Assembly: GCA_943736015.1 (NCBI GenBank)
Contig: OX031058.1
Coordinates: forward strand, 15,711,001 to 15,775,000
DNA from: Tridacna crocea
Lineage: Eukaryota > Mollusca > Bivalvia > Cardiida > Cardiidae
Direction of reading: 5' to 3'
DNA: 64,000 nt
Part shown: positions 1 to 64,000 of the stretch, in pieces
Position numbering within the stretch: the first letter of the stretch is position 1
Layout: each line of letters starts with the position of its first letter
The notes under the pieces: model-generated
Told to the model about the DNA's origin: nothing
What the model saw: only the letters and a program-made list of their open reading frames with translations
The model's database searches: none
Position numbers and translations under genes: made by a program

Positions 1-49
1 TTTAACTCGGTTATCAATCGCAAGCATACAGAAGCATAAATACAATGGT

Positions 50-260
50 CTATACCAGACAACAAAATTTTTAGACTTGTCCAAACTAAAAGCACTTGAA
101 AATGAGAAATAATTCAAAGGCTGCTCAAATGACAGATCTGCCAATGATAGGGTACAGAACACTGTGGGAAAAGGAAAAGTGCTGGCAACCAGCATTTTTT
201 CGTTCTCCCACATTGATATCAAAAGCCTTCTTCACTCCTGGTCCATAGCACTTGGGACTG
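50..260 (-). mobile_element. P1 MITE, degenerate
   Basis: B-end CAACAAAATTTTTAGACTTG and a decayed hairpin (GGGAAAAGGAAAAGTGCTGG) are visible; the termini have lost TTAA. Confidence 0.6.
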
Positions 261-339
261 TGTTACAAGAAATCAAACGGTCAAATAACAGTAAGTCACA
301 AGGTTGGAATTCAAAAGTGATATGATTGTCATCAATAAA

Positions 340-345
340 TTTATT
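340..345 (-). promoter_or_regulatory. AATAAA hexamer overlapping the legumain stop
   Basis: The minus strand reads CAATAAAT, so the TAA stop lies inside a canonical poly(A) signal. No other AATAAA is seen between here and position 1 on this strand. If it is used, the 3' UTR would be only about 15-30 nt; otherwise the real signal lies outside the window. Confidence 0.4.
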
Positions 346-442
346 GACAAGCCTTGGAAGCTGCACTCTTTATGGTTTCTACAGGGATGTTGGCTTCACA
401 AAGGTTCACAATCATGTACAGGTGCCTCAAAGCATAGTCGTT
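341..442 (-). CDS. LGMN: Legumain exon 13: C-terminus and stop
   Basis: 102 nt with a polypyrimidine/CACAG acceptor. Encodes residues 403-435: [16 protein letters not shown], then [17 protein letters not shown] and TAA. Human legumain has YALRHLYVLVNLCEK here. The last two prodomain cysteines are present. The stop codon overlaps an AATAAA hexamer. Confidence 0.96.
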   Translation of the reverse strand, partial: NDYALRHLYMIVNLCEANIPVETIKSAASKACQ

Positions 443-3400
443 CTGTGAAAAAAAAAGTACAAAAAATAATAATTAACCCATTACCACACGACAAAATTTT
501 AGACTGGTCCAAAAGGAAAGCATTTGAAGACAACAAAATAAAGGTGACTGAAAATTTGAAATTTGTTTTGTGAATGGTAGAAAACATTGTGGGAAAAAGG
601 AGAAAATGCTGGTTACCAGCATTTTCTCCTTTTCCCACAATGTTTTCTAAAGGCTTCTTTCTCAGAGGCGTCAAAAGTAGGGATTGTGTGGTAATGAGTT
701 AAATGTTTGACATTTCAAAAAACAAGAACATTTCGAACTTGCCCATATTTAAGGTAGTAGGCCCTAATACCTCTAGCACTGCATTTCATAAAGTTTTCTT
801 GATAATTGATAAATACAGATTTATACAGGTATAATACTTTTGCACATTTTTTACAGACCAGAAGTTTCTTTATGCCTATCTTTAAATTATTTGTAGATAC
901 TTTTGTTTGTTTCCAGAAAGGGGAGGTAATTACTATCTCTCTTTGTAATGAAAATATAGTGGTTTTAGATTTATAAATGATAATTCTAGAATAGACAAAA
1001 AGGTGAAAGTGGCTTGGTTAAAGCAGTACAATAACACTCTTTTTTAATCATACCAAATTTTGTAGGATAATATTATTGTGGAAATAGCTGTTTTCTATTA
1101 GGGGTCTATTATGTTGAAACTCTTTACCAAACAACAAATTATTAGACTCATCCAAATGGAAACCATTCGCAGACAACAAAATTAATGTAACTCAAATACT
1201 GAAATTTGTTTTGAGTTTTCAGGACCCTTAGAAAACGGCCTCTTGAAAACTGAATCAAAAGGAGAAAATGTCTGTAACAATCATTTTATCCTGTTTCCAC
1301 ATTGTTTTCTACCCTATCAAATTCCATCACTTCAGCCATACTTAAATTGTCGTCTGCAAGTGCTTTAACCCTTTACCAAACAACAAAATTTTAGACTTAC
1401 CCAAATTGAAAGCACTTGCAGACGACAAAATAAATCAAAATATGAAATTTGTTTCCAGCAGGGTAGAAAACATTGCCGGAAATGGAGAAAATGCTGGTTA
1501 CCAGCATTTTCTCCCTTTCCCTCAATGTTTTCAAATGGCTTATATCTCAAGGTCATAAAAAACAGGGATTTTGTGGCAAAGGGTTAAACTGGACAAGTTT
1601 ATTTATCTGTCATGTAGTAAAGAGTTAAGAGTCTGCCAAAGTGTAATCACAAACATGGTCTCTTATAGCAGTGGTCTCTTGTTGAAGGTTTGAACTCTGC
1701 AACTTGTTCTTGAATTTTTAACCCTTTCCCAAATGACAGAATTTTAGACTGTCCCAAACTCAAAGTGTTTGGAGATGACAATTTTGAATTTGATGAGAAT
1801 GGCAGAAAGTTTCACTATAGGCTAGAAAACACTGTGGGAAAAGGAGAAATTGCTCATTACGAGCAATTTCTCTTTTTCCCACAATGTTTCTAAGGACTTG
1901 TGCTTCAGACACGTAAAAACCGGGGCTTGTTTGGGAAAGAGTTAAAGATCATGGAACCATGCTTGCCAGTGGAGAATATTAAAACAATGCATGACTTTTA
2001 AAACTCTTTACCAAACAACAAAATAATAGACCAGTCCAAGCTGAGAGCATTTGCAGACAATAAAATAAGTACGGCTTGAAAATTGAAATTTGACTAAGGA
2101 AGAGTAGAAAACAACGTGGGACAAGGAGAAAATCCTGGTTACCAGAATTTTCTCCTGTTCTTACAATGTTTTCAAAAGGCTTCTTTTCAAGGGTTGTCAA
2201 AAGTGAGGATTGAGTGGTAAAGTGTTAATATATGCGCTTGAAAAATTACAAAAAAAATATCTATCACATTAATCTCCATGTACAATCTAATCTCCAAGCA
2301 CCATAAATCAGTTTAGTGAAGGCTTCTTCCCAAGGGTTGGTAAGATTTAGTGTTTTGGGTAGTTTAAAGGCCATATTTAGGAAACAACTTTGTCTTTTTA
2401 TTTTTAAGCTTGTCTTTCTAGTACAAAAATCTAAAAAGCCTCATTTTAACTCTTTGCCCAAAGGCAACAACTTAGAATGGTCCAAATTGAAAGCATTTAC
2501 ACATAACAAACTAAAAACTGCACAAATTAGGACACTGTTCTTTGAAACAAAAGAAAACATTGTGGGAAAAGGAGAAAATGCTGATTATCGCAATGTTTTC
2601 AACAGGCTTCTCCCTCAGGATCATTGAAAGTCGGGAATGTGTGGGAAAGGATTAACTGAACAAATTCAAATCTTCATTTACAAAATATTCCCCTGCATAA
2701 TTTTTTTTTTCTATCTGGTAGCACTCTGAAAACATTCAGGTAAAAGGTGAAATTGCTCAGTATATGCTAGTTCTCTTACTGCAAAAAAATTGCTCATTAT
2801 AAGTAATTTCTTCACTTGGCACTAAGGTTTCAGAGTGCTTTGATGCAAAATGACAAAAGTTGTCCACAGAACACAACAACCAATACAAACCTTTGGCAAA
2901 TTGAGCTGATCCTGACAATTCTCGATCAAATAATCCACTGCATCCTCGTAGCAATCCCATCTTGTGATATCCTTGCGCTTCTCCAAAACATCTGTACTAA
3001 GACCATGATATTCGACAGCTTTACCAACCAATGTCTTCATAGTGTGACTCACAAGTTCTCTTTCCTATATAGAACAGAAGAATTGATTTGTTCTACAATG
3101 AAAAGTCATTTCCACATTCTTCTCCAAACAATCCTGATTTTTAACCCTCAGGCGACTAAGCGTAACTCACTAACCTTTTGCAGACAAGAATAGATCAAGA
3201 TCAGACTGGACAGAACTTGCATTCAGATCTTGATCTTCGCTGTCCCATAAGGAGATATCTTTCTTTCCAAAAGTACCTTTGACATAGCAAAATCTTAGTT
3301 TTTCCTGTCAGCTTGAAAGATTCATGTTAATTGTTTGGCAGGATAGAGGTTAATTCTTTGCTAACCAACAAAATTGTGGACCAGTCCAAACTGAAAATGG

Positions 3401-6400
3401 GTTTGCAGAAGACAACATAAATGTGAAACAAAAATTGAGTTTTAATTTTGGAAGGGTAGAAAACATTGTGGGAAAAGGAGAAAATGCTGGTTACCAGCAT
3501 TTTCTCCTTTTCCCACAGTGTTTTCTAAAGGCTTCTTTCTGTATGTGGTCATGTAGGGATTATGTGGTACATGTAATGGGTTAAACCGTTACCACACAAT
3601 CCCTACTTTTGATGCCCCTGAGAAAGAAGCCTTAAGAAAACATTGTGGGAAATGGAGAAAATGCTGGTAACCAGCATTTTCTCCTTTTCCTACAATGTTT
3701 TCTACTCTTCACTAAACAAATTTCAAATTTTCAGTCCCTTTTATTTTGTCGTCTGCAATTCCTCAATTTGGACAAACCTAAAATTTTGTCGTTTGGTAAT
3801 GGGTTAACTGGAGATACTTTAAACCTCCTTATCACAGAGCATTTTGAAGTTTTTTTGAATGTTTCAAATTATTTTTACATTTTCAAGTTTTTCCATTTTT
3901 TCTTCTATCAGGTCTCTGCCCTCTTCGGTTGTTTCAAGTTCAAGACTTCTTCGTAGAATTTCAAGTGGTACATCTTCAGATTTGACAGCATCCCCCTGAA
4001 GATAGATTTAATTGCTATGATAAAATATAAATGAGAGTAAAAATTTTGCTTAAATTTCTAACCAAACAACAAAATTTTCGACATTTTCACCTATTCCCAC
4101 ATTGTTTTCAAAAGGCTTCCTTCTAAGGGTTGTTAAAAATTGGAATTTTGTAGTAAGGGTTTAAAAAACTAGAAGGCCCTGAAGGGCCTGAATATGCTCT
4201 ACTGGCAGAGAGTTTGCTATCAAATAAAGCATACATAGGAATTCATTACGCAAAAAGACAAAAAAGTTGACATTTTCAACTCAAAATGGCTACTTTTCCA
4301 TTACTGTTTGTTGAATTTTTTCAATCTCAAAAGGGTTAAAAAGCTATTGATGGGATAAACAAGCTGAAAAATTCATAAAAATCTGATCACAAATACATAC
4401 TTTATCATGTAAACAGGTAATAAAATTGTTCAATTTGAAATGGCTACTTTTCCCATACTGTTTGTCGGATTTTTTTCAAAATCGATAGGCTTAAAGCTAT
4501 TGATGAGATAAACAAACTGTGTAAGTTTCACAGAAATCTGACCAAAAATGAAGACTTTATCGCGTAAACAAGAAATGAAAGTTTTCAACTTGAAATGGCT
4601 ACTTTTCCCATATTGTTTGTTGGATTATTTTCAAAATCAATAGGGTTGAAGCTATTGATAAGATAAACAAACTCTGCAAGTTTCATGGAAATTTGACCAA
4701 AAATACAGACTTAATCGCGTAAACAAGAAATGGCAATTTTAAACTTGAAATGGCTACTTTTCCCATACTGTTTGTCGGATTTTTTTCAAAATCAATAGGA
4801 TTAAAGCTATCGATGAGATAAACAAACTGTGTAAGTTTCACGAAAATCTGACCAGAAATGAAGAGTTTATCGCGTAAACAAGAAAAAGACTAACGGACGG
4901 ACGGACGGACGGCTAGACAGACTGATGGACAGACGGACGACGGAAACCACGCCATGACATAAGCTCTGCTGGCTGAAAGCCAGTAGAGCTAAAAATCATT
5001 AAATTCATATCCTTAAAGATAGATAAATTCAAAAATTAAACATAAGAATAAAAAACATTGTGAAATCTAATTCTAATTATTTACTCCTTTCAAGCTATCT
5101 GATTGGCTGATAGTTTTCTTAGCCAATAAGATGTCTAAGGCTGGAACCAATACATAGAAACCTAGAAATCGACTTACACATGGATCATGAACTGTTGCAG
5201 AGTCAACTGTCTTGGCCCTCTGGTTACCTTGGAATTCAGCCACAGTCATTGAAGCAATACTCTAAAAGAAAAATTCAGAAGAGCTATTAACTCTTTACCA
5301 CACAATGACGACTTTAAATGAACCTGAGGAAGAAGTCTTTTAAAAACATTCTGGAAAAAAGGAGAAAATGCTGGTAACCAGCATTTTCTCCTTTTCCCAT
5401 AATGTTTTCTTCCCTCCCCAGAACAAGTTTCAAATTTTCAGTCACTTTGATTTTGTCGTCTGCACATGCTTGCAACTTGAAAGTCTAAAATTTTGTCGTT
5501 TGGTAAAGAGTTAACCAAAAGAGCTACCAGACATTTTCATCTTAAAAATACAACCAAAAAACTGCATTTTCAGGGTTGCTTTTCTGTACAGTGTTGCAGC
5601 AAAGCAGACAGTGTATATCAAAGATCAGGCTACATGTTTTGTGTGAACTCATCTCGATCTACACTGGCCACAAAGGAAACTATATTTGTACAAGACGCTT
5701 TTAGGATTACCATGATATGAAGGAACTCAAAAGCATTAAAATATCATATTTCAAGAGAAATAAGCAGCTTTCAAACATTTTTTCCTCTTTCCACAATGTT
5801 TCTGAACTCTTTTTCAACTCATGCTTATACCTTGTTGAGATAAACCCTTACTGATACATTTCCGTTTTAATCACCCTAACAGATAAGGCTTATGAAAACA
5901 TCATGGGAAAAGAAAGAAAACCTTATAGACCTAACCAGTATTTTCTGTTTTTTCACTGTTTTTTAGTTTCTATCTATCTGAGATGTTTGGCTAATCAGTA
6001 CTAATACTGAAAGAGGCTGTATACAGGCATTCTTCATGTTAAAAGAGAGTTAACCCATTACCACACAATCCCTACTTTTGACGCCCCTAAAGAGGCCTTT
6101 AGAAAACATTGTGGAAAAAGGAGAAAATGCTGGTAACCAGCATTTTCTCCTTTTCCCAAAATGTTTTCCTCCTTTCACACAACAAATTTCAAATTTTCAG
6201 TCAGTTTTATATTTTCGTCTGCAAATGCTTTCGATTTGGAGAAGCCTGAAATATTGTCGTTTGGTAAATTAACTAGAAATGTCACTGAATGTGACTTAAT
6301 ACCCCCGCCAGAGCTTTGACAGAAACAGGCAATTATTTGTGCACAGATGGACACACAAATGGGCACATGGACGGAGAAACGGACGGACACACAGATAGAC

Positions 6401-9400
6401 AGGCTGATTCCAATATACCCCCAAAAACATTCGTTTTGCGGGGATATGAAAATAATCCTTTGATAAAAGGTTTAATTGTGCTATGAACTGAAAAGTCAAT
6501 TAACCATATCTCCAAACTGTTGTACATGACTTGTGTTGGTTTCCTCTTTTGTGATCTCGAACTGTTTTTCCAATGTCTCTGAAGTTAAATCTTCCTGCAA
6601 TTCAACAAAAATACGCCATTTTACAGTTCAGCAAACAATACTATGTTATACTGATCTTGAGAAATGCAGCTGCATAAAATACATGATCAGCACAATGATA
6701 TGATTTATAGAGTTTATTTCATCAGCTTGTGGTTAATAGGGAAAGGCATACGAAAATAACAAGTGCCGTAAGGCACAAGTTATTTTCACGGCCTTTTGAG
6801 GCAAATATTTCCCCATATTAACTCTTTACCCCATAGGGCATTTCTATGATATCTCTAATTGACCCTAAATAACAGCAAGGATGAAGCCGTTTTTATGGGT
6901 ATATGACACCTTTTGATAGCATAGAAAACATTGTGACAAAAGGTGAAATTGCTCGTTACGAGCAATTTCACCTTTTGCCACAATGTTTTCCAAAGGCTCC
7001 TACAAGCAATGCGTAGAAATGAGTATCTGTGGAGTAAAGGGTTAACCACAAGCTGATGAAATAAAATCATATATTTCATCTGATTATTTTATAAACGAAT
7101 GCAAATTTTAAAACTAGTGACCTCAAGTCAATAAACCAGATTTTCGGCAGGAGGAAAATATTCACTGTGATAGGTAAATAATTCCCCTCCCCCCCCCCAG
7201 CTTAAATGACATCAGTTCTTTACCCATAACATTGCTAAAAATAGACACATGAAATATATTTTAAGCTGACGGACCTGTGGCATGTGAAGCTTAAAACTAA
7301 ATGTTTGTGTTGGGTATAAGCAGAATGGATTGATTGATAGTATGGTGTTAAACATAGTTTTCAACATTCTATCTTTTATATCGCTGCTGCCAGTGCACCT
7401 ATTCATGCTTTTCTGGAGTTTCTGCTACCTGTACTTCTCACAATATCTTTCAAAATTACTGGCAGCTTTTCCATATAACCATTGTTCAAAATCCTGTCAC
7501 TGTGACTTTCATAAATCCTCAGAAAAAAAGTAGCTGAGCCAGAAATGGTGCAAATAGAAAACCTTCAGTTATGTGACCTTTAACCTTTACCAAACAATCC
7601 TGCTTTAAGCACCTTGGAGAGGGAAGCTGTTAAAAACACTGTTGGAAAAGGAGAAATTATGTGTAGCTATTTCTCTGACTGTTTTCCATCCCAACAGAGA
7701 ACTTCAGCTCATGTGTACCAATTTTAAATTTACCTTCTGCAAATGCCTTTCATTTGGAAGTCTCCAAACATTGGCATTTGGGACAAGGCTATAACCCTGT
7801 AATATTGAGCAGACACAAAAATATGGCTGATTGACAGAAAGATTGACAGGCTGGAAACTCTACTCATTAGTCCAGGCTTAGCTCCTTGTTTGGCTGTTTG
7901 CTGAACAATGAGGTTGAGGAAACTTACATTATTTCTGATTAACAAGCGACTCTTTTACCAAACATTTTACTTGTTGGATTTTTTTTTCTAAATCAACAGG
8001 GTTAAAGCTATTGTAGAGATAAAATGTGCAAGTTTTAAAAAAATCTGCTAACAAGTGAAGACTTTATCACATAAACAAGAAACGAAATTTTCAACTTGAA
8101 ATGGCTACTTTTCCCATACTGTTTGTTGGATTTTTCTCGAAATCAATAGGGTTGAAGCTATTGATGAGATAAACAAACCATGCAAGTTTTACAAAACCTG
8201 ATAACAAAATGAATGTAGACTTTTTCACGTAAACAAGAAACAAGAGATGTTTGTAAAACATGTATGCCCCCCTAATGGCATCCAATGTGATTATAAACTC
8301 TTATGTTCAAGGTGTAAAAACGAACAAACGGTAATTGCTCAAAAATTATTAATGATAAATTAACAATTCTTGGGCACTGCACTTCCCATTTATGTGAACT
8401 ATCAACTTTTAAAGTTTCATGATTTTACTCGCATACTTTTTGAGTTATGCCCCGGAAAAAAAAATAAGTACGAAAATCAACAAAGGGCAGTAATTGCAAA
8501 AATATAATGGGCAGAGTTATGGTTCTTGTGCAATGCACTTCTCCTGAATAAGATCTATCCACATATAAAGTTTCAAGATGATACCTGAAAAACCTTTTGA
8601 GTTATGCTCTGACAAAAATTAAGTATGAAAATCAACAAAGGGCAATAACTCCAAAAATATAATGGGCAGAGTTACGGTTCTTGTGCACTGCACTTCTCCT
8701 TAATAAGATTAATCCACCTATGAGGTTTCAAGGTGATACCTGAAATACTTTTTGAGTTATGCTCCAGAGAAAAATTAACTATGAAAATCAACAAAGGGCA
8801 ATAACTCCAAAAATATGACGGACAAAGTTATGGTACAGGGTGTCCGGAAAGTAAGGTAACACTTTCGTACTTTTATATTTTGGCTTAAAATATAGGATAA
8901 CAAGATGAAAAATATACATACATGTAAATAAAACGTGTAAGTTTTTTTGTGTGATAATTTAATTGAATTTTCATAACACTTCGCGCTTTTACACAGAATT
9001 CACTTCAAAAGTCCTTTTTCGGTCATTGACGTCATTTTAGTAATTAATGACGTTTTCAATGTGACTGTCTTTTACACTCTTTCCTTTCCGAACACGCACA
9101 ATGAATTTTTCACTCACTTTGAAATGCATTCAAAGATCAATCATACTGATTTCACTAGAAGGATTTTTTTTTAACGACAGGTCTGGGTTGTTTAGGTTGG
9201 GATCGTAGACCTTTGACTTCAACACACTGCAAAGGAGGAAGTCATGCAGGTTAAGGTTGAGTTTTGGACTGTGTGCAGGCCATGTCTTACCTCCGGATAT
9301 CGTTTAGACATTACTCTATATCACTGAACATATTATGTAAAAAGTCTGCCACAGATTTAGATGTGTGTGGCGTAGCACTTTCCTGCATGAACCAATTGCT

Positions 9401-12400
9401 TTGCAATGAGGAATGAGGGTGACTTTATTCTGATTTAAACATGTGCGACTTCTTTCTGTTAGTTTAAAAGGTCAAAGGTTGCAAATTGACAGCCTCATCC
9501 AAGACAGCACAGCCATATTGTTAAAGACCACTTACACTGAAATAGATTGATATTTAAATGTGCACTCAAGTGATTCACAATATCATCCGGCATGATCGGC
9601 ATGGTAAGAGCATAATCTGCTGTCTCGCTGCAAACGTCATTAATTGTAAAATGACGCCAATGACAGAAAAAGGACTTTTGAATTGAAATCTGTATAAAAA
9701 CATAAAGTGTTAAGAAAATTGAATTAAATCATCACACAAAAAAACTTACACGTTTTATTTACATGTATATATATTTCATCTCGTTATCTTGTATTTTAAG
9801 CCAAAATATAAATGTCCGAAAGTGTTACCTTGCTTTCCGGACACCCTGTACTTGTACACTGCACTTCTCCTTAGTGAGATCTATCCACCTATGAGGTTTT
9901 AAGATGATACCTGAAATACTTTTAGAGTTATGCTACGGACAAAAATTAAGTATGAAAACCAACAAAGGGTAATAACTCCATAAATATGAAGGGCAGAGTT
10001 ATTGTTCTTGTACACTGCACTTCCCCTTAATGAGATCTATCCACCTATGTAGTTTCAAGATGATACCTGAAATACTTTTTGAGTTATGCTCCGGACAAAA
10101 ATTAAGTCTGAAAATCAACAAAGGGCAATAACTCCAAAAATATGATAGGCAGAGTTATGGTTCTTGTGCACTGCACTTCTCCTTAATAAGATCTATTCAC
10201 ATATGAGGTTTCAAGGTGATACCTGAAATACTTTTAGAGTTATGCTACGGACAAAAATTAAATATGAAAATCAACAAAGGGCAATAACTCCAAAAATATG
10301 ATGGGCAGAGTTATGGTACTTGTGCACTGCACTTCTCCTTAATGAGATCTATCCACCTATGAAGTTTCAAGGTGATACCTAAAATACTTTTTGAGTTATG
10401 CTCTGGACAAACATGTGGTCTACGGACAGACCGACCGAAGGACCGACCGACCGACGGACCGACCGACAAGTGCAAAGCAATATACCCCCATTTCTTCGAA
10501 AGGGGGGCACAATGAAAATTTTCAGCTTGAAATGGCTACTTTTCCCATACTGCGTGTTGGATTTTTTTTGAAAACGATAGGATTGAAGCTATTGAATAGA
10601 TAAACAAATTGTGCATTTCATGGAAATCTGACCATAAATGCAGGCTCTATCGCATAAGCAAGAAAAAGACTAATGGAAAGACAGACAGATGGACGGGTGT
10701 ATGACGGAAACCATGTCATGACATAAGGCTCTGCTGGCTTTCAGCCAGTAGAGCTAATAATTAAATAATGGAATGGAACCATGTTTCACCTCATTTTCAA
10801 CATCATTTCTCTCATATCACTATGATAGCTCACAAACATATATTCATATATCTCTTGGGTTTTATCAGTACAAGGCTAGGACTTTGAAGTGTCTTGCCCG
10901 AGGACATTCAGAAAAAAAGCTCCCAAAAAGGGTCCTTTTCAGGAATTTTGATAATTCCATGTTAAAATTTTCGGATTTTTTTTCTAAATCAGGATATTTT
11001 TTTCCACATTGGTCAATGTGGTCATAGGCTTTCATTTATTTTGATTGTGTCGCAGAATCACCAACCCTTATTTCAAACCCTATGTTGTGGTTACTCTGAG
11101 GTTCTATCCAGGAAGATATGTCCTTAGAATAACCATATAATAAGGTTAGAAATGCATGCGTATCTATAACAACACTGATTATGATATGTGATTAGCTGGT
11201 AATGTTGGACCACAGTAACTTAAGAATAATAGGCAAAGCACTGTTTCATAACTGTTTTAATGAGGTTTTGCAAAACAGTCTGTTTCTCTAGTCATTTGTT
11301 TCAAACCAAGTGGACATGCTAAACCATCTATCTTGTTTTTTGATGTGCATATTTTCTTTTAGTTTCCTAGTGAATTTTGGAAGACACATATTTCAGAGAG
11401 ACATGGTTTCCTTAATAACGACAGTCACATCACAAAATGATTCTTACAAGAAATCTGTCTAAGTACACTGCATAATTCGCAAAAGAAATGCGTATTGAAA
11501 CTATAATCTACCAATTTTTAAAGAGTAGGACAAATAGTTGATGTTAGATCTACTAGTCGATTATTTGAATTTTTCATGTTGCGTTTTTGCAAACAATCGA
11601 TTGCGTGCCTTATTAATTGCAATTATCCATTAATTTCTACCGCTGCAGTCAAATTAAGGGTGATTGATTAGTCAGCGATCATAATTGACGGACCAATATT
11701 ACACACATACCATAATCCATTCATAAATTGGATAAACAATCGCATATGTGTAATTGTCATTTCTACACCATAATCTGGGTCACCAAAACACTTTAACCCT
11801 TTACTCCATAGATACTCATTTCTACACATTGCTTGTAGGAGCCTTTGGAAAACATTGTGGCAAAAGGTGAAATTGCTCGTCACAAGCAATTTCACCTTTT
11901 GTCACAATGTTTTCTATGCTATCAAAAGGTGTCATATGCACATAGGAAACGGCTTCATCCTTGCTGTTATTTAGGGTCAGTTAGAGATACCATAGAAATG
12001 CCTTATGGAGTAAAGGGTTAACATGATTAAAGTTACTCTTTGTATAGTGCCTTCCTTACGCTGAATGGACAACATCAAAGTTTTCAACATGCCTCAAACC
12101 CTTTGTGCATTTGAAAAAAAGTTCAGGCTGAATTTCTGTGATAATTTTTTTTTATAATCTGGACATTGAAAAAAAAACATCTTGACTTTCAAAATACCGA
12201 CGTGTTTTTTTTTTTTCTACAAATTTGGACATAATACATGACAACGTCCGCTTATTGAGAGCACTGACAAAACTCTCCAAATGAACTGATGCAAGTTGTA
12301 ATACATACTCTGTCTGAATCCTGCATCCATTTAATACTGTACACATCTCCCAAATAGGTCTTTCTGCTCTTGTCAAAGTAACAAGCATATGAGGACTCAT

Positions 12401-15400
12401 GAGAATTGGCTGCAGTTGTGGCAAACACTGGAATGAGTTGTAGCATAAATGGGTCATCCTTTGTGAAAATGCATCTGTGAAACATGTCAGCCTGCACAGT
12501 CCATGCAGGCTTAACTCATTACCAAACGAGAAAATTTTAGACTTGTCCAAATTGAAAGCAATTGCAGACAACAAAGTAAAGGTTACTCAAAAATTGAAAT
12601 TTGTTTCCAGCAGGGTAGAAAACTTTGTCGGAAAAGGAGAAAATGCTGGTTACCACCATTTTCTCCTTTTCTCACAATGTTTTCAAAAGGTTTCTATTTC
12701 AGGGTCGTAAAAACCAGGGATTGTTCGGTAAAGGGTTAACCTATTTGCAATAGCTTCATTTGATAGATGCAGTTAAATTTTCTTACACTGGTAGAAAGCA
12801 TTTCCCCCTTTTCACACACTGTTTCCAATACCCCTTCAATACCCTTTCAATACCCTCCTGGGTAGTTATCTCACTACCAAACGACAAAATTTTAGGCTTG
12901 TCCTATTCGAAAGCATTTGCAGACAACAAAATAAAAGAAACTGAAAATTTAAAATTTTTATTGTGAAATGTAGAAAACATCATGGGAAAAGGAGGAAATG
13001 CTGGTTACCAGCATTTTCTCCTTTTCCCAAAATGTTTTCTAAAGGCTTCTTTCTCAGGGGCGTCAAAAGTAGGGATTGTGTGGTAATAGGTTATTAAACA
13101 AATAAGTTGTTTTTGTAAAGATTAAAGCCATGACACTTTACCAAACAAGCCCTGGTTTTAACATCCCTCAGATAGAAGCCTTTTGAAAACATTATGGGAA
13201 AAGGAGAAAATGCTGGTAACCAGCATTTTCTCCTTTTCCCACAATGTTTTCTACTCTTCACAAAACAAATTTCAAATTTTCACTTTTATTTTGTCGTCTG
13301 CAAATGTTTTTAATTTGGACAAGCCTAAAATTCTATGATTTGGTAATGACTCAGGTCAGCTAAATCGGAAAACCAGCATTTTCTCCTTTTCCATCAATAG
13401 TTTCTATCATTTCAAAAGAAAAATTCCATCATATGAGGAACATTGAATTTTCTGCTTATCTTTTCATTTTCCATGAATAAATAATTTTGCAGTTTGGTAA
13501 AGCTTTTATATCTGAAACACAAGTAGAATCATACCATTGATATCTTTTGGCAGAAGGTCATAGAAGATGGAACCAGATTCACAAGCTTCAATATAAAACA
13601 CCATCTGAAAAGAGAGTACAAGTTTGAAAATACAGTGAGAGGTAACCGTAACATATGTTTCAGTTAACCCTTTCCCAAACGACAAATTTTTTTACTAGAC
13701 CAAATTGAAAGCATTTGCAGACAACAATTCAACTCTTGCTGAAAAGATGATTTCTGTCTATGATAGGATAGAAAACATTGTGGGAAAAGGAGAAAATGCT
13801 GGTTACCAGCATTTTCTCTTTTTCCCACAATGTTTTCAAAAGACTACTATTCCAGACCCGTAAAAACCAGGGATTGTTTGGGAAAGGGTAAAATTCTTAC
13901 TAACATGAAAGTTTGCAACAAATGCACACCTGGTGGTATTCGAGCCCATGCCGAAAAGATCCTCATTTTTTTTAAACTATTACCATATGACAATATTTTA
14001 GACTAAACAATGAACTAAAATCTGTTCTAAGGGGACCAAATAGTTTAAATTTGCCTCATCAAAAAGATTTTACTCAGTACCAATGCACTATTTGCTTTCC
14101 AACAATGATTCTGATCTTTTACAAGAAAATTCATGCTACATTTAATTTGCTGTCTAAAAACAATTTATATTACCGTAATACAAGTCTTGACTTGTCTTTG
14201 TGACGAGACATGAAGTACTTGTTTAATTGACAGAAAAGAAGTGTCACAGCCAGCATTGGGTCATACGGCGTGTTTATGACTAATTATGTATGGATGATAC
14301 AAATAGACAACTTTATACACTCTCAGGTATAAAATTTAGCTAAAGTTCATTTCTGAAGGTTTCTTTGATATTCCAAATTCCTGTGATCTAAGAAACACAG
14401 CAGAAATGAGTAGGCTCCATCAAAAAAATCTTGTGGAACATGAATCAATTGAAGTGCCCATGGTTAGTGGATGCTCAAGATTACCAGACAATATAGTACA
14501 TGTATCAATATCGTTACCTTTCCATATTTTCTATCCTTGTGCATCTCCATGATTGCATCATTCAGTACACTTGCCTTCAACTGTAAGAGAATCAATAAAT
14601 TCAATTACTCCCACCATACACTCTGTTGCTTAAAGGTGGGTATTTAGATTTTTCCCATCTCACCAAATTAGAATATATATATATCACACTTAAATCTATG
14701 TGAAAAAACAATACAAATCATCAATAATTAAGAATCATAAAATTATAAAAAAAAATTTAATGGTATTCCCTTAAAAGTCTATGTAGCCTCTTAAGGTATT
14801 TTTTGATTTCGCATCAAAAATAAAAAAAATCATTGTGGGAATGTCAAGTGACTGGCATGTGACTAATGACGCTTAAATTCCGTAACATAACAAACACGTG
14901 ATTATTTTCCATAATGTCTTCTTCAGACGCTATTTTTGAAGCTTCGTCTGTGTATTTCTGGTATGTAAACAAGCGAGATGCCCATCTTAACATAGATGTG
15001 TTTTCCGTCAGTATCGACCTGGGCCATAGTAAATCTCTAATTTCTCTTGTTGTCAGATGGTTTTTGACTACTGAGGTTTTATGAATGAAAATTAAAAGGC
15101 TTTCGGAGTATAAGGATGACTTTTTTGTATTTTTGTAAAATTTTCGTCCCTAAAACTGAACGCCCACCTTTAACTCTTTACCACACAATCCAGACTTTTA
15201 AAGACCTTGAGAAAGAAAGCCTATGAAAACGTTGTGAGAAAAGGAGAAAATGCTAACCAGCTTTCTACCCTTTCCAAATCAAATTTCAATTTTTGATTCA
15301 CATTTATTTTGTTGTCTGCAAATGCTTACAATTTAGACAAGTCCAAAATTTTGTCATTTGGTAAAGAGTTAAAAATGTCCTCAACTCTTCACACAACAAC

Positions 15401-18400
15401 CAAATTTTAGACTGGTCCAAATCGAAAGCATTTAACTCATCAGCATTTTCTTCTTTTCCCACAATCCTAAAGGTCATTTAAATTTGGGATTTTATGGGGA
15501 ATGATTAGGAAACAGGGTTAATTAACTCTTTACCAAACAAAAGAATTTTAGACCAGTCCCATTTTGAAAGCATTTTGTGGACAACAAAACAAATTTGATT
15601 CAAGAATCAAAATTTGTTTTAGGAATAGTAAAAAAAAAAATTGTGGGAAAAGAGGAAAATACTGGTTATCAGCATTTTCTTCTTTTCCCACAATTTTTTT
15701 CAAAAGCTTTCTTCTTCAGGGTCGTTAAAACTCAGGATTATGTAGTAAAGAGTCAACAAATCAGAATATTTCATAGTAACCCATTATCACATGATCCTGT
15801 GTTTTAATGACTCTGTAGGAAAAGGCTTTTGAAAACATTGTGGGAAAAGGAGAAAATGCTGGTCACCAGCATTTTCTCCCTTTCCCACAAAGTTTCATCC
15901 CCATCCACAATAAAAATCATTATTTCAGCTATATTTGTCATCTGCAAATCCTTTCAAATTGGACCAGTCTAAAATTTTGTTGTTTGATAAAGAGTTAAAT
16001 ATGTTTGAAATCATAAAACTCCTATAGATGAAATTAAAAAAAAATGTACCATAATGGAATCTGATAAATAAATATGGCATGCTCTGGCAAAAAGGCATTT
16101 AATTCATCTCTGTGATCTATTTACACAAAGCAAGGTATCTCAAAAAATAAAAAAAAAGAACATGGTGTCCAACAAACAGCTGAAGAAATTTTATCAGGTA
16201 ATGTTGTGTTACTTTTTTTTCACAAAAGACAATATATTCATGTAGGGTAATCATAGTTTGAAAGGATGTTTTCAAAGTAATGGGCAGTGACTCTGTTGAT
16301 TCACTGGCTGACTGATTGACTAATTGATCAAATGGCATTTTTTGTCACTTTTGACATCACTTCAGTCATATCAAATATTCATGTATTTCCTGGGTTTCAA
16401 AAGCATTAGGCTAGGGCTCTGCATGTCTTGTGAACAGGCACTCAAATGAAAAGCACAGTGGATCCAGTGAGGCTTGAACCTGGGGCCTTCAGGTCATAAG
16501 TCCTACACTTTGCCACTGTGCCATGTTGAACCACAGTGAGTCTATTACAGAAGGTAACAGGATTAGGTATAAATGTACTGTATCTATAAAATTATAATAT
16601 TGCTGGTTAACTAATTGTGTTGTATATGTATTTATAAAATATGAAATCAATTGAAATACAAAAAAAAAATATATATAATTTCATGTCCAGTAAAATCTAC
16701 AACAAATAATTACCATGTATGTGTATATACAAACAAAGCATAAGCAGGGAATGGATTGCAATATGTAGGTCAAGCAATAAGCATGTAATATTCAATAATC
16801 CTTTACAAAAAATTCCTGTGCTATAATAACTATAAGGAAAAGGAAATAGTAATTGATAAATCATTTTTTGCTTTCCCCACAATGCTTTCAAAAGCCCTCC
16901 TCCTCAGCACTGATAAAACATGTGACTGGTAAAGAGTAAAATGGAGTGAAAAGGAACTTTCTGTGTAAAACATTTTTAATAATTTGTAAGGGTAACCTCC
17001 CTTTTTGTACAATTCCCCATGATACTTTCTACACTTGATAAACATTTTCTACACTTGATAAACATTTTTTTAAAAAAAAAAATGTGACCTTATACTAACC
17101 AAAACAAAAAAAAAATCACTATTTCATATTGGGAAACATTCTTCTACTGCTAGAAAAAAATCTTTGCATCCCCATCAATACTTGGGAAATGTAATTGATC
17201 TACTTATAGAAAATCTAAGATGATCACAAACTTTGACCAGCCCGCATAGCTCAACAGGTAAAGTGTATAAGTCGTGAATATCATATTCTGAGTCACTTGA
17301 GGGTGTGAGTTTGATCCCCACAGCTGGTGATCTAAAATTAGTAATAGTCATTCAAACATGACATTAAAGTGAGGTCCCATGTGATGGTGCTATACACCAA
17401 GTTTATAGCACTTGGTGCTATAAACATCAGAGCTTTTTTAAAAGCTAAAGAAGTAACCTAAGATCCACACTATCCCCTGTAACAATACTAATAGCCTTCA
17501 GCGGCAACCATCTATAAACACAAATTCAGTCAATCAATTTAAAACTCCACAATGTCTCATAATATTCATAGATAATTAAGTATTCCTTAAAAGAAATTAG
17601 TAAAGCTACATATTGAAGGGAACCAAGTTATATATAGCACCTACTCTGATAGTTAGGTTCTGGAAGACAGAGGTATAATGTATCCCTGTGTTGCATTATA
17701 CAAGACAAGTTCTTACATAATATATGAATCCAATGAGTCCATTTTGTCTCTGATTCCATAGAATGATGGGTTAGTCCTGTGACATGTAAATAGCAAAAAC
17801 TTTTTATTTCATATCAGGCTGCTGACTGAACATAATGACATGGGTTGATACATTTTGCATTATGGTTTCAACCCTCTTATCACATAGCATGAACCATCTG
17901 TGTTTTATCCCAAGCAAGGTAGGGAAAAATCCATGAGATCTTTGTGGTGCAAGGGAAAAAGGGCAATGTACCCTAAAGGTGGTGCCAGTGATCTGACTTA
18001 CCCTCTTTGTACCAAACCCCAGAATACCTGGTGCCCCATGGTCAACAAAGTTGACAAAAACAAAATCATCTGGACCGCTGTTATTTTGGAAAAATAATGC
18101 AATAATGAAATTCTAATAGTTTCTACCATTTGTTACGATACTGCAATGGTGTAATCGCAATCCTTTACCACAGAATTCAGAGTTTTTTATGAACATAAGC
18201 AATAAGGCTATAGTAAGCACTGTTGGACAGTGAGAAATTGCTAAACAGTATTTTTTCAATTGTTTTCTATTCTTCAACGCTATACCAAATGACAAAATGT
18301 TAGACTTGTCCATACTGAAAGACAAGTTAAAAGTGTCTGGATTTATGAAATCTGACATGGTAGAAAACCTTGAGGGAAAAGGAGAAAATGCTGGTTACCA

Positions 18401-21400
18401 GCATTTTCTCCTTTTCCAACAAGGTTTTCAAAAGCTTTCCTTCCCAGGGTTGAGAAAACCAGGGCTTGTTTGGTAAAGAGTTAACAGATTATGTCAACCA
18501 ATTGTTTCCCCCACTAAATTTGTCATCTGCAAATGCATTTAACCCTTTCCCAAACAATAAATTTTAGGCTCTTCCAAACTCAAAGAGTTTGCAGACGACA
18601 ATTTCAAGTTTGGTAAAAATGGCAGAAAGTTCTCTTAATGGGTAGAAAACACTGTGGGAAAAGGAGAAATTGCTCGTTATGAACAATTTCTCCTTTTCCC
18701 ATAGTGTTTTCAAAAGACTTGTACTGCAGACACATAAAAACCAAGGGCTTGTTAGGGAGAGGTTTAATTTGGACAAGTCTAAACTTTTATCTGCTGGTAA
18801 AGGAATTAGTGGTGTCAAAAGTCAACAACAACATAATGGTGATTCATAAGCTCATGACTGTTAAGTGCTTCAACCCATTACCACACAATCCCTACTTTTG
18901 ACGCCCCTGAGAAAGAAGCCTTTTGAAAACACTGTAGGAAAAGGAGAAAATGCTGGTAACCAGCATTTTCTCCTTTTCCCACAGTGTTTTCTACCCTTCC
19001 CAGATCAAATTTTAATTTTTTAGTCACCTTCATTTTGTCGTCTGCAAATGCTTTCAATTTGAACCAGTCTAAAATTTTGTTGTGTGGTAAAGAGTTAAAC
19101 AATCTGTTACAGTCATGTCACATGAGGTTTGACCCTTTACCAAACAGTTCCGATTTTAAATGACACTAAAGAAGACAACAGTTGAAAACATTATGGTGAA
19201 AGGAGAAAACACCAGCATGCATTTTCCCCTTTCTCTGTCACTTTGGCTACCCATCCAAAAACTAATTTCACTTTCTCAATTACTTTTATTTTCTTGTCTG
19301 CAAATCCTTTCAACTTTGACAAATCTAGAGTTATGTTCTTTGGTAAAGAGTTAACCCATCTCCACACAATCCCTCCTTTTGACGATCCTAAAAAAAGGAG
19401 CCTTTAGAAAACATTGTGGGAAACAGAAAAAATGCTGGTAACCAACATTTTTTCCTTTTCCAACAATGTTTTCTACCCTTCACAAAACAAATTTTAAATT
19501 TTCAGTCACTTTTATTTTGTCATCTGCAAATGCTTTGGATTTGGACAAGCCTAAAATATTGTCGTTTGGTAATGAGTTAACTCTTCACCTAGTTAAAAAT
19601 TTTGAAGTCGGCCTAATTGAAAGAATCTGCAGATGTTAAGGCTGAAATGGATATAACTGGACTGAACTTCTCTGACAGGATGGAAAACATTGTGGGAAAG
19701 GAAAAAAAATACTGGTAACACGCCATTTCTGTTTTTACCACAATGTTTTCAAAAGCTTTCTTAATCAGGGCTTTTAACCCTTTCCCAAACAACAAATTTT
19801 GGACTGTTCCGAATTGAAAGAGTCTGCAGACGACAATTTTAGATTTTGAGAAAATGGCAGAAAGTTATGAAAAAGGGTAGAAAACACTGTGGGAAAAGGA
19901 GAAATTGCTCGTTACGAGCAATTTCTCCTTTTCCAACAATGTTTTCAAAAGACTTTTACTGCAGACACGTAAAAACCAGGGCTTGTTTGGGAAAGGGTTA
20001 AACATGTAATGGTTTGGTGAAGGGCTATCGCCCACTACTTTAACTCTTTACCAAACAGTGAAAATTTAGACTTGTCCAAACTGAAGGCATTTGCAGACGA
20101 CAAATAAAACTGACCGAAGATTTGAAATTTGTTTGGGAATGGTAGAAAACATTTTGGGAAAAGGAAAAAATGCTGCTTACCAGCACTTTCTCCTTTTCCC
20201 AGAATGTTTTCAAAAAGATTCTTTCTTAGGGTTGTTAAAAGTCAGGATTTTGTGGTAAAGAAAGAATGTAACATGGAAAAACAGAAAAACCCAACAAAAC
20301 ACAGCGAATATTGGATTTTAGGTTACTTTTTCCTTTGAGTTTTAATTACCCAGAGTAAAAAAGCTTTAGAAAACATTGAGGCAATAGGAGAAAATCCTGA
20401 TTTCCAGCAATTTCTCTTTCTTTCACAATGTTTTCGACCCTGTCGAAGACAAAAATCATGATTTAAGCTTGTCTTCTTTCTGTTTTCTGCAAATGATTTC
20501 AATCTGGTGAATTACAAAATGTTGCTACTGGGTTAAGATTTGTGCATACAAATGGATTAACCGATTATCACGCTATCCTGATTTTTAACAACCCTGTTGA
20601 AAAATCACTTTTGACAATATTGTGGGAAAAGGGAGAAAGTGCTGGTAACCAGAATTTCTATAATTTGTCATTTGGTAAGAGTTGATAAGTAGCCTATGAT
20701 GTGCACTAATCAAGCAGTCTTGATACTCCAAGTTTTGTATTTCCCTACGGTGAAATTGTCTTTCAGATTTATTAGGCATTCAAAATTTGTTAACCCTTTC
20801 CTACACAATTCCAACTTTCCATGATCCTGAGAGAGAAACACTCTGAAAACATTGTGGGAAAAGAAGAACCAGCATGTCCTTTTTACCCAAAATGCTTTCT
20901 ACCTTTCCCAAAACAAATTCCATTTTTAAGTCACATCTATTTTGACATCTGCAAATGGTTTCAATTTTGTCTGGTCCAAAATGTTGTTGTTTTGTAAACA
21001 GCTAACTCTCTACTAGAATGACACTAATTTACACCTGTCTAATTGGAGAGCATTTCAAAACAGAAAATAAATTGTTAATATGTTCAGAATGAAACAATTT
21101 GGTTTCGACTGGACTGAATCCACTGTGGAAAATGGAGAAAATGTTGGTTACCAGCATGTGTTCTCTCATTTTTCAAAAGCTTTTATCTCAAGATTTTAAA
21201 ATCTTAGAGAAGTTTAGTTAGTTCAATATAATATTAGGTGGGAATTTTTTGCGACTGTTAGGATAGAAAACATGGTGAATACATTAAATCAGCTCAGATC
21301 ATAAGATTTAGCTGTCAAAGGGTAAAAACATGTTTGGGAAAAAAAGACAATGCTGGCTACCAACATTCCCTCCTTTTTGAACACTATTTTCAAAAGCCTT

Positions 21401-24400
21401 CTCCTACAGGTCATTGAAACTTAACATTGTATGGTAAATGGTTAGATTATGTGTTAGATCTATTTTTATCTACATACTAAGCAAGCTTCACTTTTTCATT
21501 AACATGCTTTGCAAAGCCAGCCAGTCATTCTTTTACACACTGTACAGCTCTTTGCTGTTATGAATATTCATACAAAAACAGCCACAAATTTGAAACATTC
21601 TGCTCTTCTCTACTAACTGAAAATTGGCATTTCATGCACTGGGCACTCCAAGCATTACATAAAGATTATATAGTCAAACTTTGGTAGCTCAAACACCTTT
21701 GGGACTGGGTAATTTGTTCAAATTGTTTAGATAAATCAGTATAAGTAAACTGTCTGATTTTTGGAAAACTTCTCGAAGTAACCACATGTTTTTCTTTTTT
21801 AACCTAAAACACTTTTTCCCTGACTGTTTTTATGTAGCCTCTGCACCTCTACTTTTTGACATTTTACTCATTTTAAAGTCATTCTATTAGCAAACAAGAG
21901 CGGCAAATTGTCGCAAGATACGCCCGTCTTACCCCAAGTTGTAAAGCTGGGGCATAATAATCATAATATAGGGGAGGTAGAGAAAAATAATAGTGCAGGA
22001 ATTTTTGCCGCTGATTGAAGCAAATGGCATTTTTGATTTCACATCTTTCAAAAAAAAATTAAAATCTACAAGTAAGAGGATGAAATTTCATATTGACAAC
22101 ACCTATACTCTTGGAGATACAGTGTGGTCAAAATTTATGTGTAGAAATAAATAACTGGAGATATCATGTCATGAAATTTCCTAGCCGTAGCTAGCACAGC
22201 ATTGGAGAATCCTCCAAACAAAATTTAAGTCTCAAAAACAATACAGGGGAAAACACAAAAGTTTAGGAAGGAGGAACAATTCCTTACAGTTCCATTTCAT
22301 AAGATGTACTCTCCAACAATAACTAAAAAATTAAGCAAGCAAGAGTTGCAATTTATGGGAACTGCACTCCCCCTTGATGGAATGTATCCATGCATGAAAT
22401 TTCATAACCCTAGTTAGTATAGTTTTTAAGATATGCACCGGAAAAAATTCAAGTATGAAAAACGACAAAGGGCAATAAGTCAAAAATTAAGCAAGCAAGA
22501 GTTATGATTCCTGTGCACTGCACTCCCCCTTGATGAGATCTATCCACCCATGAAATTTCATAACCCTAGCTTGTATAGTTTTGGAGATATGCTCCGGACA
22601 AAATTCAAGTATGAAAAACGACAAAGGGCACTAACTCAAAAATTAAGCAAGCAAGAGTTACGATTTCTAGTCACTGCACTCCCCCTCGATGAGATCTATC
22701 CACCCATGAAATTTCATAACCCTAGCTAGTATAGTTTTGGAGATATGCTCCGGACAAAGAACTGGCCGCCACCCGCCCGGACGCCCGCCCGCCCACCATA
22801 GGTGATCCCATAATACGTCCCGTCTTCAACGGGCGTATTAAAATTATAAGTAGGAAAAAGGAAATTTATTAGCAGACCACATGTTAAGTGACACATCTTG
22901 AATCATATTAAAGTCAAAGATGCAGATTATGATTAAAGTTGTGGTTCAAAAATACCTTTTACATGTTTAACTCTTTATCAAACAACAAAAATTCGACTAG
23001 TCCAAATTAAAAGCATTTGCAGACGACAAAATAAATGTCACTCAAAAATTTAAATTTGAGAAAACATTGTGGGAAAAGGAGAAAATGCTGGTTTCCAGCA
23101 TTTTCTCCTTTTCCTACAGTGTTTTCAAAAGCTTTCTTTCTCAGGGTTGTCAAAAGTTGGGATTGTGTTGTAAAGAGTTAAAGGAAACCTGTATTTCATA
23201 CCAGAGTGCCATTTAACAAAAACGCTTACAGAGATAATGCATCAAAACATCCTTAGAAACCAAAGACGTCTTTAAAGACGTAACAATAGTGTAATCACTG
23301 AAAAAAAATCTTTCTTTGACAACAAAATCAAGGGTGTATACTTTATAGTCAGTTTTAAAAAAATGCAACACATCCATTATTCAAAAGAGCATTATCTCCC
23401 ACTAGATGGCATTCTACAAATACTCATATATCTAATTTGGGCATCCTGGGTACACAGGACTGGACCACATTACTGCGCAACAACCATTGCTATGAATTTC
23501 AAACTAAAATAAATGTTTACTCAATAAAATGCCACATGGTGTGATTCACTCAGCTATGATCAGCAGTTTACAGAAATCTAGAGCTAAAACAGGTCTGATT
23601 TTTCCTCAAATGTATTGAAAAAAGCCATTTTCTCCATTGCTACTTTCTAGCATGTATTATTACAGTCTCCCCTATATAGGGGAGAGTGATGCGTCATAAA
23701 AGACATGTCCAATCTTCGAAGAATATGGCATACACAGACAAGGTTAAGAGAGAGTTTCCGACTTATCAAGTTAACACATAATGGTGTGAAACTCTGTGAC
23801 TTATCGTTGATTAACCCTTTGTTTGACTTAGACAGGTAAAAAACACAAAAGAGTGGATGACGTGTCCATGGTAGGTAATTGAAAGGTAAAATTATGAAGT
23901 GTGAGAGTTTTCCACGGTCGAACAATATATATATCATAAAGAGATTTTGCTGTGCCAATCAAAGGTTTGAGCCACTAAACTTTCACTGTACATGGCACTC
24001 TGCAATTGCTTTCAGTGAAATTAAAAAGGGACATAACCCTGTGAAAATATTTTGATGGTTACCTGCCCTTGTTGTATCAATTGCCCGCTAACAACTAGTC
24101 CAAGTTTGAAGTATGTATATATAAATAGAGAGCTCTAGATGAGAGGGAGTGATCAAAGCTCTACGCCATCTAGTTTCAGAAGAGAAGAATTTTAAAGTTT
24201 TTCTTCTTTGTTCTTATATTCAAACTTCTGACCCCCGGGGGAGTCATTATTTCTCTTCAAAACCGTATGTTGTGGGTACTCATTAGAACTGTCTCAATGA
24301 GACGATTCTAATGAGTACCCAAAACATACCGTTTAGTGCAGAATAATAAATATTTTCACTATTGAAATCTAAATCACTACCCCTATCTGGAGCTCGGTAA

Positions 24401-27400
24401 ATATCTTTATTTAGAACTTGATACTTTAAAATGTCAATGTTTTTTGCATGACGACACAGATGCTGACTTCACAGCTATGACAATAGCTTGATATTTTCTT
24501 CACAAAACAGCCAAGCAAATAAATATAAAAACATTAACCCAAGCCATACAGTTAAGCTATGTGAATACACTGGATTAACACTTTCCTGCCTCCAGATCAA
24601 CATTTTAATTTTTTCTTGCAGCAAACTATTTTTGAAATACTTTATGGCAAAAGTATTACATGTAATTGCTCATATTTACCAATTTCATCTTTTGCATTAA
24701 TGTTTGTAGATCTACATGACATTTGTAAATTCATTGAATCAACATCTGACCTTATCTCTTTACCACACAGTCCCAACTTTTCACAACCCTAACAAAGAAG
24801 CCTTTTGAAAACATTGTGAGAAAAGGAGAAAATACTGGTAACCAGCATTTTCACCTTTTCCTACAATATTTTCTAACCTTTCTATGACAAAGTTAAATAT
24901 TTAAGTCACACTGATTGTGTCATCTGCAAAATGCTCTCAATTTTGACTACCGTAGTCTAAAACTTTGGCGTGTTGTTTGGTAGGAAGAGTTAACTGTTGT
25001 TGATAAAGATGAATTTACAAGGTTTGTTTCCAACAGCGTAAAATGAAATTTGTGACTGGAGGCAACAAGTTAACTATATCTATGTTAGTAACAGAAACAT
25101 CCTCAAAACTGCTCATAATCTTACGAAATCATCTCCAAAACCTAAGATTCCAGGTGCGCCGTGGTCAACAAAATTGACAAAGATGTAGTCATCAGCAGTG
25201 CTAATAAAGACAAAATTCATTATTTACTTGAATATGTAACAATAAAATACTGTTCTGCAAGGAATATATATATATATTGTTGAAAGAAATATTGTGAAAA
25301 AAGGTTTTAATTTGCATGTGCAATATCACCTCTCTACCAAAAGACATGTTACGAACATCTCAGAACAGGTACACATGCTGATGAATAGCATTTTCTTCTT
25401 TTCTGACAATATTTTCAACCCTTTCAAAGACAAATTCCATGATCCACACCAAGTTTTACCCTTTACCACACCATTCCTGGTTTTTTACGACTCAGAGGAA
25501 CAAGCCTACTGCAAAACATGGTGGGAAAAGGAGAAAATGGTGGTTATCAACATTTTCTCCTTTTCCCACAACATAGTCCTCTCTTCTAAAGTCAAGTTTC
25601 AATTTTCGAGTCCCATTTATTTTGTTGTCTGCAAATGCTTTCAATTTGGGCAAGTCTAAAATTTTGTTGTTAGGTAAAGGGTTAATTAGCTTTCTGCAAA
25701 TTCCTGGGATATGAACAAGTCAAGAGTCTTTTTGCTACAGAATCACAGGTTATAAGGTTAACCCTTTACCAAACAATCCAATGTTTTACCCTTTACCCCA
25801 TTAGGCATTTCTATGACATCTCTAATTGACCCTAAATAACAGCAAAGATGAAGCTGTTTCTTATGTGTAAATGATACCTTTTGATAGCATAGAAAACATT
25901 GTGACAAAAGGTGAAATTGCTCGTCACGAGCAATTTCACCTTTTGCCACAATGTTTTCCAAAGGCTCCTACAAGCAATGTGTAGAAATGAGTATCTATGG
26001 AGTAAAGGGTTAACAACCCTTGGGAAGAAGGTTTTGAAAAACACAAAGCAAATACAAGAAAATGCTGGTAATGAACATGTTCTGCTTCTTTAATATTTTC
26101 TACCACATCAGAGAACTTCCACTCATTTATATACATTTCAAATCTGTCTTCTGCTACTCCTTTCAATTTGAAAGTCCTAAAATTTCTCTATTGTGAACGG
26201 GATCAAAGCAGATGGTACATACCTCTCGATGACTTTTCCATTAGCCGTTTCAGCGTCACCTGTCAGTACAGCAATAAAATTCTCTGGATTGACGTCCTGA
26301 AATGACATTCTCTCTTTTTATTCTCCTTAACTCTTTACCAAACGACAAAATTTTAGACTTGTCCAAATTGAAAGCATTTGCTGGGGACAAAATAAATGTG
26401 ATTAAAGAATTGAAATTCATTTCAGAAAGGGGAGAAAACATTGTGGGAAAAGGAGAAAATCCTGGTTACCAGCATATCAAACTTTTTTTGCAAAGCCACG
26501 ATGGCACTGATAGTGACAAAGATGACTGGGCTGTGACAATATTTCAGTTTTTTTTTTTTTTTTTTCAAGAACAGTCCCACTAAAATATTACCATGTTCAC
26601 TCAAAATAAAAGTGGTGGTCTAGTGTGGATGAGAATAAATCAAAATTTTAATTTTCACACTTTTCACAAGTCTGAACAACCCTGATGCAAAGAGCTTTTG
26701 AAAACAATAAAGGAAAAAGAGAAAATGCTGGTAACCATTATTTTTTCCTTTTTCAAAAATGTTTTCTCCACTTTTTGAGGTAAATCTAATCAGTGAGCTA
26801 TATTTAATTTGCTGTCTACCAAAGCCTTCGATATGGACAAAGCTAAACTTATGTTGACTGACCCTTTATCACACAATCCCTAGTTTTAAGCTGGGTAGAT
26901 TTTCACATGACACCAAATTGAAAATTATAAATATCACTGAAATTTATATGAAAAAAAATACAAATCATCAATAATTAAGAGTCATAAAATTTCAAAAAAA
27001 AACTATTTGATGGTGTTCCCTTAAAAGGCTACATAGCCTCTTAAGGTTTTAGTTTAGTTTAAACATATTTATTTTACATCGATTGAGAAACAAGTTCTTA
27101 CAACTTATACTAATCTCTCTCAAGTTCTTACAACTTATACTAATCTCTCTCTATTCTGCTTCCTGGGAACTACACCAGTACTCGCGCTGAATGTGTGGGC
27201 CAATGAAACACCCAAAGTTGACACCCGCTTCCGGGAATCGAACTCAGGACCCTTAGGTTATGAGGCTGACGCTCTACCTCACAACCACGGACACCAAAAT
27301 AAGGTATTTTTAGTTTTTGCACCAGAAATCAAAAAAAGCATTGTGGGGGATGTCAAGTGACTGGCATGTGACTAATGATGTTTAACCCATTACCACACAA

Positions 27401-30400
27401 TCCCTACTTTTGACGCCCCTGAGAAAGAAGCTTTTGAAAACATTGTGGGAAAAGGAGAAAATGCTGGTAACCAGCATTTTCTCCTTTTCCCACAATGTTT
27501 TCTTCCCTTCACAAAACAAATTTCGAATTTTTTGTCACTTTTATTTTGTCATCTGCATATGCTTTTGATTTGGACAAACCTTAAATTTTGTCCTTTGGTA
27601 ATGAGTTAAATTCCATAACATAACAAACATATACATTGCACAGGCACTTAGAATAGTGTTGCACTCACCTATCGAAATGCTTTCAAAATGGGTTATGTTT
27701 AAAATTATGCTGTATGGGTAAAAAGTAATGAGTTACCTTTCCTTTGTAGTCTATTTTCACTCCTTCATATACATTTGGCCCATTAGGTCTGTTAATAATG
27801 TTTCCTTGTACTGGATTTCTGCAAAAAAAAAACAAAAGGTTCTTTATCTGAATGTTACAAACATTTTGAAGGCTGACAAACAACATTTATACTGAGCTCC
27901 AAATAGAGGGAGTGATTTTGATTTCAAAATTGAATATATTAATAATTCTTCACTAATCCCAATGTTATGGACGCTCATTAGCATCGTCTCATAGAGGCGA
28001 TTCTATTGAGTACCCCATAACATAGGGTTTGGAAGAGAAATAATGGATTTAGAATACCATCACTCCCTCTTATCTGGAGCTCTGATATATCTGATAAATA
28101 CAAGGAATGTTCCAAAATTACCCAAGAAAGCCTCAACTTTCCTTAACCCTTTACCACACAATGGCAAGTTTTAACGACCCTAAGAACGAAGCCTGGAAAC
28201 CAGCATTTTCTCCTTTTCCCACAAAGTTTTCTACCCTATCAAGGAAAATTGCATTATTTGAGCCACAAAAATTGTCTTCTACAAATGGTTTCAATTTGGA
28301 CGGGTCTAAAATTTTGCTGTATGGGAAAGAGTTAATATACATATGTGACCCACAACGCGAAAAGAGAGCATCTGGAAATTCTACACATCAATTAGATGAA
28401 AACAGCTCAAAGACAGACCAGGCTAATTTAACCCTTTACCACACGGCTAATTTAACCCTTTACCACACAATCACAACTTTTAACCACCCTGAGAAAGAAG
28501 ACTTCTTAGAACATTGTGGGAAAAGGACAAAATGCTGGTAACCAGCATTTTGTCCTTTTCCCACAATGTTTTCTTCCCTTCCCAAAAGAAATTTCAAATT
28601 TTTAGTCACTTTTATTTTGTCATCTGCATATTTTTTCAATTTGGACAAGTCTAAAATATTGTCGTTTGGTAAAGGGTTAAGTTGACCACTTTTCATACAA
28701 GAAATATAAAGGCAAAAAGTGTCAACCCTGGTCAGCCTGCGCAATTCGCACAGTCTGACCAGAATAGACACTTTTCGCAGTTCCCAGATAGCCCCTGTTT
28801 GCGTGAATGGTCAAATATGAGCCATATTGAGGCAAAAGAAGTTTATTGTACCTCCTTGATGCATCTCACCTAGGCAGTCATCACATATCTTTGGATCCAT
28901 AAAATCCATTTTGTTAACTCTTTACCAAACGACAAAATTTTAGACTGGTCGAAATTGAAAGCATTTGCAGACGACAAAATAAAGGTGACTGAAAAATTGA
29001 AATTTGTTCTGGGAAGGGTAGAAAACACTGTGGGAAAAGGAGAAAATGCTGGTTACCAGCATTTTCTCCTTTTCCCACAGTGTTTTCAAAAGGCTTCTTT
29101 CTCAGGGGCGTCGAAAGTAGGGGATTGTGTGGTAATGGGTTTGACAACCATCTGAATCCTGAGCTAGTATAGTCCTTGGACATGTATAAAATATAGAAAA
29201 AGCAAAACAATCTGATTAGGTCAGCCTGCACAAATTACTATCATAAAGGGCCCATTTCAGGAATTTTGAAATTCCATATCTGAATTCTAGGATTTTTGAA
29301 AATTTGTGAAGTTTTCAATACCTCAACTACATGACTTTTTTTTTTTCTCCCATTTTATTAGTGGCAAAGTTTTCCATGTGATACGCATCTGTTTAAAGCA
29401 CACTCTATTATTAATGCCAGTTTTAATCATTGTCTGCAAATGTTTCAAACTGAGATGGGTCTAAAATGCTGGCATTTGGTAATGAGCCAAAAGAGGTACT
29501 GTGTCACAAGTTCATGACTTACTCTGGGTTGTATGCAATGTCATCATACATCATCGTAATGATCTTGTCTTCATCAAATCCATGACGTTTCAATATTTGA
29601 TAGGCGTGGCATACATCTGCCTGAAATTAGACAATCAACAAAATGCTGATATGGTCCACTCAAGATGACAAAATCTTTGAATTGTACATACAAAATTTTG
29701 TCGTTTGGTAAAGAGTTAAGCCCCCCATGTGTTAATTTTGTAATCTTACATAGATTAGATAGACTAAATGAGGTTAAATCTAAGTAATCAAGTTCACTAA
29801 CCCTTCATGCTTTATACACACAGAAAAATACAATAACTTGTCAAAAAAATTTTCTTGATTTATAGCAATTCAACTGAGTAATGTCCTTCCCCGGCACAAC
29901 AAAATTCCAGCCATATCAAAGTTGGCAACATTCTTGAATGGCAAGAAAGTCTCTTATGGTTGAAATTAGTAGATGAAACATAGAAAAGTATTGTGAGAGA
30001 GCCGAAATGGGGATTATTTACCTTCAATCTGAAGTGCTGAAGTGTTATTTTTGTGATAGTTTTCCAGCTGAGACAAAATAAAATAACGTTGGAGCATGCC
30101 ACTGAATTGGGGGTAGGGGAAAATACTACTACTAGTAGGGTTTTCATTTTTTCTTGTGGTGTTTTGAAAATCTTCTTTCTCAAGTTCCGACAAAATTTAT
30201 GTCAAAATTTAAGACACCGAGACAAATAAAAAGCATTTGCAGACCATAGGTCAAATATGCGATAAATGATCAGATTTATCTTTAAAGGTGGCCCTTCAGA
30301 TTTTGGGACGAAAATTTTACAAAAATGCAAAAAAATCATCCTTATACTCCCAAAGCCTTTTAATTTGCGTTGATAAAACCCCAGTAGTCAAAGACCGTCC

Positions 30401-33400
30401 AATAACACCAGAAATTAGAGATTTCTTACGGACCAGGTTGACACCAACTGGAGATACGTTCTATTTTTAGATTATCAATTCTCTCATTTAAATACAGGAA
30501 AACAGCGACGAAGTTTCAAACATCCATCCAAAGAAGACATTATGGAAAATAATTCTTACATGTTTGTTATGTAATGGAATTTAAGCATTATTAGTGATGT
30601 GCCTGTCACCTGACATTCCCACAATGCTTTACTGATTTCTGGCGCGAAATCTAAAAATAGCTTAACCCATTACAAGACAATCCCTACTTTTGACGCCCCT
30701 GAGAAAGAAGCCTTTTGAAAACTCTGTGGGAAAAGGAGAAAATGCTGGTAACCAGCATTTTCTCCTTTTCCCACAGTGTTTTCTACCCTTCCCAGAACAA
30801 ATTTCAATTTTTCAGCCACCTTTATTTTGTCGTCTGCAAATGCTTTCAATTTGAACCAGTCTAAAATTTTCTTGTGTGGTAAAGAGTTAAGAAGCTACGT
30901 AGCCTTATAAGGGAATACCATCAAAAAAATTTTTTTTTTGTAATTTTATGATTCTTAATTATTGATGATTTGTATTGTTTTTTCATATAAATTTCAATGA
31001 TATATATATTTTTTTAATTTGGTGTGATGTGAAAATTCTAAATACCCATCTTTAACTCATTACCAAACAACAATATTTTAGGCTTGGCCAAATCAAAAGC
31101 ATTTGCAGATAACAAAATTAAAGTGACTGAAAATTTGAAATTTGTTTTGTGAATGGTAGAAAGCATTGTGGGAAACAGAGAAAATACTGGTTACCAGCAT
31201 TTTCTCCTTTTCCCACAATGTTTTCTAAAGCCTTTTTTGTCAGGGTCGTCAAAAGTAGGGATTGTGTGGTAATGTGTTAAAGGGGTTTAAAACATTGTGG
31301 GAAGAAGAGACAATGCCACCTTCTTGGTAGATATTGAAGCCTCTTGTCCTATGGTTTTGAACTGACATTATGACTGTTTGGTAAAAGTTTAACCCTTTAG
31401 CATATAATTGCAACTTTTAATATGACCCTGAGAAAGAAAAGCTTTTTGAGAGAAAAGCAGAATATGCTGGTGAGCAGCATTTTCTGCTTTTCCGGCAATG
31501 TTTTCTAACCTATAGAGGGCAAATTTTAATTGCTTGTCTGCTAATGCTTTCAATTTGGTAAAGAATTAAGCATGATATTCTAGCATTCTTTCAAGTATAG
31601 CTTAGTCAACAGGTTGCTTGTGAGACAGTGGGTTAAAGTCAAATGTGACACTCAACATATAAAACTGTTATTGAACTTTGTATAGAGATTATGTTCAAAA
31701 GCATGTGATATGATTATTAATGAGCTTGCTATTTCAGTTTCGATAAGAGGTTTGATATTTAAAAGCATGTGATTAGTCAATGATCCAATCACATGAGACC
31801 AATTCAGATGTCATCTATTTTAAGAAAACAGGACTGTAATACAACAAAACATCTGCATTATTATGAGATGTCTACATGTAGTTGAAAACCACAAGGTTGG
31901 GGGCATGGTGATCATACAATCTAAGCATGATCCTCATTAGATCTTCCACTTTAATTATTACTACGTCAACAGTCACTGTCATGTACTTTGGTAAAAGGGA
32001 TAGTTTACTGCTGACAAGAAATTACCCCTATTACTTAACCCTTTCCCAAACAATCCCTGGTTTTTACGGGTCTGGAATAGTAGCCTTTTGAAAACATTGT
32101 GGGAAAAGGAGAAAATGCTGGTAACCAGCATTTTCTCCTTTTCCCACAATGTTTTTTACCCTATCATAGACAGAAATTATCTTTTCAGCAAGGGTTGAAT
32201 TGTGGTCTGCAATAAATGTTAAATGTTTTTTAACCCTTTCCCAAACGACAACTTTTGGACTCTTCCAAACTGAAAGAGTTTGCAGACGACAATTTTAGAT
32301 TTTGAGAAAATGGCAGAAAGCTCACAAAAAGGGTAGAAAACATTGAGGAAAAAGGAGAAATTGCTCATCACCAGCAATTTCTCCTTTTCACACAGTGTTT
32401 TCAAAAGACTTTTACTGCAGACACGTAAAAACCAGGGCTTGTTTGGGAAAGGGTTAAAACTTTCAATAGAAGGGATCCCTACCATACTTGGAAAGATTTT
32501 AGCCCTGAAGATGTAAGTCACATCTTTAAAGTTATGCCATTTACAAGTCATGTATCATTCGCTCTTGACAAACTTAGCAGCCAAATGCAGTAGCTCAGTT
32601 AGTAACATACAGGGGTTAAAACCTTGGGGTCACTTGTTTAACCCTTTACCAAATGACAAAATGTTGGACAAGTCCAAATTGAAAGCATTTGCAGATGACA
32701 AAATAAATGTGAATAAAAAGCTGAAATTTGATTTGGAAAGGGAAGAAAACATTGTGGGAAAAGGAGAAAATGCTGGTAACCAGCATTTTCTCCTTTTCCC
32801 ACAATGTTTTCAAAGGCTTTCTTTCTCAGAGTCGTCAAAAGTTGGGATTGTGTGGTAAAGAGTTAACCCTTTACCAAACATCCCTGGCTTTTACAAATGA
32901 GAGAGAGAAGCTTTTTTGATACCATTGTGGTAAAAGGAGAAAATGCTGGTAACCATTTTCTGCTTGTCCCACAATTTTTTCTACCCTGCTAGAGACAACT
33001 TTCAATTTTTGAGTTACAGTATGTTTATTTTGTCGTCTGCAAGGCCTTTCAATTTAGACCAGTCTAAAATTTTGTCTTTTGATATACAGTTAAATCTCCA
33101 ATAAGGCCAACTTTGCTCTAAAGACTGATAGTAGACCATGGGGCAATAACTGACTCTCTGTTACTGCTGATTATGATAAATCTTTCAATGACAGTTATTC
33201 AAGCAAGCAGCCAGTCGACTTGGGAAGAATTTTGTCTGAAGCACTCAGACAACAGAATAGATTCTACATGGAAAGGTCACCTGGCAACTACAACATAACA
33301 GAAACTATGTCTTAACTCTTTACCAAACAACAAAATTTAAGACTGGTCCAAATTGAATGCATTTGCAGATGACACAGTAAATGTGACTAAAGAATTGAAA

Positions 33401-36400
33401 TTTGTTTAAGGAAGGGAAGAAAACATTGCGGGAAAAGGAGAAAATGCTGGTTACCAGCATTGAAAATGCTGGTTACCAGCATTTTCTCCTTTTCCCACAA
33501 TGTTTTCAAAGGGCTTCTTTCAAAGGGGCGTTCAAAGTCGGGATTGTGTGGTAAAGGGTTAACAAGTCTATCACCAAATAATCTAGTGTTTTAGTGACCA
33601 TTAAGGAGAGGACCTTTGAAAACATTGTGAGACAGGAAAATGCTGGTAACCAGCATTTCCTCCTTTTCCCTCAATAATTTATCTTTCAAATGTATATTTT
33701 ATCACTGAGCTGAAGTCATTTAGTTGTCTGCAAAATTAATGCTTACATTGGAAAAGTCTACATTTGTTTGTTATGGAGTTAAAAGTACTGTTATGGTTTA
33801 CAAAATAATCCTGTGATGTCAATGAGCCTATGAAACATGGCTTTTGAACTTGAAATCATTGTTACAAAAAGAAGAAAATACTGGTTGCAAGCATTTCCTT
33901 CTTTCCCACCATGAATTCTATCCTCCTCACAGACAAATCCAAGCAATTGACCTAGACCACATTTATCATCTTCATAACGCTTTATTAAACAACCAAATTT
34001 TGGGCTTTTGCAGATGATTAACTTATTGAAGCTTACATGGGGATCCAATTTCTGTATATGATAGGTAAGAAAACATGGTGGAAAGAGGGGAAAATGCTGG
34101 TTACCAGCATTTTCTCCTCTTCCCACAATGTTTTAAAAAGGCCTCTCCAGATAGTGTAGTAAAGGGTTAACTTGGATGAATCCAAATTTTGTCTTGTGAT
34201 AAAGTGTTATCTTTTAATTAATAGATAATGCTTATTGCCGTAATTAAATCAACCCTTTTCAAGCAAAGGGCAAAATAAGTTGCTTTGCTGACAATGTACA
34301 TCTAGTGCACACGGTACAGAAGGAGCAGCCTGATCTCGATTCGATCAAAACTGTCCATGTAGTTGTGGCATACTGTCTGAATACATTTATAGCAATTCTC
34401 AGGGTCTTTTATACCAACAGAAAATGTCCTTCTTTGTTCCTCACCATAACATAATTATGACTCTTGATCAGATAGTGCCACATTCTACATCTCCAAGGAA
34501 AAAAGTCTTTTAAAACAATGTGGAAAAGGGGAAATGCTGGAAACAAAGGTTTTCTCCTTTTCCAACAATTTTTACAGATATGAATACTGTATTGTCATTG
34601 TAGCCACATGTAGTTAAATTGCCTGCCTAACGTTTCTCAAATTTTGTTGTCTGGTATACCACACAATCTCAAGATTGAATGACCCTGAGGAAAACGGCAT
34701 TCAAAAACATTGTGGGAAAAGGAGAAAATGCTGGTAACCAGCATTTTCTTCTTTTCCCACCATGTTTTCTTCCCTTTCAAATGCAAAAGGTCAGCATTAG
34801 AGTTACTGTTATTTCGTTAACTGGTTATGCTGTTGGTGTGGATAAGTCTCTCTAATACTGTTATCTGGTAAAGGGTAAACAGCCACATTCAATGAATATC
34901 AAACACCGTTGTACCTTTCTATTCATGGTACAAACTCTTTTTGGTTAGCCAGTCAAGATACCTGTTATCAATTCTGGACTCTCCCATTTTCCAACCCATT
35001 TTTCCTCAATATGTAAAGCCTGCATATATTCTGCTGGTAGAGTGTATAACTTGGGAAAGTGATGTTTCTGGTCACCCGAGTGTACTGGGTTTGATCCCCA
35101 CAGATAGCAATCTATTAATTACTAATAGCCCTCTGATGTAGCAGTCCTTTAGCAGTTTTTATCAACAACTCACATGTTTCAATCATCCTGATAAATTATT
35201 TTTAAAAACATTGTGGGGAAAGAGAAACTTTAGTGACCAGCCTTTTCTCCTTTCCCATGTCTTTTACCATCTAAGAAACAATTCATTTTTGGTTTACAGC
35301 TTTTTCTCCTTTTTCCACTATGTTTTTAGAGTCCGTATCTTCAGGAAATAAGACATTGTTAGGTAACAAATTAAGCAAACAGAAATGTCATTTTTGTAGA
35401 AATGTTAGTTCCCTTTTGTCCCCCTTTTCCCTGGTCCTTGAAAAAAAAGCTACATATATCACTGTTGGATGAGCTTGAAAACATTGCACATTCTTTATCA
35501 TTTTACCAAAGAGCAAAATGTTTGACTAACCTGCCTAAACCAGAATGAAAGCATTTGTTGGAAACAATGTAAATGCAGCTCATATTGTGATTTCTCTCTT
35601 TGAATGGGAAAGAAACATTATGTGAAAAGGTGAAATTGCTGGTTACAAGCATTTTCTCCTTTTCTAAAGTCTTCCTTTTCATAGCCGTTAAAACTTTGGA
35701 ATGTATAGTGAAGGGTTCAGCTCAAGTGATCCTTGATTTTAACTCTTTACCACACAGGAAAAATTTAGACTGGTCCAAATTGAAAGCATTTGCAGACGAC
35801 AAAATAAAGGTGAGTTAAAAATTGAAATTTGTTCTGGGAAGGGTAGAAAACACTGTGGGAAAAGGAGAAAATGCTGGTTACCAGCATTTTCTCCTTTTCC
35901 CACAGTGTTTTCAAAAGGCTTCTTTCACAGGGGCGTCAAAAGTAGGGATTGTGTGGTAATGGGTTAAGGAAGAAAAAACAGAAAAGGATAAAGAACACAA
36001 ATTGAATAAAGTTTTTCATATTACCATCTGCAGACGATAATTTTTTTATTTCCCCAAACAACTCTTGACTCTTTACCACATGACACAAAAATTAGACCAG
36101 TCTAAATTTCAAGTGTTTGCAGATGACAATTTAAATGTAGTTCAAATGATAGAATTTGTCTTTGATTGCATAGAAAACATTGTTGGAAAAGGAAACAAGA
36201 GGACCATGATGGTCCTATATCGCTCACCTGAGTACCAAGCAGCAAAGGTCTACAATAAAGATAAATACCAAATATCAAGGTTCAAGGCTAAATGATAATG
36301 AAACAAGAGCAGCGATTTGTCACAATTTGACTTGCGACTTTGAAGTTCCATTCAAGACAAGCAAGAAATACTGTAAGAATGAAGATCAATGTGGAATTAC

Positions 36401-39400
36401 ATGAAGTTCGCACCACGTAGAGTTATTGTTCTTGCGCATTGTACTCTGTAATACTGCAACAAACATGCATACCAAGTTTGAAGTCGTTCTGACTTGAGAT
36501 GACAAACTTATATTCCAGACAGGCACAAAATGCTGTAAAAATGACATTAAAATGGAAATAACTCGACAGCACGAATTAGAGCTACAATTCTTGTGCACTG
36601 CACTTCCAAATATTGCACCAAATAATCATACCCAATTTCAAGTCATTCCTACTTAAGATGACAAAGTTTTGCTCCGGACAAGCAAGAAATGCTATGAAAA
36701 TGAAGTTCAAAGGGGAAATAACTCAAAATTCAAGCTAGGAAGAGTTATGGTTCTTGTGCACTGCACTCCATAAATATACAACGATCATGCATATCAAATT
36801 TGAAGATGTTCAGGCTATAGATGACAAAGTTATATTCCAGACGAGCAGAAAATGCTGTAAAAATGATAATCAAAGGGAAATAACTTACAGACAGTATAAG
36901 GTAGAGTTATGGATCTTTCACATTGCACTCTGCATTATTGCAACAAACACAAATGTCAAGTTTCAAGTCAATCAGACTGGAGATGACAAAGTTATGCTCT
37001 GGATTAAGAACTATTATAAAGAACTTTCTAATTCAAGGGCAAATAACTCCAGTTGTTTGCCTCCGATTACACCCATAATTAAAGTCATCTAAGATCTTAT
37101 GGTCATATATATTTTGATAAAGTTTGGTGCTGATTGGTAGATATTTATAGATGCTAGAGTGTAAACAAAGTGAAATACAGCAATTTTTCTAATTCAAGGG
37201 CAAATAACTCCAGATGTTCTGATCCGATTAGACCCAAAATCGAACTCATCCGAGATCTTATGGTCATATATACTTTGACCAAGTTTGGTGCTGATTGGTT
37301 GATATTTGTAGATACTAGAGTGTAAACAAAGTGAAATACAGCAATTTTTCTAATTCAAGGGCAAATAACTCAGATGTTCTGGTCCGATTAGACCCAAAAT
37401 CGAACTCATCCAAGATCTTATTGTCATATATACTTTGACCAAGTTTGGTGCTGATTGGTTGATATTTGTAGATGCTAGAGTGTAAACAAAGTGAAATACA
37501 GCAATTTTTCTAATTCAAGGGCAAATAACTCCAGATGTTCTGGTCCGATTAGACCCATAATCGAACTCATCCGAGGTCTTATGGTCATATATACTTTGAC
37601 CAAGTTTGGTGCTGATTGGTTGATATTTGTAGATGCTAGAGTGTAAACAAAATGAAATACAGCAATTTTTCTAATTCAAGGGCAAATAACTCCAGATGTT
37701 CTGGTCCGATTAGACCCAAAATCAAACCCATCCGAGGTCTTATGGTCATATATACTTTGACCAAGTTTGGTGCTGATTGCTTGATATTTGTAGATGCTAG
37801 AGTGTAAACAAAGTGAAATACAGCAATTTTTCTAATTCAAGGGCAAATAACTCCAGATGTTCTGGTCCGATAAGACCCAAAATCGAACTCATCCGAGATC
37901 TTATGGTCATATATACTTTGACCAAGTTTGGTGCTGATTGGTTGATATTTGTAGATGCTAGAGTGTAAACAAGAAAATGTGAACGGACGGACGGACGGAC
38001 GGACGGCTGACGCCGACGGACGGTGAGTGATCACAATAGCTCACTCTGAGCACTTCGTGCTCAGGTGAGCTAAAAATGCTGGTAACCAGCATTTTTTTCT
38101 TTTCCAACAATGTTTTCAAAGGCCCTTTTCCTCAGGGTCATTAAAAGTCTGCATTATGTGGTAAAGGGTTAACTTCTGAATTGTTTGTGAGAAACAAATT
38201 CTCCAATTACCACAGTGAGGTTTAGTAATTCCCAAGAGGTTAAATTACATATGCCTGCTACAGGGCTCAAGTCCCTTGTTTATGCCTAGGTCACAAATAA
38301 AACGGATGATTTCTTTCAACTTAGCCGAATCAAAGATTTGAGACATTGCCTGGGCGCTGTACAATTTTGAGACATTTTTGCTCATTTTGCTCAAGCAGTC
38401 ACAAAGCAAACAGGCACTGGACGGCAGTTTCTTCGGAAATGCAGTGTGTGCACTTTTCAGTTCAGAAAGGCACTGAACTGCCACCGAATGGCGCCAGCAT
38501 TGTGCCTGTACGGCTATTTTTCAGACTTTGTATCATCGTACAGGTCTGTCTAGTCACACCGAGTAGTCGCCTTACAATGATGGAACCCGGACTATGAGTT
38601 AACTGGCTCTCTGATGGCCAAAAAATTGTCCGGTCACTGTCCGGACACCCCCTGGAATTTTGGCAAAAATGTGGTTATTGGAAATGGCACTGGTTTGATA
38701 TTGCAAAGCATTTATGTAAAATACAGTCATAAATTTAAAAAAAAAAAAGGTTAAAAATGTGGAGATCTCCTCATGGTTAGAACTGGAAACATTAACTTTT
38801 CTTTAAATGGCTTACACCCACTGAGATCCGGAAATCAAAGTATTATATAATAAGACGAGTGCATTTTCGGTGGGACCCCCAGTGAGAAAGATATCTGGAT
38901 CCGCGCATGCACTGATTCATGACTTTGCAAATGAGAAATATCTCATTGTCTGCCCTAGTTTTTCCTGGGGTAAAAGCAAATCACAGCAATCGGTCCTACT
39001 AAAATATTCCATGGAAAATTTATACCCGAATTTTTTCCATTATAAATGCTCTCACAGTTTACGCATAATGCCAGGAAATTCCCAAATACAATTTTCAACA
39101 AAATCAGTCAACAGAATGAAGCTAATTATCTTATTAACCCTTTCCCAAATGACAAACTTTTGGATTAGATCAAATTGAAAGCATTTGCAGACGACAATTC
39201 AACTCTCGCAGAAAAGATTATTTCTGTCTATGATAGGGTAGAAAACATTGTGGGAAAAGGAGAAAATGCTGGTTACCAGCATTTTCTCCTTTTCCCATAA
39301 TGTTTTCAAAAGACTACTATTCCAGACCCGTAAAAACCAGGGATTGTTTGGGAAAGGGTTAATTGAACCATTACCACACAATCCCTACTTTTGACGACCC

Positions 39401-39915
39401 TGAGAAAGAAGCCTTTGGAAAACATTGTGGGAAAAGGAGAAAATGTTGGTAACCAGCATTTTGTCCTTTTCCCACAATGTTTTCTACCCTTCAATAAACA
39501 AATTTTAAATTTTCAGTCACTTTTATTTTGTCGTCTGCAAATGCTTTCGATTTAGAAATTAGACAAGCTTAAAATATTGTCTTTTGGTAATTAGTTAATT
39601 TCCTATCTTTTCAATTTTACTCATGAATAATATACTGTCACAAGCACTATTTGTATTGTCCTGTATAGTGAAGTATTATGCCAGAGTTTATAATATCTAC
39701 AGTCTGGTAAAAAGTTCAGAGAAAGGTGTTCACTTTAAGATAAAGAATATGTTTACCTGGTGTCTGTAATTAAAGTATTCATTCGAACCTGCCACTAACA
39801 ACGCCCAATGTGAACCAAATTTTTTCACTGGCTCCCCTTGCTCGAACTCGAAAACGTTTTGTGGAAGAGCAGTCGCCACTGCCAATACAACTGAAATCAG
39901 TACGATTACTTTCAT
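341..39915 (-). CDS. LGMN: Legumain (asparaginyl endopeptidase, peptidase C13), complete 13-exon gene
   Basis: Lysosomal cysteine protease that cleaves after Asn (and Asp at low pH). Coding exons in transcript order: 39757-39915, 29523-29620, 27737-27818, 26223-26296, 25125-25200 (or alternative 18002-18077), 14518-14580, 13535-13604, 12309-12427, 6505-6594, 5178-5261, 3879-3995, 2891-3064, 341-442. All junctions are GT-AG and the phases join to 435 codons plus stop. Visible landmarks are a signal peptide (about 1-17), VAGSN and NYRHQ (N49, R51, H52), VDHG (catalytic H151), EACESGS (catalytic C192), ESSYACYFD (S1 pocket serines S219/S220), a possible N-glycosylation site NTS (N267), and a helical C-terminal prodomain with four cysteines. 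Human legumain has 433 residues. The exon model was built by eye without transcript data; individual boundaries could shift by a few bases, but family assignment is very secure. Confidence 0.97.
473..702 (-). mobile_element. P1 MITE, near-consensus
   Basis: TTAA at both ends, intact central hairpin around GCTGGTTACCAGC. It lies 30 bp on the 5' side of legumain exon 13, so its B-end is close to the exon 13 acceptor. Confidence 0.9.
750..1048 (+). repeat. Dispersed repeat U, copy 1
   Basis: Matches 58872-59158 in the same orientation, with shared blocks TACTTTTGCACATTT, AATATAGTGGTTTTAGATTT and CAATAACACTC. No ends, TIR or protein recognised. Confidence 0.6.
1121..1364. mobile_element. P1 MITE, degenerate composite
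   Basis: A B-end (CTTTACCAAACAACAAAT) at the left and another B-end (GTCGTCTGCAAGTGCTT) at the right flank a decayed hairpin; probably two fused remnants. Confidence 0.55.
1365..1587 (-). mobile_element. P1 MITE
   Basis: TTAA-bounded; hairpin GGAGAAAATGCTGGTTACC intact. The A-end is of the AAAAACAGGGATTTTG type. Confidence 0.85.
1718..1945 (-). mobile_element. P3 MITE (GCTCNNTACGAGC core)
   Basis: TTAA-bounded subfamily with ends CCCTTTCCCAAA, a hairpin GGAGAAATTGCTCATTACG and the A-end CAGACACGTAAAAACC. Confidence 0.85.
2000..2228 (-). mobile_element. P1 MITE, left TTAA mutated
   Basis: Full length, hairpin slightly imperfect (GGACAAGGAGAAAATCC); the right TTAA is intact. Confidence 0.8.
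2446..2655 (-). mobile_element. P1 MITE, hairpin partly deleted
   Basis: TTAA at both ends; the right hairpin arm is mostly lost after GCTGATTATCGC. Confidence 0.75.
2891..3064 (-). CDS. LGMN: Legumain exon 12: prodomain (LSAM)
   Basis: 174 nt, acceptor TATATAG, donor GTTTGT, phase 0. Encodes residues 345-402, including [15 protein letters not shown] and [15 protein letters not shown]. It corresponds to the legumain stabilisation and activity modulation domain, with two of its four conserved cysteines (about C383 and C394). A longer plus-strand frame over the same bases is only an antisense shadow. Confidence 0.94.
3350..3584 (-). mobile_element. P1 MITE
   Basis: TTAA-bounded, good hairpin; shares its right TTAA with the next copy in the opposite orientation. 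Confidence 0.85.
3581..3807 (+). mobile_element. P1 MITE, head-to-head with previous
   Basis: TTAA-bounded with intact hairpin. The pair sits in legumain intron 11 and is mutually inverted, so the transcript could fold over ~450 nt. Confidence 0.9.
3879..3995 (-). CDS. LGMN: Legumain exon 11: activation peptide
   Basis: 117 nt, acceptor CTTCAG, donor GTAAAA, phase 0. Encodes residues 306-344, [18 protein letters not shown] then [21 protein letters not shown]. The DVPL-I--R motif aligns with the human activation peptide. The region holding human Asn323 (activation cleavage) has no Asn here; the only Asn is N344 at the exon end. Confidence 0.92.
4050..4164 (-). mobile_element. P1 MITE, internally deleted
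   Basis: Only 115 bp; one hairpin arm and much of the B half are missing, while both TTAA ends are kept. Confidence 0.75.
4169..4992 (+). mobile_element. Helitron-like element A1
   Basis: 5' hairpin GGCCCTGAAGGGCC, subterminal TATGCTCTACTGGC, about four ~150 bp units (GAAATGGCTACTTTTCCCAT, ATCGCGTAAACAAGAAA), a (GGAC)n tail, and a 3' hairpin CTGGCTGAAAGCCAG ending TAGAGCTAA. The CTAA end with a hairpin just before it follows the Helitron 3' rule. It lies in legumain intron 10. Confidence 0.8.
5178..5261 (-). CDS. LGMN: Legumain exon 10: end of catalytic domain
   Basis: 84 nt, acceptor TTTTAG, donor GTAAGT, phase 0. Encodes residues 278-305, [18 protein letters not shown] then [10 protein letters not shown]. 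It covers the last strand of the catalytic domain (human V-M-V-QFQG) and the start of the linker to the activation peptide. Confidence 0.93.
5287..5514 (+). mobile_element. P1 MITE
   Basis: TTAA-bounded and full length. Lies 26 bp on the 5' side of legumain exon 10. Confidence 0.88.
5515..5819. other. Unassigned intron sequence
   Basis: About 300 bp of intron 9 with no recognised repeat or exon; the open frame across it is an extension from the MITE. Confidence 0.4.
5820..6000 (+). mobile_element. P1-like remnant
   Basis: GAAAACATCATGGGAAAAG and a weak right arm survive; the ends are not identifiable. Confidence 0.4.
6050..6272 (+). mobile_element. P1 MITE
   Basis: TTAA at both ends, hairpin intact around GCTGGTAACCAGC. 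The short Helitron-like element at 6273 abuts it. Confidence 0.88.
6273..6445 (+). mobile_element. Short Helitron-like element, core deleted
   Basis: About 170 bp with a 5' hairpin GTCACTGAATGTGAC, then TAATACCCCCGC, a GGACGGAC tail and a 3' part TATACCCCC with TTTTGCGGGG. It has the layout of elements A-E but no tandem core. It adjoins exon 9 on its intron 9 side. Confidence 0.6.
6505..6594 (-). CDS. LGMN: Legumain exon 9
   Basis: 90 nt, acceptor TTGCAG, donor GTTAAT, phase 0. Encodes residues 248-277, [18 protein letters not shown] then [12 protein letters not shown], matching the ETL-KQY--VK--TNTSHV-QYG segment of legumains. NTS at 267-269 is a potential N-glycosylation site also found in the human protein. 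Confidence 0.95.
6733..6821. mobile_element. Short palindromic TTAA MITE
   Basis: About 89 bp between two TTAA sites, ends TTAATAGGGAAA and TTTCCCCATATTAA, with a central inverted repeat GAAAATAAC...GTTATTTTC. Not related in sequence to P1-P4. Confidence 0.65.
6818..7045 (-). mobile_element. P2 MITE (GCTCGTTACGAGC core)
   Basis: TTAA-bounded subfamily with ends CCATAGGGCATTTC and TACGCATTGCTTGT (inverted), hairpin GACAAAAGGTGAAATTGCTC. One of two MITEs lodged at the centre of the palindrome 6713-7065. Confidence 0.9.
7066..7572. other. Unassigned intron sequence
   Basis: About 500 bp of intron 8. A C9 run lies near 7190; no exon or recognised repeat. Confidence 0.4.
7573..7795 (+). mobile_element. 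P1 MITE, degenerate
   Basis: A-end CCTTTACCAAACAATCC and right part TCTGCAAATGCCTTTCATTT recognisable; hairpin decayed. Confidence 0.6.
8836..9848 (-). mobile_element. Mariner/IS630-like DNA transposon with long TIRs
   Basis: 1013 bp flanked by TA (8834-8835 and 9849-9850). The termini are CAGGGTGTCCGG and its inverse; the inverted repeats extend for roughly 215 bp, imperfectly. The interior carries a decayed transposase fragment on the minus strand. It is inserted in a 156 bp tandem unit of Helitron-like element B. Removing it with one TA restores TTATGGTACTTGT, as in the unit near 10312. Confidence 0.9.
9178..9400 (-). pseudogene. Mariner-type transposase remnant (C-terminal part)
   Basis: Minus-strand frames give [19 protein letters not shown] (about 9400-9345) and, after a stop and frame change, [15 protein letters not shown] followed by [11 protein letters not shown] (about 9285-9195). 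This matches the QDGA-PH and WPP-SPDLNP blocks of the mariner/IS630 DDE transposase. The Asp usual in the first block is Glu here. The N-terminal DNA-binding region is missing and stops interrupt the frame, so it is not functional. Confidence 0.85.
10758..11792. other. Unassigned intron sequence, about 1 kb
   Basis: The longest apparently repeat-free stretch of intron 8. No legumain-like exon and no plausible frame on either strand. Confidence 0.4.
11793..12021 (+). mobile_element. P2 MITE
   Basis: TTAA-bounded, hairpin GTGAAATTGCTCGTCACAAGC nearly perfect; opposite orientation to the P2 at 6818 in the same intron. Confidence 0.9.
12309..12427 (-). CDS. LGMN: Legumain exon 8: S1-pocket segment
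   Basis: 119 nt, acceptor ATTCCAG, donor GTATGT. Encodes V208 to R247: [19 protein letters not shown], then [21 protein letters not shown]. This is the conserved ATTAAN--ESSYACYYD and TYLGD-YS--WMEDSD region that forms the wall of the Asn-specific pocket. It has one residue more than human legumain between the Cys and this block. Confidence 0.97.
12511..12739 (-). mobile_element. P1 MITE
   Basis: TTAA-bounded; starts 84 bp on the 5' side of legumain exon 8 and covers much of intron 7's 3' part. Confidence 0.88.
12865..13094 (-). mobile_element. P1 MITE, ends mutated
   Basis: Full-length copy with intact hairpin but TTAA decayed (TTATC and TTATT). Confidence 0.8.
13131..13352 (+). mobile_element. 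P1 MITE
   Basis: A-end CCAAACAAGCCCTGGTTTT, perfect hairpin, right end TTTGGTAATGAC. TTAA is not intact. Confidence 0.8.
13360..13504 (+). mobile_element. P1 MITE, right half only
   Basis: Begins in the hairpin (AACCAGCATTTTCTCC) and ends GTTTGGTAAAGC, 30 bp from exon 7's donor. Confidence 0.6.
13535..13604 (-). CDS. LGMN: Legumain exon 7: catalytic Cys
   Basis: 70 nt, acceptor TTTCAG, donor GTATGA. Encodes residues 185-207, [12 protein letters not shown] then [11 protein letters not shown], plus the first base of codon 208. C192 in EACESGS is the nucleophile (human Cys189). The preceding Glu190 is the S1-pocket acidic residue. Confidence 0.97.
13664..13891 (-). mobile_element. P4 MITE
   Basis: Subfamily with ends CCCTTTCCCAAACGAC, the inner block ATTTCTGTCTATGATAGG and the A-end CCAGACCCGTAAAAACC; hairpin of the GCTGGTTACCAGC type. 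Lies 59 bp on the 5' side of exon 7. Confidence 0.88.
14518..14580 (-). CDS. LGMN: Legumain exon 6
   Basis: 63 nt, acceptor TTACAG, donor GTAACG, phase 0 at both ends. Encodes residues 164-184, [21 protein letters not shown], the helix between the catalytic His and Cys strands. It fits directly after either 5A or 5B. Confidence 0.95.
14630..15173 (+). mobile_element. R element, copy 1 (about 540 bp, uninterrupted)
   Basis: TTAA-bounded, ends AAAGGTGGGTATTTAGA and GAACGCCCACCTTT. No coding capacity. It serves as the uninterrupted reference for two other copies that carry insertions. A P1 MITE abuts it and shares the TTAA at 15170. Confidence 0.75.
15170..15372 (+). mobile_element. P1 MITE, part of hairpin deleted
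   Basis: Shares its left TTAA with R copy 1. The right hairpin arm after GAAAATGCTAACCAGC is missing. Confidence 0.8.
15377..15508 (-). mobile_element. P1 MITE, internally deleted
   Basis: B-end CAAATTTTAGACTGGTCC joins directly to the right hairpin arm; the centre is missing. Confidence 0.65.
15522..15755 (-). mobile_element. P1 MITE
   Basis: Left TTAA present, hairpin with AAGAGGAAAATACTGG and CATTTTCTTCTTTTCCC. Confidence 0.8.
15775..15998 (+). mobile_element. P1 MITE
   Basis: Hairpin intact (GCTGGTCACCAGC), right TTAA present, left mutated to GTAA. Confidence 0.82.
15999..16454. other. Unassigned intron sequence
   Basis: About 450 bp in the 5B-exon 6 intron; no exon seen. Confidence 0.4.
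16455..16540 (-). mobile_element. tRNA-like SINE fragment
   Basis: The minus strand reads TGGCACAGTGGCAAAG (box A-like) and CAGGTTCAAGCCTCACTGG (box B-like). It lacks a full tRNA fold, so it is called a SINE head. Confidence 0.5.
16840..16940 (-). mobile_element. P1 MITE, terminal fragment
   Basis: The right arm (CCCCACAATGCTTTCAAAAG) and A-end (ACTGGTAAAGAGTAAA) remain. Confidence 0.5.
17232..17510 (+). mobile_element. tRNA-derived SINE, family 2
   Basis: The head AGCCCGCATAGCTCAACAGG (box A) and GAGTTTGATCCCC (box B) are followed by a non-tRNA body with GTCCCATGTGATGGTGCTAT. Confidence 0.7.
17530..18001. other. Unassigned intron sequence next to exon 5B
   Basis: The 470 bp downstream (transcript sense) of alternative exon 5B lack recognised MITEs, unusual for this gene. 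This is where splicing control elements for 5B might be looked for. Confidence 0.35.
18002..18077 (-). CDS. LGMN: Legumain exon 5B: second copy of the catalytic-His exon
   Basis: 76 nt with acceptor ATAACAG and a strong donor GTAAGT. Read in the same phase as 5A it gives S138 then [14 protein letters not shown] and [11 protein letters not shown]. Its SGP start is the more usual legumain form. There is no stop or frameshift, and several third-position differences from 5A are silent, which indicates an old duplication under constraint. It lies inside the intron between 5A and exon 6. I interpret it as a mutually exclusive alternative exon. A relic of a partial duplication is the other possibility, although no other exon is duplicated in the window. 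Confidence 0.88.
18162..18278 (+). mobile_element. P1 MITE, left half, degenerate
   Basis: CCTTTACCACAGAATTCAG and a GTTGGACAGTGAGAAATTGC hairpin remnant. It lies 85 bp on the 5' side of exon 5B. Confidence 0.55.
18279..18484 (-). mobile_element. P1 MITE
   Basis: Right TTAA intact; hairpin GGGAAAAGGAGAAAATGCTGG against CTCCTTTTCCAAC, one mismatch region. Confidence 0.8.
18485..18806 (+). mobile_element. P1 MITE remnant split by a P3 MITE
   Basis: Left part 18485-18538 (TTGTCATCTGCAAATGC) and right part 18768-18806 (TTTGGACAAGTCTAAAC) are contiguous in other copies; the P3 at 18539-18767 sits between them at TTAA. Confidence 0.7.
18539..18767 (-). mobile_element. P3 MITE, nested in P1
   Basis: TTAA-bounded, hairpin AGGAGAAATTGCTCGTTATG, A-end CTGCAGACACATAAAAACC. 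Confidence 0.88.
18870..19098 (+). mobile_element. P1 MITE
   Basis: Near-consensus A-end CCACACAATCCCTACTTTTG, intact hairpin and right TTAA. Confidence 0.88.
19129..19354 (+). mobile_element. P1 MITE, hairpin decayed
   Basis: Hairpin reduced (AGGAGAAAACACCAGC); the right TTAA is shared with the next copy. Confidence 0.75.
19351..19580 (+). mobile_element. P1 MITE
   Basis: TTAA at both ends, chained to copies on each side: three successive elements share single TTAA sites. Confidence 0.85.
19577..19776 (-). mobile_element. P1 MITE, A-end truncated
   Basis: B-end decayed; ends at TTAATCAGGGCTTTT where the P3 copy begins. Confidence 0.65.
19774..20001 (-). mobile_element. P3 MITE
   Basis: TTAA-bounded, perfect core GCTCGTTACGAGC, A-end CTGCAGACACGTAAAAACC. 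Confidence 0.9.
20039..20263 (-). mobile_element. P1 MITE
   Basis: Left TTAA; right end GTGGTAAAGAAAG decayed. Confidence 0.8.
20345..20536 (+). mobile_element. P1 MITE, degenerate
   Basis: AAGCTTTAGAAAACATTGAGG and right end CTACTGGGTTAA; hairpin poor. Confidence 0.6.
20557..20684 (+). mobile_element. P1 MITE, internally deleted
   Basis: Left half to GCTGGTAACCAGAA joins TTTGTCATTTGGTAAGAG directly. Confidence 0.65.
20790..21005 (+). mobile_element. P1 MITE, hairpin partly deleted
   Basis: Left TTAA and A-end CCTACACAATTCCAAC; the centre after AAGAAGAACCAGC lacks one arm. Confidence 0.7.
21006..21446. mobile_element. Two P1-like remnants
   Basis: About 21006-21200 (GAGAAAATGTTGGTTACCAGC) and 21300-21446 (GACAATGCTGGCTACC) are strongly decayed. 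Confidence 0.45.
21447..21894. other. Unassigned intron sequence
   Basis: No exon or repeat recognised. Confidence 0.35.
21895..22842 (+). mobile_element. Helitron-like element C
   Basis: Begins CAAGAGCGGCAAATTGTCGC (5' hairpin), then GATACGCCCGTC. It holds ~156 bp units (AAGTATGAAAAACGACAAAG to GCTCCGGACAAA), a GCCCGCCCG tail, and the 3' hairpin CCCGTCTTCAACGGG ending GCGTATTAA. The 5' CGCCCGT motif returns inverted at the 3' end. Confidence 0.8.
22967..23181 (-). mobile_element. P1 MITE
   Basis: TTAA-bounded; a short deletion on the B side before GAAAACATTGTGGG. Confidence 0.83.
23182..24129. other. Unassigned intron sequence, about 950 bp
   Basis: Contains the 18 bp palindrome at 23667; a minus-strand 103-codon frame here shows no family resemblance and is probably chance. 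Confidence 0.35.
23667..23684. repeat. 18 bp perfect palindrome
   Basis: CTCCCC-TATATA-GGGGAG, isolated, in otherwise unassigned DNA of the exon 5A-exon 6 intron. Confidence 0.6.
24130..24395. mobile_element. Q palindromic MITE, copy 1
   Basis: TIRs GAGCTCTAGATGAGAGGG and CTATCTGGAGCTC around a core palindrome (TGGGTACTCATTAGAA and its inverse) that forms a long hairpin. Extra sequence at 24155-24240 distinguishes it from the other copies. Confidence 0.75.
24751..24993 (+). mobile_element. P1 MITE
   Basis: A-end CTTTACCACACAGTCCC, hairpin with some mismatches, right TTAA. Its right end is 130 bp on the 3' side of exon 5A. Confidence 0.78.
25125..25200 (-). CDS. LGMN: Legumain exon 5A: catalytic His, version A
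   Basis: 76 nt, acceptor TTATTAG, donor GTAAGA. Completes Ser138 and encodes residues 139-163: [14 protein letters not shown], then [12 protein letters not shown]151 in VDHG is the catalytic histidine (human His148). It lies 1.0 kb downstream of exon 4 and ends in phase 0. It is one of a pair with 18002-18077. Confidence 0.95.
25330..25454 (+). mobile_element. P1-like remnant
   Basis: ACATGCTGATGAATAGCATT and TTTTCAACCCTTTCAAAGAC are traces of the hairpin and right half. Confidence 0.4.
25455..25685 (+). mobile_element. P1 MITE
   Basis: Right TTAA; hairpin altered on both arms (GAAAATGGTGGTTATC and AACATTTTCTCC). Confidence 0.78.
25757..26205 (+). mobile_element. P1 MITE split by a P2 MITE
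   Basis: Left 25757-25783 (TTAACCCTTTACC) and right 26014-26205 (CAACCCTTGGGAAGAAGG). The right end runs close to exon 4's donor. Confidence 0.7.
25784..26013 (-). mobile_element. P2 MITE, nested in P1
   Basis: Perfect core GCTCGTCACGAGC with arms GACAAAAGGTGAAATT and AATTTCACCTTTTG; right TTAA, left TTTTA. Confidence 0.88.
26223..26296 (-). CDS. LGMN: Legumain exon 4
   Basis: 74 nt between a TTTCAG acceptor and a GTATGT donor. Encodes residues 114-137, [14 protein letters not shown] then [10 protein letters not shown], plus two bases (AG) of codon 138. Human legumain has RGD where this protein has TGD, so the integrin-type motif is absent. Its phase-2 end decides the reading of the alternative exon that follows. 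Confidence 0.96.
26327..26480 (-). mobile_element. P1 MITE, right third deleted, next to exon 4
   Basis: TTAA at 26327; stops after TGGTTACCAGCAT. Its edge is 31 bp on the 5' side of exon 4, so it probably overlaps the branch-point region of intron 3. Confidence 0.78.
26672..26866 (+). mobile_element. P1 MITE, degenerate
   Basis: ACAACCCTGATGCAAAGAGC and GGAAAAAGAGAAAATGCTGG remain. Followed at 26868-26890 by another P1 A-end that is interrupted by R copy 3. Confidence 0.6.
27050..27298 (-). mobile_element. tRNA-derived SINE, family 1
   Basis: The minus-strand head GTGTCCGTGGTTGTGAGG, then AGAGCGTCAGCC, with box B GAGTTCGATTCCC, resembles a tRNA. The tail reaches AATAAATATGTTTAAAC. A 30 bp internal tandem duplication (CAAGTTCTTACAAC) is present. 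It is inserted in R copy 3. Confidence 0.8.
27382..27609 (+). mobile_element. P1 MITE, nested in R copy 3
   Basis: TTAA on both sides; R copy 1 has a single uninterrupted TTAA at the matching point (CGCTTAAATTCC). Intact hairpin. Confidence 0.92.
27636..27682. repeat. Half copy of the palindrome at 42461-42540
   Basis: CAGGCACTTAGAATAGTG and TTGCACTCACCTATCGAAATG match one arm with few differences; the other arm is missing. It lies about 55 bp on the 3' side of legumain exon 3, in intron 3. Confidence 0.65.
27737..27818 (-). CDS. LGMN: Legumain exon 3
   Basis: 82 nt between a TTTGCAG acceptor and a GTAACT donor. Completes Glu86 and encodes residues 87-113, [13 protein letters not shown] then [13 protein letters not shown], matching the legumain NP-PG-I-NRPNG-DVY-GV--DYTG segment. 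Confidence 0.96.
27894..28082. mobile_element. Q palindromic MITE, copy 2
   Basis: 189 bp, GAGCTCCAAATAGAGGG to CTTATCTGGAGCTC, with GGACGCTCATTAGCAT and an inverse TCTATTGAGTACCCC core. It lies 75 bp on the 5' side of legumain exon 3, in intron 2. Confidence 0.75.
28143..28335 (+). mobile_element. P1 MITE, left hairpin arm deleted
   Basis: TTAA-bounded; GAACGAAGCC joins GGAAACCAGC directly. Confidence 0.8.
28428..28680 (+). mobile_element. P1 MITE with duplicated end
   Basis: The element proper is 28452-28680, TTAA-bounded. A 24 bp direct duplication (GGCTAATTTAACCC, CTTTACCACAC) precedes it. Hairpin arms carry paired changes, AAGGACAAAATG with CATTTTGTCCTT. Confidence 0.88.
28716..28775. 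repeat. Short palindromic repeat (GGTCAGCCTGCGCA type)
   Basis: AAAAGTGTCAACCC, then GGTCAGCCTGCGCA with inverse GTCTGACCAGAATAGACACTTTT: a hairpin with AAAGTGTC termini. A relative lies at 60090-60155 (TCGGATTGGCCTGCGCAGG) and weak ones near 12485 and 57815. Confidence 0.6.
28914..29142 (-). mobile_element. P1 MITE
   Basis: Near-consensus with intact hairpin; right end GGTAATGGGTTTG has lost TTAA. Confidence 0.87.
29425..29487 (+). mobile_element. P1 B-end fragment
   Basis: TTGTCTGCAAATGTTTC and CATTTGGTAATGAG, adjoining exon 2 on its 3' side. A second terminal fragment (29689-29719, TTGTCGTTTGGTAAAG) lies 70 bp on its 5' side. Confidence 0.6.
29523..29620 (-). CDS. LGMN: Legumain exon 2
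   Basis: 98 nt after a TTTCAG acceptor, ending before GTAAGT. Encodes residues 54-85 and two bases of codon 86: [14 protein letters not shown], then [17 protein letters not shown]. Both blocks are hallmark C13 motifs (AD-CHAYQ and I-MMYDDIA). It joins exon 1 in phase 0 across an intron of about 10.1 kb. Confidence 0.97.
29720..30281. other. Unassigned intron 1 sequence
   Basis: Weak MITE-like words only (TTGTGGTGTTTTGAAAATC near 30160); no exon. Confidence 0.35.
30282..31055 (-). mobile_element. R element, copy 2, with P1 MITE inside
   Basis: Inverse orientation to copy 1; starts TTAAAGGTGGCCCTTC and ends AAATACCCATCTTTAA. A P1 MITE occupies 30662-30890 at a site that is a TTAA in copy 1. 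The open frame at its left is non-genic. Confidence 0.75.
30662..30890 (+). mobile_element. P1 MITE, nested in R copy 2
   Basis: TTAA duplicated around it; near-consensus sequence with a perfect hairpin, so probably young. Confidence 0.92.
31052..31280 (-). mobile_element. P1 MITE
   Basis: Shares its left TTAA with the end of R copy 2; right TTAA intact. Confidence 0.87.
31389..31569 (+). mobile_element. P1 MITE, shortened
   Basis: TTAA-bounded; part of the left arm and B side missing, hairpin TGCTGGTGAGCAGC. A trace of another copy lies at 31285-31388. Confidence 0.7.
31570..32034. other. Unassigned intron 1 sequence
   Basis: No exon or repeat recognised. Confidence 0.35.
32035..32231 (+). 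mobile_element. P4 MITE, B-end truncated by P3
   Basis: Starts TTAACCCTTTCCC, A-end GGTTTTTACGGGTCTGGAAT, perfect hairpin; interrupted at TTAA by the next element. Confidence 0.85.
32230..32457 (-). mobile_element. P3 MITE
   Basis: TTAA-bounded; hairpin GCTCATCACCAGC with one arm mutated. Confidence 0.87.
32638..32866 (-). mobile_element. P1 MITE
   Basis: Perfect hairpin, TTAA-bounded; right TTAA shared with the next, inverted, copy. Confidence 0.9.
32863..33093 (+). mobile_element. P1 MITE
   Basis: Tail-to-tail partner of 32638; one hairpin arm shortened (GGTAACCATTTTCTGC). Confidence 0.8.
33312..33562 (-). mobile_element. P1 MITE with duplicated hairpin tip
   Basis: TTAA-bounded, 251 bp because GAAAATGCTGGTTACCAGC occurs twice in tandem at 33447-33484. 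Confidence 0.87.
33559..33782 (+). mobile_element. P1 MITE, diverged
   Basis: Shares TTAA with the previous copy; hairpin GGAAAATGCTGGTAACC partly kept. A degenerate copy follows at 33779-33985. Confidence 0.7.
33978..34170 (-). mobile_element. P1 MITE, shortened
   Basis: Hairpin AAATGCTGGTTACCAGC good; B side partly deleted; right TTAA. The fragment GGATGAATCCAAATTTTGTC follows. Confidence 0.7.
34450..34881 (+). mobile_element. Two P1 MITEs, one degenerate
   Basis: 34450-34654 is decayed; 34655-34881 has A-end ACCACACAATCTC, a good hairpin and right end CTGGTAAAGGGTAAAC. Confidence 0.65.
35010..35140 (+). mobile_element. tRNA-derived SINE, family 2, fragment
   Basis: TCTGCTGGTAGAGTGTATAA and GGGTTTGATCCCCACAGAT match the head and box B of the family 2 copy at 17232-17510. 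An open frame here is incidental. Confidence 0.55.
35165..35375. mobile_element. P1-like remnants
   Basis: AAAACATTGTGGGGAAAGAG and TTTTTCTCCTTTTTCCAC are visible; structure broken. Confidence 0.45.
35497..35720 (-). mobile_element. P1 MITE, diverged
   Basis: Ends TTTTACCAAAGAGC and GTGAAGGGTTC; hairpin GTGAAATTGCTGGTTAC. Confidence 0.65.
35739..35967 (-). mobile_element. P1 MITE, near-consensus
   Basis: TTAA-bounded, perfect hairpin with ACTGTGGGAAAAGG and CCTTTTCCCACAGT. Confidence 0.92.
36196..38073 (+). mobile_element. Helitron-like element D with 161 bp tandem core
   Basis: 5' CAAGAGGACCATGATGGTCC (hairpin), then GCTCACCTGAG. It contains first ~150 bp degenerate units, then 161 bp units (starts near 37181, 37342, 37502, 37663, 37824). 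A (GGAC)n tail follows, with the 3' hairpin CTGAGCACTTCGTGCTCAG ending GTGAGCTAA. It is inserted in the hairpin arm of a minus-orientation P1 MITE (36065-38172), all within legumain intron 1. Confidence 0.85.
37165..37980 (+). repeat. 161 bp minisatellite inside element D
   Basis: Five to six highly similar units with a period of 160-161 bp, carrying AATTCAAGGGCAAATAACTC, TTTGACCAAGTTTGGTGCTG and GATGCTAGAGTGTAAACAA. Unit similarity is clearly higher than among the units at 36330-37000, so this part amplified more recently. Confidence 0.9.
38173..39133. other. Intron 1 stretch of unusual, non-repeat composition
   Basis: Nearly 1 kb without MITEs. The part 38245-38530 is GC-richer and open on the minus strand (see next entry). 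GTCCGGTCACTGTCCGGAC at 38629 forms a short inverted repeat. No family recognised. Confidence 0.4.
38245..38526 (-). CDS. Unidentified cysteine-containing open frame (possible exon or gene fragment)
   Basis: Minus-strand frame open from about 38526 to a TAA at 38245 (about 93 codons). It includes [36 protein letters not shown] and [17 protein letters not shown]. Eight or so cysteines and balanced composition make it look more protein-like than the MITE-derived frames. There is no in-frame ATG near the start and no strong acceptor. I do not recognise it. It could be a captured gene fragment, an exon of an overlapping gene, or chance; the plus strand is also partly open. Confidence 0.25.
39134..39362 (-). 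mobile_element. P4 MITE
   Basis: TTAA-bounded, intact hairpin, A-end CCAGACCCGTAAAAACC. Same subfamily as 13664 and 32035. Confidence 0.9.
39365..39598 (+). mobile_element. P1 MITE just downstream of exon 1
   Basis: A-end CCACACAATCCCTACTTTTG; right TTAA; a 7 bp internal repeat (TAGAAATTAG). Its right end is 159 bp into intron 1 from exon 1. Confidence 0.85.
39757..39915 (-). CDS. LGMN: Legumain exon 1: start, signal peptide, catalytic Asn
   Basis: Encodes residues 1-53. A hydrophobic signal peptide ([16 protein letters not shown]) is followed by a short acidic propeptide and then [10 protein letters not shown] and NYRHQ, the first conserved C13 block. N49 corresponds to the active-site Asn42 of human legumain, and R51/H52 to the S1-pocket residues Arg44/His45. 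The ATG has A at -3. The donor is CAG followed by GTAAAC and ends in phase 0 after Gln53. The open frame runs on into the intron for about 8 further codons. Confidence 0.97.
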
Positions 39916-39987
39916 TGTTTTAGTTCGTCCTAGCTGAACTGGTGAAATGAAACTGCCTTGTCTGTGTGCAGGAATACATTGAGCAAA

Positions 39988-40009
39988 TCACATGATACCG
40001 TCACATGAT
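39988..40009. promoter_or_regulatory. Two tandem TCACATGA E-boxes upstream of legumain
   Basis: TCACATGAT occurs at 39988-39996 and again at 40001-40009, 13 bp apart and about 73-94 bp before the ATG. TCACATGA is the M-box form of E-box bound by the MITF/TFE family, related to the CLEAR element of lysosomal genes. Legumain is a lysosomal enzyme, so the placement makes sense. Use is inferred. Confidence 0.5.
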
Positions 40010-40411
40010 ATCGCAAAAAAGGGCGCATACTTGTCCAATGTATTGTTATTAACCAAAAGGAAAGGCTATTTACGGCATTGAGTTTTAAAGACGTGATGAT
40101 CAAAGCATTTACAGCAGACTACAGTAAACAGCTGCTGTTTGCAATTGTTTAAGCTCTTTCCCCAACAGATGATTAATTTATATATATCTGCAACATTTCG
40201 AATTCGAAAACAAAGAGATAAATGCAAAAGTACTGTACTTCCTTGCAAATCGTCCAGTTTCCTCCCTCTGTTTCTGCACGTTGACTGCAACAATATTAAT
40301 GATTAATGGAATTTCTCTCAGTCCTAAAGTCTACAGAATTGCACCAGTAATATAATATGCTGTAAATACATAATATTATATGATCCCTGCTTGCATACTG
40401 CTTGGTTTTAT
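40010..40411. other. Region upstream of legumain, mostly unassigned
   Basis: About 400 bp between the E-boxes and the first upstream MITE. It contains AT-rich stretches (TATATATC near 40180) but no clear TATA box at a fixed distance from the ATG and no convincing exon. Confidence 0.3.
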
Positions 40412-40645
40412 TTAACTTCTTACCAAACAACAAAATTTAAGACATGTTCAGATTGAAAGCGTTTGCAGACGACAACATAAATGGGACTTAAAAAGTTTTA
40501 ATTTATTTTCGTAAGAACAGGTCACAGTGTGAGCAAAGTCCCAAAATGCTGATTACCAGTAGTATACATGTGCTACTTTTAAAAAAAAAGCTGTCCTTCT
40601 CTGAGTCATTAAAACCTTAAGATTAATTGTGTGGGAAAAGGTTAA
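40412..40645 (-). mobile_element. P1 MITE, hairpin decayed
   Basis: TTAA-bounded; the centre has lost pairing (CAAAATGCTGATTACCAG). First element upstream of the gene. Confidence 0.75.
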
Positions 40646-40730
40646 ATGGTGCTAAATTTTATGTCACTTCCAAAAGTATCTAAAGCAGCATAACTATTGG
40701 GTTGATAGGTAAAATGTCTTGTTCACCGAC

Positions 40731-40962
40731 TTAACCCTTTACCACACAACCCCGGTGATTAACAACCCTGTTAAAGAAGCCTTCCAAAAATATTGTGGGA
40801 AAAAAGAGAAAATGCTGATAACCATGGCAGCATTTTCTTGTTTTCCCACAATGGTTTTCTTCCCTTCCTAAAGCAGTTTCACATTTTTAGGTACGTCTAT
40901 TTTGTCATCTGCAAATGAGTTCAATTTGGACCAGTCTAAAATTTTGTCATTTGATAAAAAGA
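40731..40962 (+). mobile_element. P1 MITE
   Basis: Left TTAA, A-end CACACAACCCCGGTG; hairpin tip altered by a few bases. Confidence 0.8.
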
Positions 40963-41007
40963 GATACCGTAATCTTTTTTGGTCATGATAATTTATTGCA
41001 TCAGTAT

Positions 41008-41236
41008 TTAATCCTTTACCAAACGACAAGCTTTTAGACTGGTCCAAATTTGAAGCACTTGCAGACGACAAAATAAATATAATTCAAAAACTGAAATTTG
41101 TTTCTAGCAGGGTAGAAAACATTGTGGGAAAAGGAGAAAATGCTGGTTACCAGCATTTTCTCCTTTTCCCATAATGTTTTCAAAAGGCTACTCCCTCAGA
41201 TTTGTCAAAAGTCATGATTGTGTGGTAAAGGGTTAA
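41008..41236 (-). mobile_element. P1 MITE
   Basis: TTAA-bounded, hairpin near perfect. Confidence 0.9.
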
Positions 41237-41687
41237 GGATCAATCATAAGTCATTTTCCATCAGTATTTTTAACCCATTTTCAACTTTATTTTATGAAAC
41301 TACAATTGTTCAGATTGTATCTTTATGCCAAATTTCAGTGACAGTTGCAAGGTGGCAGCGCTTACAATAGAACATGCATTTCAATTTTTTGGGGGCAGTC
41401 CATGGAAGCACTATTGTTGTCTCTGGTTTTAAATGTAACACAAATTAATGCTTGTGGTCCTTTATTCTGTGCACCGTATTACTTGCTTATTTACCTATGC
41501 TTACATAGCTGACCAAAATCTGAACCATTCTATAGACTATAAAGTATTGATCCAACTTTCAGAAAACTGCTGGAAATTTATTTCTTTAATAAACAAGGTA
41601 TATTTCATCCTTGAGTCAAAGCCAATGCAGTGCTGAAAAAGAACTGGCCTTTTTTGCAAGCATCTGTCATTCTGACATGGTCAACCA
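41237..41687. other. Unassigned intergenic sequence
   Basis: No exon or repeat recognised. Confidence 0.35.
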
Positions 41688-41832
41688 AGAGTTTAAATTC
41701 ATTTGGAAAGGATAGAAAACACGGACTGGTAGAAAATGGTAGTTAATCACATTTTCTCCCTTTCCCACAATGTTTTCAGATGCTGTCTCTCTCAGTGTTG
41801 TTAAAACTCTGGATTGTGTAGTAAGGGGCTAA
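41688..41832 (-). mobile_element. P1 MITE, right half
   Basis: TTTGGAAAGGATAGAAAACA to TGTAGTAAGGGGCTAAG. Confidence 0.6.
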
Positions 41833-41846
41833 GACAAGTTGCTTAC

Positions 41847-42080
41847 TTAATCCTTTACAAGACATTTCTGACTGTTAATGACCCTGAAGGAGAAGGCTTT
41901 TGAAAACATTGTGGAAAAAGAAGAAAATGCTGGTAATCAGCATTTTCTTCTTTTCCTACAGTGTTTTCTACCCTGTGAAAGACAAAGATCATCATTTCAG
42001 CTATGTACATGTATTGGTTGTGGTCTGCATATGCTTTCACTTAGGTCGAGTCCAAAATTATCTTTTTGGTAAAGAGTTAA
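41847..42080 (+). mobile_element. P1 MITE
   Basis: TTAA-bounded. Hairpin arms have paired changes: AAAGAAGAAAATG and CATTTTCTTCTTT. Confidence 0.85.
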
Positions 42081-42306
42081 CCATCTAATATCAAATTTTG
42101 AGTCTTAATGGTCCCAGACAGGAAGCAGGCTTTTGTAAACATCATTGGAAATGGAGAAATTAGTTTTTAGCTGCATTTTCTCTTTTTCTCCTGTTGGGTA
42201 TCTTGTCAAAGACATATATTAAACAAATTGATGCACATTTAATCCTTTGTCTTCAAATGATTTCAATTTGGACAACTAAAAGATTTTGTTGTTTGCTAAA
42301 AAGTTA
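42077..42306 (+). mobile_element. P1 MITE, degenerate
   Basis: Shares TTAA with the previous copy; hairpin weak. Confidence 0.65.
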
Positions 42307-42330
42307 TCTTAGGTTACCCATTATTCAGGT

Positions 42331-42816
42331 CATCTTTGCAAACCAAGGCTGACAATTCACTACGCTACTCTACCCTTGGCAGATCGAGCTTGACTTTTAC
42401 ATTTCCCCCGATACGCTTTTTCATTTGGATGCAGCCAGCTCTAACTGCAATGAATGAAAATCGATGGGTGGGTGCAACACTATCCTAAGTGCCTATACTT
42501 AGTATAGGCACTTAGGATAGTGTTGCACTCAGCCATCGAAATGCTCATTGCATTTCATCTTTGATAAAAATAGAATAAGGTAGCTACCTTTCAAATAGAA
42601 GCTAAACATGGAAACCCACATGGATGTCTGCTTATCGCATCATGTGTATTCGTAAGCGGTTTGTAAAACGATTTTTAAATGGCTTTTAGAAATATGATGT
42701 AAAGGGGGGTAATAACCAGCATCCAATAGAGGGTGCATCGCAGGAATCTAAAAATCGGCCTCAATCAGCCAAGGTAAGATCCACGTAGTGATTGTAACCT
42801 TGGCTCATGAAAATGG
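42331..42816. mobile_element. S element, copy 1, with palindrome insert
   Basis: TIRs CATCTTTGCAAACCAAGG and, inverted, CCTTGGCTCATG. The interior is closely shared with copy 2 (AACATGGAAACCCA, AAAGGGGGGTAATAAC, TCCAATAGAGGG). Carries an extra ~80 bp palindrome at 42461-42540. Confidence 0.75.
42461..42540. repeat. Perfect 28 bp inverted repeat with 1-nt centre
   Basis: Arms 42472-42499 and 42501-42528 are exact inverse complements (GTGCAACACTATCC at the outside, CCTATACT at the inside), with weaker outer arms ATCGATGG/CCATCGA. Half of the same sequence occurs at 27636-27682. Absent from the matching place in S copy 2. Confidence 0.9.
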
Positions 42817-42959
42817 ATTCAGGTTTGAATATTTGCATATTATTTTCACAGTAATACACTTGTTTAATAAGGGAGGTAGCTCTTCTGCGACTATAAAAAT
42901 GGACAGTATCAATGGATCTTCATATCTTCTTATCTTCAAAATAACTCCTCAGTCTGTTT

Positions 42960-43394
42960 TTGTCAAACATTCTTAGGAAAATTCTGAGTCTTATTCTCAA
43001 GTAGTTTTAAGATTATAAAGTAACACATGTTCTGATTGGCTAAACCATTTGGTTTAATCAATCAGAACTTGTGTTTCTTTCTAAAACTCTTGATTATTCA
43101 GAACTTGTGTTTCTTTCTAAAACTCTTGATTAAGACAAAGAAGCATTCTTTAACTCCTTACCACACAATCCTGACTTTTAAAGACCCTGACAAAGAAGCC
43201 TTCTGAAAACATTGAGGAAAAAGAAGAAAATGCTGGTAATCAGCATTTCCTCCTTTTCCCTCTACGTTTTCTTCCCTTTCCAAAACCAATTTTAAATTTC
43301 TAGTCACTTTCATTTTGTCTTCTGCAAATGCTTTTAATTTGGACTAGTCTAAAATTTTGTCATTTTGTAAAGAGTTAAGAATGGTTGGTGAATA
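42960..43394. mobile_element. T element, split by a P1 MITE
   Basis: Centre at 43030-43080 (TGTTCTGATTGGCTAAACC and inverse) and right end GAATGGTTGGTGAATA at 43379-43394. The P1 MITE is at 43150-43378. A 36 bp direct duplication (AGAACTTGTGTTTC, then CTAAAACTCTTGATT) lies at about 43065-43133. Confidence 0.65.
43150..43378 (+). mobile_element. P1 MITE, nested in T element
   Basis: TTAA-bounded; hairpin AAGAAGAAAATGCTGG against CAGCATTTCCTCC. Confidence 0.87.
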
Positions 43395-43581
43395 TCTGAC
43401 CTGGTGTCTCTCTGATCTCCAAAAACAAACCATTTATGTTTCAAATTGTATGTTGCGTTACTGATACATGTATTACCGACTCATATCTAACTCTCTGCTG
43501 ATGTCAACTTGAAACTCAAGTTGCCTGAAGGAGAGGGAGGGTGTAATGACCAACCTAATTGTCTCCCTTCCATTAGTGCAA

Positions 43582-43810
43582 TTAACTCATTACCACACAC
43601 CAAAGTTTTAGACTTGTCAAAATCAAAAGCATTTGCAGACGACAAAATAAAAGTGACCTAAAATTTGAAATTTGTTTTTTGAAAGGCAGAAACCATTGTG
43701 GGAAAAGGAGAAAATGCTGGTTACCAGCATTTTCTCCTTTTCCCACAATGTTTTCTGAAGGATTCTTTCTCAAGGGCGTCAAAAGTAGGGATTGTGTGGT
43801 AATGGGTTAA
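43582..43810 (-). mobile_element. P1 MITE
   Basis: Perfect hairpin; shares TTAA (43807-43810) with a second copy in the same orientation. Confidence 0.9.
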
Positions 43811-44034
43811 CTCATTACCATACGACAATACTTTAGGCTTGCCCAAATTGAAAGCATTTGCAAACAACAAAATAAAAGTGACTGAAAATTTGAAATTTGT
43901 TTTGTGAAGGGTAGAAAACATTGTGGGAAAAGGAGAAAATGCTGGTTACCAGCATTTTCTCCTTTTCCCACAATGTATTCTGCAGGCTTCTTTCTCAGGG
44001 GCATCAAAAGTAGGGATTGTGTGGTAATGGGTTT
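43807..44034 (-). mobile_element. P1 MITE, tandem with previous
   Basis: Perfect hairpin, right end GGTAATGGGTTTAT has lost TTAA. The two tandem copies are about 85-90% alike by eye. Confidence 0.88.
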
Positions 44035-44162
44035 ATATAAATTAATGGGATATACTTTAGGTAAAATTTTGGGGCGCTTGTGCAGGTATATAAGCTGAAG
44101 CTGAAGCAGTTCTACTGAAAATCAGCCATGATGGCTAAGATGGTAGAATATAGGAGTTGCAA

Positions 44163-44382
44163 ATTAGTTTAAATATCTTTATTTACAGCCATTCAGAAAT
44201 AAGTTCTTACAAATTACACAAATCTTTCTTGATTCTGCTACCTTGGAACTACACCAGTACTCACGCATGATGTGTGGGCTAGTAAAGAGTAAAAAAAACG
44301 ACACTCACTCCTTGGTATCGAACTTGGGACCTTACGGTTATAAGGTCAATGCACTACCTCACAATCACAGGCATCACTTAGG
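44163..44382 (-). mobile_element. tRNA-derived SINE, family 1
   Basis: Same family as 27050-27298; the tRNA-like head is at the right (GTGATTGTGAGGTAGTGCATTG on the minus strand, A-box-like), the tail at the left. More diverged. Confidence 0.7.
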
Positions 44383-44660
44383 ACTTGTAAACATCAACAG
44401 TTAGGGCACTTGCAGGTGAAGGTTTGATTTCCATGTCCGGCCATGAAAAACAACTGATAATGTTGCAGATGACAGATTTAACCAAGGTGTCCTGTGTGAT
44501 GGTGCTATACACAAACAATGTAAAGAACCAGGCGTAATGAGTTTCGTCCTGCATCATGCACAGTCCCCAGTAACAAAACTTAAGTCTTCAGTGGGCCTTG
44601 CCCGTACAGGCAAGTGGTAGCCATGAATGCAAATTTAAGCAATTACTCCATTGATACAAT
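44383..44660 (+). mobile_element. tRNA-derived SINE, family 2, diverged
   Basis: Box-B-like AAGGTTTGATTTCC and the body motif GTGTGATGGTGCTATACAC followed by CAGTCCCCAGTAAC match family 2. It directly abuts a family 1 SINE in the opposite orientation. Confidence 0.6.
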
Positions 44661-44907
44661 GGATGCCTCAGTATGTCTGTCTGGTGCCCTCTGCTTTGGC
44701 TTTCTTGAATAAGATGTCTCATGCTCTTAGTCTGGACTGTACTGGTTGTGACAGCTTACTTGGAGCATGGTGCATGTATTGGCATATGCCACAATATCAG
44801 GTGATGATATAATGATTTCTGTTCAATCCTTTACCACACAACAGAAATAAGATGTGATTTTTCCTGCCTTTTGAATTCAACTTTTTTCATGATTTGTCAG
44901 TGCATAA

Positions 44908-45139
44908 TAACCTTTTACTCCGTAGATACTCATTTCTATGCATTGCTTGTAGGAGCCTTTTGAAAACATTGTGACAAAAGGTGAAATTGCTCGTGACGAG
45001 CAATTTCATCTTTTGCCACAATGTTTTCTACGGTATCAAAAGGTGTCATATACACATGTATAAGAAATGGCTTCATCCTTGCTGTTACTTAGAGTCAATT
45101 AGAGATACCATAGAAATGCCTTATGGGGTAAAGGGATAA
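44908..45139 (+). mobile_element. P2 MITE
   Basis: Core GCTCGTGACGAGC; ends ACTCCGTAGATACTC and TATGGGGTAAAGGG; TTAA mutated at both sides. Confidence 0.88.
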
Positions 45140-45460
45140 TGTCAAAGATGGCAAACCGAGGCTATATTGGCTGAAAGGAAGCTATTTTGTGTCACCTTTG
45201 ACCCCCTGCTGTGATCTTGACCTCTAGAATCTGAAACCTTTGACCTGCATATCATATCAAAGAGTGCTCATCTGTGAAATATGTTCAAAATCATATGTCA
45301 GCTCCATAGATACCAGTATGTAGCAGATATGACTTTAGTGCAAGTGACCTTGGACTCTCCTGCTCTGACCATGCTGCATAATGTCTGAAATCTACACTCT
45401 ACATGACTGTACTCTCATCAAGGTGCACACTTGTGTGGTATGTTTCAAAATCAGAGCTCA
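45140..45460. other. Unassigned intergenic sequence
   Basis: CTTTGACCCCCTG and TGACCTTGGACTC resemble degraded Helitron-like core units; no ends. Confidence 0.35.
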
Positions 45461-45640
45461 TATTCACCAACTATTCTAAAGAACATTCTTGGTCTTATTC
45501 TTCATTTCCTGACTGTGAAAGTAACAGAACTTCTGATTGGCTGACGAAATGGTTTAGCCGGTCAGAAGTTCTGTCACTTCCACATTGACAGAATCTTTAA
45601 GTTTAAGACTGAAAATGTTCTAAAGAATGGTTGGTGAATA
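45461..45640. mobile_element. T element (TIR MITE), intact copy
   Basis: 180 bp with ~37 bp imperfect TIRs (TATTCACCAACTATTCT and its inverse). The centre is a palindrome around AACTTCTGATTGGCTG, so both arms carry CCAAT/ATTGG motifs. Confidence 0.75.
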
Positions 45641-45692
45641 CGGAACCAGATGAGGGGTCAAAGAGAGATAAAGAAAACCTGAAATTGGTGAA

Positions 45693-46630
45693 CAAGAGGA
45701 CCATGATGGTCCTATTTGCTCACCCGAGTACTAAGCAGTAAAGGTCTACAATGAAGATAATTACCAAATATTGAGGTTCAAGGACAAATGATAAAGAAAC
45801 AAGAACGGCAAATTGTCACAAAATATGCAATCCCACCACCAGTTATCAAGGAGGTACAATAGTTGCAAAGGGCAGGCAATGCAACAAACATGTTTACAAG
45901 CTTAAAGTTAATTTGACTTGAGACTTCAAAATTCCACTCTGGACAACCAAAAACTATTGTAAAAATGAAGATCGAAGTGGAATTACTCAAAATCCATGCT
46001 AGGTAGAGTTATTGTTCTTGCAACCAGTACTCGGTAATATTGTAACAAACATGCATACTAATTTTGAAGTCATTCTGACTTGAGATGACAAAGCTATATT
46101 CCAGACAAGTATTAAATGCAGACTCATGTGAGATTTTATCGAGACAAACATTCTAACCAATTTTCAATTCACCTTAGAAAGAAATGTGGTCTCTAGAGTG
46201 CTCACAAGAAGATTTTTAAAGATTTCCCTCTATATCTCTATGTGAAATCTGAGACCAAAAACATAGGGCTAACTTTCACACCAGGACCATAATTTGAAGT
46301 ACTAGTATTTTAGTAGAGGGCCACAAGATGATGCTATATGCCAAATATGAAAGCTCTAGCCCTTACAGTTTTGGACAAGAAGATTTCTAAAGTATTTTCT
46401 TTTGGTAGCCATGGCAACATCAGTTCTTCATGGAATTCAAATCTTTGAAGTATTCTGAAAATGCATCACCTAAGGATCATTTCTGTGAAGTTTCATTGAA
46501 ATCTGATCGGCAGTTTCAGAGAAAAAGATTTTTTAGTGATTGTTTATGGATGGAGAGACAGACAGACTGACGACGGACATTGACCGATCAGAATAGCTCA
46601 CCCCGAGCACTATGTGCTCAGGTGAGCTAA
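45693..46630 (+). mobile_element. Helitron-like element E
   Basis: Same family as D: 5' CAAGAGGACCATGATGGTCC, then GCTCACCCGAG. A diverged core is followed by GACAGACAGACTGACG and the 3' hairpin GAGCACTATGTGCTC ending GTGAGCTAA. No 161 bp array. Confidence 0.8.
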
Positions 46631-47017
46631 AAACAGAATGATAACCAGGAACATACCGGTAATACAACCTTTCTGATCTTGTTAAAAATAGGTCACCCTC
46701 TATTTTTGATGCTGGGAATCTCAAAGAAATAAAAACACTAGAAAAATATATGAGCAATTTTAATAACTCATTTTCTTGTATTGAATAATTTTAGTATATT
46801 AAATAATAAAATACAATTGTTTCTAATCCAATAATTCATATCAAATACTCAACAACTTGCAGAACAATAAAATGACAGAATATTCAACTACAGAATCTCT
46901 GAAATGAAGAAGGCTGCAGCTTTAAAACTCCTGTCAAAGAAAAACAAATAATCTAAATAAAAACTTTGAAAATCAAATTCAATGCATTTTATATGAGCCT
47001 TTAAAACCATCTTCACC
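46631..47017. other. Unassigned intergenic sequence
   Basis: AT-rich (long A/T tracts at 46750-46900); no exon. Confidence 0.35.
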
Positions 47018-47168
47018 TCTTCACCATGCTACAAAATTCTAGATTTACGCAATATAAGAACTTTAGCAGATGACAAATTAAATGTGGCCCATACGAATGG
47101 AATTTATCTTGAAATGGTAGAAAAAATTTTGGAAGAGTAAGAAAATGCTGGTTGCAAGTATTTTTCCT
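47018..47168 (-). mobile_element. P1 MITE, left half, SINE-interrupted
   Basis: CACCATGCTACAAAATTCTAG to AAATGCTGGTTGCAAG, then the SINE; little of the right half is left (about 47345-47500). Confidence 0.55.
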
Positions 47169-47169
47169 T

Positions 47170-47340
47170 TAAGTTTAAATGTATTTATTTTACATCAATT
47201 GAGAAACAAGTTCTTACAACTTATAATAATCCTCCTTGACTCTGCTTACTGGGAACTAGACAAGTACTTGCACCAAATGTGTGGGCCTGTGAGAAATCCC
47301 TAAGCTGACCACCGCTCCGAAACTTGGGACCTCATGACAC
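47170..47340 (-). mobile_element. tRNA-derived SINE, family 1, truncated
   Basis: The tail half (TTTACATCAATTGAGAAACA, TGTGTGGGCC) is clear, with the tRNA-like head decayed. It interrupts a degenerate P1 MITE. Confidence 0.65.
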
Positions 47341-47530
47341 AACACTTTCCTATTAATACATGGTTTTTAAAATATTCCATTCTCAGTTTGTTTGGTAAGG
47401 GCTTGGCCAATATTGCAAGAAAAAAACAAATTCCATCATTTGAGCTACACCAGTTTTGTTATCTGCAAATACTATTAAGTCTAAAATTTTGTTTATGATA
47501 AGACATAGATACCTTTTGTTCCATAGATAC

Positions 47531-47749
47531 TTAACCCATTACCAAACGACAATATGGTCCAAATTGAAAGCATTTGCAGACAACAAAATAAAAGTGACTG
47601 AATATTTGAAATTTGTTTTGTGAAGGGTAGAAAACATTGTGGAAAAAGGAGAAAATGCTGGTTACCAGCATTTTCTCCTTTTCCCACAATGTTTTCTACA
47701 GACTTCTCTCAGGGGCGTCAAAAGTAGGGATTGTGTGGTAATGGGTTAA
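47531..47749 (-). mobile_element. P1 MITE
   Basis: TTAA-bounded, 10 bp missing near the B-end, perfect hairpin. Confidence 0.9.
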
Positions 47750-47857
47750 TATGTAGCCAAGCACTCGGCTTGTTTCTGTTGCAGACAAAGATTAGGCTGG
47801 TAGCCATTACTTGTTCTCCTCCGACAAAGTCTTCTTGAAATGTGCAGTCCCAACCGT

Positions 47858-48086
47858 TTAACCCATTACCACACAATCCCTACTTTTGACGCCCCTGAGA
47901 AAGAAGCCTTTTGAAAACACTGAAGGAAAAGGAGAAAATGCTGGTAACCAGCATTTTCTCCTTTTCCCACAGTGTTTTCTACCCTTCCCAGAACAAATTT
48001 CAATTTTTCAGTCACCTTTATTTTGTCGTCTGCAAATGCTTTCAATTTGGACCAGTCTAAATTTTTCTCGTGTGGTAATGGGTTAA
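47858..48086 (+). mobile_element. P1 MITE, near-consensus
   Basis: TTAA-bounded; CACTGAAGGAAAAGG against CCTTTTCCCACAGTG. Confidence 0.92.
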
Positions 48087-48367
48087 ACATTTTTTGTAAA
48101 AGTATGATAATAAAAACTGGTTAATTATCTCATATGAAATGCAATGAATTTAAAGTATTTTTACAGATATCTCCTTACATCTGTTTTCCACATTTAAAGA
48201 AAAATAAAGGTGATAATAAAAAATGATATTAATAAAGATATGGGTACATAACATTATTAATCAAATTAACATTTTTTCCACTTTCAGATCAGATACATGT
48301 TACAATACTTCCACATGATGACAAATGTGACCATCCTGAAGCAGACAACTTCATGTATCTTATACTC

Positions 48368-48582
48368 TTTTATCCTTTCCCAAACAATTCAGTTCTAACA
48401 ACCTTGACAAGAGCTGGATTATGAAAACAATGTGGAAATCAGCATTTTCTCCTTTTCCAACAATGTTTTTTGCTCTTTAATAGAGAAATATCATCATTCT
48501 AAGAACGTTTAATTTGTCATCTGTAAATGCTTTCAATAAAGACATGTATAAAATGTTTGTTGTTTGTGTGGTAAAGAGTTAA
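48368..48582 (+). mobile_element. P1 MITE, left arm deleted
   Basis: AATGTGGAAATCAGCATTTTC shows the deletion; right TTAA shared with the next copy. Confidence 0.75.
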
Positions 48583-48803
48583 CCATTTTACCCTACAATC
48601 CCCGAGTTTTAACGACCATGAGGAAGAACGCTTTAGAAAACATTGCGGGAAAAGGGGAAAATGCTGAAACCAGCATTTTCTCCTTTTCCCACAATGTTTT
48701 CTACAGACACAATTTTGACCATTTGAGCCACAATTTGATTTGTCTTCTGCAGATGCTTTGAATTTAGAAAAGTCCACAGTTTTGCTGCGTGGAAAAGAGT
48801 TAA
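48579..48803 (+). mobile_element. P1 MITE
   Basis: TTAA-bounded; hairpin GGGGAAAATGCTGAAACC slightly altered. Confidence 0.85.
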
Positions 48804-48867
48804 AAGACTACAAAACTTTAAAGTATTCCAATTTTAAAAGTATAATGCAGAAAACACTTAAACATGG

Positions 48868-49176
48868 TTGAAAATGTGGGCTTTGCATAAGAAAGCTCAA
48901 AAATGTTTCTTGGAAAAGCAGAAAATGCTGGTTACCATCATTTTCTCCTTTTCCCACAAAGTTTTCAAAAGCCAACTTGCATATGGTTTTTCAAGCTTGG
49001 ATATTTTGGTAAAGGGTTCACTTAACTTTTAGAAAACAATCTGTTTTCACAACCCTTAGGAAGAGGGCGTTTCAGAACACCGTGGAAAACAGAAAATATG
49101 CTGGTGTCCTTTATGGTCTGGAGATCTTTTTGAATTTATAAATGTATAAAAAATTGTCATTTTGAAAAAGAGTTAA
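48868..49176. mobile_element. Two P1 MITE partial copies
   Basis: 48868-49020 (GAAAATGCTGGTTACC to TAAAGGGTTC, minus) and 49023-49176 (TTAACTTTTAGAAAAC to AGAGTTAA, plus, internally deleted). Confidence 0.6.
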
Positions 49177-49739
49177 TGTTGATTATCCAGCATTTACAAG
49201 AATGTTTTCAAAGCAGTCTAATGCCAGTTTGTTTGAGCAAATGACCAGAACAAAGAGCCTTGAAATTCAATTATTGTATCAGGTCCATATTCTCTCATTA
49301 CTGTAAATACTAGTACTACATGTATTTGGATTAATCAAAAAGTTCTCTAACTGACAGATGTGTTTAGTCTTAACCAATCACAAACTTCCACATTAAATTT
49401 ATGACTTATAATGTCAACAAACAATAGTTCTGTATTCATGAATAAATCTGTATGCCAACATGTCAGATCTGAAATGTCTCATTTATGAATGGTTGACCTT
49501 TAAATGTAAATCCATCTTCAAAATGAGCTATTCTGATTGGCTCTTTCAAAGTCCATTGGTAACCTACACCAAAAACTAAAGATCATGATTCTGAAAAATA
49601 TTTTTTGGCATGGAAAAAGAGATATGTGATAACCAAAAATGTCAGACCAGTATATTAAACTCTACCACACTACAAAAAATTACACTTGCCAAAATTAAAA
49701 GCATTTTAAGTTGACATATGAAAAAATAAGATTCACACA
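49177..49739. other. Unassigned intergenic sequence
   Basis: No exon or repeat recognised in about 560 bp. Confidence 0.35.
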
Positions 49740-50151
49740 GAGCTCCAAGTAAGTGGGAGTGATGGTATTCTAAATCCATTATTTCTCTTTCATACCCTAT
49801 GCTGTGGATACTCATTATAGTTGTCTTGCTGAGTGGTTCTAATGAGTACCCATAACAATGGGTTTGCACAGAATAAATAACTCTTTACCACACGACAAAA
49901 TTCTAGACCGATTCAAGTTGAAAGCATTTGCAGACCACAAAATAAAGGCAACTGAAAAATTAAAATTTGTTCTGGGAAGGGTAGAAAACACTGTGGGAAA
50001 AGGAGAAAATGCTGGTTACCAGCATTTTCTCCTTTTCCCACAATGTTTTCAAAAGGCTTCCTTCTAAGGGGCGTCAAAAGTAGGGATTGTGTGGTAATGG
50101 GTTAATATTGATAGTTTTAAAATCAAAGTCACTCCCTCTGTCTGTAGATCT
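49740..50151. mobile_element. Q palindromic MITE, copy 3, split by a P1 MITE
   Basis: Left part 49740-49876 and right part 50106-50151 of a Q element; the P1 MITE occupies 49877-50105. Confidence 0.7.
49877..50105 (-). mobile_element. P1 MITE, nested in Q copy 3
   Basis: Near-consensus with perfect hairpin; right TTAA, left AATAA. Confidence 0.9.
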
Positions 50152-50189
50152 GATTCACATAAGTATTAGGAGTTTTCAATGAAATTATA

Positions 50190-50311
50190 AAGATCAGTGT
50201 TGGAAATGTTGAAAATGCTGGATACCAGGATTTTCAACATTTCCAACAGTGTTTTAAGAACCTTCATCCTTCAAGATTGGTAAAATGCAGGATGGTCTGG
50301 TGAAAGGCTAA
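50190..50311 (-). mobile_element. P1-related hairpin with different arms
   Basis: Arms read GTTGGAAATGTTGAAAATG and CATT-type complement ATTTTCAACATTTCCAAC: not the usual GGGAAAAGGAG word, yet still almost perfectly paired. A-end TTGGTAAAATGCAGG. Confidence 0.65.
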
Positions 50312-50619
50312 AAGATGAGGTGACAAACAATGTATTCCTTTCTTTCAATATACTATTATGGCAGTGAAGAAGAAAAACCTTATAGTGTCAAAGCACAAGG
50401 TATATTCACAGGTCATTTACACTTAGTGTCCATAAAACAACGAGAAAGAACAAACATTTTGACTCTAAATAACAAAGGGGAAAAAAAAAATGGGAGAACT
50501 AAATGATATGAAACCCAACTGAACACTGTACTTGATTTGAATGTATAACTCTTCTTAGCACATTTTTAATTAATGGATAAAACCAAATATTCCCTATTTT
50601 CATTGACCTATAGAAAGAC

Positions 50620-50795
50620 TGCCGAAAATCAATGTGGAAAAAAGAGAACATCCTGGTTACTAGTACTTTCTTCTTTTCCCACAATGTTTTCTACCTTCTC
50701 AAGGATAAATTCTATAATTTGAGTCAGGATGACATTCTACTATGAAACGTTTTCAACATGGTTAAGTCTTAAATTTATTATGGGTGGTAATGAAT
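50620..50795. mobile_element. P1 MITE, degenerate
   Basis: GTGGAAAAAAGAGAACATCC and the right arm TTCTTCTTTTCCCAC are present. Confidence 0.5.
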
Positions 50796-50867
50796 TATAT
50801 CAGAAGTTTCTCTTTTTCCCACAATATTACCTACCCGTCCTATGGAAGAGTCGACCACTTGAGCATT

Positions 50868-51087
50868 ATCAACTCTTAACCAAATGACAAATCTATAGAC
50901 TGGTCCAAATTTAAAGCACTTGCAGATGACAAAATAAATGTGACTGAAAAATCGAAATTTGGGAAGGATAGAAAACAATGTGGGAAAAGAAAATGCTGGT
51001 TAACAGGATTTTCTCTTTTTCCTACAATGTTTGCAAAAGGCCTCTACTTCAGATTGTACAACTCATCCTTGTGAGGTAAAGGATTAA
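50868..51087 (-). mobile_element. P1 MITE
   Basis: Right TTAA-like end GGATTAAAC; hairpin shortened (GGGAAAAGAAAATGCTGG). A B-end fragment follows at 51090-51152. Confidence 0.75.
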
Positions 51088-51152
51088 ACTTGTTGTCCAC
51101 ATGTGCTTTCAATTTGGACCATTCTACAATTCTGTTGTATGGTAAAGAGTAA

Positions 51153-51543
51153 ATTCATACTCGGTGTTCATATACTATTCTTTACATCTTTTTAATGTAA
51201 TCTGATGCCTGTTCAAGTCGGGCAATAAACAATGAACTCTAAATCTAAAAATTCTCAGAAAGCAATGTCCAGCAGTGTTTCATATCAATAGTTTCCCCGT
51301 ATGTCGTACAGTCTCCAATATAAAGCTGCCTCTTAGAGGAGGTGACACTTTGAGTAAAATACATCAACACCTAATGCAGACATCAATGATTCTTTAAAAT
51401 ACTGAATTTTTCTTTATGCTTTTCTTTAGTTCATAGAAATTAACAGTGAATTTCATCCTTATAATTCACCTGCACATCTTTATAATCCACAAGTGAACGT
51501 TACAGCTTTTCTTTTTGACATACTACAGATATTTATAGAGCTT
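51153..51543. other. Unassigned intergenic sequence
   Basis: No exon or repeat recognised; it borders the 74 bp triplication. Confidence 0.35.
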
Positions 51544-51763
51544 AAAGTATTTTTTGCAGGTGAAGGTCACATTTTATGACCCCACTGTTTGTTTCACTTT
51601 ATGATTACATTTCTTTAAAAGTATTTTTTGCAGGTGAAGGTCACATTTTATGACCCCACTGTTTGTTTCACTTTATGATTACATTTCTTTAAAAGTATTT
51701 TTTGCAGGTGAAGGTCACATTTTATGACCCCACTGTTTGTTTCATTTTATGATTACATTTCTT
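51544..51763 (+). repeat. 74 bp tandem triplication
   Basis: Three units with period 74 (starts 51544, 51618, 51692), nearly identical; each contains TTTTTTGCAGGTGAAGG. A recent local duplication. Confidence 0.9.
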
Positions 51764-51954
51764 TGATCTCATGAAAAGCAATGGCCAAGTTTGCCACTCT
51801 TGAAACCATAGCTCTTGCTTTTCACTCAATGAAAGAAGTATCCATCATATGTTAAAACAGACAATTCTCCTCTATATGTTCTTAGAAGATTTTTTGGCTT
51901 GTTCAGCATTTATCAACACAATCATTTTTTTCAAGTTAAGTACAAGTATTGAAC

Positions 51955-52183
51955 TTAACACATTACCACACAATCCCTACTTTTGATGCCCCTGAGAAAG
52001 AAGCCTTTAGAAAACATTGTGGGAAAAGGAGAAAATGCCGGTTACAAGCATTTTCTCCTTTTCCCACCATGTTTTCTACACTTCTCAAACCAAGTTTCAA
52101 ATTTTCAGCCTCATTTTTTTTGTCGTCTGCAAATACTTTCAATTCCGACAAACCTAAAATTTTATTGTTTGGTAATGAGTTGA
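51955..52183 (+). mobile_element. P1 MITE
   Basis: Left TTAA; hairpin tip changed to GCCGGTTACAAGC. Confidence 0.87.
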
Positions 52184-53179
52184 TAAGTTTTTATTCATGA
52201 CTAAAACAAAATATTAATGATATTTCATGAAAGAAAAGATGTATGATTCATCTTTCTCTTTACATATACTAGAATCAGTGAAAAGTTTATTTTCTGAAAT
52301 TGAATGTTCTCCCTTAGGATGGCATCTTTTTTATGTCAATTTGAATGTTACATTAATGACATTACTGAACGAACATCACCAAAGTATAAAGACAGTTTAA
52401 GTAGGTATCAAACATACCATGACACACTCCCTTCCTATACATGTTTTTGTCTCTTACTCATTGCCAGTGGACAAAATTTTAGACTAATCCATGTATAATT
52501 TAAATGTTTCATAAAAAATGAAAGGATTGAAAACATTGTGGGGAAAGAGAGGGAAATCCTACTACAAAGCACTTTGTTTTTATTCCAATAATGTTTCTAT
52601 GACTATCTCTATGGGTCATTTAAAGCCAGAATTGCTTGGTCATGGGTTTATTCAAATAATAGCCTAGACTATATCCGATTAATCCAATACAAATTGCCCA
52701 TTAGTCCTTTTTTTTAAATTTTTCAACAATTAAGCCCAAAGCAGAAACACTCATCCACAAAATTTCACGATTCTGGACCAAACAAACGATGTCTGCATTA
52801 CAAAAAAAGTGTGACACATTTTACACAACCACAAGAATTGATCACAAGTTTCACATTCAGGCTTTTATCACATGAGGTGTACCTCTATCAACCACAGAGT
52901 CTGTGTGTGCATACATGCACTAGTTTACAGCATGATTGTGTAATGGTGAAGTGCACATAAACTGTATATTCTATTTAGATAAGTCACTTTACTAGAGAAT
53001 GTTCAAGTTCCATTCCCTAAGTTATGTACTCTATTCACTTCGCCTAGCTTAATTTATCTAAGTTGTGACGTTGTGTAAACTTGACTACACTCATAAACTT
53101 TTTTCAGGATCTTTAATAGATTGAATGCTTAACATAGGGTTGATTTACATAATTGTATTACTGTTACATTGAAGGATAT
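52184..53179. other. Unassigned intergenic sequence, about 1 kb
   Basis: Faint P1 traces at 52510-52650 (AAACATTGTGGGGAAAG). Otherwise nothing recognised. Confidence 0.35.
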
Positions 53180-53275
53180 ACTCAAATTTCTGATTGGCTT
53201 AACCAATTGTTTAACAAAAATCAGATAGCAAATAGTTTACCCAATCAGAAACTGTGTTACAAAATAGTACTTCTT
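53180..53275. mobile_element. T-like palindromic core
   Basis: TTTCTGATTGGCTTAACC and the inverse ACCCAATCAGAAAC form an imperfect hairpin; the terminal repeats are not recognisable. A weaker relative lies at 5090-5135. Confidence 0.5.
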
Positions 53276-53442
53276 TCTTAATTGGGTTGGTTTATTTTTA
53301 AGAACTAGACCAGGAATACTGTTTGGAAGGGTTAGTAAGTGAAGTCCCAGAAGCAGTTTTTATCAATTGTTTACTTCAATCCTACATCTTACTTCTTAGA
53401 TAAACCATCTGGATGGCCAGGACAAACTATCATCTTGTTACC

Positions 53443-53671
53443 TGAACTCTTTACCAAACAACAAATTTATGGATTGGACCAAATTCAAAGCATCTGCAGA
53501 CAACAAATTAAATCTTGTTAATATGGTGATTTCTGACTTTGATAGGGTAGAAAACATTGTGGGAAAAGGAGAAAATGCTGGTTACCAGCATTTTCTCCTT
53601 TTCCCACAATGTTTTCTACAGGCTTCTTTCTCAGGGTCCTTAAAAATCTGCATAGTGTGGCAAAGAGTTAA
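53443..53671 (-). mobile_element. P1 MITE
   Basis: Perfect hairpin and right TTAA; the inner block ATTTCTGACTTTGATAGGG is shared with P4. Confidence 0.88.
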
Positions 53672-54227
53672 GTATTACATGAAAACACAGGAATATGCCT
53701 ATCAAAGATTTCTTATTGAACATGACTTACGGGATGTACTGTAATAATTATATATCAGTAATATGGCACAACACAGAGAACTGTGGTTCTATGCTATATA
53801 GAGGCATGTGAAGCCTGGTTCCTGCATGTTTGCACAAGATAAAAGTTCGGACATAGAATCAGACTGGGCACAATGAATGGTATGAAGCTTAAGCTATATT
53901 AAAAAAAAAAGCCTGCATGCCAAAATATCCATACTATTTCAGTCAATTTCTCATATTTGAAACAATTTTGTTTTGCGTAGTGTAAAGCCTAAATACTTGT
54001 TTTGTTTGCACCAAATAACCTTTTCAAATTTATCAATGTTTCAATCTTTTTGTATAGTTATGTTACTTCTATGTTTTGAAACAAAGAACAGAGAAATACC
54101 ACGGATATTTCAGTTGCCCACAGATCAAATACTGATGTGACATTCAAAAATATAATTTGAACCCCATGTTCAAAGAAATGTAACTTTCCACCATAACATC
54201 AGTGTGTCTCACAAAAATCTATACATC
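53672..54227. other. Unassigned intergenic sequence
   Basis: No exon or repeat recognised. Confidence 0.35.
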
Positions 54228-54455
54228 TTAACCCTTTCCCAAACAAGCCCTTGTTTTTACGTGTCTGCAGTACAAGTCTTTTGAAAACACAGTGGGAAAA
54301 GGAGAAATTGCTCGTAACGAGCAATTTCTCCTTTTCCCACAGTGTTTTCTACCCATTTGGAGAAATTTCTGCCATTTTTATTAAATATGAAATTGTCATC
54401 TACAAACTCTTTGAGTTTAGAAGAGTCTAAAATTTGTCATTTGGGAACGGGTTAA
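54228..54455 (+). mobile_element. P3 MITE
   Basis: TTAA-bounded, perfect core GCTCGTAACGAGC with GGAGAAATT arms; the only P3 in plus orientation here. Confidence 0.9.
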
Positions 54456-55009
54456 AGGCTGTTTGAGGTGTTTTTTTTTTTTTTTAATACTGTGGAAAAA
54501 AGTGATTACCACGCATAACAGGAAATTACAGAAGTCTAAATACATATTGAAAGTTGTTACTTTTCTCATTATTCTTGTCTTCATATGTATACGCTACTTT
54601 TTGGCAAAGTATAAGTCTCTATTTTCTGTTTATAGATCCAGAAAGTTGTACTAAGAACTGCATAAAATAATAGAACACTGATGTAAGGAAGAAAGAACCA
54701 AACTTTGTAAATGTGGCTCCACATTAACATACTTCTATACACATTTATACTATATATACATGTGCCACAATCAGGAAAATCCTGGTAAGCATCTACCAAG
54801 GTCAGAGGTCAATCATTATCACCATGACAGCCTAGCAAACTATATTCTCTTAGAGACATCTTTTAAAAAAAAAAAACATAAAAAGGATGAACATTTTTTC
54901 TTAAAACTATAACATTGTTAAAAAAAATTAATTTAAATTTAAGAAAAAAATCAACATTTGCCCTTCCTTATTCTATTCTATTGACTGTACTTTAAAACCT
55001 TAATAGTAA
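54456..55009. other. Unassigned intergenic sequence
   Basis: AT-rich with long T and A runs; no exon. Confidence 0.35.
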
Positions 55010-55230
55010 CTTCAACCCTTTACCACATAATCCCAAGTTTACTGACCTTCAGGAAAAAGCTGCTTAAAAAACACTGAATGGAAAGGCGAAAATGCTGGAG
55101 TCCAGCATTTTCGCCTTTTCCCACAATGTTTTCTACCCTATCAAAAACAGATTCCCTCACTTTTAATTTGTCGTCTGCAAATGCTCTCAGTTTGGTTGAG
55201 TACAAAAATGTTGTTTGGTACAAGGTTTAA
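55010..55230 (+). mobile_element. P1 MITE with paired hairpin change
   Basis: Arms AAGGCGAAAATGCTGG and CCAGCATTTTCGCCTT: the usual GGAG/CTCC has become GGCG/CGCC on both sides. Right TTAA. Confidence 0.85.
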
Positions 55231-55339
55231 GTCATCTGCATTTGGTACAAAGATTTTAACATTTCTAAAACTTCAAACAGATAACAACATCTAGTGCATA
55301 TCGAGCATAAATGTTTTTCAGCATAAGTTAGCCTTTTTT

Positions 55340-55555
55340 TGTTAATCCTTTTACACAGTACCAAATTATACCAACTTAAAGAAGAAGCTTTTGAAAACAA
55401 AGAGGAAAAAGGAAAAAAAATCTAGTGACAATCAATTTTTTCCTTATCCAACTTTCTACCCTTCCTAAATCAATTTCATTTTTCGAACCACCCTAAATTT
55501 CTTGTCTGAAAACACCTTCAATTAGGACATGTCTTGCATTTCACTAAGTAGTAAC
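55340..55555 (+). mobile_element. P1 MITE, degenerate
   Basis: AGAAGAAGCTTTTGAAAAC and TTTCTACCCTTCCTAAATC survive. Confidence 0.5.
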
Positions 55556-55764
55556 AACCTTCTTTAAATGAACCTGAGAAAGAAGCCTTTCAAAAACACT
55601 GTGGGAAAAGAAGAAAATGGTAACCAGCATTTTCTTCTTTTCCCACAATGTTTTCTACCTTCCATAAAACAAATGTCATTTTTTCAGTCATATTTATTTT
55701 GTCGCCTGTAACTGATTTCAATTTGGACCAGTCTAAAATTCTGTGGTTTGGTATAAAGAGTTAA
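55556..55764 (+). mobile_element. P1 MITE, A-end truncated
   Basis: Paired hairpin change GAAAAGAAGAAAATGG and CATTTTCTTCTTTTC; right TTAA shared with the next copy. Confidence 0.78.
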
Positions 55765-56058
55765 CCCATTACCACACAATCCATACTTTTGACGCCCCTG
55801 AGAAAGAAGCCTTCAGAAAACAAAGTTAAAAAAGGAGAAAATGCTGGTAACCAGCATTTTCTCCTTTTCCCACAATGTATTCTACCCTTCAGATAACAAA
55901 TTTCAAATTTTCAGTCACTTCAATTTTGTTGTCTGCAAATGCTTTCAATTTGGACCAGTCTAAAACAAATTTCAGATTTTCAGTCAATTTAATTTTGTTG
56001 TCTGCAAATACTTTCAATTTGGACCAGTCTAAAATATTGTCATTTTGTAATGGTTTAA
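55761..56058 (+). mobile_element. P1 MITE with tandem-duplicated B half
   Basis: TTAA-bounded, 298 bp: the ~73 bp segment from ACAAATTTCA to CAGTCTAAA occurs twice (about 55897-56040). Confidence 0.87.
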
Positions 56059-56059
56059 A

Positions 56060-56444
56060 CACTGAATTTCATGTTTAAAAACCTTTTGAAAATACTGTTG
56101 GAAAAGATAAAAAGGTCCTAGTTAGTGACATCTTCCATTCAAATGATGTAATGATGTTTTCAACTTCCCCCCACCCCCACCACCAAAAAAAAATCCATTA
56201 TTTCAGTCACATTAAGATGTCATTTTTAAAGTTTACATGCTTTCAACTCTGTACTTTAACCCAGTACCAGGCCAAAAAAAATTGGACCTGTCCAAATTCA
56301 GAACAGATGACATTTGAGATGTGACTGAAATAAACTGAAATTTGTCTTTGGAAAGGTTATAAGCAAACTTTTCCTTTATCTTATAATGTTTTCAAAAGCT
56401 TTCTTCCGTAAGGTTATTACTTAGATTTTCCCAGGAAAGTATTA
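56060..56444. mobile_element. Two P1-like remnants
   Basis: 56060-56250 (CCTTTTGAAAATACTGTTGG) and 56255-56444 (CCCAGTACCAGGCC to GGAAAGTATTAA), both strongly decayed. Confidence 0.45.
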
Positions 56445-56885
56445 ATGTCTTGGTTTAGATTCAGTGGCCATACAGAAATCCAACAAATGATCTTTCAAAC
56501 TTTGACAAAGTTATCAGTATGATATTCATAGACAAAAAAATCAGTTATAAGATTTTACAGAGACTGATACAATAAAATTAAACAACACAATGTTTATAAT
56601 TATGACATTCATAAAACATGGTATAAAAATATGACAAATAAAACTGAATTTACATTATAATGGCGATGTAACAAAAAGAAAGGAAAAAAGAACAACTATT
56701 CCAATCTAACCTATTTAAAAATTATTTTACAGTGACCTCTGACCTTCACTTATAACGACTGTCACTAAGCAACTAAATCTCCATAGTGACAGAATTTGCA
56801 TATTGATGAATGGGTAAATAGGCATCTCTGGATTATTTATAACAAGAAGTCTTTCTAACATTTCTCTATAGTATCCACAGAAACA
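56445..56885. other. Unassigned intergenic sequence
   Basis: AT-rich; no exon or repeat recognised. Confidence 0.35.
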
Positions 56886-57287
56886 CATCTTCGCAAGCCA
56901 AGGCTGACGATTCACTACTCTACTCTACCCTTGGCGGATCGAGCTTGATTTTTACATTCCTCCGATATGCTTTTTCATTGGATGCAGCCAGCTCTAACTG
57001 CAATGAATGAAATCACTCGTAGCATTTCATCTTTGATAAAAATAGAACAAGGTCGCTCTCTTTCGAATAGATAGTAAACATGGAAACCCATGTGGATGTC
57101 TGCTTATCGCTTCATGTGTAATCATAAGCGGTTTGTAAGACGATATTTCATTGGCTTTTAGAAATATGATGTAAAGGGGGGTAATAACGGGCATCCAATA
57201 GAGGGCGCATCGCAGGAATCTTGAAATCGGGCTCAATCAACCAAGGTAAGATCCACGTAGTGATCGTAACCCTGGCTCGCAAAGATG
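56886..57287. mobile_element. S element, copy 2
   Basis: About 400 bp, CATCTTCGCAAGCCAAGG to CCTGGCTCGCAAAGATG (inverted terminal repeats). It lacks the palindrome insert of copy 1. No transposase frame is visible. Confidence 0.75.
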
Positions 57288-57528
57288 ACAGAAACATAAA
57301 GGAACATATACATCAAGTGGCCAGCCAGTCTGGCACTTTCACACTCTTCAAAAAAATAGTAACATATCTGCCTTTAATCTTGAAACAGAACAAATTGTTA
57401 AGCATCAGTAAGGATTACCTCATCAATATCAACAAGTTAGTTTGCAAGTATGAAGTTGTCTCCGTTTCCCAAATTGCTTTCATTAATATATGAAAAAAAA
57501 AATCCATGTGCTACGAAAAGAGGGGGGG

Positions 57529-57795
57529 TTAACCCATTACCACACAATCCCTACTTTTTGACAACCCTGAGAAAGAAACCTTTAGAAAAAATTTAGACCT
57601 ATCCAAATTTACAGCATTTGCAGACAACACTTTCAATTTGGCTCAAAAAGCAAAATTTGTTTTTGATAGAGTAGAAAACATTGTGGGAAAAGGAGAAAAT
57701 GCTGGTTACCAGCATTTTCTCCTTTTCCCACAATGTTTTCAAAAGGCTTCTTTCTCAGGGTCATAAAAACCAGAGATTGTTTGGTAAAGGGATAA
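57529..57795. mobile_element. P1 MITE chimera: A-end fused to a reversed copy
   Basis: Starts TTAACCCATTACCACACAATCC (A-end, 57529-57590), then AAAAAATTTAGACC continues as a B-end-first copy with a perfect hairpin and a second A-end at the right (GATTGTTTGGTAAAGGG). Confidence 0.82.
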
Positions 57796-57875
57796 TGCAT
57801 CTGCAACAGGTATCAACTTAGATCAGTTTGTGCAGTCTGCATAGGTTAACTTGTATCTATTGATTCTGCTATTGT

Positions 57876-58104
57876 TTAACCCCTTACCCCATAAGGCATT
57901 TCTATGGTATCTCTTATTGACCCTAAATAACAGCAAGGATGAAGCTGTTTCTTATGTGTATATGACACCTTTTGATAGCATAGAAAACATTGTGGCAAAA
58001 GGTGAAATTGCTCGTCACGAGCAATTTCACCTTTTGCCACAATGTTTTCCAAAGGCTCCTATAAGCAATGCGTTAAAATGAGTATCTATGAAGTAAAGGG
58101 TTAA
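57876..58104 (-). mobile_element. P2 MITE
   Basis: TTAA-bounded with a perfect hairpin GGCAAAAGGTGAAATTGC and core GCTCGTCACGAGC. Confidence 0.92.
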
Positions 58105-58189
58105 GTTTCCATATGTCAAAGGACCAGTCTACCTTATGATTCATTTGGTTGCTATATAAAATGAATCTTATTGATCCATAATTTTCACC

Positions 58190-58321
58190 TAAAAGTTCAG
58201 AAAATACCATGGAAATGGGGAGAACCCTGGTTACCCACATTTTCTCCTTTTCCCATAATGTTTTCAAAGGCTTTCTTTCTCACAGTTGTTAATAGTCAGT
58301 ATTGTTTTAGTAAAGGGTTAA
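58190..58321 (-). mobile_element. P1 MITE, right half
   Basis: GGAGAACCCTGGTTACCC to TAAAGGGTTAA. Confidence 0.65.
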
Positions 58322-58583
58322 CAAAATTAAAAACTGCAATATAGGATAACAATAAAGCACAAACTGAAACTTGAAAAAGGCAAAAATACAATAAAGTTTA
58401 AACACAATAACAAAAGATATACTTTCTTGTGAATTTAATCTGTTGCATGGGCAAAAACTTCAATCCGATCTACTTCCTAAGAAAATTTAAAAAAAAAAAT
58501 TACTTCCAACTGTTTGAAAAAGAAGACCTGTACATGAAATTTTAGAACACAATATAAAAACCATAGACTTTTAAAGTCTGGAA

Positions 58584-58811
58584 TTAACTCTTTACCAAAC
58601 GACAAAATTTTAGACTTGTCCAAATTGAAAGCATTTGAAGACGACAAAATAAATGTGACTGAAAAATTGAAATTGTTCTGAGAAAGGTAGAAAACACTGT
58701 GGGAAAAGGAGAAAATGCTGGTTACCAGCATTTTCTCCTTTTCCCACAGTGTTTTCAAAAGGCTTCTTTCTCAGGGGCGTCAAAAGTAGGGATTGTGTGG
58801 TAATGGGTTAA
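58584..58811 (-). mobile_element. P1 MITE, near-consensus
   Basis: TTAA at both ends, perfect hairpin. Confidence 0.92.
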
Positions 58812-58871
58812 GACCAGTACAAAATTGGGAGTTAAGTTGACTGAATGATTGAAATGGATTTTAATGTCAAT

Positions 58872-59158
58872 TTAAGGTAAGACCTGTGTAATGCACTTCC
58901 GGTGAAAATTCCAATTGGTTGATAAATAAGGATTTATGCAAAAATAATATTTTTGCACATTTCTAATGAATCAGAAATTCCGTTTATGTCTATCCTGAAA
59001 TTATTTTTTGATACTTTTGTTAGCTTTCTGAAAAGGGAAGTAATTATTATCTCTTTTTGAATTGAGAATATAGTGGTTTTAGATTTACAAATGATAATTC
59101 AAAAAAGTAAAAAATGAATTGGTGAAAGTACATGTAGTTCAATAACACTCATTTTTAA
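58872..59158 (+). repeat. Dispersed repeat U, copy 2
   Basis: Second copy of the ~290 bp repeat seen at 750-1048, followed directly by a P1 A-end fragment (59159-59201). Confidence 0.6.
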
Positions 59159-59305
59159 TTAAGGGTCATCAAAAGTAGGGATTGTGTGGTAATGGGTAAC
59201 TTAGATCTATTTTACTTCTACATGTATGCTGATCACAACTCAACTGTGGCATAAATGATGGGAATTACAAATGTTTTCCAATTAGGTACTAGTATTCTCC
59301 CACCC

Positions 59306-59536
59306 AACCCTTTAACATTTCACAAAACTCTTATGAGGTTTAACTATCCAGAGGAAGAAAGTTCTGAAAACATTTTGGGAAAAGGCAAATACTGGTAACC
59401 AGTATTTTTCCCTTTTTCCACTATGTTTTCTTACCGTTTACAAACAAATCCCGTTATATTTGTTACACATATTATGCCATCTGCACATGCTTTCCTGTTG
59501 GACCAGTCTAAAATTTTGTCTGTGATAAAGAGTCAA
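59306..59536 (+). mobile_element. P1 MITE, diverged
   Basis: CCCAACCCTTTAACATTTC to GATAAAGAGTCAATT; hairpin GGCAAATACTGGTAACCAG. Confidence 0.7.
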
Positions 59537-59649
59537 TTCTCCATGAGTACGTTTCTCAATGTGGTTCTTCCCAATCAGCATCAACTAAACTGATGACTGT
59601 TACATTGTTATGCTCATGAAATTTTTAGCACTTGACCTCTAGCTCCTGT

Positions 59650-59877
59650 TTAACCCTTTACCAAACGACAAATTTTAGACTAGTCGAAATTGAAAGCACT
59701 TGCAGACGACAAAATAAACGCAAGTCAAAAATTGAAATTTGTTTCAAGCAGGGTAGAAAACATTGTGGGAAAAGGAGAAAATGCTGGTTACCAGCATTTT
59801 CTCCTTTTCCCACAATGTTTTCTAAAGGCTTCTTTCTCAGGGTCGTCAAAAGTAGGGATTGTGTGGTAATGGGTTAA
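59650..59877 (-). mobile_element. P1 MITE, near-consensus
   Basis: TTAA at both ends, perfect hairpin. Confidence 0.92.
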
Positions 59878-60089
59878 GTAATGCCTTTTCGTGAGCTTTC
59901 ACTACAGAAAAAATATAGTTGTTGCATTTACAAGCCCCCATATGGCCTACATGATGCAAAAAGAGGCATTCAGACATTTGCATAAAGTTTCATCTTGGAT
60001 CAACCTGCGTAGTTCGTCAAAGCTAATCCAACATGACACATTGCATGTTTATGTAATTTTCTGTTTTGCACAAGTCTACTGTATCACAA

Positions 60090-60155
60090 AATCAAAAGTA
60101 GTCGTAAAGCCCCATCTCGGATTGGCCTGCGCAGGCTGATCCGAGAAGACGCTTT
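60090..60155. repeat. Short palindromic repeat, second copy
   Basis: GTAAAGCCCCATCTCGGATT, GGCCTGCGCAGGC and the inverse ATCCGAGAAGACGCTTTAC form a hairpin like that at 28716-28775. Confidence 0.6.
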
Positions 60156-60556
60156 ACACAATTGTTCACATGCCCCTTTTCTTGTGTTGCAGGTCATAAT
60201 TTGATGCCATCAGGGGCTTAAAATGGGGAAAATTTGAGAATCAAATTCACAAGAAAGTAATCTATATTTGGCACTCAAGCATCTTCAATAATAAGTGAAA
60301 AAAAAAAATCCCATCTCAAAACATAAAAAAATAGCAACACGCATCCATCTTTCAAATAAAGAGGTTTTTTCCCCTCTGTCCGCAAACCGAAAAAGGAAAC
60401 AAAAGAAAACAATATCCATGGAAACAAAAATACAAAAACAGCACTGAAACAAAATTACATGTCTGTTTGCCTTGTTAAAAGCTCATTACTTCCAAAAACA
60501 TATTTGCAGCAAACAACAAGAAAATACCCCAATTATCCCTATTTAAGATAATCAAG
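60156..60556. other. Unassigned intergenic sequence
   Basis: A-rich; no exon or repeat recognised. Confidence 0.35.
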
Positions 60557-60853
60557 TTACCACATAAGTACACATTTTAAGGACCTTGGTGAAAAAAACT
60601 CCAGAAAATATCATGGAAAAAGGTAGTTATCAGCTACAAAATTTTCAGTCATGTTCCTATAGAAAGCATTTGCAACTGAAAAACCCATTCCAGTCCAAAA
60701 TATGGGATTCAATTTTTATAGGGTTGAATAGTTTTAGTGAGAGTAGATAAATGCTCATAACCAACAATTTATCCATTTCAAACATTTTTTTCACGTTCCA
60801 TCTTCCTCAGAGTCATAAAAAAAAAAGACCAGAACTCTATGGTAAAGGGTTGC
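60557..60853. mobile_element. P1-like remnants
   Basis: TTACCACATAAGTACAC and AACTCTATGGTAAAGGG mark ends of decayed copies. Confidence 0.45.
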
Positions 60854-60901
60854 CTAAATTAGCATTTATGAAAATATCTGGTAGTGAAGGGGATTTAATT
60901 A

Positions 60902-61321
60902 TTAACTCATTACCAAATGACAAAATTTTAGACTGATCAACTGAGCTCCAGATAAGAGGGAGTTATGGTATTCTAAAATAATTACTTCTCTTCAAAACCC
61001 TATGTTGTGGGTACTCATTATAATCGTCTCTATGAGACGATTCTAATGAGTACCCACAACATAGGGTTTAGTGGAGAAAAATTAATATTTTCTATTTTGA
61101 AATCAAAATCACTCCCTCTATCTGGGGCTCTGGATCAAAATAGAAAGCATTTGCAGACGACAAAACATGATTAAACATTGAAATTTGTTCTGAAAAGGGT
61201 GGAAAACATTGTGGGAAAAGGAGAAAATGCTGGTTACAGCATTTTCTCCTATTCTCACAATGTTTTCAAAAGGCTTGTTTCTGAGAGTCATGAAATCCTT
61301 GGGTTGTTTGGTAAAGAGTTA
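60902..61321 (-). mobile_element. P1 MITE split by Q copy 4
   Basis: Left 60902-60942 (TTAACTCATTACC, ACAAAATTTTAGACTG), right 61131-61321 (AGAAAGCATTTGCAGACGAC onward) with hairpin and A-end. Confidence 0.85.
60943..61130. mobile_element. Q palindromic MITE, copy 4, inside a P1 MITE
   Basis: 188 bp, GAGCTCCAGATAAGAGGG to CTATCTGGGGCTC, central palindrome around TCTCTATGAGACGATT. ATCA flanks both sides and excising it restores the P1 sequence, so a 4-bp target duplication is likely. Confidence 0.8.
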
Positions 61322-61338
61322 GGGCCAAAACTCTTGGT

Positions 61339-61970
61339 CTTAACTCTTTACCAAACAATCCAGTAATAAAAGATTTGTCCAAGTGACCTAGTTTTTTGCT
61401 CGACATTACTCATTATCAAACTCTTTTGAGATATCACCAAAACAAACATTCTGACCAAGTTTGAAGAGTATACGACTGAAAATGTGGCCTCTAGAGTGTA
61501 TACAAAGTTTTTTCTAATTTTTGACCCAGTGACCTAGTTTTTGACCTGACAAGACCCATTTTCCAACTCATTCAAGGTATCATCAAGACAAACATTTTGA
61601 CCAAGTTTCAGGAGTATCAGACTGAAAATGTGTCCTCCAGAGCATACACAAGTTTTTCTACGATTTGACCTAGTTACAGTGTACCTAGTTTTGACCCAAC
61701 AGACCATTTTTCAAAGTCATCTGTGATATCATCGAGACAAGCATTCTGACCAACTTTGAGGAGTTTTGGATTGTAAATGTGGCCTCTAAAGCATACACAA
61801 GTTTTTCTAAGATTTTATCTGGTGACCTAGTTTTCAATCCAACATACCTATTTTGAACCAGACCAAGACAACCATGCAGACAACCAGCATTTTCTCCTTT
61901 TCCCACAATGTTTTCGATAGGCTTTTTCCACAGGGTCATTAAATTTCATGATTTTGTGGCAAAGTATTAA
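61339..61970. mobile_element. P1 MITE remnants around Helitron-like fragment F
   Basis: Left end TTAACTCTTTACCAAACAATCC (61340-61365) and right half from ACCAGCATTTTCTCC (61883) to GTGGCAAAGTATTAA (about 61970). Confidence 0.55.
61366..61880 (+). mobile_element. Helitron-like core fragment F (no ends)
   Basis: Four tandem ~115-120 bp units (TGACCTAGTTTTTGACC, ACAAACATTCTGACCAAG, GTGGCCTCTAGAGTGTA) without recognisable 5' or 3' hairpins. It sits between two parts of a P1 MITE (61339-61365 and about 61883-61970). Confidence 0.55.
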
Positions 61971-62157
61971 TCCTTCGCAAGCTAATGGAGGATTTCAAAA
62001 AATGTGTGCTACAAATATGTTTCGGCAGGTAATCATGGTGAATAATACTGTATATTAAGCAATCTAAGTGTACTGTATCAGGTAAACTAAGAATAGCTGT
62101 AGAAGAACAGAAAAATAGCACTTGAAAATAGTCAAAAATAGTGATTCCTTGTTCTGT

Positions 62158-62240
62158 AACTCCTTACCAGAGGACAAAATTTTAGACCAGTCCAAATCAA
62201 AAGCATTTGCAGACAACAAATTACACATGCCTCAAATAGT
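62158..62240 (-). mobile_element. P1 MITE, B half only
   Basis: TAACTCCTTACCAGAGGAC to CAGACAACAAATTACAC. Confidence 0.6.
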
Positions 62241-62409
62241 TTAACCCATTACCAGACGACAAAGTTTTAGACTAGTCCAAATTGAAAGTGTTTACAGATG
62301 GCAAAATAAATGTGACAAAAAAATGAAAATTTGATCTGTGAAGAGTAGAAAACAATGAGGCGTCTTTCTCAGGGTCGTTAAAAGTTGTCATTGTGTGGTA
62401 AAGGATTAA
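62241..62409 (-). mobile_element. P1 MITE lacking the whole hairpin
   Basis: TTAA at both ends; GTAGAAAACAATGAGG joins CGTCTTTCTCAGGGTCG, an exact excision of the palindrome. Confidence 0.85.
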
Positions 62410-62550
62410 TTTGTTTCTGGAAGGATAGAAAACATTGTTAGAATAGGAGAAGATACCGGTTACCAGCATTATCTCCCTTTTCAAACAATATTTTCAAGGG
62501 GCTTCTTCCTCGGGGTCGTTAAAACTCGGGATTGTGTGGTAAAGATTTAA
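62406..62550 (-). mobile_element. P1 MITE, hairpin and A half
   Basis: TTTCTGGAAGGATAGAAAAC to GTGGTAAAGATTTAA. Confidence 0.7.
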
Positions 62551-62599
62551 ACTCTTTACCTGATAAGAAAAACGTGTCAGAAAAATTTGCAGATGTGAA

Positions 62600-62809
62600 T
62601 TAACCCATTACCACACAATCAATACTTTTGATGACCCTGAGAAAGAAGCCTTTAGAAAACATTGTGGTAACCACCATTTTCTCCTTTTCCCACAATGTTT
62701 TCTACCCTTCACAAAACAAATTTCAAATTTTAAGTCACTTTTATCTCGTCATCTGCAAATGATTTCGATTTGGACTATCCAAAAATTCTGTCGTTTGGTA
62801 AAGGGTTAA
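62600..62809 (+). mobile_element. P1 MITE, left hairpin arm deleted
   Basis: TTAA-bounded; AACATTGTGGTAACCACC shows the arm loss. Confidence 0.85.
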
Positions 62810-63187
62810 ATTTGGCTAGAATGACAGCATTTACCTTTCACAAGGTAGAAAACATGGCTAGAAAAAAAACAGAAAACTATGTTAACCAATCTTTTCTCCT
62901 CCGACGACAATATTTTCATACCCTGTCTTCTAGTGAAAAAAATCATGCATTTGCTTGGCAGATGGTTAGAGTTTCTTGTGCACGAAACAAAGGAAAGCCA
63001 AAAAAAGTAAATAGAAAAACTGAGGTACAAAGCTTGTCACAAATGTATTAGCCTGTTAAATGCCCATCAAAATTACAGTGGCTTCTGCTAATGGAGTAGA
63101 TAAAGATTAGGTTGCACTGATCTACACTGCCTCATAAAAGATTCATAAATTCCATCTAAAGCCTATAAAATCAACAAGAAACACTTT
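62810..63187. other. Unassigned, with faint P1 traces
   Basis: CAAGGTAGAAAACATGGC suggests an old MITE; the 93-codon open frame here is not convincing. Confidence 0.35.
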
Positions 63188-63416
63188 TTAACCCATTACC
63201 ACACAATCCCTACTTTTGACGCCCCTGAGAAAGAAGTCTTTTGAAAACACTGTGGGAAAAGGAGAAAATGCTGGTAACCAGCATTTTCTTCTTTTCCCAC
63301 AGTGTTTTCTACCCTTCCCTGAACAAATTTCAATTTTTTGGTCACCTTTATTTTGTCATCTGCAAATGCTTTCAATTTGGACCAGTCTAAATTTTTCACG
63401 TGAGGTAATGGGTTAA
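63188..63416 (+). mobile_element. P1 MITE, near-consensus
   Basis: TTAA-bounded; shares the right TTAA with an inverted neighbour. Confidence 0.92.
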
Positions 63417-63641
63417 CTCTTTACCAAACAACAAAATTTTAGACTGGTCCAAATTGGAAGCTCTTGCAGAAAACCAAACTGACAAAACTCAAAATTTGAA
63501 ATCTGTTTTTAACGGGATAGAAAACATTGTGGGAAAAAGAGAAAATGCTGGTAACCAGCATTTTCTCCTTTTCCCACAATGTTTTCGAAAGGCTTTTATC
63601 TCAGGGTTGTAAAAACCAGAGATTGTTTGGCAAAGGCTTAA
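63413..63641 (-). mobile_element. P1 MITE
   Basis: TTAA at both ends; hairpin of the GCTGGTAACCAGC type. Confidence 0.9.
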
Positions 63642-63679
63642 TGTCCATCATTACTACCTTTTCAACATCTTCAGTATTT

Positions 63680-63809
63680 AGCATTTCTCCTTTTCCAACA
63701 ATGTTTTCTACCATTTTCTCAAGACAAATCACATTATTTCTACCAAAGTTAGTTTTGTCAACAAAATGCTTTTGACAAAACTAAGATTTTGTTGCCTGGT
63801 ATAGAGTTA
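63680..63809 (+). mobile_element. P1 MITE, right half
   Basis: GCATTTCTCCTTTTCC to CTGGTATAGAGTTAC. Confidence 0.6.
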
Positions 63810-63924
63810 CGACGAAGAAGCTCAATTTAAAACCTGTTCAAATAGTTTTAGCATTTATAGAAAACATACCAATTATTCTTCTTTTTCAAACAATCTTCAA
63901 AGCCCTCTTCCTAAGAGTTGTCTA

Positions 63925-64000
63925 ATTTTTACCAAAAAATTCGAATTTTAATAACCTTGAAAGGAAAGGCTTTTTAAAAGACTGTGTGAAAAGGAGAAAA
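63925..64000 (+). mobile_element. P1 MITE cut by the window end
   Basis: TTTTTACCAAAAAATTCG, AAGGAAAGGC and the start of the hairpin; continues beyond the window. Confidence 0.6.

What the first reader, a model, noticed from the sequence alone, without database searches (positions are those of the whole stretch)
18002..25200. Legumain gene with two alternative exons for its catalytic histidine
Seen: 25125-25200 (5A) and 18002-18077 (5B) are both 76 nt, both flanked by AG and GT, and both start and end in the same phase. Each gives an intact C13 His block ([15 protein letters not shown]). Exon 4 ends in AG. Exon 4 to exon 6 directly reads AGT TGA, and 5A followed by 5B reads CGG TCC AGA TGA, so skipping both or including both gives an immediate stop. 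Only one-of-two splicing gives a protein. I know of no described legumain with a duplicated catalytic-His exon, though I cannot search. Inference: one locus produces two active-site variants of this protease.
Basis: partly seen in the sequence, partly recalled or inferred. Interest (0 to 1): 0.92.

Follow-up and report, generated by a model that had tools for sequence, protein, structure and literature searches.

The report
Bivalve legumain with duplicate histidine exon
A protein-cutting enzyme gene in what looks like a bivalve genome carries two intact versions of the small exon that encodes its active-site histidine, arranged so that a working enzyme can be made only if exactly one of the two is used, but no transcript data were available to show that both are used.

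Summary
The window contains one complete legumain gene on the minus strand (39915-341), with 12 single exons and two alternative fifth exons of 76 nt, 5A and 5B. Either alone gives an open 435-residue prolegumain; both give a stop after residue 166, neither a stop after residue 138. A genome-wide search found this gene and one weak PIG-K-like hit. The exons differ at 27 of 76 nt, but in the 16 codons around the catalytic His all 10 differences are silent (0 of 200,000 random-substitution simulations did that), so both appear to have been kept by selection on the protein. 5B is the ordinary form; 5A has STA where 177 of 233 compared legumains have SGP. Asp-His-Gly is identical in both, so these are variants of the framework around an unchanged catalytic core. 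Mutually exclusive use is the best reading. Expression, tissue choice and occurrence in other bivalves remain untested. The class (tandem duplicated exons; enzyme precedents coq-2 and KHK) is known. I saw no report for legumain in the listings of ten open-access library searches.

The parts
39757..39915 (-). exon 1 (coding part): start codon, signal-peptide-like N-terminus, [18 protein letters not shown]
29523..29620 (-). exon 2
27737..27818 (-). exon 3
26223..26296 (-). exon 4, ends in AG (phase 2)
25125..25200 (-). exon 5A, 76 nt, [25 protein letters not shown]; divergent form, lowest-scoring donor of the gene (TTC|gtaaga)
18002..18077 (-). exon 5B, 76 nt, [25 protein letters not shown]; ordinary form, highest-scoring donor (AGG|gtaagt), lowest-scoring acceptor
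14518..14580 (-). exon 6, [21 protein letters not shown]
13535..13604 (-). exon 7, catalytic Cys ([12 protein letters not shown])
12309..12427 (-). exon 8, [18 protein letters not shown]...
6505..6594 (-). exon 9
5178..5261 (-). exon 10
3879..3995 (-). exon 11 (start of prodomain region)
2891..3064 (-). exon 12 (prodomain)
341..442 (-). exon 13 (prodomain end, stop codon)

Best explanation
A tandem-duplicated, mutually exclusive exon pair inside a single legumain (asparaginyl endopeptidase, peptidase C13) gene. Splicing joins exon 4 to either 5A or 5B and then to exon 6; the other exon is skipped. Because 76 is not a multiple of 3, using both or neither gives an early stop, presumably degraded by nonsense-mediated decay (inferred). 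The result is two prolegumains that differ at 7 of 435 residues. Both keep Asp147-His148-Gly149 and are predicted to be catalytically competent. They differ in the loop before, and the first residues of, the strand that leads to the His, and at the turn of the following hairpin (TKR versus DDF). The most likely effect is a tuned substrate, pH or prodomain response, not gain or loss of catalysis. Shown: gene structure, frame logic, silent-only divergence of the core, no second copy detected. Inferred: regulated use of both exons, NMD, functional difference.
For: Full gene with AG/GT internal junctions and two open 435-aa products. Both products match Pfam Peptidase_C13 (E 2.9e-109 for A, 8.1e-110 for B) and the legumain prodomain (E 5.2e-10 each). 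The two exons have equal length and phase and are homologous (BLOSUM62 score 99 for A against B); every other exon gave one match in the window at E <= 1. In 16 core codons 10 of 10 nucleotide differences are silent: 0 of 200,000 simulations with 10 random changes kept the protein; over the whole exon 0 of 50,000 simulations with 27 changes had as few as 7 amino-acid changes, and about half gained a stop. If only 5 of the 10 fell on 5A, the chance that all are silent is about 0.0017. The genome-wide search returns the 14 exons of this gene and no second legumain. Splice-site scores are unequal in a way often seen for alternative exons (general knowledge): 5A has the lowest donor score of 13 and the second lowest acceptor, 5B the highest donor and the lowest acceptor of 13.
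Against: No RNA evidence. No relative with a 5A-type exon among the 233 of 240 retrieved proteins that could be compared; the 5A-directed search had one candidate and no hit. The protein database is clustered at 90% identity, so two isoforms that differ at 7 of 435 residues would be merged. The STA start of 5A is not unique: 4 of 233 legumains have it, and 3 of 11 named bivalve proteins are nearer 5A than 5B by one residue. The 5B acceptor is poor (TTCCAAAATAACAG), and poor sites also fit an exon that is not used. The splice scores rest on 10-11 training sites of one gene and penalise the shared first exon base C. The introns between the alternative exons are long (1,022, 7,047 and 3,421 nt) and repeat-rich, so no steric mechanism enforces exclusivity.
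Confidence: 0.8

Rival explanations
1. Only one exon (probably ordinary-type 5B) makes protein; the other is used to lower output: inclusion of both, or skipping of both, makes NMD-targeted transcripts that set legumain level.
For: Both misspliced forms stop early; 5A has the lowest donor score of the gene and lacks the SGP found in 177 of 233 compared legumains.
Against: A poison exon need not keep its protein sequence, yet the 5A core shows only silent differences from 5B, and 5A alone gives a complete enzyme.
Confidence: 0.1
2. One of the two exons is a dying relic of an old duplication and is no longer spliced in.
For: No transcript data; each exon has at least one low-scoring splice site.
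Against: Open frame, AG/GT present, identical phase, no amino-acid change in the core although NG86 could not compute the silent divergence.
Confidence: 0.06
3. 5A or 5B belongs to another legumain gene nested in or next to this one, or is an assembly error.
For: Bivalves can carry more than one legumain: two Potamilus streckersoni proteins with the same longest-contig length were retrieved (P0131, P0133).
Against: No other exon is duplicated in the window at E <= 1. No second legumain in the whole-genome search; the 5A DNA matched only its own place (a search too insensitive to match even 5B). 27 differences in 76 nt are not allelic. The 5B DNA could not be searched genome-wide (tool busy).
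Confidence: 0.04

Closest known systems
Animal legumains (peptidase C13), PDB 4nok and 4fgu (labelled Legumain; species names mouse and human are recalled)
   Same: Isoform A aligns over nearly its whole length with 4nok (E 4.3e-121) and over residues 32-434 with 4fgu (6.7e-121); C13 domain, prodomain, Asp-His and Cys conserved.
   Different: Two alternative exons for the His segment; isoform A has STADDY in place of the usual SGPxDx.
coq-2 mutually exclusive exons in helminths, annelids and molluscs (PMC7434440, passages read)
   Same: One enzyme gene with two homologous exons, one like the pan-eukaryotic form and one lineage-restricted, that remodel the enzyme core and are spliced one at a time; reported in molluscs.
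   Different: Different enzyme; there exon choice is backed by RNA-seq and by exon removal in C. elegans, and it changes quinone synthesis. Here neither is shown.
Ketohexokinase (KHK) tandem duplicated exon (PMC9741552, passages read)
   Same: A catalytic residue (Arg108) lies in the duplicated exon and is conserved in both isoforms, as the His is here.
   Different: A different enzyme, in the annotated human gene set.
Human mutually exclusive exon clusters (PMC5740500, passages read)
   Same: Neighbouring, similar, same-frame exons; [quoted passage not shown]
   Different: Those were validated by splice-junction reads; LGMN/legumain occurs 0 times in the main text.

Membership tests
Legumain / peptidase C13 | C13 catalytic domain over its full profile | tested here: met
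   Both isoforms match positions 1-257 of 258, 365 and 366.8 bits against a cut-off of 22.8
Legumain / peptidase C13 | Catalytic His preceded by Asp, and catalytic Cys in EACESGS | tested here: met
   VDHG in both 5A and 5B; EACESGS in exon 7; His148, Asp147 and Cys189 named in PMC4506564 (passages)
Legumain / peptidase C13 | C-terminal legumain prodomain (its use to tell legumain from PIG-K is recalled) | tested here: met
   PF20985, 39.9 bits against a cut-off of 25.2, residues 336-434
Legumain / peptidase C13 | Asn-specific cleavage | not testable with these tools
   needs expressed protein
Mutually exclusive tandem-duplicated exons | Neighbouring internal exons, similar length, same reading frame, sequence similarity | tested here: met
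   76 nt each, same phase, 18 of 25 whole-codon residues identical
Mutually exclusive tandem-duplicated exons | Joint inclusion not productive | tested here: met
   stop after residue 166 if both are used, after 138 if neither
Mutually exclusive tandem-duplicated exons | Junction reads from each exon that bridge the other | not testable with these tools
Mutually exclusive tandem-duplicated exons | Both exons under coding constraint | tested here: met
   10 of 10 core differences silent; per-exon probabilities; without relatives the changes cannot be assigned to one exon
Mutually exclusive tandem-duplicated exons | Conserved in related species | tested here: inconclusive
   no 5A-type protein; 90% clustering and lack of relatives' genomic DNA prevent a verdict

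The most novel reading that the evidence does not exclude
The exon switch gives one gene two functionally distinct legumains, for example a protease-biased and a ligase-biased form, or forms for different pH or compartments. It would work by changing the framework around an unchanged Asp147-His148 pair (Asp147 is needed for ligase activity in human legumain), as the coq-2 exon switch does for quinone synthesis.
Probability: 0.2. Interest if true: 0.82.

Novelty: new variant of a known kind. Interest (0 to 1): 0.63.

Why it matters
Legumain is both a protease and a peptide ligase, and what sets the balance is, to my knowledge, an open question. A natural pair of enzymes from one gene, with identical catalytic residues and only seven differences around them, would be a ready-made test of how the framework tunes activity. 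It would also add a protease to the enzymes in which exon choice reshapes the region of the active site.

Tried and rejected
Second gene or retrocopy: disfavoured by the whole-genome search and by the absence of other duplicated exons at E <= 1. The 15th genome hit (C2:49000502, E 1.15) reads like PIG-K (label from recall).

Traces of the original duplication in the introns around 5A and 5B: blastn between 26222-24000 and 20500-15000 gave many matches. The match between the exons themselves is 47 nt at 81% and does not leave the exons. The others I take to be the interspersed repeats of this window; I did not check them one by one, so nothing was concluded.

Competing RNA structure as the switch: 92 inverted-repeat pairs of 30 nt or more lie between 14400 and 26300 (the 25 longest were shown), as repeats in both orientations would give. 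No docking site can be singled out without relatives.

5A-type proteins in other species: 233 of 240 retrieved proteins compared over 26 residues (7 dropped because the motif or full length was missing); 169 are closer to 5B, 23 closer to 5A by 1-3 residues, 41 tied; none carries the 5A combination. The 240 are the listed best 120 of 283 and best 120 of 3,658. The 5A-directed search had one candidate and no hit; I count it as uninformative.

My first chance control scored each cassette against 5A and 5B themselves, so the two top scores were self-matches; one search repeats it against the Mya protein. I first leaned on a Gly that is invariant in 29 legumains, but I had chosen those 29 of 240; over 233 proteins 192 have SG, 177 SGP and 4 STA at that place, so the wording is weakened.

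The first regular-expression search for exon 6 gave one unrelated hit; it was found by its start. Rfam: 0 matches.
Full report
What is there. The window lies in a 1.05-gigabase genome of 31 contigs. On its minus strand, from 39915 to 341, sits one complete legumain gene. I built it exon by exon from splice sites and from relatives and checked the whole model in one script. There are 13 coding exon positions. Position 5 is occupied twice, by 5A (25200-25125) and 5B (18077-18002). All internal junctions of the model are AG/GT. With 5A alone or with 5B alone the model is open for 435 residues. Both products match the C13 domain and the legumain prodomain. The closest named proteins to isoform A include bivalve legumains: Mya arenaria 62% over 100% of the query, Mactra antiquata 62% over 100%, Dreissena polymorpha 62% over 98%, Ruditapes philippinarum 64% over 88%.

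Is it more than chance? The window holds 125 stop-free AG-76nt-GT cassettes in this phase on its two strands. Against the same segment of the Mya protein, 5B scores 117, 5A 95 and the next best 3 (BLOSUM62). AG, GT, length and phase alone would therefore not be convincing; the homology is.

Are both exons functional? The exons differ at 27 of 76 nucleotides. In the 16 codons [16 protein letters not shown] there are 10 differences, 9 of them at third positions, and all are silent. Of 200,000 simulations with 10 random changes, none left the protein unchanged. Over the whole exon none of 50,000 simulations with 27 changes had as few as the observed 7 amino-acid changes, and half gained a stop. 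Synonymous divergence could not be computed by NG86 (the program returned -1, which I read as saturation), so the duplication is probably old. If only 5 of the 10 changes fell on 5A, the chance that all are silent is about 0.0017, and the same holds for 5B. These simulations treat sites as independent and the changes cannot be assigned to one exon without relatives. They show constraint; they do not show expression.

Is it one gene? A six-frame search of the whole genome with the isoform B protein gave 15 matches: the 14 exons of this gene and one weak match on another contig (E 1.15) whose reading frame looks like PIG-K (label recalled). Earlier searches with the Pfam model (2 matches) and a 74-residue join (4 matches) also hit only this window. 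The 5A DNA matched only its own place, in a search that did not even pick up 5B. The same query for 5B did not complete. In the window every other exon gave one match at E <= 1, with one further weak stray match (E 0.43) on the plus strand. A very divergent second gene could be missed, since 5B and 5A themselves scored only 4.2e-9 and 1.5e-4.

What differs. 5B reads SGPDDFVF...GFGTKR, like ordinary bivalve legumains (for example Mya SGPNDHVF...GFGSKT). 5A reads STADDYIF...GFGDDF. Of 233 compared proteins 192 have SG, 177 SGP and 4 STA at that place, so STA is rare but not unique; all 11 named bivalve proteins printed have SG. In 29 proteins that I chose from the 240 the Gly is invariant and the Pro nearly so. 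The 3' end of 5A is less unusual: Sinanodonta and Potamilus have AFGDDT and AFGDDM. Of the 11 named bivalve proteins 8 are nearer 5B and 3 (Sinanodonta, one Potamilus, Tegillarca) nearer 5A by one residue. 5A carries net charge -5 against -1 for 5B. An AlphaFold2 model of the Mya protein (mean pLDDT 89.3) has strands at 140-146, 153-156 and 159-162. By my mapping the differing positions are 136-137 in the loop before the first strand, 140-141 at its start, and 158-160 at the turn and start of the last strand; Asp147-His148 follow the first strand. In human legumain Asp147 turns into a succinimide and is needed for ligase activity (PMC4506564, passages). It is kept in both exons. So the two predicted enzymes share their catalytic residues and differ in the framework.

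How it probably works. The introns are 1,022 nt (4-5A), 7,047 nt (5A-5B) and 3,421 nt (5B-6) by the coordinates, too long for steric exclusion, and both exons use GT-AG sites. The frame makes wrong products unproductive, as exon lengths would in 377 (60%) of the human clusters (PMC5740500, passages). By a leave-one-out score on this gene 5A has the lowest donor (1.91; the others 2.07 to 11.45) and the second lowest acceptor (0.16), 5B the highest donor (11.45) but the lowest acceptor (-6.53). That score rests on 10-11 training sites and penalises the first exon base C that both share. It suggests that neither exon is included by default, but it also fits an exon in decay. Self-similar repeats cover 55% of the window, and the region has 92 inverted pairs; a role for RNA pairing can be neither supported nor excluded.

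What is known. Tandem duplicated exons spliced one at a time are a recognised class. Precedents in enzymes are coq-2, where molluscs too have the pair and exon choice controls rhodoquinone synthesis (PMC7434440, passages), and KHK, where the catalytic arginine lies in the duplicated exon and is kept in both (PMC9741552, passages). Ten searches of the open-access library showed no listing that describes such an exon pair in legumain or a protease with two alternative catalytic-His exons. Five of these lists were capped (searches showed 20 of 3,603, 20 of 58, 15 of 16, 15 of 23 and 12 of 3,306). I read listings there, not the papers, and most subscription journals are missing.

Against the reading. 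No transcript was seen. No relative with a 5A exon was found: of 240 retrieved proteins 233 could be compared; 169 are nearer 5B, 23 nearer 5A by one to three residues, 41 tied, none with the 5A combination. The database merges proteins above 90% identity, which would hide such isoforms. Membership in the mutually exclusive class is therefore met on structure and constraint and untested on splicing.

Verdict. I put 0.8 on true mutually exclusive use, and 0.2 on the stronger claim of two functionally distinct legumains. The corrections made on rechecking (a self-matching control replaced, the Gly claim weakened) did not change these odds.

Noticed in passing
window, whole; e.g. 28917-29234 (-), 32517-32855 (+), 53400-53741 (+): About 55% of the window is covered by self-similar interspersed repeats whose translations recur on both strands (..[22 protein letters not shown]..). 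No Rfam match at gathering threshold.
   Followed up: partly
9133-9424 (-): Short frames (..[18 protein letters not shown]....[15 protein letters not shown]..) resemble a decayed Tc1/mariner-type transposase (resemblance recalled, not tested; frames).
   Followed up: no
340-345 (-): An AATAAA hexamer overlaps the legumain stop codon (CAATAAATTT). If used as a poly(A) signal the 3' UTR would be very short.
   Followed up: no
L021 1456-1644 (-): PIG-K-like frame (..[36 protein letters not shown]..; label recalled) on another contig of the same genome, the only hit outside the window (frame).
   Followed up: partly
18002-18077 and 25125-25200 junctions: The two alternative exons have unlike splice sites: 5A lowest donor and second lowest acceptor score, 5B highest donor and lowest acceptor score.
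   Followed up: partly
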